Assembly (NCBI GenBank): GCA_011369465.1
Contig: DRQG01000084.1
Location: 1-40,901 of the forward strand
DNA length: 40,901 nt
Direction: 5' to 3'
Source of the DNA: Caldithrix abyssi
GTDB taxonomy: Bacteria > Calditrichota > Calditrichia > Calditrichales > Calditrichaceae
The position numbers were made by a program, and so were the translations under genes. Below, piece by piece: positions 1-40,901 of the stretch (its first letter is position 1; every line of letters starts with the position of its first letter). The notes under the pieces are model-generated. The model was not told the origin of the DNA. It saw only the letters and a list, made by a program, of their open reading frames with translations, and ran no database searches.

Positions 1-1
1 C

Positions 2-1564
2 GCGGAAGCCGTTGTACAGGGAAACGGTAAAATCGTATTTGTCGGCGACAAAGATGAAGCGTTAAAGTACTATCCCGATGCACGGAAATACAATCTCAAA
101 GGCCGCACCATGCTGCCGGCTTTTATCGACCCGCATTCCCATTTTATGTCGGCTCTGAGAATGGTGAACCAGGTCAATGTTGCTTCACCACCGATGGGAC
201 CCGCTAAAAGTATTGAAGACATAATGAATTTATTAGCAGATTTTAAGAAAAAAAAGAACATCAAGGATGGGGATTGGATCATCGGCTGGGGATATGACCA
301 GGATTTAATTAAAGAGAAACGGCACATCACCAAAAGGGATATCGATAAATATTTTCCCGACAATAAAGTGATGATTATCCATGTATCGATGCACGGCGCC
401 GTACTAAACTCCCGTGCGTTGGAATGGGCCGGTATCAACGCCCATACAAAAACGCCCGCGGGAGGTGTTATCGCCCGTTTCCCAAATTCTGAAGAACCGG
501 CCGGCCTGGTGATGGAGATGGCATTCATCCCCATTTTCGAAAAAATGCCGCAGCCTTCTGTGGATGAGATGATGAAGCTGATGAAACCGGCCCAAATGCT
601 GTATGCGCGTAACGGATATACTCAGGCCGTAGAAGGTTATTCCCATATTTCCGATATGGATTTACTCCTAAAGGCAGCCGCCGAACATAAGCTCTTTTTA
701 GACATCATATCGCTGCCCGGTTTTACCGAGATGGATAAGTGGTTGAACAACCCGAAATATAAATTCGGCGTTTATACCAACCATCTGAAATTCGGAGGCG
801 GTAAGTTTACGCTTGACGGTTCACCGCAGGGCAAGACGGCTTATATGTCCTCGCCCTATTTAACCGGCGGCCCGAACGGTGAGAAGAATTGGTACGGCAA
901 TACATCAATACCGAGAGACGAGCTGGCAAAAATGGCCAGGACGATGATTGACAACCATATTCAAATTAATTTTCATGCCAACGGCGATGCGGCGATTGAC
1001 GATGCTATTTATGCCATCGAGAAAGCGGGAATCACAGCAAAAGACGATAAACGGCCGATTATTATCCATTCGCAATTTCAACGCCTCGATCAATTGGAAA
1101 AATATGTAGAATTGGGCATCACCCCTTCCTATTTCACCAACCATGTGTATTTTTGGGGCGATGTGCACATTAAAAATGTAGGCGAAAAAAAGGCCTCGTT
1201 TATCAGTCCCTTAAAAACAGCACAGGCGCTGGGCATCATTTTTTCTAACCACACGGATTTCAATGTCACTCCGCTAAACCCTTTTTTCATTTTATGGACG
1301 GCTACCAACCGGATTACGCGCAGCGGTAAAGTTTTAGGCCCCAAAGAACGGATTGACACCTATACCGCTTTGCAAGGTTTAACCAGCGGCCCGGCCTATC
1401 AGTTTTTCGAAGAAAACAGAAAAGGCAAAATCAAAACGGGAATGCTGGCTGACTTTGTTATTCTTAAAAACAATCCTCTAAAACAAAACATATCCGATCT
1501 GAGAGACAATGAGGTCATCGAAACCATAAAAGAAGGAAAAACGATATTTGAAAATAAAAAGTAG
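2..1564 (+). CDS. YtcJ-type amidohydrolase, 5' truncated
   Basis: This is a metal-dependent hydrolase of the amidohydrolase superfamily, YtcJ / N-substituted formamide deformylase branch. The reading frame is open from base 2, so the gene starts before the window; the ATG at 110 is internal because the residues before it (GKIVFVGD..., then KGRTMLPAFIDPHSH) match the N-terminal beta-sandwich of the family. Metal ligands seen are the HSH pair in IDPHSH, the His in NFHANGDAAID, the His in IIHSQF, and the catalytic Asp in SNHTDF. The loop LDGSPQGKTAYMSSPY is typical of the family. Whether it is exported cannot be judged because the N-terminus is missing. It is the first of four paralogues in the window. 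The substrate cannot be named from sequence; family members hydrolyse amide, formamide or carbamate-like bonds. Confidence 0.9.
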   Translation, partial: AEAVVQGNGKIVFVGDKDEALKYYPDARKYNLKGRTMLPAFIDPHSHFMSALRMVNQVNVASPPMGPAKSIEDIMNLLADFKKKKNIKDGDWIIGWGYDQDLIKEKRHITKRDIDKYFPDNKVMIIHVSMHGAVLNSRALEWAGINAHTKTPAGGVIARFPNSEEPAGLVMEMAFIPIFEKMPQPSVDEMMKLMKPAQMLYARNGYTQAVEGYSHISDMDLLLKAAAEHKLFLDIISLPGFTEMDKWLNNPKYKFGVYTNHLKFGGGKFTLDGSPQGKTAYMSSPYLTGGPNGEKNWYGNTSIPRDELAKMARTMIDNHIQINFHANGDAAIDDAIYAIEKAGITAKDDKRPIIIHSQFQRLDQLEKYVELGITPSYFTNHVYFWGDVHIKNVGEKKASFISPLKTAQALGIIFSNHTDFNVTPLNPFFILWTATNRITRSGKVLGPKERIDTYTALQGLTSGPAYQFFEENRKGKIKTGMLADFVILKNNPLKQNISDLRDNEVIETIKEGKTIFENKK

Positions 1565-1641
1565 AGAAGTCCTTCATATCTGCTTCTCGTTCCAACCATT
1601 GGAAACACCATGTTAAAATGCTAAGATGAGGTACGAAGTTA

Positions 1642-2019
1642 ATGGATTCAACTAACAATAAACAAAATGCGATTGCATTTTATAAGATGGCCTATGAAGG
1701 CAAGCCGCGTAAAGCTGTCGAACTTTATGTTGGCGAAGAATACATTCAACACAACCCGTTAGTTGGTGATGGGAAAGAATCATTTATTGCCTATTTTGAA
1801 AAGATGGCAAAAGAATATCCCGAAAAAAGCATCGAATTTGTTCGAGCCGTGGCCGAAGGTAATTTAGTAGCCCTTCACACGCACCAAACCTGGCCAGGCG
1901 GAATCGAATACGTCACTATGGATTTTTTTCGATTTGACGAAAATGGAAAAGTGGTGGAACATTGGGATTCCATACAGGAGATTCCGAAAGAATCGGCTCA
2001 TAATAATCCGATGTACTAA
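1642..2019 (+). CDS. SnoaL-like / NTF2-fold protein
   Basis: This small 125-residue protein resembles the predicted SnoaL-like aldol-condensation family (NTF2-like alpha+beta cone fold). The conserved features seen are an N-terminal helix with NAIAFYKMAYEGKP, then YIQHNPLVGDG, and a C-terminal DFFRFDENGKVVEHWDSIQEIP, where the His/Trp/Asp line the pocket in relatives. There is no signal peptide, so it is probably cytoplasmic. It starts 77 bases after the amidohydrolase stop on the same strand, with a GAGG about 10 bases before the ATG, so cotranscription is plausible. Its reaction is unknown; many relatives are binding proteins, isomerases or cyclases. Confidence 0.8.
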   Translation: MDSTNNKQNAIAFYKMAYEGKPRKAVELYVGEEYIQHNPLVGDGKESFIAYFEKMAKEYPEKSIEFVRAVAEGNLVALHTHQTWPGGIEYVTMDFFRFDENGKVVEHWDSIQEIPKESAHNNPMY

Positions 2020-2160
2020 GAAAGCCATTTATTTAAGGAAAAACTATTTTAATCCCCAAAAGTCATATTTAATACAGGATTTTTGAATAAAGAAAAAACC
2101 GGGCTGATTAATTTTGCTGCCGCATAAAAGAGGATTCATGCAAATTAATGGAAAATTTGT

Positions 2161-3933
2161 TTACCCCCCATGAATCATTTTTCCCGCGGTGTTAAGAGCG
2201 TGTATAAAATCCGGAAGTAATTTCTGCGGAATATAACATTGTACATAAAAACGCATACGTTCGGGGAAATCCGCTTTTCGTCGGACAATCTCTTTATAGC
2301 TCTGGCGCGCTTCTTCTATTTTACCCAATTTCACCAACGCTACCGTACGCAGCAAAGGGTCCCAAAATAAGAATTCAAAATCCATTTTATCCACTTCCGC
2401 CAGGGCTTTGGCGTACTGCCCTTTACGAAAATAATCCAGATAATAGGCCAGATGAAAATAGCCCGGATAATAGGGATTTAGTTTCATGCCTTTTTTCATG
2501 TACTCCAGACCGCGCTCGAAGTGGCCCTGAATAACCATATCCCAGCCGCTTATGCTGACCAGATAGCCGTTGTTGGGATTGAGCGCAATGGCTTTTTCAT
2601 TCGATTTCATCGCTAAATCCGGTTTTCCCATTAACTGGTACATAAAGCCTTCCAAAGAACGGGCAAAAGGTTCCTCCGGATCGAGGCGTATGGCTCTACG
2701 GATACATTGAATTCCTTTACTAAAAGCGCTGTCTATTCCCGCAATACCCAGTGTATAGGCATTCAGATATAAATTGCCCAGCATGGCCCAGGCCAACGCA
2801 TTGTTCGGTTCGGTTTTAACCGCTTGCTGCAAGCTGATAAACGCCCGGTTGTACAGCTCCGGTGTAAGATAATAATCATAGGCCCTGAAAGTGGCTATGG
2901 CTTCAAACACACCGAGCTGCGTAGGCCGTTTGGATATAGAAGCCGAGGTCAGTTCCCGGGAAATAACCCCGTATCCCCCACCGATGCGGTTGACAATGTT
3001 CTTGGCTATTTCATCTTCTATGGAAAACAGATTGTTGACGGTCAACGTCCGTTCGAAACGGCTGCCCCAAATTTGTTGATTGGTATTTAAATTGAGCAGC
3101 TGCACATCCACACGTAACAGGTTGTTTATTTTTATGAAGCTCCCGGTCAGGGCGTAATCCACACCGAGTTTGCGAAGGGTTGTAAAAATATCCGTACCTT
3201 TGTCATCCATGCTGCGGGCCGAATAGTAAGAAATTACGACGAAATCTTTAAAGCGCGACAGACGGTTGCTTAAATTGGTAGCAAGACTGTGCATAAATGA
3301 TTCCAGCTGCGCATCCTGACTTAAATTTTTTAAAGGCAGAACAATGACGCTGGGTTTGTTATAAAGATTTCCCCGGGCACTGTTTTGAGAGGAGAGCAGA
3401 AGCCATCCCAAAAAGCCGAGAAACAAAACCGCTGTTCCTACAATGAGGATAATGAGTATTCTCCGGTTAAAAAAAGTCTTGGGAGCTGAGGTTGATTTTA
3501 CACTATTCTCTGTTTGTGTTTCAGTAGCGGATTCTTTGGCTCCGGAAAGCGCTTGTTCGCCTGAGGAAACGGATTCTGAAGGATAAAACTCCGGTTTGTA
3601 ACTTCCTTTGGAAATTTTTATTACAACAGGGTCTTGCGCTCCTTCGGTGTAATAATACATATCCAGCGCCCGGCGCAGCCTGCCGGCAAGAACGCGGATG
3701 AAAGGATCGAGCTGCGGATCAAAATCACTATCCCTGCCAAAGGCTTGTACGGCAATGGTATAAGCCTTTAGCTGGTCGCCGCGCCCGGCCAGAGTTTCAT
3801 CGATTACAAACTTAAAGAAGGTGGAAAGCTGTCGGGAGGCTTGGAAGCGTTCGCTATTCAGAATGCGCCTGGCCTGCTCTTCGATCGCCTCGTGCGGAAG
3901 TTCGGCCGCAGCATTTTCAGGCAATGAATTCAT
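2161..3933 (-). CDS. Membrane-anchored FlgO-like/TPR protein, putative regulator
   Basis: The 590-residue protein has four parts. Residues about 15-118 form an N-terminal domain with the pattern LKAYTIAVQAFGRDSDFDPQ followed by a RVLAGRLRRAL helix and KISKGSYKPEF; this module recurs at the front of bacterial proteins often labelled adenylate cyclase or TPR regulator and is suspected to be a DNA-binding or signalling domain. Residues about 159-180 are a single membrane helix. Residues about 192-330 are a FlgO/TolB-N-like domain (SVIVLPLKNLS, LGVDYALTGSFIK, QIWGSRFERTL). Residues about 350-590 are TPR-like helices (NNALAWAMLGNLYLNAY, PNNGYLVSISGWDMV). No cyclase catalytic domain is present. It is divergent from the 100-residue gene at 4079 and sits among the envelope hydrolase genes, so a sensing role for that locus is an inference. 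Confidence 0.7.
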   Translation of the reverse strand: MNSLPENAAAELPHEAIEEQARRILNSERFQASRQLSTFFKFVIDETLAGRGDQLKAYTIAVQAFGRDSDFDPQLDPFIRVLAGRLRRALDMYYYTEGAQDPVVIKISKGSYKPEFYPSESVSSGEQALSGAKESATETQTENSVKSTSAPKTFFNRRILIILIVGTAVLFLGFLGWLLLSSQNSARGNLYNKPSVIVLPLKNLSQDAQLESFMHSLATNLSNRLSRFKDFVVISYYSARSMDDKGTDIFTTLRKLGVDYALTGSFIKINNLLRVDVQLLNLNTNQQIWGSRFERTLTVNNLFSIEDEIAKNIVNRIGGGYGVISRELTSASISKRPTQLGVFEAIATFRAYDYYLTPELYNRAFISLQQAVKTEPNNALAWAMLGNLYLNAYTLGIAGIDSAFSKGIQCIRRAIRLDPEEPFARSLEGFMYQLMGKPDLAMKSNEKAIALNPNNGYLVSISGWDMVIQGHFERGLEYMKKGMKLNPYYPGYFHLAYYLDYFRKGQYAKALAEVDKMDFEFLFWDPLLRTVALVKLGKIEEARQSYKEIVRRKADFPERMRFYVQCYIPQKLLPDFIHALNTAGKMIHGG

Positions 3934-3976
3934 AACGAATCCACTGTTTTATATTCAGCATACGATACTTTCCCGT

Positions 3977-4004
3977 TTTAACTCACCGTATGATACAGTA
4001 TAAT
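3977..4004 (+). promoter_or_regulatory. Candidate promoter for the gene at 4079
   Basis: A perfect TATAAT lies at 3999-4004 in the divergent gap, about 75 bases before the start codon at 4079. The -35 element is weak: TTTAAC with a 16-base spacer, or TTTTAA with 17. The assignment rests mainly on the -10 box and the position, so it is tentative. Confidence 0.3.
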
Positions 4005-4078
4005 ACTTCCGTATTTTTATCGAAAGTCCTATTATAGAGCCAAAAATAAAACGCTTCAAAATTGTGTATTAAAGAAAA

Positions 4079-4381
4079 ATGTTAATTCAAGACGAACAAC
4101 AAATTTTAAATCGTATCAGAAATCATTTTCCGGAAGAGGCGAATACCATCGACCGTTTGTTCAAGGCTTCCGAACAGTTCAGAGAATTGTGCATTGACTA
4201 TTTGGACATTGGCCATATGCTGGAATACTGGAACAGTTCACAACAACTTCCCGCTCCCAATGTTTTAAAGGAATACCGGGCGCTTTTACAAGAACTGGAA
4301 AAAGAAATTAAGAGTACGGTTCAGGATTCGATTAATCCGAACTATCCAAACCGCTTCAACGATCTGGAAACAAGCGCTTAA
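4079..4381 (+). CDS. Small helical hypothetical protein
   Basis: I do not recognise this 100-residue protein. It is soluble, without signal peptide or membrane segment. The sequence is helix-rich and charged: an N-terminal stretch with QQILNRIRNHFPEEANTIDRL, a central LCIDYLDIGHMLEYW segment, and a C-terminal KEYRALLQELEKEIKST helix that could pair in a coiled coil. It is transcribed divergently from the FlgO-like/TPR protein and precedes the outer-membrane protein at 4497 by 115 bases. The AT-rich leader has only a weak purine stretch (AAAGAAAA) as ribosome binding site. The coding pattern and its position between genes support a real gene. Confidence 0.6.
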   Translation: MLIQDEQQILNRIRNHFPEEANTIDRLFKASEQFRELCIDYLDIGHMLEYWNSSQQLPAPNVLKEYRALLQELEKEIKSTVQDSINPNYPNRFNDLETSA

Positions 4382-4496
4382 TTCCCAGGTAAGTTAGAAT
4401 ATTCCATTATCAACGCACTACCTGTTTATATTTTTAAAATATAAGAAGGTAACTTAAACACTTCAACTAAAACAAATAACAAGGGAGGATTTTGTT

Positions 4497-5315
4497 ATGA
4501 ACCAATCCAGATTAACTTTTATTATGCTGCGGATCAAGCGACTGGGAACACCCATGTTCTTTTTTATACTTCTTTTGTTTTTTATCCGCACGGGCTGGAC
4601 GCAGGAAGGAGAAAAAAAGATAGATGCGTCCAAACCTACCAATTTATACACCCAGTTGAACAACGCCTTTGAAGTGGCCAAAAATGTTAATGGTAACTAT
4701 CTGTACGGTTATCGCGCCAGTTTTCAATTGGCCTCGGGCGATCAACATCATTTGGCTTTTGTCGAGATACCCCTTCTTTACAATGACCGCACATCCGCTT
4801 TTGGCTTATCCGATATCCGCGTGCGTTATTTCGGCATCACACATAAGGATTATTCAAAAACCTTCGGCGGTGTTTGGGCCGGGTCTATAGATATATTCGC
4901 GCCCACAGGAAAATTTGAAGACGGTTTGGGTACAGGAAGATGGATTGTGGCTCCCGGTCTCGTTACGGGAATCATTTTCAGTAAAAAATTTCAAACATTT
5001 CCGATTGTTTCATACCAGTATATGTCCAAACCAACGTCAAGTTCAATTCCTGAATCTCAGAAAAAAGTGCGGCACGGTATGACTTTTCAGGCAATTACCG
5101 TTTTAAATTTTAATACCTGGTTTATGTGGATTACGCCCATATATGTCATACCCGATCTGAGTGACAGCAACATCAAAGACAGATTTATTATCGAACTTAT
5201 TCCTTCATTGCCTGCGATGGGAGATAAATTCAAATACAGGCCTTCGGCATTTTTCAGATATGATTTTCGGAATGAATCCTTTCAGGCGCGTGTGGCTTTG
5301 GTGCTTTATTTATAA
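4497..5315 (+). CDS. Outer-membrane beta-barrel protein (Phenol_MetA_deg-like)
   Basis: The ATG follows a strong AGGGAGG about 8-9 bases upstream. The 272-residue product has a long N-terminal region with a hydrophobic core (about residues 19-34) ending near TGWTQ, which looks like a Sec signal. The remainder alternates polar and hydrophobic residues as in transmembrane beta strands and ends in a hydrophobic strand (ARVALVLYL), as outer-membrane proteins do. The segment with FGLSDIRVRYFGI and IFAPTGKFEDGLGTGRW resembles the meta-pathway phenol degradation / transporter-like barrel family. Its cargo is unknown. It opens a plus-strand run that leads into the DcaP-like porin and three amidohydrolases. 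Confidence 0.65.
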   Translation: MNQSRLTFIMLRIKRLGTPMFFFILLLFFIRTGWTQEGEKKIDASKPTNLYTQLNNAFEVAKNVNGNYLYGYRASFQLASGDQHHLAFVEIPLLYNDRTSAFGLSDIRVRYFGITHKDYSKTFGGVWAGSIDIFAPTGKFEDGLGTGRWIVAPGLVTGIIFSKKFQTFPIVSYQYMSKPTSSSIPESQKKVRHGMTFQAITVLNFNTWFMWITPIYVIPDLSDSNIKDRFIIELIPSLPAMGDKFKYRPSAFFRYDFRNESFQARVALVLYL

Positions 5316-5374
5316 GGCTTAAATAAGTCCAATCTATGAAAGAGCTAAAGCTTCCGGTTAATAAAGATATTTAT

Positions 5375-5416
5375 TTCCATCATTTCTTAGCCTCTTAGGG
5401 CCCTTTGTGGAATCAT
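5375..5416. repeat. Short intergenic repeat-like text
   Basis: Within the 170-base gap between the two barrel genes lies a stretch containing CTTAGCCTCTTAGGGCCC and TTTGTGG. It resembles the pyrimidine-rich phrases at 18264-18298 and 27117-27148 in this window, which look like members of a dispersed short repeat family. Similarity was judged by eye only. Confidence 0.3.
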
Positions 5417-5485
5417 AAAGAGCGACTAAGATATATTTGGGTAAATTTCGAAATAAATCTTTAGAAGGAGTTTAATTTTACCGTC

Positions 5486-6754
5486 ATGGCTCGCCATAGG
5501 ATTATGATTCTGACCATGCTTGCATTTAGTGGTATGCTTTTTTCTCAAAATGCTGAGAAAACGGCCTCAGTGGATACCGCCGGTATAGCCGTTATTATGA
5601 AGGAATATACAGGTTCTGCTGCGGAAAGCGATACCATTGTTGCCCAGGATGTCCACCCGCAGGATTCTCCGGCTGACCGCGGTTTTCTAATCATTTCGGC
5701 CGATCAGAAGGCGGAACTGCGCATCCGCGGTTCGATCCGCGTGAACGGGGCCTATGATTTCAACGGGCTGCAGAATCAGAATTTCTTTTCCACGGTGGAT
5801 ATCCCGGTAGGCGATGCGAACAAAACCGAGCCGCGTTTCTTTATGGGCGTCAATCAAACCCGCATGGGTATCGAAGCCAAGCGGGCCACGCCCATCGGCG
5901 ATGTTTTTATTCGCGTGGAAATGGATTTCTTAGGCGTGGGAGGCAATGCTCTGCGGCTGCGCCATGCTTATGGTCAAACCGAGGTGTTTCTGGCCGGGCA
6001 GACCTGGACCACCTTTAGTGATGTGTCTTCATTTCCATTGACGGTGGAATTATTAGGTCCGAACAGCGCCATTATCGAACGTACCGTGCAATTCCGCTAC
6101 TTCCGGGATGCTTCGGAAGATTTCCGCTGGTCGGTGGCCGTCGAGTCGCCGCGGCCGGATATTGGCAAGCCGGATACGCTGCAGATAGAGCCGGCCTTCC
6201 AGAGTTTCCCGGATATCGCCGGGCGTTTGCGCAAATACGGCGACTGGGGGCATGTGCAGCTGGCGGCCATCCTGCGCAGCATTGTCATCAAGTCCGTCAA
6301 TAATGAACGGGACGGACTTATCGGGTATGGCGGCCTGCTGACCGGTAAAATCAATTTTACCGAACGCAATATCCTGCTTTATCAGGCGGTGTACGGCAAG
6401 GCCATATCCGGTTTTATCAAGGCCCTTTCGGGCAAAGGACTGGATGTGGTGTACAATCCGACCACCCGGGAATTTGAAACTGTTGCCTCGGTAGGAGGAT
6501 ATGTATCTTACCGCCGCATCTGGAGACCGCATTTGTCATCCTATTTTACGGCAGGACTGGTGAAAGTGGTCAATAAAGATTTTCAACCGGGCGACGCATT
6601 TTCCTTAAGCCGCTATATTTCTGTGGATTTGTTTTGGGAAGCGTCGCCGGGCGTGCGCCTGGGTGTGGAATATTCCTGGGGACAACGGGTGAATAAAAAC
6701 GATGAATCCGGCACGGCAAACCGGCTTTCTTCCATTGTGTATTATGATTTCTAA
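5486..6754 (+). CDS. DcaP-like trimeric outer-membrane porin
   Basis: The product has 422 residues with a signal peptide at about 1-20 (hydrophobic MILTMLAFSGMLFS). A polar linker follows to about residue 75, then a barrel that opens with ELRIRGSIRVNGAYDF. The segments FMGVNQTRMGIEAKR, VFIRVEMDFLG, LRLRHAYGQTEVFLAGQTWTTFSD and VELLGPNS are characteristic of the DcaP-like family, trimeric porins that take up small organic anions and related compounds. An AGAAGGAG lies about 15 bases before the ATG, a longer spacing than usual, but no nearer in-frame start is present. It ends 38 bases before the first exported amidohydrolase, so it is a likely entry route for that enzyme's substrate; this link is inferred from context. 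Confidence 0.8.
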   Translation: MARHRIMILTMLAFSGMLFSQNAEKTASVDTAGIAVIMKEYTGSAAESDTIVAQDVHPQDSPADRGFLIISADQKAELRIRGSIRVNGAYDFNGLQNQNFFSTVDIPVGDANKTEPRFFMGVNQTRMGIEAKRATPIGDVFIRVEMDFLGVGGNALRLRHAYGQTEVFLAGQTWTTFSDVSSFPLTVELLGPNSAIIERTVQFRYFRDASEDFRWSVAVESPRPDIGKPDTLQIEPAFQSFPDIAGRLRKYGDWGHVQLAAILRSIVIKSVNNERDGLIGYGGLLTGKINFTERNILLYQAVYGKAISGFIKALSGKGLDVVYNPTTREFETVASVGGYVSYRRIWRPHLSSYFTAGLVKVVNKDFQPGDAFSLSRYISVDLFWEASPGVRLGVEYSWGQRVNKNDESGTANRLSSIVYYDF

Positions 6755-6792
6755 TGTAATGTAAAATTATCCAAAATAATAAGGGAGGTGTT

Positions 6793-8517
6793 ATGAGGAA
6801 AATACGACAAAAAAGAATCCTTGCCGTTGTTGTTACGGCCGTCGTCGTCTCTTTTTTGTTGATTGTGAGCAGTTGTACGGTTAAAAACCGGCAGGCGGCG
6901 ACCATTTACAAAAACGGTACAATTCTCACCATGAATGACGCCCGGCCGACCGCCGAGGCCGTAGCGGTACGGGATGGTAAAATTGTGGCTGTCGGCGCCC
7001 TGGCCGAAGTACAGAAGGCGGCCGGCGGAAATGCCAAAACGGTCGATTTGAACGGCAAAACCCTGATGCCCGGCTTTATCGACAGCCACAGCCATCTCAG
7101 TTTGATGGGCACGAAGCTGGCTCTGGCAAACATGAGCAACCCGCCTGCCGGCCCGATAACCAGCATCGAAGATATCAAAAACGAATTCCGCAAATGGATC
7201 AAGGAAAACAATCTTAAACCGGGCGATCTGGTTGCCGGCTGGGGGTACGACCACACACAGCTTAAAGAACACCGCCATCCCACCAGAGACGATTTGGATG
7301 AAATCAGTACGGAACATCCCATTGTGTTGATTCATTTCTCAACGCACCAGGTCGTTTTAAATTCACTGGCTTTGGAAATGGTCGGCTACAATGAGAACAC
7401 ACCCGATCCCGAAGGAGGAAGAATACTGCGTTATCCCGGTACTAAGAAGCCCAATGGCATCGCACAGGAAACGGCTTCCATTCCTATCAAATTAAAAGTG
7501 TTCGGCGCCACTTATGAAGAAAAGTTGAAAAGAATTACCAAAGCGCTGGATAAGTATATGGAAGAAGGATTTACCACGGCTCAGGACGCCGCCCTTCTGG
7601 ATACGGCCTGGCTGGCAGCCTATCGGCATTTGGGCAGGGACGGTGTTCTGAAAATCGATGTAGCTGCCATGCCATTCTTTAAGACGGCCGATATGCTCAT
7701 GAAAAATTTTGAGCAGGACAAACAATATCATAATCATTTTCGTCTGGCGGGCGTCAAGCTGATACTTGACGGCGGTTCGCCCGGTCGTTCGGCCTATTTA
7801 CGCGAACCGTACTATGTGCAGGAGCCCGGAGAAAAGAATTTCAGGGGCGTGCCTCTGTTTCCCAATCAGGATGATATAGACAGAATGGTAACTTCTTATT
7901 ATGAAAAAGGCTGGCCGACCTTTATCCACGCCCTCGGTGACGCTGCCGTCGACCAGGCCGTTCATGCCGTACGGACGGCTGAGAATAAGTTTCCGGGCAA
8001 AGACCGACGTACACAGATTATTCACGCTCAGTTATTCTGGCCGGATCAAATGGACGCCCTGAAGCAATTGGGCGCAACGGTCACCTTTCAGATGACACAT
8101 GTCTATTATTTCGGTGATTTTCATATCAAACAGACCTTCGGACCGGAACGCGCCGAACATCTCTGCCCGATGAAAACGGCAATGGATCACGGTTTAAACG
8201 TCACCATTCATCACGATGCGCCCGTACATCCCCCGGATCAATTGTTCATCATCTGGTCTGCCGTAAACAGAGTGACACGCAGCGGCCATGTTCTCGGACC
8301 TGACGAGCGGGTTTCGGTTATGGATGCGCTTAAAGCCAGCACCATAAACGCTGCCTACCAGATATTTGAAGAAGATTTAAAAGGTTCCATCGAACCCGGA
8401 AAACTGGCCGATTTTGTAGTACTTTCGGACAATCCGATGACGATTGACCCGATGAAAATAAAAGACATTGAGGTGCTGGAGACGATTAAGGAAGGGGAAA
8501 CGGTATTCAAAAGGTAA
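6793..8517 (+). CDS. Lipoprotein YtcJ-type amidohydrolase
   Basis: A strong AAGGGAGG precedes the ATG. The N-terminus has a basic start, a hydrophobic core and a lipobox VSSC (Cys28), so the enzyme is probably lipid-anchored and extracytoplasmic. The amidohydrolase fold follows: beta-sandwich start (IYKNGTILTMNDARPTAEAV), metal pair H99/H101 in IDSHSH, D326 in LDGGSPGRSAY, H379 in FIHALGDAAVD, H411 in IIHAQL and catalytic D475 in IHHDAPVHPP. The C-terminal sandwich with GSIEPGKLADFVVLSDNP is intact. The length of 574 residues is normal for the family. It is closest in motifs to the truncated copy at the window start and directly follows the DcaP-like porin, which suggests import and hydrolysis of a shared substrate. 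Confidence 0.92.
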   Translation: MRKIRQKRILAVVVTAVVVSFLLIVSSCTVKNRQAATIYKNGTILTMNDARPTAEAVAVRDGKIVAVGALAEVQKAAGGNAKTVDLNGKTLMPGFIDSHSHLSLMGTKLALANMSNPPAGPITSIEDIKNEFRKWIKENNLKPGDLVAGWGYDHTQLKEHRHPTRDDLDEISTEHPIVLIHFSTHQVVLNSLALEMVGYNENTPDPEGGRILRYPGTKKPNGIAQETASIPIKLKVFGATYEEKLKRITKALDKYMEEGFTTAQDAALLDTAWLAAYRHLGRDGVLKIDVAAMPFFKTADMLMKNFEQDKQYHNHFRLAGVKLILDGGSPGRSAYLREPYYVQEPGEKNFRGVPLFPNQDDIDRMVTSYYEKGWPTFIHALGDAAVDQAVHAVRTAENKFPGKDRRTQIIHAQLFWPDQMDALKQLGATVTFQMTHVYYFGDFHIKQTFGPERAEHLCPMKTAMDHGLNVTIHHDAPVHPPDQLFIIWSAVNRVTRSGHVLGPDERVSVMDALKASTINAAYQIFEEDLKGSIEPGKLADFVVLSDNPMTIDPMKIKDIEVLETIKEGETVFKR

Positions 8518-8610
8518 TGATGCCTTAAACTATTATACGATGACCGCTTGTTTGTCCGAAAGTTAATAGACCAGACGGCGGTTTCACAGAAATGATTAAA
8601 AGGAACTATC

Positions 8611-10362
8611 ATGAAAACAAAATATTCAAAAATGATGACGGCCCTATTCGGTATTATACTCATTGCCGTTTTTGGGATGACGGTACATGCACATGCTCAA
8701 AGTGCACCGACCGTTGTTTATACGGCAAAAAAAATTATCACTATGGAACAGTCTCTTCCTGAAGCGAAAGCGGTGGCCGTAAGGGATGGAAAAATCATCG
8801 CTGTCGGCAACCTGGAAGAGGTAAAAAATAAGCTTGGCCGGCAGGAATATGAGCTGAACGATCGTTTTAAGGACAAGGTAATAATGCCGGGATTTATCGA
8901 CAACCATGTCCATCCCATGCTGGTGGGCGGTTTCCTTTTGCAGACGAAATTCATCACCCCCTTCGACTGGAACCTGCCGAGCGGACAGGTAAAAGGCGTA
9001 AAAGGGCGTGAAGCTTATCTCGCCCGTCTTAGGGAAATGGAAGCAAAAATAGAGGATCCGCAGGAATGGTTGTGGACCTGGGGCTATCAAAGAAATTTTC
9101 ATGGCGACCTTTCCCGGAATGATCTGGATGCCATCACCTCAACCCGCCCGGTCATTGTTTGGGGACGTTCTTTCCACGAGATAGTGCTTAATACACCGGC
9201 GTTGAAAGCGATTGGTTTTCTCGGTAAGGATGATCCTCAGCATGAGCAGATAGACTGGCATAAAGGTCTGGCTATGGAAGCCGGTTTCAAACAGTACATT
9301 TTACCAAAACTGGTTGCCATACTTATGAAACCGGAGAGGCTTTTGCCTACTCTGAAGACCATAGGACAGGTTTTGCACATGGGGGGCGTTACCACCGCTG
9401 TGGATATGGCAGCAGCTGCAACCGATGTTGACAAGGAATGGCAGGCGCAGCAGGCGGTTTACGAAAAAGACGATACCCCTTTCCGCATCTATTATATACC
9501 GTTAAGCAGCAGACTCATCGCCAACCGTTATGGCGGTTTTGAAAAGGCGGCCGATTTTTTTGAAACGCTGCCGCAACGGAATACCCATCACATGAAATGG
9601 CTGCACAAACAGGTGAAATTTCTGGCCGACGGCGCTTTCTTTTCCCAGCTTATGCAAATGAAAGACGGCTATACAGACGGCCACAAAGGCGAATGGATTA
9701 TGCCTCCCGATGAATTGAAGGAAGCGGGCGAGGTTTTCTGGAAGCGCGATTACCAGATTCATACACATGTCAATGGCGACCTGGGTATGGATGTGGTGCT
9801 GGATATGTTAAATAATCTGGAAAAAGAATATCCACGCCAGGATCACCGTTTCGTCCTGCATCACGTCGGTTATTTTACCAAAGACCAGGCCAAACGCATT
9901 GCCGGTTTGGGCGCTGTAGTTTCTGCGCAGCCCTATTATCTTTACACCATGGGAGAAATATATGCCGAACAAGGCCTGGGGCCCGACCGCGCATACCACA
10001 TGCTGCGTCTGAAATCCCTGGTCGATAACGGCATCCGTTTATCCCTGCATTCGGATTTCCCCATGGCACCGGCCGAACCGCTGAAGCTGGCCTGGGTGGC
10101 GGCGAACCGGCTTTCCGCAAGCGGTAAGGTGCTGGCGCCTGAAGAGCGCATCAGCGTTGATGCGGCGCTGCGTGCCATTACCATCGACGCCGCTTATGCC
10201 GTTCAATTGGAAAATTCGATTGGTAGTATCGCACCGGGCAAGATAGCTGATTTCACTGTGCTGGAGCAGGACCCCTATGAAGTACAGCCCGAAGCGCTGA
10301 AAGACGTACCGGTTTGGGGAACAGTTTTCGAGGGCAAAGTATTCCCGATTAAAACGAAGTGA
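8611..10362 (+). CDS. Secreted YtcJ-type amidohydrolase, divergent paralogue
   Basis: The 583-residue enzyme has a Sec signal peptide (residues 1-29, ending AHA before Gln30) and AAAAGGAA upstream of the ATG. Metal and catalytic residues are H99/H101 (IDNHVH), H386 (HVNGD), H417 (VLHHVGY) and D482 (LHSDFPMAP). The family loop that normally reads DG[ST]xxGxxAY...PY is replaced by ADGAFFSQLMQMKDGY (D340), and the region before it (FKQYILPKL..., KWLHKQVKF) is also different. The active site should therefore work, but the substrate pocket probably differs from the other paralogues. It begins 93 bases after the lipoprotein paralogue on the same strand. Confidence 0.9.
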   Translation: MKTKYSKMMTALFGIILIAVFGMTVHAHAQSAPTVVYTAKKIITMEQSLPEAKAVAVRDGKIIAVGNLEEVKNKLGRQEYELNDRFKDKVIMPGFIDNHVHPMLVGGFLLQTKFITPFDWNLPSGQVKGVKGREAYLARLREMEAKIEDPQEWLWTWGYQRNFHGDLSRNDLDAITSTRPVIVWGRSFHEIVLNTPALKAIGFLGKDDPQHEQIDWHKGLAMEAGFKQYILPKLVAILMKPERLLPTLKTIGQVLHMGGVTTAVDMAAAATDVDKEWQAQQAVYEKDDTPFRIYYIPLSSRLIANRYGGFEKAADFFETLPQRNTHHMKWLHKQVKFLADGAFFSQLMQMKDGYTDGHKGEWIMPPDELKEAGEVFWKRDYQIHTHVNGDLGMDVVLDMLNNLEKEYPRQDHRFVLHHVGYFTKDQAKRIAGLGAVVSAQPYYLYTMGEIYAEQGLGPDRAYHMLRLKSLVDNGIRLSLHSDFPMAPAEPLKLAWVAANRLSASGKVLAPEERISVDAALRAITIDAAYAVQLENSIGSIAPGKIADFTVLEQDPYEVQPEALKDVPVWGTVFEGKVFPIKTK

Positions 10363-10447
10363 CAATATAAATTTTGCGTGAAACAATTCAAAGAAGCAGA
10401 ATAAAAAAATGAACGCAGAATTCATTGATTACGGAAAGGAGGAACTC

Positions 10448-10993
10448 ATGTTAAAAGGTTTTCATTTCATTGCTATCATTCTTTTATCTCTTCTCATAAG
10501 CTGTTCATCGGTTTCGGTGGTCACAGATTACGATCATGCCGAAGACTTTAGTACCTACAAAACATTCAGGATGTATGAAGGGAAGACCATTCCCGGAGAT
10601 GAACTGGCCAAAGACCCGCTGGTAAAAAAGCGTTTTGAAGATGCCGTTAAAGAGGAACTGATTAAAAAAGGATTTACCTACAAAGAAAGCGGCGATGTGG
10701 ATTTTATGGTTGTTATCCACGCCGGCGTGAAGGAAAAAGTAAGGGTGACCAACTGGGGTCGCTACGGATGGTACGATCCCTGGTGGGGCCCATACGGAGG
10801 CCGGGTGGATGTGAGCCAATACGAAGAAGGTACCCTGGTCATCGACATTGTGACGGTATCGCAGAAAGAATTGGCCTGGCGCGGCATGGGCACCAGCGTG
10901 ATCGGTTCTAATAAATACGGCGGCGATGAAGAAGGCTTGAAAAATATTCGCGAAATCGTTTCCAAAATTCTGGCCGGTTTCCCGCCAAAATAA
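10448..10993 (+). CDS. DUF4136 lipoprotein
   Basis: I placed the start at 10448, preceded by a strong AAGGAGG, rather than at the in-frame ATG at 10409. From there the protein begins with a lipoprotein signal, MLKGFHFIAIILLSLLISC, and has 181 residues. The mature part matches the DUF4136 pattern: VVTDYDHAEDFSTYKTFRMYEG near the start, then LVKKRFEDAVKEELIKKGFTY, DVDFMVVIHAGVKEK and a final EGTLVIDIVTVSQKELAWRGMG. A Trp/Tyr/Gly/Pro-rich stretch (WGRYGWYDPWWGPYGG) sits mid-protein. The function of the family is unknown; it is an envelope lipoprotein. It lies between two exported amidohydrolases on the same strand. Confidence 0.85.
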   Translation: MLKGFHFIAIILLSLLISCSSVSVVTDYDHAEDFSTYKTFRMYEGKTIPGDELAKDPLVKKRFEDAVKEELIKKGFTYKESGDVDFMVVIHAGVKEKVRVTNWGRYGWYDPWWGPYGGRVDVSQYEEGTLVIDIVTVSQKELAWRGMGTSVIGSNKYGGDEEGLKNIREIVSKILAGFPPK

Positions 10994-11047
10994 ATTCCGG
11001 TTTATGACAGAATTTTGAATAAATCAATAGAGAGAGGATGATGTAAG

Positions 11048-12751
11048 ATGAACAAGTTTAAATTCACCTTGCTGTTACCGGTAATTTTGCCGCTGCTGAT
11101 GGGCTTTGCACCGCAGGATAAAAAATCCGGGGAGGCGGCCAGTCATGTAGTCATCATTGCCAATGCCAATATTCATACCATGAACGCCAAACAACCAAAG
11201 GCCACAGCGATGGCATTCAAAGACGGGAAAATCATCGCCGTAGGCGACCTGGCCGCGGTTAAAAAAGCCGCCGGTAAGGATTACGAATATTTCGATCTGG
11301 GCGGCAAAACGGTAGTGCCCGGTTTCATCGAATCACACGACCACATGGTGCAGTTCGGCGGCTCGTTAAACTATCTGGATATTACGCCATTTGTTTGCCC
11401 CACGTTAAAGGAAGCTCTGGAAAAACTGAAAAAATACGGCGAGCCGGATGAAACCGGTTGGATATACGCCTGGGCGGCTGACCAGACCTTATATAAGGAA
11501 AAGCGCGGACCCACGAGACAGGAACTGGATGAATTGTTTCCGGATACGCCGGTATTTATTTACCACATGAGCGGTCATGCTGCCTATGTGAACAGCAAAG
11601 CTCTGGAATTGGCCGGCATTACCAAAGATACGCCCAACCCCAAAGGCGGCGAGTTTGTAAAAGATGAAAACGGCGAGCTTACCGGTTTTCTGAAAGGCAT
11701 GCCCGCCTGGAGACAGGTGGGGAATTTCCCCAAGGTGGATAAGGAAACCACCGTAAATTCGGCCAGATATTACGCCGAACGCGGCTATACCACAACTTCC
11801 GAATTTGCCTTGATGAATCCCGTTTTGTTGGAAATGATCAAGGAAGTTACCGAAGAACCGGACTTTCCGGTAAGAATTTACGGCGGACTGTTCAGTTCTA
11901 TGCCCGGGTTGGAAGAAGTGGCGCCGCAGGCCAAAAACTATGAAACCGATCTGTTCAAAATAAAATTTATCAAGACCTGGACGGACGGTTCCACCCAGGG
12001 CGGCACCGGTTATTTTACCAAACCGTATTACAAACTGGATTCGGATACCAAAAAAGGCGCCCGGGGAACGCAGGAGGATTTTAACCGGCAGGTTACCCAA
12101 ATGCTTAAATGGGGATTTGCCCCGGCTATCCACTCCAACGGCGATGCGGCCATGGATCTGGCGCTAAACGCCATCGAATATGCACGCAAAAAAACCGGCC
12201 GCAGCGATATCCGTCCCCATCTCATTCATTGCCAGTATGTGCGCGAGGACCAGTTTGACCGCATCAAAAAAATGGGCAATATCGGTATGACATTTTTCTC
12301 CGCGCATGTTTATTACTGGGGCGATATGCACCGCGATCTGCTGTTGGGCCCGGAAAGGGCGGCCAATATCGCCGCGGTGGACGAGGCCATCAAGCGCGGC
12401 ATTCCCTACGGAATTCACAATGACCCGCCGGTAACCAAACCGGATGCGCTGGAATCGATGTGGATTGCGGTCAATCGTCTCACTTCTTCCGGTAAAGAGT
12501 TGGGGCCGCAGCATAAAATTACACCCGAGCAGGCGCTGTACGGGTACACGCTCGGCGCGGCCAGGGTTTTTGGCATCGAGGATATAGTCGGTTCCCTGGA
12601 AAAGGGTAAATATGCGGATTTCGTGGTATTGGAAAAAGATCCTTTGCAGGTTGATCCGATGAAGTTGAAAGATATCCGGATTGACGCCACGGTGATGGGT
12701 GGCAAAATAACTTTTTTAAGAAATGAACTTTACTCAGGAGAATTGCCGTAA
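11048..12751 (+). CDS. Exported YtcJ-type amidohydrolase
   Basis: The 567-residue enzyme has a hydrophobic N-terminal signal (residues about 5-21) without a lipobox Cys, so it is probably periplasmic or secreted. GAGAGAGGATG precedes the ATG. Key residues are H97/H99 (IESHDH), D313 in TDGSTQGGTGYFTKPY, H362 in AIHSNGDAAMD, H394 in LIHCQY and D459 in IHNDPPVTKP. The C-terminal domain (GSLEKGKYADFVVLEKDP) is complete. It starts 54 bases after the DUF4136 lipoprotein gene and ends 21 bases before the exporter gene, so it is likely in the same transcript. The exact substrate is unknown. Confidence 0.92.
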   Translation: MNKFKFTLLLPVILPLLMGFAPQDKKSGEAASHVVIIANANIHTMNAKQPKATAMAFKDGKIIAVGDLAAVKKAAGKDYEYFDLGGKTVVPGFIESHDHMVQFGGSLNYLDITPFVCPTLKEALEKLKKYGEPDETGWIYAWAADQTLYKEKRGPTRQELDELFPDTPVFIYHMSGHAAYVNSKALELAGITKDTPNPKGGEFVKDENGELTGFLKGMPAWRQVGNFPKVDKETTVNSARYYAERGYTTTSEFALMNPVLLEMIKEVTEEPDFPVRIYGGLFSSMPGLEEVAPQAKNYETDLFKIKFIKTWTDGSTQGGTGYFTKPYYKLDSDTKKGARGTQEDFNRQVTQMLKWGFAPAIHSNGDAAMDLALNAIEYARKKTGRSDIRPHLIHCQYVREDQFDRIKKMGNIGMTFFSAHVYYWGDMHRDLLLGPERAANIAAVDEAIKRGIPYGIHNDPPVTKPDALESMWIAVNRLTSSGKELGPQHKITPEQALYGYTLGAARVFGIEDIVGSLEKGKYADFVVLEKDPLQVDPMKLKDIRIDATVMGGKITFLRNELYSGELP

Positions 12752-12772
12752 AAGGGGCAAGGAAAGCTCAAT

Positions 12773-13489
12773 ATGATTGAACTTCTTGCTATACTTGCAC
12801 CGATTGCTCTCATCGATAGTTTGTCGGTTGTCCCTATTGCCAGCGTACCTCTGGTCATGCTGCTTGGCGGCCGTCGGCCGGTGGCCGGTTCGCTGGCATT
12901 TTTGGCCGGTATCTTTTTCACCTATTTTCCTTTCGGTGTGCTTCTGCTGTTCGGACTGGACGCCGTTTTCGACAGGCTGGCAAACCATTTTGTGGCCTGG
13001 TGGAGCCGGGAACCGGATATTGGCGAGGTGATCCTACAGATTATTATCGGTCTGCTTATGGTGGTGTACGGCGGCAAATTATGGAACCGGCGGGGCAAAA
13101 TACAACAGGAAACGGAGCAAAGCGCTATCACGCCGGCTCAGGCTTTTTCCATGGCCGCTTTGATTAATATAACCGGTATGTGGGGCGCCCTGCCCTATTT
13201 TGCCGCCGTCGCACAGATCCTGAAGGCCGATTTTTCAGCAAGCGGAATGCTAATCGCATTACTCTTTTACAACCTGGTGTTTGCCCTGCCGCTTTCCGCG
13301 TTCCTTTTCCTGCGCCTTCTTATAGGCGAGCGCTCGCAGCGCTGGTTCGAATCGATAAATGTCTTTCTCGCCCGTTGGGGCGGCCGCATATTGCTGATTG
13401 TGCTTATCGGGTTGGGTCTGCTGCTGATTGCGGACGGTACAGGCTGGCTGTTCGGTTGGCCTTTGATTATGCCGGGTTTTGAAGGATGA
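12773..13489 (+). CDS. GAP/LysE-like multi-spanning membrane transporter
   Basis: The 238-residue protein has about six hydrophobic segments: IELLAILAPIALIDSLSVVP, GSLAFLAGIFFTYFPFGVLLLF, VILQIIIGLLMVVYGG, a pair in the third quarter (ITGMWGALPYFAAVA, LIALLFYNLVFALPLSAFLF) and a C-terminal ILLIVLIGLGLLLIADG. The N-terminal P-x-x-x-x-D-S pattern and the inverted-repeat layout fit the GAP / Sap (sulfolipid-1-addressing) branch of the LysE superfamily, which exports small molecules or lipids. A GGAAAG precedes the ATG and the gene starts 21 bases after the amidohydrolase stop. It may move a product or substrate of the hydrolase pathway, but that is only inferred from position. Confidence 0.7.
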   Translation: MIELLAILAPIALIDSLSVVPIASVPLVMLLGGRRPVAGSLAFLAGIFFTYFPFGVLLLFGLDAVFDRLANHFVAWWSREPDIGEVILQIIIGLLMVVYGGKLWNRRGKIQQETEQSAITPAQAFSMAALINITGMWGALPYFAAVAQILKADFSASGMLIALLFYNLVFALPLSAFLFLRLLIGERSQRWFESINVFLARWGGRILLIVLIGLGLLLIADGTGWLFGWPLIMPGFEG

Positions 13490-13544
13490 TGATTTTATTC
13501 ATTTGGTTATAACGGAATGTTTCATATACAAAAAGGTTAAAGCA

Positions 13545-14885
13545 ATGCGTCATTCAATAGCTTATTCTATCTTATTCTTTTTCCTAATAAATTTTACAGC
13601 GGCTCAACCCGCAAATCAGGTGATCTATCTGGGCGGCGGCAGCGTGGATGGTATTTCCGATAACGGCAAGATCGTTGTCGGCGGATTCGGCGACCTCGGT
13701 TATTATTGGACGTTCGGAACCGGCCGGGTGGAACTGGGCTGGTGTCGTCCCTACGATGTAACCAACGATACTATGATTGTGGGCGAATTCTTAGACCCCA
13801 ACACCTTAACTCCCGAAGGCGACACCTGTTTTGTGGCCGGGTACTGGAAAAACGGACAGTGGCACAGCATCGGTTCGCTGTTGGATGAACCCTTTCATCC
13901 CGATTGGTACACCGATGCCTTTGGGGTTTCATCGGACGGCAGCACCATTGTCGGTATGCAGTGGTGGGATTACGATCGTGTGGAAGCCTACAAATGGACC
14001 CAGACCGACAGTTTCACCCTGCTGGGTATGAACGGCGGACAGGGCAGCAAGGCGCTGGGTGTAAACGAAGACGGATCGATTATTGTAGGTTGGGACGAAA
14101 ATAACAATTTTGAACGCCGGGCTTTTAAATGGAATCCCGATTCATTTTACCTGGGAAGCCTGGCTACGCCTCCTTCCGAAGTGGGGGAAGCTCACGATAT
14201 CAGTCCGAACGGTATGTATATCGTAGGCGGTTCCGCTGACAAAGCCTTTGTGTGGACCGAATCCGGCGGCATGGTAGAGCTGAATCCCGGCAGCACCAAA
14301 GGTTCCTATGCCATCGATGTGTCGGACAACAAAGTCATTGTGGGAACGTACGAAAGCGGCATATTGCATAACGATGGTTTCGTTTATACCGATCAATATG
14401 GTTTTGAGCTGATTGATGACTTTTTCGCCAGAAATAACATCGCTTACGATCTGGATTGGGCGTATTTTGATTATTGCCAGGCCGTTTCGCGCGATGGTAA
14501 AGTGATTGCCGGTCGGGGCTACCGGAGTACCACCGAACCGGCTTACGAAGCCTGGGTAGTGTATCTGGAGGACCCCGCGGCTTTGGACAAACCGGCAAAC
14601 ACCGTTAAGGGCTATTATTTGGAACAGAACTATCCTAATCCGTTTAATCCATCCACAACCATTGCTTTTTCTATTCCGGTATCCGCTCAAATCCGCCTTA
14701 CCGTTTATGATTTGCAGGGACGTGAAGTTCGGACGCTTTTTAACGGTAATTTAGCGGCAGGAAGACACGAAGTGCGCTGGGACGGACAGGATGCATCGGG
14801 CCGACCGGCGGCATCCGGCCTGTATCTTTATACTCTGCAAGCAGCTTCTTTTAAAAAGACCGGTAAAATGCTGCTCGTCCGCTAA
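13545..14885 (+). CDS. Secreted HAF-repeat protein with C-terminal sorting tail
   Basis: I chose the ATG at 13545 (446 residues) because it gives a clean signal peptide ending near FTAAQP; the in-frame ATG at 13479 would overlap the previous gene and put 22 residues in front of it. The body contains at least four repeats of the HAF type, each with the form GxSxDGxxIVG...AxxWT: VDGISDNGKIVVG, AFGVSSDGSTIVG, ALGVNEDGSIIVG and AHDISPNGMYIVGG. The last 90 residues form a sorting domain: QNYPNPFNPSTTIAFSIP, LTVYDLQGREVRTL, ASGLYLYTL and a final KTGKMLLVR. Such tails direct secretion or surface anchoring in FCB bacteria. The repeats suggest a beta-propeller-like surface protein of unknown ligand. 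Confidence 0.8.
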   Translation: MRHSIAYSILFFFLINFTAAQPANQVIYLGGGSVDGISDNGKIVVGGFGDLGYYWTFGTGRVELGWCRPYDVTNDTMIVGEFLDPNTLTPEGDTCFVAGYWKNGQWHSIGSLLDEPFHPDWYTDAFGVSSDGSTIVGMQWWDYDRVEAYKWTQTDSFTLLGMNGGQGSKALGVNEDGSIIVGWDENNNFERRAFKWNPDSFYLGSLATPPSEVGEAHDISPNGMYIVGGSADKAFVWTESGGMVELNPGSTKGSYAIDVSDNKVIVGTYESGILHNDGFVYTDQYGFELIDDFFARNNIAYDLDWAYFDYCQAVSRDGKVIAGRGYRSTTEPAYEAWVVYLEDPAALDKPANTVKGYYLEQNYPNPFNPSTTIAFSIPVSAQIRLTVYDLQGREVRTLFNGNLAAGRHEVRWDGQDASGRPAASGLYLYTLQAASFKKTGKMLLVR

Positions 14886-15009
14886 ACGTTGCAGAGCATT
14901 GGACTGCACGGCTTCCTTTTTCAGCGCAATATATATTTGGATTCCAGTACCAATGCTCTTTATATTTTACCGGTGCATCCATCCGCATCGGAACAAGGTA
15001 AAGGGAACA

Positions 15010-16494
15010 ATGCAAAAAGCTATAGGCCTGATCGGTATTTGTTTATTCTTTTGGGGAACAGCCCTCCCGGCACAGGATACGAATAATGAACAATTCGCGC
15101 TGCTCTGGAAAGGGAACCGGACGCAACTCACCGTAGAAGAAATCGCCGCTTATTGTGCACCTGTATTTTGGTTTTCACCGGACGAGCCGGAACTAAAAAA
15201 CAAAAAGGGCCGGGAAATCGATATCCCCGCCCCTTTTCCTTTCGACACACTTAGCAGCGCTCCCGTCGTGTATTATCAAATTAAAGAAATTCTGGCTAAA
15301 GAAAATGCCAGGGAACCCATCTGGAATTACATGCCGGATGATATAAGCAAGTCTGTTATTTATCTGGATAAGATTAAGGGATTCCAGATCAATTACATGC
15401 ATTATTACCGCCACGAAGCGGGAGTCGGACGCCATGAGCACGACACGGAACAGGTGCAGTTCAAAATTTACGTGCATCGTTCAAATCCGAACGGCGATAA
15501 AAAAAGAGTTCAATACGAACTGGTGTTTCTGCAAGCCACCGCGACCGCGCATATCGTGGACTGGTATAAAAACATATATAGTTTGGATACCACAAATTTT
15601 GATTTTGAACTCAAATTACCCTTTCATATTTTGGTGGAAGAAGGCAAACACGCCAGTTGTACAGATATGAACGGCGACGGATATTACACCCCAGGTTATG
15701 ATGTTAATGTGCGGGTTAATGACGCCTGGGGCCTTCGCGATGTAATCCGTACCGGTACGCTCTTTTCATCGCAGTTTCAGGGCTGGATGACCAAAGTAAG
15801 GCGCCCCGAATACCGGGTGCTTCCCCCCTTGCCTGCCGATAGTCCTTTGCGATCAGAATATGAACAAAATACGGTTTACGCGCCCGATAACGCCGTTTAT
15901 GAGCTCCGCCCCATGCCCGATCCGGATCACGCTCTCCCTGATGCGGCGTTAAAACGGGATATGGAACCGTATCATGCGGCAAACTGGCCCAGGCTGAGAC
16001 AAGAGACCGATTACGAAGCATTGTTAGACTGGTGGGAGGGCGACCGCATCATTAAATCTTTATCCATAGCGGTAAGGGCTAACGAAACCTGGGGGCTTTC
16101 CTTTAGCTTTCCTCTTCTTATCATAAAAAATGTTGAAGCGCCGCTCATCGGCGGTTGGCTGGTGAACAGAGTTTATTTTCAGGATAAGGATTTGCGCGAT
16201 TTCGGATACAACATTCTTTATACTCCGTCGGCCTCCCGTTTTATGGACCCCTATTTTGCTTTTGGGGTGGAAGTGGACTACTACAATGTTCCGGAAACGG
16301 AAGCCCTTAAAAAACGGACGGATTTCGTGATGGAAACAGGTGTAAAATTCCGCACTACGGTCAAACCGACCATCCTGAGCTTTTTATCGCCCATTACGGA
16401 TTTTTGGGGCGTGCGTATCGGGATTAAAAATCGCGGGTTTATGAAAATCGATCAATTGACCTATGTTTTTGAGATCGGTGCCGGGGCCTGGTAG
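15010..16494 (+). CDS. Secreted protein with Vps62-like motifs
   Basis: The ATG at 15010 follows GGTAAAGGG and gives a signal peptide (residues 1-21, ending LPAQD); upstream in-frame ATGs give no signal and overlap the preceding gene. The 494-residue product is not firmly assigned. Three features stand out: AAYCAPVFWFSPDEP near residue 47, a histidine/acidic cluster RHEHDTEQVQF at 141-151, and EEGKHASCTDMNGDGYYTPG at 210-229. The first three resemble the Vps62-like family pattern (HEGDWE and gSHAsY), and the D219-N-D-G loop looks like a calcium-binding loop. The last 150 residues (SIAVRANETWGLSFSFPLLI through RIGIKNRGFMKIDQLTYVFEIGAGAW) alternate like barrel strands. It is plausibly an envelope protein of unknown function. 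Confidence 0.6.
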   Translation: MQKAIGLIGICLFFWGTALPAQDTNNEQFALLWKGNRTQLTVEEIAAYCAPVFWFSPDEPELKNKKGREIDIPAPFPFDTLSSAPVVYYQIKEILAKENAREPIWNYMPDDISKSVIYLDKIKGFQINYMHYYRHEAGVGRHEHDTEQVQFKIYVHRSNPNGDKKRVQYELVFLQATATAHIVDWYKNIYSLDTTNFDFELKLPFHILVEEGKHASCTDMNGDGYYTPGYDVNVRVNDAWGLRDVIRTGTLFSSQFQGWMTKVRRPEYRVLPPLPADSPLRSEYEQNTVYAPDNAVYELRPMPDPDHALPDAALKRDMEPYHAANWPRLRQETDYEALLDWWEGDRIIKSLSIAVRANETWGLSFSFPLLIIKNVEAPLIGGWLVNRVYFQDKDLRDFGYNILYTPSASRFMDPYFAFGVEVDYYNVPETEALKKRTDFVMETGVKFRTTVKPTILSFLSPITDFWGVRIGIKNRGFMKIDQLTYVFEIGAGAW

Positions 16495-16532
16495 GCAACA
16501 AGACCCGGGATGATTCCTGCACATGAAATTTC

Positions 16533-17945
16533 CTATTGCCAATATTGTACATTCCCGGCTTCTGTAGTCACTTCTTTTTCTACCAACCTCTTGTGTAATA
16601 AATGCACTGTTTTTTCGATATCCGTTTCATCGATAATAAAGGTTAAACTGATTTGATCGGCGAACTGTGAAATGAGTTCAATGGAAATGCCCGCCTGGTC
16701 CAGCATACGAATAATCTGCCAGGAGAGATCATGCGAAGACCGCATGTCTTCACCCACAACCGTAACAATCACTTTATTGGGCTCAACATGCACCCGGCCT
16801 TGTTTGGACAATTCCCGGATCAAATTATCCTGATCCGTACCGTTTTCGATGGTTATGGATACTTTGGTGGCTGATTTCGAAACGGCATATACTTTTTTCC
16901 CCATCCGGTACAAGCTCATAAAAATCTGCTCCATCACCCGCGGAGAGAGAAGCAGATTTGATGATTCGATTGTTAGGAGTGTAATATTTTCTTTGTAGGC
17001 AATGGATTTAACGCGCGATGCTCGCTGTCCTGCTGACGGACTGTTTTCGGCAACGATCACGGTGCCCTTTTCCTGCGGGCGGGACGAATTGAGCACACGC
17101 ACCGGAATACCGTTTTCCAACGCCGGTTGAATAGTGGCCGGATGCAGTACACGTGCGCCAAAATAGGCCAGTTCGCAGGCTTCGTCAAAGGTCATGCTTT
17201 CCAGCGGTTTGGCCTCCGACACAATGGACGGATCGGCAGTGAGTATGCCGTCCACGTCCGACCAGATTTGGATTTCCTCACAATCCAAGGCAGCTCCCAG
17301 CAGCGAGGCTGTGTAGTCCGAACCGTCCCGACCCAGCGTAGCCGGCGCTCCCTGCTGGGTCACCGCAATAAATCCCTGGGTTACGGTTACGTCATATTGG
17401 TCGAAATATCTCTGCAGATATGCATTAGCCTGTTTCTTTATGGTTTTTTGCTGCGGAACGACTTCATCCCCATGATAGGAAACAACGATGAACTTACGGG
17501 CATCTGCGCATTCCGATGTCACTCCGAGCGTATTCAGATAGGCGTTTAATATTTTTGACGATAGAAGTTCTCCGGTGGAAAGTACGGCATTGGATATCCG
17601 TTTACTTTGGGCACGAATGGCTTCCGTCGCGCCGAGAAGGATGCGTAATTTTTCCAACTCGGTATGGATGGCTTCTTTCAATTTTACCGTATTTTCTGAT
17701 TCACTCAGCAGCGCTTCAATTAAATTTAAGTGCCTTTTCTCAATTCGGTTTACAATTTCTTCTACCTTTGCGGAATTCTGTTTTTCTGCATATTCCAGCG
17801 CTTCAATCAACTGGTCGGTTATCCCTCCCAAAGCCGAAACCACTACCAATGGTTTTCGTTCGCCATTCTGTTTAATAATTTTTCCAACTCTTTGTATGGC
17901 AGCGGTATTTTTTACCGAGCTGCCTCCGAATTTCATAATGATCAA
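16533..17945 (-). CDS. lysC: Aspartate kinase
   Basis: The enzyme phosphorylates L-aspartate, the first step towards methionine, lysine and threonine. The 470 residues contain KFGGSSV at the N-terminus, VSALGGITD, the catalytic TLGRDGSDYTASLLGAAL segment, and EIQIWSDVDGILTADPSIV; about 150 C-terminal residues form two ACT domains (ITLLTIESSNLL; VIVTVVGEDM...SSHDLSWQIIRML). There is no homoserine dehydrogenase fusion. The start at 17945 is a TTG, with AGGA about 6 bases upstream; the ATG at 17936 is 15 bases from it, so TTG is preferred. It is the third gene after the SAM riboswitch (metY-metX-lysC), separated from metX by 351 bases of repeats, so it may or may not share that transcript. Confidence 0.93.
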   Translation of the reverse strand: MIIMKFGGSSVKNTAAIQRVGKIIKQNGERKPLVVVSALGGITDQLIEALEYAEKQNSAKVEEIVNRIEKRHLNLIEALLSESENTVKLKEAIHTELEKLRILLGATEAIRAQSKRISNAVLSTGELLSSKILNAYLNTLGVTSECADARKFIVVSYHGDEVVPQQKTIKKQANAYLQRYFDQYDVTVTQGFIAVTQQGAPATLGRDGSDYTASLLGAALDCEEIQIWSDVDGILTADPSIVSEAKPLESMTFDEACELAYFGARVLHPATIQPALENGIPVRVLNSSRPQEKGTVIVAENSPSAGQRASRVKSIAYKENITLLTIESSNLLLSPRVMEQIFMSLYRMGKKVYAVSKSATKVSITIENGTDQDNLIRELSKQGRVHVEPNKVIVTVVGEDMRSSHDLSWQIIRMLDQAGISIELISQFADQISLTFIIDETDIEKTVHLLHKRLVEKEVTTEAGNVQYWQ

Positions 17946-18296
17946 GTTTTTTCCTATCCGTGATTTAAAGTTTAGATTTAGCTGTCGGCCATAGGCTATT
18001 AGCTTTTGGCTATTGGCTTTTAGTTCTCAGTCATCAGTTCTCAGTTATCAGTTATCAGTTGCCAGTTAACAATTATCAGTTATTAAGTTATTGGGTTATT
18101 TGTTGGTTATCGGCTATCAGATTTTAATTCGTAATTCGCCGTGCCTGCGGCAGGCAGGTAATTGAATAATTCGTAATTTATTCAAAATTTCCAGCATCGA
18201 GTATCCGGTTCCGAGTTCCCAATTCCAAATTTCCAGTTTCCAATTACTTGTCACGCGTTACTTTGTGCCTTTGCCCCTCTGCCCCTTTGTGCCTTT
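17946..18296. repeat. Composite short-repeat spacer between metX and lysC
   Basis: This 351-base gap has no gene. It is built from short degenerate repeats in blocks: GGCTATTAGC / TTGGCTATTGGC units, then repeated TCAGTTATCAGTTATCAG units, TTATTAAGTTATTGGG units, then TTTTAATTCGTAATTCG, then TTTCCAGTTTCCAATT and CTTGTCAC, ending in GTGCCTTTGCCCCTCTGC. A 20-base GC-rich piece at 18139-18158 with the palindrome GCCTGCGGCAGGC interrupts the AATTCGTAATT block. The block order matches the gap at 19431-19875. Units are too short and irregular for a CRISPR array. Confidence 0.8.
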
Positions 18297-19430
18297 TTAT
18301 CCGATCTGCTTTAAAAAAGGCTTTATAATTTTTTCCATTTGTTCAAACTCAATTAAAAAAGCATCATGTCCGTTATTCGAGTTAATTTCCGCATAGCGGC
18401 TGTTGGGAATAAAACGGGCGATTTCCTGCTGTTCCCGCGCCGGATATAAGATATCGCTGTCTATTCCAATGCAAAGCGCCCTGGTACGAATGCTTTGCAG
18501 GGCTTGTTCATAACCGCCCCGGTCTTTACCTACATCGTGCAAATCAATCGCCCGGGTAAGGATGAGAAAACTGTTGGCGTCAAAACGGCTTACCAGTTTA
18601 CGTCCCTGATGATTGAGGTAGTTTTCCACCTCAAACAAATTGTTGCCGTCAAAATAGTGGCGTCCGTTTTTTTGACGCTGACGCCCGAAACGGTGACCAA
18701 AAGAGATGTCGGTGCGGTAGGATATCATACCGATTTGCCTGGCTAAAGCCAGGCCTGCCGCCGGTTGTTTTCGGTAGAACCCGTTTCGCCAGTCCGGATC
18801 GTTGCGTACGGCATGCCGGGCCAGATGATTAAAGCCCACCGCCCAGGCTGAGTGCCGCGCCGACGTGGCAACAGGGATAATCGACTGCACCAGCTCAGGA
18901 TACATCAAGGCCCATTCCAACGTTTGCATTCCGCCCAGTGATCCTCCGCTCACAGTGACCAGTTGGTGAACTCCCAGTTTTTTTAGTAATAAATATTGAG
19001 CCCGCACCATATCGCGCACGGTTATCTGCGGAAAATCGGCCTGCCAGGGTTTGCCTGTTCGCGGATTGATAGAAGCCGGACCGGTGGAACCATAACAACT
19101 ACCGATCACGTTGGAACAAACCACAAAATAACGATCCGTATCAAAGGCCTTGCCCGGCCCAATCATCCCGTCCCACCAACCGGGCTGGCCCGGCCGCATA
19201 GCCCGATAGAAGGGTATTCTGCGGATAATTTCCCGGTCGTACACACCTTTACCCGCCGCATGGGCGTCGCCGCTTAGCGCATGACAAACAAGGATGGCAT
19301 TGCTGCCGTCGCTGTTTAACCGGCCGTAGGTTTCATAAGCAATGTTTACCGGAGACAGCGTTTGTCCGCACTCCAGATTCAGCGGATTAGTTTCATCGCA
19401 AATTTGCAGTATCTTAGTGCGTGTTTTCAT
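18297..19430 (-). CDS. metX: Homoserine O-acetyltransferase
   Basis: This alpha/beta hydrolase activates homoserine with acetyl-CoA (or succinyl-CoA in some relatives) for methionine synthesis. The 377 residues show the family signature around the nucleophile, VSGGSLGGMQTLEWA (Ser164), the Asp in IGIDSDILYP and the His in NNGHDAF near the C-terminus. Also visible are VCHALSGDAHAAG, PGWWDGMIGPGKAFDT and GSCYGSTGP. The gene lies between metY and lysC on the same strand, as expected for the acetylhomoserine pathway. There is no recognisable Shine-Dalgarno before the ATG; the sequence directly upstream is repeat text (TTAACTAAAAACTAAAA). Acetyl specificity is inferred from pairing with metY. Confidence 0.93.
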   Translation of the reverse strand: MKTRTKILQICDETNPLNLECGQTLSPVNIAYETYGRLNSDGSNAILVCHALSGDAHAAGKGVYDREIIRRIPFYRAMRPGQPGWWDGMIGPGKAFDTDRYFVVCSNVIGSCYGSTGPASINPRTGKPWQADFPQITVRDMVRAQYLLLKKLGVHQLVTVSGGSLGGMQTLEWALMYPELVQSIIPVATSARHSAWAVGFNHLARHAVRNDPDWRNGFYRKQPAAGLALARQIGMISYRTDISFGHRFGRQRQKNGRHYFDGNNLFEVENYLNHQGRKLVSRFDANSFLILTRAIDLHDVGKDRGGYEQALQSIRTRALCIGIDSDILYPAREQQEIARFIPNSRYAEINSNNGHDAFLIEFEQMEKIIKPFLKQIG

Positions 19431-19875
19431 TTTTAGTTTTTAGTTAATAGTTTTCAGTTGTCAGTTATTTAAAAGCTGTCAGCTATCGGCTATCGGCTGT
19501 CGGCTTTTGGCTATTGGCTGTTAGTTTTTAGTTATCAGTTATCCCCGCCACGGCGGGTTCTTCGCTTCGCTACGAAAGTTTTCAGTTCTAAAATCAACAT
19601 TCGTTAATCGGTGTTCGAAGTTCAACTTTATATTATTGGTTATTAAGTTATTGAGTTATTAGTTCCAAGTTACTAAGATATTGGATTAACTCTCGGCTAT
19701 CAGCCATCGGCTTTTGGCTTTTAATTCGTAATTCGTAATTGAATGATTCGTAATTACTTTATAGTTCCCAGTTTCCAATTTCGAGTTTCCAATTGCTTGT
19801 CACTTATTACTTCATACTAAGTACTAATTACTACGTACTATGTACTCTTCGCAAGATAAATTTTGCGGTACATTC
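19431..19875. repeat. Composite short-repeat spacer between metY and metX
   Basis: This 445-base gap has no gene. It has the same kinds of blocks as the lysC-metX gap: AGTTTTCAGTTGTCAGTTA, GCTATCGGCTATCGGCTGTCGGC, TTTTGGCTATTGGC, AGTTATCAGTTAT, then TTTTAATTCGTAATTCGTAA and CCAGTTTCCAATTTCGAG..CTTGTCAC. It ends with TACTAAGTACTAATTACT units. A GC-rich insert (CCCGCCACGGCGGG at 19544-19557, then TTCTTCGCTTCGCTACG) sits inside the AGTTATCAG block. The uninterrupted AATTCGTAATT block at 19719-19756 serves as reference for the insertion in the other gap. Confidence 0.8.
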
Positions 19876-21274
<1,399 letters not shown>

Positions 21275-21338
21275 TATTCCAGCTAAATTTCTGTAATTTG
21301 GATTTTTTCATTCTTCCAGGCAGGCTTTTGGGCAGGGT

Positions 21339-21376
21339 AAAAAAAAACCTCTTCAGGGTAAGAATCCGAAGAGGTT
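21339..21376 (-). terminator. Intrinsic terminator of the SAM riboswitch
   Basis: On the minus strand AACCTCTTC (21376-21368) pairs with GAAGAGGTT (21354-21346) as a perfect 9-bp stem with a 13-base loop, followed by a run of U (down to 21339). It lies just after the aptamer. The loop contains TTCTTA, which can pair with TAAGAA of the 3' side of P1, a plausible antiterminator contact. Confidence 0.92.
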
Positions 21377-21390
21377 AAAAAGCGACCAGC

Positions 21391-21500
21391 TTCTTATCTT
21401 TCCCCTTGCCGGGGCAGGAATTAGCACCTTTTTCTCATTTCTGCGAGAAAGGTTGCTAAGGCATCTTCGGGCCTGTTCCCTCCGCCTTTCTGGATAAGAA
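21391..21500 (-). promoter_or_regulatory. SAM-I (S-box) riboswitch
   Basis: The minus strand shows the S-box aptamer core. P1 is an 8-bp perfect helix, TTCTTATC (21500-21493) with GATAAGAA (21398-21391). Between its strands come GGCGGAGGGA, ACAGGCCCGAAGATGCC, TTAGCAACC, an AT-rich P3 hairpin (CCTTTCTCGCAGAAATGAGAAAAAGG region) and AAGGTGCTAATTCC followed by a P4 hairpin (TGCCCCGGCAAGGGG). These match the conserved S-box segments (GAGGGA, GGCCC, GCAACC, GGTGCTAATTCC). With SAM bound, P1 forms and the downstream terminator should fold, stopping metY expression. Confidence 0.96.
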
Positions 21501-21558
21501 TGTATATTTTTACTGATTATTTAAACTATATTCAGTTCCTCTGTTTAATTTTCCGGGC

Positions 21559-21587
21559 AATATAAGGGTAACCGTTGTGCTTGTCAA
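21559..21587 (-). promoter_or_regulatory. Near-consensus sigma70 promoter of the S-box leader
   Basis: On the minus strand a perfect -35 TTGACA (21587-21582) is followed after exactly 17 bases by TATATT (21564-21559), one mismatch from TATAAT. Transcription would start near 21552, about 50 bases before the aptamer. The remainder of the 21588-21753 gap shows no other signal. Confidence 0.85.
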
Positions 21588-21753
21588 ATTTTTTTAGAAT
21601 AAAAATACAATAAGGGTTTATTTAATTCAGGTCATGTCTGCTTTTCGCTTTCTGCCGTTTCTTTTAAGACTATTTCATATATTGCCTCATTTTGGGGATT
21701 ATCGTGCCCACACGACCAACTTCGCGGCTTACCCTTCTGCGTTGGCTACACGA

Positions 21754-22332
21754 TCAATGCACCAGCCGGTTGTAATCTTCCGGCGTATCGATATCCAAAA
21801 TAACCCCTTCATCGTCAACCGGAAGGTATATTACGCGGTTTCGATTGGATTCCACCACGTGCCGTGCCCCGAGATGAGCAGGCGCGTTTAACAAGGCTTC
21901 AAAAAAAACGCGCCCAAAATAGACCGGATGGCCATGCTGCCCGAAAAAATCCGGTATGATGATGCGTTCGGGATTATCCAGCGCCTTTTTATATAAAGCC
22001 TGGTATGTGTCCGCCTGAACCGCGGGATGATCGACCAGGCTGAGGATAAACCCTGTAACCTCTGCAGGAAGCTGACGGATGGCCAACTGCAAGGATGACA
22101 ACATCCCCTGCTCGGGATGGGGATTGTTGACGCACATAAAATGATCCACATCCGTTTGTTTACAGATTAAATCGGCTTTTTCTCCCAGTATGGAAATCAG
22201 CGGGTGGCAGCCTGCTTTATTGAGATTACTGAGGATGGTATCTATAAAAGAGACGCCGTTAAAGGGCAGCAGGGCTTTGGGCTGTCCCATGCGGCTGGAG
22301 TTTCCCGCGGCAAGTAAAACACCGGCTATCAT
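21754..22332 (-). CDS. MobA-like nucleotidyltransferase (MocA type)
   Basis: The 192-residue protein is a small NTP-transferase. It begins MIAGVLLAAGNSSRMGQPKALLPF, the nucleotide-binding signature of the MobA-like / molybdenum-cofactor cytidylyltransferase (MocA) family, and has the downstream metal-binding pattern SLVDHPAVQ and GHPVYFG. I use the ATG at 22332; an in-frame TTG at 22338 is adjacent to the preceding stop. It follows the biotin carrier gene with a gap of only six bases, so it is in the same operon. Nothing else for molybdopterin biosynthesis or molybdoenzymes is near, so whether it makes a molybdenum cofactor or another nucleotide-activated product is open. Confidence 0.82.
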   Translation of the reverse strand: MIAGVLLAAGNSSRMGQPKALLPFNGVSFIDTILSNLNKAGCHPLISILGEKADLICKQTDVDHFMCVNNPHPEQGMLSSLQLAIRQLPAEVTGFILSLVDHPAVQADTYQALYKKALDNPERIIIPDFFGQHGHPVYFGRVFFEALLNAPAHLGARHVVESNRNRVIYLPVDDEGVILDIDTPEDYNRLVH

Positions 22333-22338
22333 ACGCAA

Positions 22339-22848
22339 TCACTCTGCCACAAGGGTTAGTAATTTTTGATCCTGTTGAACCGTTTGCTGCGGCTCAACGG
22401 CTATTTCCGCTACCGTACAGGCGCAGGGCGCTTTAATGACGTTTTCCATTTTCATGGCTTCCAAGACCAAAAGGGGATCGCCTTTGGCCACGGACTGTCC
22501 TTTTTCCACCTCTACTTTAAGCACCAGGCCGGGAATGGGCGTTTTAATCACCTGCTCTTTCGGCCCGCTTGCGGACTGCTGAACCATTTCTTTCAATTTA
22601 CGCGTTCGCTCATCTTCCACAGTGATGGCAAAGTAGGCGCCGCCCACATGCACATGATACATATCGTTCTGTTTGGCCATGTGCACTAAATAAGAACGGT
22701 TGCCGATTAACAGGGCATAACGTCCGTTGCCCAGCGCTTGTAGGTCAAACTGAGCTGCCCGGCCGTCTTTTAGAATAATCTGTTCTTCGCCGTTTTGTTT
22801 CAATTCATATTCAAACGAATGGGCATTACTGCTGGTAAATATTTTCAT
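22339..22848 (-). CDS. Biotin carboxyl carrier protein (carboxylase subunit)
   Basis: The 169-residue protein carries the biotin used by the neighbouring biotin carboxylase. The C-terminal biotinyl domain has [17 protein letters not shown] and the attachment motif EAMKMEN with Lys133. The N-terminal 85 residues (beta-rich, with [40 protein letters not shown]) resemble the BT-like domain found in propionyl-, pyruvate- and acyl-CoA carboxylase carriers rather than a standard fatty-acid AccB. The ATG overlaps the biotin carboxylase stop (ATGA), implying translational coupling. No carboxyltransferase gene is in the window, so the acceptor is unknown. Confidence 0.92.
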
Positions 22849-24353
22849 TTTTTCCTCAAGGCTTGTTGACGATGCACGGTTTTCCAGACAGAAGGCATGC
22901 CGTTGCTGCCGTTGTTGACGGCGGCTAAGTTTAATTGTTTCTTTTCGTTTACGTTTTCCAGCACGGCAGCCAGATGAGCCACTTCCGCCAAGGGATCGTC
23001 ATCGCTAAAGAGTTGCTCGCCGTATTCCTCAATAAATTTAGTGGTAAAACGGCCTTTCCGGAATTCCGGATGTTCCAAAACGCGAATCAAAAAAGGAATA
23101 GTGGTGTGGATCCCCTGCAATTCGTACTCCCGCAAAGCGCGCAACATACGTCGTATGGCGTGGTCGCGATTGTTGCCCCAGGCCACCAGCTTGGAAATCA
23201 TCGGGTCGTAATAGAGGGATATCTCGCTGCCCTGAGAGACGCCGCTGTCTTCACGGATACCGGGCCCGTCCGCCGGACGAAGGAAGAGGATTTTTCCTGG
23301 AGAAGGAGCAAAATTATTGGCCGGATTTTCGGCATAAATGCGGCATTCAACGGCATGTCCCCAGAAACATTCCACGCTGGTATCCAGCGACATCGGTTCG
23401 CCGGCGGCAATTTTAATCTGTTCCTGAACGAGATCAAGCCCGGTAACCATTTCGGTAACCGGATGTTCCACCTGCAAACGGGTATTCATTTCCAGAAAAT
23501 AGAACCGGCGGTGTTTATCCACCAAAAACTCGATGGTGCCGGCGTTACGGTAGCCGCAGGCCTGAGCCGCTTTAACGGCCGCTTCGCCCATGCGTTTGCG
23601 CAGTTCGTCGTCCAGCAAAGAGGAGGGCGATTCCTCGATAACCTTTTGATGCCGGCGCTGGATGGAACATTCCCGCTCGCCCAAATGGATGGTTTTCCCT
23701 TCGCTGTCGGCCAGTATCTGAAATTCGATATGTCTCGGTTCTTCCACAAATTTTTCGATATAGACGGCCGGGTTGCCAAAAGCGGCCTGAGCCTCCCGTG
23801 CCGCGCTTTCCATGGCTTCATCAAATTGCGCCTCTTCCTCTACCAGCCGCATGCCTTTGCCCCCGCCCCCGGCTGCCGCTTTGATCAGGATGGGATAACC
23901 CACCTCGGCGGCAATCTTTCGTGCTGACGCCGGATCACTGATGGCGTCTTCGGTTCCCGGCACGGTAGGTACGCCGTGGGCAATCATTCGTTTGCGGGCG
24001 GCTGTTTTATTACCCATCAGGCGGATCGCTTCCGCAGGAGGCCCGATAAAAATTAAACCGGCTTTCTGAACAGCCTCGGCAAATTCCGCATTTTCCGAGA
24101 GAAAGCCGTAGCCGGGGTGAATAGCTTCTGCGCCGCTCTTTTTAGCAATTTCAATAATCTTTTCGCCCCGCAGATAGCTTTCCTGCGATGTCACGCCGCC
24201 CAGAGCGTATGCTTCGTCGGCGTGATACACAAAAGGGCTTTCGCGGTCGATTTCCGAATACACTGCTACCGAAGCGATACCCATATCGCGGCAGGTACGG
24301 ATGACCCGCAGAGCGATTTCACCCCGGTTGGCAACAAGAATTTTCTTAAACAT
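22845..24353 (-). CDS. accC: Biotin carboxylase
   Basis: This ATP-grasp enzyme carboxylates biotin on the carrier using bicarbonate and ATP. Visible in order: N-terminal [50 protein letters not shown], the glycine-rich [65 protein letters not shown] and C-terminal [18 protein letters not shown]. The 502 residues exceed the usual 445-455 of AccC because of a C-terminal extension of about 45 residues with low similarity to the family. It may serve acetyl-CoA, propionyl-CoA or pyruvate/oxaloacetate carboxylation; the carrier type favours one of the latter. Confidence 0.93.
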
Positions 24354-24685
24354 AGGTTGATCCCAGGCTGCGTAATTTAAATAAAAATATTATACAGGAA
24401 ATATACCTTTAATCTCTATACAAATCAACGCAGGAACGGATAGTGCACCGTTTTGCGTACGGAAAAACGGCTCCCTAACTTTTTTAGGTGGTAAAAAAAT
24501 TACCACTTCGGTTTATTCATCCCTACTGAAAATAAATAACATGTATTCTGCGACGAAAACCTGAACAATCCATTATTGCATTCCTGTCCTATCTTATTGA
24601 GACAATGCAATAACTGCTCTACAGCAAAAATTTTTATCTGAATATCTTGTACGAACCATAATACAATTAACCGGGAGGATGTAGT
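24354..24685. other. Divergent intergenic region with a hairpin palindrome
   Basis: This 332-base gap separates accC (minus) from the secreted BNR-like protein (plus). It contains no gene. A perfect 7-bp inverted repeat GTGGTAA-AAAAA-TTACCAC lies at 24488-24506 and extends with A-T and G-T pairs to nine positions. The stem is AT-rich and not followed by a U-tract, so an operator is more likely than a terminator. No convincing -35/-10 pair was found. Confidence 0.5.
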
Positions 24686-27082
24686 ATGAAGCGTATTTTA
24701 CATGTGTTTTTTACAGTTCTTTTTATTTTACCGGCAGCGCTGTCTGCTCAACTGAGTGCGCCGGATGCGGAAGCCGTATATGGCGGCAGAATAAACTGGA
24801 TACACGGGTATGCCATGGATTCGCTGACCACACGGGTTTTCATTTCTACCGAAAGCGCCAATTCGGTTTTTTATGCTCAGGTGGACCATTCCGTGTGGCC
24901 GCCTGATTTTAGCAATTTTCAGTCGCTTCCCGATCTGGACAGCGATAACGGCTACGGCAGTCAAATCCGCGATTTCTGTGCCGACGGCAACTCCGGATAT
25001 ATTTTCACCGTCTTTCAGGGACGTATCTTAAGCGCCTCCACCTCCGCCTCATCGTTCCGCCTGTTGGACGCCGAGAACGTATTTTCGCTGTGGGTACGCG
25101 AAGGGCGCCTGTTCTTTTTAACCTTCGATCCGACGACTAAATCACTTCAATTCCATTTTGGGCTGATTGAAGCAGCGACAGGTTCATTTACGGAAGATAC
25201 GGATAGCCCCGTATATGTAACCTCGCTGCCCGGACCCAACATAGGTGTTACTTTTATACGTGTAGATGAACAAAGCGGCCGGATTTATGTATTTATGGAC
25301 GGTATGCCGCCTACTCTGTTCAAATCGTCCCTGCCGTATGATTCGCTGGATGCTTCCACTGCCTTCGGCAAGTTGGACGTATCGGGTTTGGGTACGGCGT
25401 ACCATTTCGATACTTTTGGCATCGGGCCGGACGGCCGTTTGTTCGTTGGAACGGCAGGCGGCGTGGAGCCCAATCACGGTAAGTTTATCGGATATTCGGA
25501 TAACGACGGCGCCGTTTGGGATACCTTGTTTACCGGTGTGAGCGGCACCAAAGGCGCTAATATTTCGTTTGCCCCAACGGATAGCAGTTATTTTGTGTAT
25601 TTTGGAACGGGTATGAGCAATAACCGCGGCGAAGCGGGCACCTGGCAGACCATTGCCTTTTCCGGATTTGAAACCCACCCCAACGACGGCGCGGTATTTG
25701 TAGATCCGAATAATCCGGCGGTTATATTTCTGACCACGGACCAGGGCATTGGGGCTTCCATCGATTACGGACAAACCATTTTTGAAATCGACGCCGGTGT
25801 AGAAGCCGTGCAGGTAAACGATTTTGCCATGAACGAGGCTAAAACCGACGCCTGGCTGGCCTCTAAGTCGGGCATACGCCGTGTAACCGATTACGGCGGT
25901 CCATCGGAAACTTGGTATAACTTTTTCCCTATGGGTGACGGCTCACCCTATTATTCCGTGGGTATGGTCGGCGCGCATCCCGATACCGCTTATGCAGGGA
26001 ATGTACGTTTATATAAAACCACTGACGGCGGGGCAAACTGGGATCGCGTATTTTCTACGGAAGACCCTGTTTACGGTTTTAGTTTTTGGAGCTATGTTTC
26101 CGCAGTGGAAGTGAATCCCTTAAACGATTCCATCGTGGTTATGGGCGTTAATTCTCCGGAAAGCGGCGTCAAAGGAGGTATCTTCTTTTCTGCGAACGGA
26201 GGCGAATACTGGGAGGCCGTCGATACGGATGTGTATAATACGGAAGTGCAGGATATACTGATCAATCCCGTTACATCCGATTCCATGGTCGTTTATGTTG
26301 CCTGTGAATATGTTAACGACGGAACCACTTCGTCCTACGGCGTTAAAACGCTTTACGCCAGCCCTTATTCGGGTATTATTTATGATAACGATATGCTCGG
26401 CTCTTCCGGCGGCCATATCACGAATTTTGGGGCTTACGGATTAGCCGCTAACTCCGCCGGCGATATTTTTGCCTGCGGCGCCAATTCAGGCCAGGAACCA
26501 AGAGTGTATGTAAAACAGGCGGACAGCAGCTACTGGCAAATGCTGACCACGAACGGATTACCCCCTAACGGGTTGGCCCGGGCGGTAACCGTTGGCTTTG
26601 ATTCCGCCGGTAATGAAGTGCCCTACATTGCCGTGGAATCCGATTTGTATTATCTGGAATCCTCCGGATCCAAATGGATTTTAGCCTTTTCCTATCCGGT
26701 TGGCACGCAAATAAACATGATTTATTGGGATGACATGCTTGTCGGTACAGGTACCGGTTTGTACGGACAAAAGCTGGATGCCACGGCCATCGGGGATCAT
26801 TCCGAGAACGCTCCGCTGCGCTTCGAACTGATGCAGAACTATCCCAATCCGTTCAATCCGGTTACGACCATCAGCTACCGGCTCTCGGCTGCCAGCGATG
26901 TGGAATTAACGGTTTACAATGTTCTGGGGCAAAAAGTAATGACGCTGGTGAACGAAAGAAAACAGGCCGGCGCCTATACGGTAACGTTCGACGGAGCGCA
27001 ATTACCCAGCGGTATCTATTTTTATCGTCTCAAAACCGCCGGAGGGTTTACGGCCGTTAAACGTATGCTGCTGGTGAAGTAG
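24686..27082 (+). CDS. Secreted BNR-like protein with C-terminal sorting tail
   Basis: The ATG follows CGGGAGGATGT. The 798-residue product has a signal peptide (residues 1-20, ending ALSAQ). The body has repeats of the sialidase/photosynthesis-stability/VPS10 type, with phrases such as SDNDGAVWDTLFTG, TDGGANWDRVFST, FFSANGGEYWEAVDT and TDQGIGASIDYGQT, a pattern of beta-propeller blades. The C-terminal 80 residues form the sorting domain: FELMQNYPNPFNPVTTISYRL, LTVYNVLGQKVMTLV, LPSGIYFYRL and RMLLVK. It is therefore exported and probably attached to the cell surface or released. Ligand or enzymatic activity is unknown. It is monocistronic, with an intrinsic terminator shortly after. Confidence 0.85.
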   Translation: MKRILHVFFTVLFILPAALSAQLSAPDAEAVYGGRINWIHGYAMDSLTTRVFISTESANSVFYAQVDHSVWPPDFSNFQSLPDLDSDNGYGSQIRDFCADGNSGYIFTVFQGRILSASTSASSFRLLDAENVFSLWVREGRLFFLTFDPTTKSLQFHFGLIEAATGSFTEDTDSPVYVTSLPGPNIGVTFIRVDEQSGRIYVFMDGMPPTLFKSSLPYDSLDASTAFGKLDVSGLGTAYHFDTFGIGPDGRLFVGTAGGVEPNHGKFIGYSDNDGAVWDTLFTGVSGTKGANISFAPTDSSYFVYFGTGMSNNRGEAGTWQTIAFSGFETHPNDGAVFVDPNNPAVIFLTTDQGIGASIDYGQTIFEIDAGVEAVQVNDFAMNEAKTDAWLASKSGIRRVTDYGGPSETWYNFFPMGDGSPYYSVGMVGAHPDTAYAGNVRLYKTTDGGANWDRVFSTEDPVYGFSFWSYVSAVEVNPLNDSIVVMGVNSPESGVKGGIFFSANGGEYWEAVDTDVYNTEVQDILINPVTSDSMVVYVACEYVNDGTTSSYGVKTLYASPYSGIIYDNDMLGSSGGHITNFGAYGLAANSAGDIFACGANSGQEPRVYVKQADSSYWQMLTTNGLPPNGLARAVTVGFDSAGNEVPYIAVESDLYYLESSGSKWILAFSYPVGTQINMIYWDDMLVGTGTGLYGQKLDATAIGDHSENAPLRFELMQNYPNPFNPVTTISYRLSAASDVELTVYNVLGQKVMTLVNERKQAGAYTVTFDGAQLPSGIYFYRLKTAGGFTAVKRMLLVK

Positions 27083-27150
27083 AATTAAGAATGGAAAATT
27101 AAGAATTAAGAATAAAAAGCCTCTGTGTTCACCGTGTTCTCTGTGGTTAA
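27083..27150. repeat. Short repeat phrases after the BNR-like gene
   Basis: This stretch contains AATTAAGAATGGAAAATTAAG / AATTAAGAAT units and then CCTCTGTGTTCACCGTG and TTCTCTGTGGTT. These phrases resemble the short repeats seen in the lysC-metX gap and at 5375-5416. No gene is present. Confidence 0.5.
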
Positions 27151-27172
27151 CCCAACAGGCTTAGAGTATGAC

Positions 27173-27202
27173 GGCCGTTGTTTAGAAAGCAACGGCCTTT
27201 TT
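27173..27202 (+). terminator. Intrinsic terminator of the BNR-like gene
   Basis: GGCCGTTG (27173-27180) pairs with CAACGGCC (27190-27197) in a perfect 8-bp stem with a 9-base loop, followed by TTTTT. It ends the plus-strand transcript about 90 bases after the stop. The same stem lies at the end of the TonB receptor gene on the minus strand but lacks a U-tract in that direction. Confidence 0.9.
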
Positions 27203-29447
27203 AATATTGAACGGACAGGGAAGCCTGAAAATATTGCTTTTTAAGATAATAGTATTTAAACCCGGCATTATCCAATATATTGTATCCGGCTATTTGCAGG
27301 TTCAGATGAAGCGCGGCAATTTTGAACCGGTACCCCAACGAAACATCGACATCAGCGAAAGGGGAAATCACACGGGTAAGTGGCTGAGGGGGCGCTCCTT
27401 CCTCATCGTTGCCGGAAGATTTACGCGTCAGATCGAAATACCAGGCATAACTTTTTCCTTCGTAAAAATAGACAGCTGTTACATACAACCCAAAGCGGGA
27501 TACGTAATCCAATTGAAAATTGTAATTCAATTCCGGTTTATATTCATAAAACAGGGGATTGCTGATATCGAGTTTTGTTAAAGATGCCGAAAAATCAAAA
27601 TATTTTAACAAGCCGGTAAACCGGGCCGCGGCCTCCAAACCAAAGTTAGTGTTCTGTCCGATTTGTGTCTGATAAATCTGATCACCCTCCGGCCGTTTCA
27701 AAATTTTATTATAGGTTAAATTACGAAAAAGCGCCAGGGAAGCCTGCAAACGGTTAACCAGCGGATGGTTAAAGGCCAGGGTAAAACGCGCCCCAAGTTC
27801 GGAAGAGGTATTGTATTCCGGTTGCAGTTCGCTTAAGCTGGTATCCGGCCGGCCCAGGGCGTGCCGTAAGTTACCGGCGTAAGCCGATTCCAGCAGAGTG
27901 GGGTATTTGACATTGGTTCCATAATTCAGGTATGGTTTTAATTCCCAGTTATTTTTTTGCCAGACTATTTCCGCGCCCAGCGTATAGGTTAAATCCCTGT
28001 AACCGTTAGCGCTGAGGTCACCGCGCATACTGATAAATGTTTTCCAGCGCAGGTTACGCAGCGTATCCGCCCGATCATCAAACGAAAAAATTCCGCTCAA
28101 TCCGGCGCGGTTGTTGTACAGATCCGCCTGATTATACGTATAAGTGTCCCCTCCGATTTCCTGCCGGGCGAAACGGGTTAGTTCATCGTGAAAATAATCG
28201 GCCGTAATTTGCAAACTGCTGGTACGAAAGTCGATCTTCTTGGACAATTTCAGAGTCATACTTTGCGACTCAAATTCCGAAATGTATTTATTGCTTTCGA
28301 TAATATAGCGCTTTATCTCATCATTCCCGTTCATGATGCTCAGCACCCCGTTCCAGTCGGATTCCGTATTAACCGTTAATGCATATAACATATTATTGCG
28401 TTTATTCTGCCAATACGGTTTTGTGTAGTCGAAGCGGTAATTAAATATTTTGGCTCTGATCTGACCGCCGTTAAACAGATAATCCAGATTAAAGTTATGG
28501 TTCATCTTTTTCGATTCCACAAATTCCGCTCTGGTTTTTTCCTGGAAACGTTCTTCGCTGAAGAACTCAATCTCCGGACGCATCTGGTTATACTGGCCAA
28601 AATAGCTCACAAAAACCGTATTTTTAATGGGTACATTGAAAGAGCCGATGTAATAGCGGCTGTCGAAACTACCCGCTTTGTACTTTAACATAACGCGGCT
28701 TTCCATATCCTGTCGGCTTAAAATATTAAGAACGCCTCCAAAGGCACCGCTGCCCAACAGAGGTAAATTGGACCCTTTGAGTACCTCCAACTTGTAGATG
28801 TTTTCCGTGGGAATGATGGTCAGATCGGCCGTATAATCCGGGCTTAAACCGTTGATGAGAACGCCATCCAGGTAAACATTCACTTCGCTGGCGTTACTGC
28901 CGCGTATCTGCACGCGCCTTCCGTCCAGATCATTTCCTTCTACCCGTACGGATGCCATACGTTTGAACAAATCACTGATTTCGCTTGTACCGTAACGGGT
29001 TAATTCGTCCACATTGATCTCTTCTTTGGAATGGGGAATTTCCTGCCGGGCTAAATCCAGGCGTTCGGCATAAACCTGTATGGCCTCGCCTAACTGAAGG
29101 CTTTTGGGTTGTAAATAAACGGTCTTCTTGTTTTTAAATTCCAAAGCTGGAATTTTATAGGTTTGATACCCGATGTAACTGACGATCAGCGTATCCTGTT
29201 TTGTAAGATCATTAGCGGGCAAAACCAGATGAAAATAACCGTCCCGGTCGGTGATGGTACCGGTCATGCGATGTTGCAGATACACCTCCGCACCAACCAG
29301 AGGTTCTTTTGTATTTCCATCGGCAACCACTCCCTGCAACGTACGCCCTGCGCCAAATATCGTTTGCACCGTTAAAAGCAATAGCGGTACAAAGCGTTTA
29401 AGCTGCAATGGCTTACTCTTTTTGCACTTATTAAAATATGGGATCAT
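27201..29447 (-). CDS. TonB-dependent outer-membrane receptor
   Basis: The 748-residue protein has an N-terminal signal-like hydrophobic stretch (KRFVPLLLLTVQTIFGAG), a carboxypeptidase-regulatory-like domain (RTLQGVVADGNTKEPLVGAEVYL, DRDGYFHLVLP), a plug domain (VDELTRYGTSEISDLFKRMASV; RVQIRGSNASEVNVYLDGVLING; LEVLKGSNLPLLGSGAFGGVLNILSR) and a long C-terminal barrel ending in FQASLSVQY. This architecture imports ligands with TonB energy. I set the start at 29447 (ATG); an earlier ATG at 29498, with AGGA before it, would add 17 residues. The gene overlaps the end of the upstream lipoprotein gene, indicating coupled expression. The ligand is unknown. Confidence 0.85.
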   Translation of the reverse strand: MIPYFNKCKKSKPLQLKRFVPLLLLTVQTIFGAGRTLQGVVADGNTKEPLVGAEVYLQHRMTGTITDRDGYFHLVLPANDLTKQDTLIVSYIGYQTYKIPALEFKNKKTVYLQPKSLQLGEAIQVYAERLDLARQEIPHSKEEINVDELTRYGTSEISDLFKRMASVRVEGNDLDGRRVQIRGSNASEVNVYLDGVLINGLSPDYTADLTIIPTENIYKLEVLKGSNLPLLGSGAFGGVLNILSRQDMESRVMLKYKAGSFDSRYYIGSFNVPIKNTVFVSYFGQYNQMRPEIEFFSEERFQEKTRAEFVESKKMNHNFNLDYLFNGGQIRAKIFNYRFDYTKPYWQNKRNNMLYALTVNTESDWNGVLSIMNGNDEIKRYIIESNKYISEFESQSMTLKLSKKIDFRTSSLQITADYFHDELTRFARQEIGGDTYTYNQADLYNNRAGLSGIFSFDDRADTLRNLRWKTFISMRGDLSANGYRDLTYTLGAEIVWQKNNWELKPYLNYGTNVKYPTLLESAYAGNLRHALGRPDTSLSELQPEYNTSSELGARFTLAFNHPLVNRLQASLALFRNLTYNKILKRPEGDQIYQTQIGQNTNFGLEAAARFTGLLKYFDFSASLTKLDISNPLFYEYKPELNYNFQLDYVSRFGLYVTAVYFYEGKSYAWYFDLTRKSSGNDEEGAPPQPLTRVISPFADVDVSLGYRFKIAALHLNLQIAGYNILDNAGFKYYYLKKQYFQASLSVQY

Positions 29448-30153
29448 CGGGTTGTAGGGGGTTTTTACTCGTTTTGTACAAATCATCAAAACCTTCATCG
29501 TCCTGAGCGTAAATCTGATATCCGTTCTGAATGTCCTCGGTTGAACCGATGCTGATTTCCGCCTGAAAATGACCTTCCCTATCTGAGACCGTTGCCACCC
29601 TGGTCAGGAGCGTGGCTGCGCTGCGTATATTTCCGGCGCTGTCCTCAATATTATAACGAACTTCCACCCTGCCAACCGTATGGATGCCCTGATAGTCCAT
29701 AATAATGGCCTGGCAGATGTAATGACGGCCTTCCAGCTCCGAAGCGTTGTTATTGGGGAACAAGGCGGCTTCTTTAATGATCGGGGCGGCATAACGCATC
29801 GCTACATTGATTTCCATCCCCAGAGGATCGATAACCAACCGGCGCTCTTCATCATAATATTTTTCGTGTGTAAAAAGGAACTGCACCGGGCGGTTACGTT
29901 CGTCATCGGGAGTTAATATATAATTTATAAAAAAAGCGCCTGTGTAATCGGTAAGCGTTTCGTACGGCCCCGCGCTTACGTGTACGATGGGGGCCGGCTC
30001 ATCATCATATAAATTGACCACCTGTCCTTTTATTTTTACAGATTCAATCAGTTCCTCGGCTTCGTTGGAATAACCGAAATATTTGTCCGCATTGCAGGAA
30101 GAAAGGATAAATAAAGCGATGATAAAGATGATGTTGTTCAATGAATTTTTCAT
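29431..30153 (-). CDS. Lipoprotein partner of the TonB receptor
   Basis: I placed the start at 30153, giving 240 residues beginning with a lipoprotein signal (MKNSLNNIIFIIALFILSSC, lipobox LSSC); the in-frame ATG at 30207 would put 18 residues in front of it. After the Cys comes a short linker, then a regulatory-like beta-sandwich (VKIKGQVVNLYDDEPAPIVHVSAG; TLTDYTGAFFINYIL) and a second beta-rich part (YHICQ..., VEVRYNIEDSAG, QAEISIGST). I do not recognise a named family. Its stop overlaps the receptor start, so the two probably form an operon and may act together at the outer membrane. Confidence 0.75.
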   Translation of the reverse strand: MKNSLNNIIFIIALFILSSCNADKYFGYSNEAEELIESVKIKGQVVNLYDDEPAPIVHVSAGPYETLTDYTGAFFINYILTPDDERNRPVQFLFTHEKYYDEERRLVIDPLGMEINVAMRYAAPIIKEAALFPNNNASELEGRHYICQAIIMDYQGIHTVGRVEVRYNIEDSAGNIRSAATLLTRVATVSDREGHFQAEISIGSTEDIQNGYQIYAQDDEGFDDLYKTSKNPLQPDDPIF

Positions 30154-30557
30154 TGGAATGATCTGTTTTTGTTTTGATATACAAAATATAAACGGACAGG
30201 TTTCCATACAAGGGCAAAATAATACGATTTTTTTCTTTCCGGGCTGAGTCAGTCATTTGAGCATAGTGCATGTTTTGATTATATTCTGAAATTTTGTAAT
30301 ATGTTTTATGACCATAGCTGTCCTAAATATTATCAGCTAGGACTTAAATTGCGATGTATGCTCAAATTCCCCCTTAAAAAAGAGCCTGTCCCGCAGCGGC
30401 GGGAGGGTTAGGGGGTAGTAAAATCGTCTAATAGATTGTATTTATGTTCTGCGCAAAACACCACCTTAGTCCCCACGCCACGGCGTACAAGCCTTAATAG
30501 GGGGAAACTCGTAAACACTGATATTTTTACATAGACTTTTCTATCTATTTTGGACGG
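30154..30557. repeat. Intergenic region with GC-rich palindromic elements
   Basis: This 404-base gap between divergent genes has no gene. It contains CCCCCTTAAAAA...TAGGGGG and CCCC...CTTAATAGGGGG arms, each interrupted by a short GC-rich palindrome: TCCCGC-AGCG-GCGGGA at 30389-30404 and ACGCC-AC-GGCGT at 30475-30486. The second shares the core CGCCACGGCG with the insert at 19544-19557. Around 30400-30420 the sequence reads GGGTTAGGGGG. No promoter stands out. Confidence 0.6.
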
Positions 30558-31154
30558 ATGTGCTTCATGACAATACTAAGCCCTCATTGGCACTTGCGTA
30601 ATCGTTTGTTTAATGAAGAAGCCGCGCAGATACAGCCGGGTGGTTATGTGTTTTTGGGCAATTCATTAACGGAACAGTTTGATCTTTCCGGGTACTTCCC
30701 CGGCCTGCCGGTAATCAACAGAGGAATCAGCGGCGATCATATCGACGGATTGCTGAAACGAATCGATACTTCCGTTTTGCTTCTACAGCCTTCGCGACTA
30801 TTCATTATGATCGGGATAAACGATATAGGGGATGGTAAAAGTAACGATTATATACTCGGTTTATATACGCGGCTTATCCGGGTTCTGACAGAAGAATGCC
30901 GGGCTGTTATTTATATTCAATCACTTTTGCCAACCGGCCCGCAGATCAGCCAATGCCCGCCGCAGCAAATTAAACAGTTGAATGATAGTTTGAACAAATT
31001 GGCAGCCGATGATGGACTAATCTATGTTGACCTGTATCCGCATTTTATAAAAAAAGCGCCCTGGATGGATCCGGCCCTTACCGGCGACGGCTTGCATCTT
31101 AACCGGGCCGGTTACGAGCTTTGGACGAATCTTCTAAAAAATTATATGTTTTAG
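30558..31154 (+). CDS. SGNH/GDSL-type hydrolase
   Basis: This 198-residue esterase-like protein has the SGNH-hydrolase blocks: block I VFLGNSLTEQF (Ser36), block II VINRGISGDHIDGLL, block III IMIGINDIGDG (Asn88) and block V LTGDGLHLNRAGYELW (Asp177, His180). Relatives include acyl-ester lipases, acetylhydrolases and platelet-activating-factor acetylhydrolase-like enzymes. The canonical GDS is here GNS. There is no signal peptide, so it is probably cytoplasmic. The start may be 30558 or the second ATG at 30567; the ribosome binding site is weak. It is convergent with the cold-shock gene. The substrate is unknown. Confidence 0.87.
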   Translation: MCFMTILSPHWHLRNRLFNEEAAQIQPGGYVFLGNSLTEQFDLSGYFPGLPVINRGISGDHIDGLLKRIDTSVLLLQPSRLFIMIGINDIGDGKSNDYILGLYTRLIRVLTEECRAVIYIQSLLPTGPQISQCPPQQIKQLNDSLNKLAADDGLIYVDLYPHFIKKAPWMDPALTGDGLHLNRAGYELWTNLLKNYMF

Positions 31155-31213
31155 ATGTAGAGCTACAAAGTATCGCCAGGCGGTGTGAAATCACTTCTTC
31201 AGTATCCGTTTTT

Positions 31214-31423
31214 CTATCTCAAAAGCCGCACATTTACCGCTTTATCACCCTTCATATCACTGCGCACATCGAATTTGACACGCTGGCCTTCCGCCAGTCT
31301 CTTTTGTACGACAGAAGGATGCAGGTCGTTTATATTTACAAAGATTTCATCCTCATCATCGTCGCAAACGATGAACCCGAATCCCTTTTGGGCATCCCAC
31401 ATTTTGACGGTGCCGGTTTGCAT
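31214..31423 (-). CDS. Cold-shock domain protein
   Basis: The 69-residue protein is a single cold-shock domain (OB fold) that binds single-stranded RNA/DNA as a chaperone. RNP1 is KGFGFI (residues 13-18) and RNP2 is DEIFVNI; the start GTVKMWDAQ and the end AVNVRLL are typical. An AAAGGAT precedes the ATG. It starts 21 bases after the TauE/SafE permease stop on the same strand, so it may be cotranscribed, which is unusual for a gene usually monocistronic with a long leader. Confidence 0.93.
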   Translation of the reverse strand: MQTGTVKMWDAQKGFGFIVCDDDEDEIFVNINDLHPSVVQKRLAEGQRVKFDVRSDMKGDKAVNVRLLR

Positions 31424-31444
31424 ATATCATCCTTTATGTTATGA

Positions 31445-32191
31445 TTAATTCGACAACAATAAATTAAAGGCCGGAAGAAGCAGAATGAGCGCAATAGTAC
31501 GATTGAATTTTTTTTCGTCGGCCCTTGACTGAAAATAATTACCCAGCCATAAAGCCGCAAGTAAAATAAGAATGAGAAAGATTAATTCTGTCAAAGGAAT
31601 GGCGGTATGGATATGGTAAGTTCTGTACAGGAAAAAACGCCAGAACGCACCCAAAGTAAAAATAGCGATAAGCTGATTGCGGAAATACTCTTTGTCGTAG
31701 GTAAATTTCATAAAAATTACCAGAGGAGGGCCGCTGATCCCCAATAATCCGCCGCTCAGCCCTGCAAGAACGGAAAGAGGATATTTGGCCATGGTTATCC
31801 ACCTGCTCGTGTATGGCGCTTTATTTGATTCGCTATTCTGAAAAAAGAGCAGAACCACAAACAACAAAATAGCCATACCGATCAGTTGTTTTAACCCTCC
31901 GGTGGATAGCCAGGTCAATAAGCGAACGCCTGCAAACGCGCCAACGGACAACCCGGCAAACACAATAATCACATAGCGCCAGTCGATTTTATTACGTACG
32001 GAATACAATAAAAGCGGACCGGCTATGCAATCAAACAGAGCGGCAACCGATATGGCGGTTTGCGGGTCGTATAGCAGGGATAACGTAGGCACTAATATCA
32101 AGGCCGGGCCAAAGCCGGAAAATCCTTTCACAAAATAGGCCAGAAAAACCAATCCGATGGCAGATAAAAAAATAAAATCCGTGGCAATCAT
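31445..32191 (-). CDS. TauE/SafE (TSUP) family permease
   Basis: The 248-residue integral membrane protein has about eight hydrophobic segments and the TSUP family pattern: N-terminal GFSGFGPALILVPTLSLL with the conserved G-x-G-G/P-like loop, and the repeated equivalent AGLSGGLLGISGPPLVIFM at mid-protein. Family members move sulfite, sulfonates or organosulfur compounds out of or into the cell. An AAAGG precedes the ATG. No sulfonate metabolism genes are adjacent, so the substrate is open. Confidence 0.88.
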   Translation of the reverse strand: MIATDFIFLSAIGLVFLAYFVKGFSGFGPALILVPTLSLLYDPQTAISVAALFDCIAGPLLLYSVRNKIDWRYVIIVFAGLSVGAFAGVRLLTWLSTGGLKQLIGMAILLFVVLLFFQNSESNKAPYTSRWITMAKYPLSVLAGLSGGLLGISGPPLVIFMKFTYDKEYFRNQLIAIFTLGAFWRFFLYRTYHIHTAIPLTELIFLILILLAALWLGNYFQSRADEKKFNRTIALILLLPAFNLLLSN

Positions 32192-32340
32192 AATGCTAAC
32201 CTTTTAAAGGGGCAAAATTTAACTAAAATATACCGAAAATGAAAAATATGCTCATTTTTATGGTAAAAAAAAACAGGTTTTTTACGATAGTAGATGAGGA
32301 TTATAAAAAACATTTAAACCAGAATGGAAGGATATAGCGT

Positions 32341-34164
32341 ATGAAACTTCTAACAACCCTTGTCTTGATTATCCTGATATGGAGCGCTATGGCAGGCGCT
32401 CAGAAACATTCCATCGAATTACTATCTCCCGATGAGGCGGATAATTCGGTTGCCCCGCTGTTAGGCGTTATTTCCGGCCCGGACCCTAATTGCCCTGAAA
32501 ATGGTGAAAATGTGCCCGATGTAAGCCGGCAGTATCAGGAAATCGGGGTTATGTTTGTGCGCAATAATGATTATTACGACGACCGTTTGGATATGGAACG
32601 TATGTTTCAATGCGATACAATGACCTATCCTTCCTGGCGCTGCGATCCCGAAGACCCGGCCAATCTGCATTTTGACGGCAGCGACGAGCAATTCCGAAGC
32701 TATCTGGACGGCGGGTTTATCCCCTTTTTCCGACTCGGCGGCGAATACGAAAGCTGCCGTCGTACCCACGATTACAAAGGCCCGCAGGATTCTCTGGAAG
32801 AGGCAAACTGGATAAAAGCCGCTCTAAAAGTGGTGGGGCATTATAACAATTTTGACGGTCAGAACAATGTGCTTAAATATCTGAATATCTGGACGGAATT
32901 TCCCGGGCCCCATTTTTGGTCGCGATCCGATAAAGCATTTTATATCTTTTGGGCTACGGCTTTCGATTCCATTAAGAAACACTTTCCTGATCTGCTGGTG
33001 GGCGGGCCGGGTTTTGTACCAAAAGCCACGTTAGATATCCTTAACGGCGAGCTGAACTCTGTGCCCGTGGAGTTCTTGACGGAACTTTACAACAGAAACC
33101 TCAAACCGGACTGGATTGGCTGGCACTACTGGAACAACGATCCCTCTCAGTATATACTGGCGGCAGAGCAGTTCCGCGATTTGCTGAACGGTGAAGGGGA
33201 TTTCAGTTCACTGCCCTGGGCCGGAAGCGGTTATTTTGACGGCGTAAAACAATATGTAGATGCTTATGGAACCAGTGTTGTAGAAAATATTAACGGTGAA
33301 ATGGTTGCTTATGACAAAGTAACCAAAGATTCCATCTACAATAAACAAAAAGGTGCGGCTATTTTAACCGGCCAGTGGATTGCCCTGCAATATACCGATG
33401 TGGAGCTAGCCTGTTACTATCGCGGTTCGCCTCAGGGCACTTCCGGACCCGATGAAGACCCGACGGATCCCAAATCGCGCATCAGCGGTCCCTCTTTATT
33501 TTACGGCGATCCTGACGGTACCCCTAAACCGTCCGCATACGCCTTCGGGCTGTGGTCGAAGGTTTATAGGGATTTTCCGCAGCTTCTGCAGAGCCCCGTT
33601 ATGTCACAAAATTCCGAAGGGCGGCAGCTGTGGATACTGGGCGCCAAAAACGAAAAAAATTACGCAGTGTTACTGAGCAATCTCGAAAGCGTACCTCAGC
33701 AATATACGCTCATTGTGGAAAGCAAAGCGGTTAATTTGCAAAACTTTGATAAAGTGGATATTTATGAAGTAACCAACACGAACGACGGTCGTACCCCGAG
33801 CGAGTGGAGCGGCCGCGATTTTATCATACCTGCACATACGGTCCAGCTTCTGGTTCTCACTCCGAAAACCGTGGGACTGGAAGAGGCGGAAATCGCACAG
33901 CCGGCCGCTTTTAAAGTAAGAGCGGTTTCCGTTATTTCCGATGGCGTACTCAAAGCAACGGTGGAAAGCCCTGCACCGTCGAATGCCAGCCTGGCGATAT
34001 TCAATGTGTTAGGGCAACGGATATATGTCCGCCCATCCATACCACTGCGCAAAGGCGAACAGCAATTGCGTATTACATTGCCGCAGTTAAGCCGGGGAAT
34101 GTACTTCGCACGTTTGCAGAACGGATTTGGAACGCGGCATTGGAAATTCCTGATCGGATGGTAA
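32341..34164 (+). CDS. Secreted GH39-like glycoside hydrolase
   Basis: An AGGAAGGATAT-like site precedes the ATG, and residues 1-20 (KLLTTLVLIILIWSAMAGAQ) are a signal peptide. The body resembles a clan GH-A TIM barrel of the GH39 type: VISGPDPNC, YQEIGVMFVRNNDYYDD, FIPFFRLGGEYESC, and YLNIWTEFPGPHFWS, where Glu186 would be the acid/base. GGPGFVPKATLD and DWIGWHYWNNDP follow. The nucleophile Glu is not obvious, so activity is uncertain. The last 85 residues keep a sorting-domain-like end (ASLAIFNVLGQRIYV; LSRGMYFARL) but lack the YPNPFNP motif. Role: probable polysaccharide or glycoside breakdown outside the cell. Confidence 0.7.
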   Translation: MKLLTTLVLIILIWSAMAGAQKHSIELLSPDEADNSVAPLLGVISGPDPNCPENGENVPDVSRQYQEIGVMFVRNNDYYDDRLDMERMFQCDTMTYPSWRCDPEDPANLHFDGSDEQFRSYLDGGFIPFFRLGGEYESCRRTHDYKGPQDSLEEANWIKAALKVVGHYNNFDGQNNVLKYLNIWTEFPGPHFWSRSDKAFYIFWATAFDSIKKHFPDLLVGGPGFVPKATLDILNGELNSVPVEFLTELYNRNLKPDWIGWHYWNNDPSQYILAAEQFRDLLNGEGDFSSLPWAGSGYFDGVKQYVDAYGTSVVENINGEMVAYDKVTKDSIYNKQKGAAILTGQWIALQYTDVELACYYRGSPQGTSGPDEDPTDPKSRISGPSLFYGDPDGTPKPSAYAFGLWSKVYRDFPQLLQSPVMSQNSEGRQLWILGAKNEKNYAVLLSNLESVPQQYTLIVESKAVNLQNFDKVDIYEVTNTNDGRTPSEWSGRDFIIPAHTVQLLVLTPKTVGLEEAEIAQPAAFKVRAVSVISDGVLKATVESPAPSNASLAIFNVLGQRIYVRPSIPLRKGEQQLRITLPQLSRGMYFARLQNGFGTRHWKFLIGW

Positions 34165-34202
34165 CAACACTTTCCGGGGGAGCGGCTATACCGGCAGCCC
34201 GT

Positions 34203-35300
34203 TTACTGCTGAAGCAATGCTATCTTTTTGTCCTTTATCGCTTCCAAAAGATAGGCCAGGGCTTCCGTTTCGCGCATTTCGGAAAGCAGACGGCGTAGTT
34301 TGTTGATCTGTTTCAGTTCATCGGGGCTCAGCAACAACTCTTCTTTACGGGTTCCGGACTCGTTCACATTTATGGCCGGGAAGAGACGTCGTTCCGCGCA
34401 AGCTTTGGACAGTACCAGATCCAGATTGCCCGTACCTTTGAATTCCTGAAAGATGACTTCGTCCATTCGGCTGCCCGTATCCACCAGAATAGAAGCGATG
34501 ATGGTTAATGAACCGCCGTCCTCAATGTTGCGTGCGGCGCCAAAAAAACGTCGCGGCCAGTCTAATGCGTTAGCGCCCAGTCCTCCGGAAAGCGTGCGGC
34601 TGAAGCTGTCGGTCTCTTTATTAAATGCCCGCCCCATACGGGTAAGCGAATCGATCAGCACCAGAACGTCGCCGCCCGATTCCGCCCGGCGCATGGCCGC
34701 ATTGAGCGTGAGCCGGGTGATGCGCAGATGGCTGCGCGCGTCTTCATCGGCGCTGGAAGAAAGAACCTGTACCCGTTCGAAACTGCGCTTAAAATCGGTT
34801 ACCTCTTCGGGACGTTCATCCACCAGCAGAACCAGCACCTCCACCTCGGGATGATTCACTTCCACCGCTTTGGCAATGTGCTGCAAGATGGTGGTTTTGC
34901 CGGCTTTCGGCGGCGAGATAATCAATCCGCGGGTACCTTTGCCCACAGGGACGATCAAATCCAGAACATTGCCGGTTAAATCATCTTCGCCCAACGACAT
35001 ACGCAATCGTTCATCAGGGCTGATACTGGTGCGCAATTTCAATTCTTTGGTTTTGACAAGGGCCTCTGCGGATAAATCGTTCACCCGTTCAATTTTTTTT
35101 AACTGCGGCTTTTTGTTTTGCCCTTCATAAGTGGCTTCGGCTAAGCCTGCTACAAAATGGCCTTCCCTCAGGTTGTATTGACGGATCAAATTCGCCGGCA
35201 CATAGGTATCGCTGTGCGTCGGCCGGAAATTGTTTTCTATACAGCGTAAAAAGCCAAAACCCTTATCGTATAATTCGAGATAACCCTTAACGGGTAACAT
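34203..35300 (-). CDS. rho: Transcription termination factor Rho, short form
   Basis: Rho is the hexameric RNA helicase that ends transcription. The 365 residues begin directly with the cold-shock RNA-binding domain (GYLELYDKGFGFLR; DTYVPANLIRQYNLREGHFVAG), followed by the RecA-like motor with Walker A ISPPKAGKTTILQ (about 128-140), VLLVDERPEEVTDF, the Walker B region DVLVLIDSLTRMGRAFN and SGGLGANALDWPRRFFGAARN. The helical Rho_N domain of longer homologues (about 419 residues in E. coli) is absent; an in-frame TGA 11 codons upstream shows it has not simply been missed. CAGGAG precedes the ATG. It lies downstream of the aminopeptidase gene, 262 bases away. Confidence 0.96.
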   Translation of the reverse strand: MLPVKGYLELYDKGFGFLRCIENNFRPTHSDTYVPANLIRQYNLREGHFVAGLAEATYEGQNKKPQLKKIERVNDLSAEALVKTKELKLRTSISPDERLRMSLGEDDLTGNVLDLIVPVGKGTRGLIISPPKAGKTTILQHIAKAVEVNHPEVEVLVLLVDERPEEVTDFKRSFERVQVLSSSADEDARSHLRITRLTLNAAMRRAESGGDVLVLIDSLTRMGRAFNKETDSFSRTLSGGLGANALDWPRRFFGAARNIEDGGSLTIIASILVDTGSRMDEVIFQEFKGTGNLDLVLSKACAERRLFPAINVNESGTRKEELLLSPDELKQINKLRRLLSEMRETEALAYLLEAIKDKKIALLQQ

Positions 35301-35562
35301 AACAACTCCTGTATATTTTGGAATATTGATTCAATGAAAATTAAAAAACATTAACTTATTAGTTTACGGACTGACAGCAGACTGTTTCGACTTCCGGTTA
35401 ACGATACGGCAATAACAATACGACGGTCTTGCCTGTAACGAAACAGAAAAAATGAGTCATCTATGCAAGTTTTGTTGTTATCCTGATTTTTGCTGAGTAA
35501 AGATCATGATCACATCTAAAATACGTTAATCGCAGGTATTGAAACATGAATAGAGAGCCGGA

Positions 35563-36519
35563 TTATACCAGAAGTTTTCCCTCATCCATTATGCATCGCT
35601 CATCCACATATACGGTTGGACGCGTGATTACTCCATCGATATGTACCCCCACATTACAGGTACCGCCCATACTGATATTGTTGCCAAAAGCAATGTGTAT
35701 CGTGCCCATCACTTTTTCGTCTTCCAATATAAGGCCGGTAATGGAAGCCTCATGGTTTGTGCCTATCCCCAGCTCCGCAATTGTACGGCCGGCCTGGCCA
35801 AAGGGTTCCAAAGCCGCCCTCAGCTTCTCCGCTTCCAGACCCCCTTCTATGGAAACGGCATAACCGTTTTCCACAACAACTTTTATGGGCTGTGTTTCAA
35901 TCTTTCCGATAGTAGCTACGGAAGCATCGATATAAAATACACCGTTGCTTTTACCTTCTTCGGGCATTAAAAAAGATTCGCCGCTGGGCAGGTTACCACC
36001 CTGTCCTTTTTCCAGAATCAATCCTGTGGAAGAAATGGCTTTTATACCCTCTATCGGCAAAACGATATCGGTTCCCAAAGAAGTAGTAACACGCGCAATC
36101 CTGCCGGCGTCCAGTATTTCCGATAACTTTAATGTACGCCGGGCAATTTCGTTGTAATCGGCCTTTAGGGTGCGGATCATTATGTCTTCCGTTATACCCG
36201 GCATGGTGGCTACCCGGGCGCCCTGTTTGCAAGCCTTGCGCCGGGCGTCAGTGTGTGTGACCGATTTTGTAGTTGGACAGACAACCACATCGTGCACGGC
36301 CATCATCTCCGCCACGGCAGGCGGGGGTTCCTGACCGTTCACCTCGGCAGGGGGCATAACCAGCATCAGAGCTTCGCGCGCCAGATTTTGGCCTTCTTCG
36401 TATAACGCTTTGCCGATGGCCAGTTTATTGTCATCGGTAACGATGAGCAGCGATTCATCGCCTTTTAATCCCAAACATGTGGTAAGCGCCGTTCGGGCGG
36501 CCTGTTTCATTTCCTGCAT
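35563..36519 (-). CDS. M29-like aminopeptidase (AmpS family)
   Basis: The 318-residue protein matches the aminopeptidase T / leucyl aminopeptidase-like family (COG2309, M29-related). Visible features are the N-terminal alpha/beta domain (LKGDESLLIVTDDNKLAIGKALYE; VVVCPTTKSVTHTDARRKA), TTSLGTDIVLPIEG, LPSGESFLMPEEG with a candidate metal-ligand Glu, ELGIGTNHEASITG, MGTIHIAFGNNISMGG and NVGVHIDGVI with His/Asp ligands. An AGGA lies about 9 bases before the ATG. No signal peptide is present, so it is cytoplasmic. Some relatives have other roles (e.g. NicX-type dioxygenases), so peptidase activity is likely but not certain. Confidence 0.83.
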   Translation of the reverse strand: MQEMKQAARTALTTCLGLKGDESLLIVTDDNKLAIGKALYEEGQNLAREALMLVMPPAEVNGQEPPPAVAEMMAVHDVVVCPTTKSVTHTDARRKACKQGARVATMPGITEDIMIRTLKADYNEIARRTLKLSEILDAGRIARVTTSLGTDIVLPIEGIKAISSTGLILEKGQGGNLPSGESFLMPEEGKSNGVFYIDASVATIGKIETQPIKVVVENGYAVSIEGGLEAEKLRAALEPFGQAGRTIAELGIGTNHEASITGLILEDEKVMGTIHIAFGNNISMGGTCNVGVHIDGVITRPTVYVDERCIMDEGKLLV

Positions 36520-36664
36520 AGGTCGTTTTCCTGGTTTTAAATCGAAAAGCTGACTAAAAATAATAAATTACCGCTATTCGAAAGGAATGCAAAGATACGA
36601 ATAAAAACATTCGGATGCTAATTATACATCGATTTGAGTAATATATTGTTTATCATTTTGCCTT

Positions 36665-36679
36665 ATATTCTCAGAATAT
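36665..36679. promoter_or_regulatory. Palindrome upstream of the hemolysin III gene
   Basis: A perfect 15-base dyad ATATTCT-C-AGAATAT lies 15 bases before the start codon of the gene at 36695. Its place between promoter and start would suit a repressor site. The 175-base divergent gap shows no clear -35/-10 pair. Confidence 0.4.
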
Positions 36680-36694
36680 TTATTTTCTATCGCT

Positions 36695-37351
36695 ATGACG
36701 CCAACAGATAATATAAAACTATATTCTGACCGGGAAGAAAAGATCAACATATTATCCCATGGATCCGGACTGCTGTTGAGTATTTTGGCCTTGCCTTTGT
36801 TGGTCTTTCGGGCTATCCGGCAAGGCGATGTGTTGCAGACCGTTTCTTTCGCTGTCTTCGGTATAAGTTTGATTGTATTATATGCAGCTTCTTTTTTTTA
36901 CCACAAAGCCCGACATCCCGAAAAGCGAAAGCGACTGCGTATTTTTGATCACGCTTCCATTTATGTTCTCATTGCCGGAACTTATACACCGTTTACCCTG
37001 TTGGTATTGAAAGGTAACCTCGGTTGGCTTATTTTTGGCATAAGCTGGGGAATGGCATTAACGGGAATTGTAATAAAACTGTTTTTCACCGGGCGGTTCG
37101 GAATCATTTCCACTCTGATGTATGTTTTTATGGGCTGGCTTATCGTTTTTGCCATAAAACCTTTAATCAATAATTTCTCTGCCGAGGGGCTGGGCTGGTT
37201 GTTTGCCGGAGGGGGGGCATATACCCTGGGAGCAGTTATTTACGGGATAAAAAAGCTGCATTACAACCATGCTGTTTTTCATATTTTTGTTCTGGTGGGA
37301 AGCGCCTGCCATTTTGTGTCGGTTTATTTTTATATAGCGCCGGCCCGGTAG
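36695..37351 (+). CDS. Hemolysin III family membrane protein (PAQR-like)
   Basis: The 218-residue protein has seven membrane segments and the family's conserved motifs: EKINILSHGSGLLLS near the N-terminus, ASFFYHKARHPEKRKRLRIFDHASIYVLIAGTYTPF (the S-x-x-x-H and D-H pairs that bind zinc in PAQR proteins), and a C-terminal HNHAVFHIFVLVGSACHFVSVYFYI-like end with the H-x-x-x-H pair. Bacterial homologues (YqfA/TrhA) affect membrane fluidity; haemolytic activity is not implied. It is followed 34 bases later by the DUF2007 gene. Confidence 0.92.
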   Translation: MTPTDNIKLYSDREEKINILSHGSGLLLSILALPLLVFRAIRQGDVLQTVSFAVFGISLIVLYAASFFYHKARHPEKRKRLRIFDHASIYVLIAGTYTPFTLLVLKGNLGWLIFGISWGMALTGIVIKLFFTGRFGIISTLMYVFMGWLIVFAIKPLINNFSAEGLGWLFAGGGAYTLGAVIYGIKKLHYNHAVFHIFVLVGSACHFVSVYFYIAPAR

Positions 37352-37385
37352 TTATATCCAAACCAGTAAGTAAAAGGAAGTCACT

Positions 37386-37610
37386 ATGTCCGAACTTGTT
37401 TTAATAAAGAATTTTCCCAACCGGGCTTTTGCCGAGCAGGCGCAAAAAGTGCTGGAGGCGCGTCAAATCCCCAGCGTGTTAAAATCGCCCGATACGGGAA
37501 TTTTCGGAACTTCGTCGGTTTCCGTTGCCAGCGGCGTGGATTTATATGTGGATGAAGAAAACAGTCAAAAAGCGGCAGAGCTGTTAAACGCCCTGTATGA
37601 CGGCATATAA
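37386..37610 (+). CDS. DUF2007 protein
   Basis: The 74-residue protein is a DUF2007-type putative signal-transducing protein with a ferredoxin-like fold. It opens with LVLIKNFPNRAFAEQAQKVLEARQIPSVLKSPD, has the family's GVDLYVDEENSQKAAELL end, and is otherwise unadorned. An AAAAGGAAG precedes the ATG. It is the second gene behind the hemolysin III homologue and is convergent with the exchanger gene, whose stop is only 7 bases away. Function is unknown. Confidence 0.88.
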   Translation: MSELVLIKNFPNRAFAEQAQKVLEARQIPSVLKSPDTGIFGTSSVSVASGVDLYVDEENSQKAAELLNALYDGI

Positions 37611-37617
37611 AATAGCC

Positions 37618-38544
37618 TTACTTGTGCATAAAAATGGTTATCCAGAGGATCAGATTAAGCGTAATCAACAAACCTGCCTCGAAGCGGGAAATTTTCCAGC
37701 CGGTACGCATAAACAAAACCGCAACGGCGGCAACGCCCGTGAGCAGAACAACATCCATATAAGCTCCCGAATCAATCTGCATCGGGCGGATCATAGCCGC
37801 CAGTCCCAGTACACCCAACAGGTTAAAGATATTACTGCCAATCAGGTTACCGGCCGATATGCCGTGTTTTCCGCGTACCACAGCCACCAGAGATGTGGCA
37901 AACTCCGGCGCTGAGGTACCGGCGGCCACAACGGTTACGCCGATCACCCATTCCGATACCCCGAAATGTCGGGCGATGAGCGTTGCCGATTCCACTAAAA
38001 AATGCCCGCCAGCCACGATTGCAGCCAGACCGATGAGCAAACGCGGTATTTCGAACCAATGGAATTCGCCGATCTCAATTTCCTCCTCCGGCGCTTCCTT
38101 TTTTACAAACAGAAGAATGATGTAAGCGACGAGCATGGCAAATAAGATGATGCCTTCCCAGCGGTTGATTTGCAGATTATATAAAAAAACCAGCAGTATT
38201 CCCGAAGAGGCCAGCAATAACGCCCCGTCACGCCTGACCAGTTTGCGGGTTGTGGTAACCGCTTTAATCAGAGCCACACCGCCGAGGATAAATCCCAGAT
38301 TGAAAATGTTTGAACCGACGACATTACCTACGGAAATACTGGTCTGTCCTTTTAAGGCGGCGGAAATCGTAACGGCAAATTCCGGCGCCGATGTTCCGAA
38401 GGCCACTACCGTCAAACCGATCACCAGTTCCGAGATACCCAGCCGTCCGGCAATACGCGCGGAGGCCTCCACTAACCAAACAGCGCCAAGCCACAGTGCT
38501 ACGATGCTTCCGAGTAGAATCAGACTGTTCCAGAATATGAGCAT
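37618..38544 (-). CDS. Calcium/sodium exchanger (YrbG family)
   Basis: I placed the start at 38544, where GAAGGAAGA precedes the ATG and the product begins with the first membrane segment (MLIFWNSLILLGSIVALWLG); a start at 38598 would add 18 residues. The 308 residues form ten hydrophobic segments in two inverted halves, each with the ion-binding alpha-repeat: AFGTSAPEFAVTISAALKGQ with VGNVVGSNIFNLG, and AAGTSAPEFATSLVAVV with AGNLIGSNIFNLLG. The Glu in each GTSAPEF coordinates Ca2+/Na+. It exchanges cations across the inner membrane. Confidence 0.93.
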   Translation of the reverse strand: MLIFWNSLILLGSIVALWLGAVWLVEASARIAGRLGISELVIGLTVVAFGTSAPEFAVTISAALKGQTSISVGNVVGSNIFNLGFILGGVALIKAVTTTRKLVRRDGALLLASSGILLVFLYNLQINRWEGIILFAMLVAYIILLFVKKEAPEEEIEIGEFHWFEIPRLLIGLAAIVAGGHFLVESATLIARHFGVSEWVIGVTVVAAGTSAPEFATSLVAVVRGKHGISAGNLIGSNIFNLLGVLGLAAMIRPMQIDSGAYMDVVLLTGVAAVAVLFMRTGWKISRFEAGLLITLNLILWITIFMHK

Positions 38545-38778
38545 TCTTCTTCCTTCTGATAAAACAATAAACTTAGCAAATGCAGGTATAAGATGCAAAG
38601 TGGACGAAGGATAAACGGCATAACCTGATGGTGTTAAAATTATGAAGAGGGTAAATTTTTGTTTTTTCTTCGCTTTTTAGAAATGGCAATATTTGTTATA
38701 TTTTTTTGCTAACGAAGATCGGACTCAAGTCGAAAAACGAAATGAACCTAATACACCCAATCAGTGAAAGGGACTTCG

Positions 38779-40416
38779 ATGATCTGTATTTTACACGGAT
38801 ACCTGCTCGAAGGTTCGGGTAGTAATTTGTGGACGCGTGCCGTTATTACCTCGCTTTGCCGTCAGGGCGAAACGGTGCACCTGTTTTGCCAGGAAAATCA
38901 TCCGGAAGTGTACGATTTTATAAGCGAGGCCTATGCCTATGACGCAACATTGCAAAAATCAGTTCTATTTCAACGGGAGTCGCCTTACAAGGGGCGCTGC
39001 ATCCTGCACAAACCGTGGATTGGCGAAACGCTGCCCGTGTACGTTTGGGACAAATACGAAGAATACAGCGACGTCCGTCCAATGACCGAACTTAGCGATG
39101 AAGAAATAGAAGTCTATATCCAGCGCAATCTTTCCTGCTTAAAAAAGATTATTGATGAAAACGACATCCGAGTTTTACACGCGAATCATGCTGTGTTAAT
39201 GTCGGTTGTGGCGCGTCGTATATATTCGGATCTGGGCCTTTCTTATTCCATTATGCCTCACGGCAGCGCGATCGAATATGCCGTAAAGAAAGACGCCCGT
39301 CTGTTTGCGCTGGCCGAAGATGCCTTTGCAGAGGCAAAACGTATTTTTGTTATCGGCAAAGAAATCCGGCAGAGAGTTGCACAACTCTTTCCATCCATCC
39401 CGGATATTGAAAAAAAGATGGTTCATTTAAACCTGGGCGTGGATACGGCTTTGTTTAAACCGATCGAACCTTCCGAACGACGGCAAAATATAGAGCGCCT
39501 CTGCCGTCAAATTGAAGGTACGCCCAGAGGCAGAAGCAGACAGCAAAGCAGCGATTTTTTCAGACAGCTTCATACGGATTTACCGGCTGAAACTCTGCAA
39601 AAAATTATAGCCGCCGCATCCGATTACAATGGAAAACGAACCGACGAAGACGCCGAAGAGAAACTTCTGTCCGTTGACTGGCAGAAAGAGAAAATTATCC
39701 TTTATGTGGGACGGATCATATCGGGCAAAGGAGTGCATTCGATTATTACGGCTTTGCCGCCGGTGCTTAAGCGGTATCCGCAAACGCGTCTGGTTGTTGT
39801 GGGGCACGGCCCCCTTCGCGAGCCGCTGGAGGCTTTTTTGTGGGCGCTGCGTAACGGGGATAAGGAACTGGCCTGGGAAATTATCCGCCAAGGCCGGGCT
39901 TTGGAAGGCGTTGCCGGCGAGGAGGTATTGAAAGAAAGCGAATATTATTTGCAAAACCTTAAAGAACAGGGGAAGCTGGAGGCCTATTTTGCTGACGCCG
40001 CAGAACATTTAAAAGAAGATACGGTTGTTTTTACCGGCTACCTGACGCACAACGAACTGCGTTATTTATTCCCCGCCAGCGATGTGGCCATCTTTCCTTC
40101 TGTTGTAGCTGAAGCGGGGCCGCTGGTGTTCCTGGAAGCTATGGCCTCGGGTTGCTTTCCGATCGGTACCTACTTTGCCGGAATGGCGGCCAGTATCGAT
40201 TCTACCGAAAGCTATGTGTCCGAAGCAGTACAAAATTTGATGAAGCTGCGTCCCGAACCGCAGCATACCGTCTCCGATCTGGTAACAAATATTCAGGGGG
40301 CCTTGAATTTGGACCCGGCCTACCGGCAGGCCCTGCGTCGATTAGCCGTAGAAAAATACGACTGGAGCAGCATCAGCCGCCGTTTTAGCCGGGAGCTGGA
40401 AGACATGGCCGGTTAA
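38779..40416 (+). CDS. GT4-family glycosyltransferase
   Basis: I chose the ATG at 38779, preceded by GAAAGGGA, over the upstream in-frame GTG at 38764. The 545-residue GT-B fold enzyme starts ICILHGYLLEGSGSNLWTRAV, with a Rossmann N-domain, then IRVLHANHAVLMSVVARRI and YSIMPHGSAIEYAVKKD. The C-domain has ILYVGRIISGKGVHSIITALP, RLVVVGHGPLREPLEAFL and the donor-binding E-x7-E in VVAEAGPLVFLEAMASG. A helical insertion of about 100 residues (GDKELAWEIIRQGRALEG..) lies between these C-domain motifs and makes it longer than a usual 380-420-residue GT4. The acceptor is unknown; sugar-nucleotide transfer in surface polysaccharide or glycolipid synthesis is likely. Confidence 0.87.
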   Translation: MICILHGYLLEGSGSNLWTRAVITSLCRQGETVHLFCQENHPEVYDFISEAYAYDATLQKSVLFQRESPYKGRCILHKPWIGETLPVYVWDKYEEYSDVRPMTELSDEEIEVYIQRNLSCLKKIIDENDIRVLHANHAVLMSVVARRIYSDLGLSYSIMPHGSAIEYAVKKDARLFALAEDAFAEAKRIFVIGKEIRQRVAQLFPSIPDIEKKMVHLNLGVDTALFKPIEPSERRQNIERLCRQIEGTPRGRSRQQSSDFFRQLHTDLPAETLQKIIAAASDYNGKRTDEDAEEKLLSVDWQKEKIILYVGRIISGKGVHSIITALPPVLKRYPQTRLVVVGHGPLREPLEAFLWALRNGDKELAWEIIRQGRALEGVAGEEVLKESEYYLQNLKEQGKLEAYFADAAEHLKEDTVVFTGYLTHNELRYLFPASDVAIFPSVVAEAGPLVFLEAMASGCFPIGTYFAGMAASIDSTESYVSEAVQNLMKLRPEPQHTVSDLVTNIQGALNLDPAYRQALRRLAVEKYDWSSISRRFSRELEDMAG

Positions 40417-40901
40417 TGCGATATGAAGTGAAGAGTTATGCGGTATTTATATGATGTAATGGCGTCATGGTTCTATGGGTGAGCCCTGAGCCTGTCGAGC
40501 CCTGAGCCTGTCGAAGGGCTTACCGTGACGCTGTTATTGTCATCCTGAGCTTAGCTTGTCCCGATTGTCGGGATCGATGCAGGTACGCGTTCCCTTCGAC
40601 AAGCTCAGGGAACGAAGGCTGAGTTTAACAAAGCCAATGATTTCTTTCGATAGGCTCACCCTTCGACAGGCTCACCCTTCGATAGGCTCACCCTTCGACA
40701 GGCTCCATTAGATTCCCCTCAAAGGGAATCTAAAAAATTAATTGTAGTCGTAGCTTTCTTTTTTGCTACTTTTTTCTTTGTTGACAAGTGTTAAAATGTG
40801 GATAACTTTTAAACCAACTGACAAAAGATTGAGTAAGCCTATGACAAGCTCAAAGCGAAAATGCTTATTCCCTGATGCAGGCCCAGTCTTTTTGTGTGCT
40901 C
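40417..40901. repeat. Non-coding stretch with TTCGACAGGCTC repeats and hairpins
   Basis: No gene is visible in these 485 bases. Two exact 16-base direct repeats GAGCCCTGAGCCTGTC lie at 40481-40512. Their complement type recurs as CCCTTCGACAAGCTCAGGG (40592-40610) and as four tandem copies of TTCGAYAGGCTCACCC at 40646-40705, alternating T/C at the Y. Hairpins are TCCCGA-TTG-TCGGGA (40559-40573) and TAGATTCCC-CTCAAA-GGGAATCTA (40709-40732); the latter has no U-tail in either direction. A TTGACA at 40781-40786 has no clear -10. Confidence 0.75.

Follow-up and report, generated by a model that had tools for sequence, protein, structure and literature searches.

Four hydrolases of family PF07969 (YtcJ-type), here termed AH1 to AH4, are encoded inside 12.8 kb of the Caldithrix abyssi window (the entire contig of 40,901 b that was analysed), with two porin genes immediately upstream of AH2. 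These genes may form a cassette for amide hydrolysis outside the cytoplasm, directed at amphiphilic N-acyl conjugates (fatty or steroid ones, for example) of taurine or amino acids; we give this reading about even chances. The substrate class is suggested by residues of the predicted amine pocket and by gene context. The families are known ones, and their combination appears to be previously undescribed as far as the literature was searched, no description of it having been found there. A preliminary description of this DNA had counted four same-family hydrolases within 13 kb, as the PF07969 matches confirm, and had suggested an envelope pathway for amides, carbamates or formamides. The envelope pathway is retained here in the form of amide hydrolysis, with the two porins upstream of AH2 and linkages that recur across phyla in its favour; the DUF4136 lipoprotein that had been included in it is not retained.

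Layout and genomic setting of the locus

The genome comprises 4.31 Mb in 161 contigs, and outside the window just two further full-length, strongly scoring PF07969 copies were identified in it, on other contigs. The features of the locus are as follows.

2 to 1564, + strand: AH1, PF07969 hydrolase with its N-terminus cut by the contig start, pocket S-Q-N-H (Pfam, metal ligands, pocket)
1642 to 2019, + strand: SnoaL-like protein (Pfam PF12680)
2161 to 3933, - strand: divergent TPR protein with an N-terminal domain and one transmembrane segment (by inspection), candidate regulator (Pfam TPR)
4497 to 5315, + strand: putative outer-membrane barrel of COG4313 type, about 12 strands (AlphaFold, Foldseek)
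5486 to 6754, + strand: DcaP-family porin (PF19577, E 1.5e-27)
6793 to 8517, + strand: AH2, lipoprotein PF07969 hydrolase, altered pocket S-P-L-H (Pfam, metal ligands, inspection)
8611 to 10362, + strand: AH3, PF07969 hydrolase of a separate clade, Sec-like N-terminus, pocket S-F-N-Y (Pfam, tree, inspection)
10448 to 10993, + strand: DUF4136 lipoprotein, longest ORF from 10409 (PF13590)
11048 to 12751, + strand: AH4, PF07969 hydrolase forming a deep branch, Sec-like N-terminus, pocket S-Q-N-H (Pfam, tree, inspection)
12773 to 13489, + strand: PF11139 (SfLAP/GAP) inner-membrane protein, possible exporter (Pfam)
13545 to 14885, + strand: HAF-repeat protein with a T9SS/FlgD_ig-type C-terminal domain, closing the co-directional run (profile matches)

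The array layout of the preliminary description holds for AH2 to AH4, which lie in a single-direction run (4497-14885) with intergenic gaps of 21-170 b and a Shine-Dalgarno-like sequence before most genes. It does not extend to AH1: two genes, for the SnoaL-like and the divergent TPR protein, intervene, as does a gap of 563 b. The run may be cotranscribed; counts of promoter and terminator motifs in the window were at chance level and no better than chance for operon calling. The aspartate kinase, MetX-like hydrolase and Cys/Met PLP enzyme genes of the window contig are syntenic with those of a genome of the same family, G008 (54-77% identity), and because of this three-gene synteny the contig is not considered a stray. 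G008 shares these three genes alone, none of the window's genes being present in its region past the aspartate kinase. The block itself shows no foreign composition, its GC and GC3 resembling the rest of the contig, and no tRNA or long-repeat traces of insertion were found at it.

Three other genes had been drawn into the proposed pathway. The DUF4136 gene was correctly recognised (PF13590, E 2.2e-37) and was dropped as a part of the cassette, the lipoprotein being common in the phylum (12 of 40 Calditrichota genomes) and having a 63% identical paralogue on another contig of the same genome; it is probably not cassette-specific. A GAP/LysE-like exporter gene had also been named, and its product matches PF11139 SfLAP (E 9.2e-25), starting 21 b past AH4, as an exporter candidate. 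The third, a membrane TPR protein thought able to sense substrate, has matches to TPR families, a weak NCBIfam HilA-like match and only partial paralogues in the genome. It has one transmembrane segment by inspection and is possibly a regulator; no relatives of it or of the PF11139 protein were seen near related enzymes.

The hydrolases had further been described as four paralogues; that they arose as a single set by expansion at the locus is not supported. AH1, AH3 and AH4 are 31-40% identical to AH2, which is nearer to them than to any copy among 40 Calditrichota genomes. In a tree with relatives from many phyla, AH3 falls inside a mostly proteobacterial clade, AH1 pairs with a Cetobacterium protein (49% identity; a Planctomycetota copy has 47%), AH2 belongs to a large mixed clade and AH4 forms a deep branch, while the resident Calditrichota PF07969 copies group as a clade of their own. 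Local tandem duplication of AH1, AH2 and AH4 was rejected (AU test against one clade, p 2e-5), and since the copies belong to separate clades the array is not a simple local duplication. It was assembled from subfamilies that already existed, most simply by horizontal acquisition.

Conservation of gene order, proposed as a check on the locus, was not found for the array inside Calditrichota; partial linkages recur outside the phylum (see below), and the full order was seen in no other genome. Arrays of such enzymes are rare, adjacent copies occurring in one of 44 carriers among 1136 genomes of three phyla when the best three to four candidates per genome were scored. Together with the separate clades and the chance-level promoter and terminator signal, this accords with scavenging hydrolases that were acquired independently and brought together by chance, acting on unrelated substrates and having no joint function. 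We consider such a gathering fairly unlikely, as the genes are co-directional and closely spaced, the linkage of AH3 with AH2 or AH1 types and of AH genes with barrels is found again in other phyla, and a second array likewise mixes subfamilies and includes a pocket-altered copy.

The hydrolases and their predicted amine pockets

PF07969 comprises more than 100,000 proteins, most of them uncharacterised (PMC13081902). All four window enzymes belong to it (Amidohydro_3; AH1 E 1.4e-93, AH2 4.9e-107, AH3 2.3e-57, AH4 1.1e-87), scoring 196-360 bits against a curated cut-off of 29.7. The truncated AH1 has 520 aa and the complete copies 567-583 aa, with the PF07969 domain reaching the C-terminus. 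The HxH motif, two later His and catalytic Asp noted in the preliminary description are intact in all four, as is the carboxylated Lys, giving the full set of six metal ligands (HHKHHD). Export of the three complete copies is likewise supported, by inspection only: a lipobox (IVSSC) is present in AH2, and the N-termini of AH3 and AH4 are Sec-like, while that of AH1 lies beyond the contig edge. In a simple motif count, export signals were present in most diderm copies whereas they were absent in 21 of 22 Bacillota copies, a split that fits an envelope role. No assayed enzyme of the exact AH1 to AH4 subfamilies was found in the literature searched. UacY of Clostridioides difficile, also of PF07969, is described as D-aminoacylase-like.

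One of the closest known comparisons is with the metal-dependent bile salt hydrolases (metalloBSHs) of Bilophila wadsworthia. BwBSH1 is a secreted PF07969 enzyme that cleaves taurine-conjugated bile salts and, less well, other N-acyl taurines, and a site for the taurine sulfonate has been proposed at Ser194, Gln381, Asn443 and His544 (PMC13081902, a 2026 preprint). The corresponding positions were placed here by residue spacing from the metal ligands (the SxH 84 residues after HxH; K+8; H+2; D-39, or 38 in AH1). By this spacing AH1 and AH4 both carry S-Q-N-H and are the only two to match the BwBSH1 site, AH2 having S-P-L-H and AH3 S-F-N-Y. On the AH1/2/4 side of the family each of the four residues is conserved in 95-97 of 98 sequences, a near-invariant set, and S-Q-N-H was present in all 20 AH1/2-type rows of a later sample; the Gln is lost in just one other AH2 relative, the third member of an array in locus L089. 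The window enzymes share family and metal site with other YtcJ/COG1574 hydrolases such as PDB 3icj and the resident Calditrichota copies, but the latter form their own clade, and all 20 resident rows, like 3icj, have G and I at the second and third pocket positions, where AH1 and AH4 have Q and N.

With the metalloBSHs (BwBSH1/2) the window enzymes have in common the family, predicted export, the same six metal ligands and co-localised copies, in addition to the site that AH1 and AH4 would, by spacing, share with them. However, the window enzymes are of about 570 aa, without the C-terminal domain of the 945-aa BwBSH1, and they adjoin porins whereas the metalloBSHs adjoin a type II secretion system. 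Because this C-terminal domain is missing, the predicted hydrolases AH1 and AH4 are not classed as metalloBSHs.

Outer-membrane channels and the neighbours of related enzymes

A second barrel had been proposed in addition to the DcaP-like porin. Nine rows were aligned to build its AlphaFold model (pLDDT 74), which resembles a COG4313 channel in fold. The protein has 272 aa and about 12 strands, against the 12 strands and 270-320 aa that characterise COG4313 channels, and the closest solved folds to the model are FapF and the COG4313 channel 4rl8 (E 8.8e-5, TM 0.59). It resembles the COG4313 channels Pput2725 (4rl8), SphA and TcpY in length, strand number, fold and position adjoining catabolic genes, but differs from them in sequence, a Pfam search with the barrel giving no match, PF13557 included. 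A barrel of Sphingobacterium (L076), adjoining a different AH2-type gene, does match PF13557. Uptake of hydrophobic molecules has been proposed as the role of COG4313 channels, of which SphA (sphingosine) is a named member (PMC4493636).

The DcaP porin, also recognised beforehand, covers positions 62-410 of the 410 of the PF19577 profile. It is present in only three of 40 Calditrichota genomes, is about 25% identical to plasmid homologues and had no match in viral contigs. Acinetobacter requires DcaP3 to grow on di- and tricarboxylates (PMC12338516); the window protein shares the PF19577 match with the Acinetobacter porins but is distant from them, and its neighbours are amide hydrolases rather than dicarboxylate genes. 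DcaP was seen to adjoin AH genes in the window alone. Elsewhere it lies next to a signal-bearing glutaminase (G030) and, on a Persicobacter plasmid, next to an M20 hydrolase, with barrel, DcaP and M20 genes consecutive.

Linkage of the enzyme to a barrel recurs. Among 92 AH loci the window barrel as sole query gave three matches and barrel profiles gave eight, all at most 1.5 kb from an AH gene, four of the eight being barrels that had served as profile seeds. A second sample comprised 20 loci of Planctomycetota and Pseudomonadota selected by AH2 similarity alone; it contained four barrels, each lying 31-97 b away from the AH gene, and none in the remaining flanks. For four independent loci the chance of such proximity within 200 b is approximately 1e-6, but two of them (L210 and L212) are close kin and the true significance is therefore weaker. 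The order AH3-barrel-AH2 was seen in loci L067 and L211, and AH3 adjoins AH2 or AH1 types in Aquitalea, Caulobacter-like, Shewanella, Ensifer and Planctomycetota loci. Locus L089, from a Sphingobacteriales MAG (Bacteroidota), is the second array mentioned above; it encodes three tandem lipoprotein copies of mixed subfamilies, with a barrel between the first and second and a FadL-like protein upstream. No such barrel lies beside about 80-90% of relatives, and many have unrelated neighbours.

Several neighbours of relatives suggest conjugated substrates. Amidases of the CBAH family (choloylglycine-type) are encoded 18-38 b from AH genes in four loci (L124, L198, L203 and L204), M20 hydrolases likewise occur near relatives, and KshA-type steroid oxygenases with CoA ligases adjoin AH2 types in Sphingomonadales. 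The latter context recalls the bile-salt clusters of Sphingomonadaceae, in one of which (Caenibius bsd I, cholate-induced) an amidohydrolase has been proposed to cleave bile-salt conjugates (PMC12882949), although the window differs in having no steroid genes. No taurine catabolic genes were found in the window either, and no Xsc above the cut-off in the genome, a result that is uninformative on taurine use. Other neighbours of relatives include SusC/SusD with an amino acid permease, and OprB.

The M20 hydrolases, M29, M81, subtilase and M1 peptidases and amino acid permeases beside relatives, like the glutaminase and M20 neighbours of DcaP, would also suit aminoacylase- or dipeptidase-like breakdown of N-acyl amino acids or peptide-derived amides in a protein-degrading bacterium, with no link to lipid or steroid conjugates. 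This is judged unlikely, since the presence of COG4313 and FadL-like channels suggests hydrophobic substrates and the CBAH and KshA neighbours also speak against it. The formamide and carbamate substrates first suggested are unsupported, the pocket residues and neighbours pointing to amides of the N-acyl amino acid or taurine type. NfdA, an N-substituted formamide deformylase, does belong to the same Pfam family (PMC13081902), but genes of an isonitrile, formamide or carbamate pathway are absent among the neighbours examined in the window and around relatives, and an NfdA-like pathway is considered highly improbable.

A proposed pathway for N-acyl conjugates

In the amide-hydrolysis cassette that we infer, the substrates would be small amines (taurine or an amino acid, for instance) that bear a bulky or hydrophobic acyl group; their identity, the direction of transport, cotranscription and the joining of four steps into a pathway are all proposed from the genes described above. 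The COG4313-type channel (4497-5315) and the DcaP porin (5486-6754) would let conjugates through the outer membrane. The amide bond would then be cut by lipid-anchored AH2, periplasmic AH3 and AH4 and probably AH1, acting as binuclear metal hydrolases. AH1 and AH4 would favour an anionic amine head held by the Ser-Gln-Asn-His site. As the pockets of AH2 and AH3 differ, these two may take other heads, so that the four enzymes would jointly cover a set of conjugates. Uptake and use of the products would follow, with possible export of one product by the PF11139 protein.

More broadly, and only tentatively, the S-Q-N-H (AH1/AH4-type) hydrolases may represent a metal-dependent class, spread across phyla, that acts on conjugates of taurine or amino acids. 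Its diderm members would be exported, and COG4313 channels and CBAH amidases would often accompany it. A multi-specificity version of this class would then be found in the Calditrichota locus, in which the co-located AH2 and AH3 (and, in L089, the third copy) have diverged in the amine pocket. The four-residue pocket and the recurrent context of channel and second amidase suggest, for an exported branch of PF07969 that is large, a class of substrates that can be tested and that goes beyond bile-salt hydrolysis in the gut. If this is true, environmental bacteria of many phyla would carry metal-dependent hydrolases of taurine and amino-acid conjugates that are annotated merely as 'amidohydrolase'.

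Relatives of the hydrolases in other loci

The nearest relative of window hydrolase AH3 that was seen (48% identity) is encoded by a Planctomycetota genome (G668), where an AH3-type gene, a choloylglycine-type (CBAH) amidase gene and an AH1-type gene form a tight run with gaps of less than 50 b (locus L198, 4222-9215). In an AH3-like lipoprotein from a Persicobacter plasmid (L164, 8866-10635), the alignment indicates that four metal ligands out of the six have been lost, and the protein is possibly a pseudoenzyme. GTP-binding (COG0523-like) proteins, which could be metal chaperones, are encoded at the following plasmid loci, each directly adjoining an AH3-type or related amidohydrolase gene.

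GTP-binding (COG0523-like) proteins at plasmid loci
L141, 10638-11525
L142, 2182-3171
L143, 10635-11495
L163, 10644-11699

Other genes of the window

A SAM-I riboswitch (RF00162, 90 bits) lies at 21391-21500 (-). Downstream of it is a gene for a Cys/Met PLP enzyme, followed by those for a MetX-like hydrolase and aspartate kinase; together these are an ordinary methionine gene set. A 365-aa protein (34203-35300, -) combines an RNA-binding domain of the Rho type with an ATPase domain; the usual Rho is longer. Two more proteins (24686-27082 and 32341-34164) carry T9SS-type C-terminal sorting domains.

Similar genes on other contigs of the same genome

DUF4136 lipoprotein genes occur in tandem on contig C23 (53540-54744, -), with 63% and 56% identity to the window DUF4136. 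Three more amidohydrolase-type frames (515-533 aa) with weak PF07969 matches are clustered on contig C35 (~3084-10441, -), and, judged by sequence, they perhaps represent a second array in the window's own genome.
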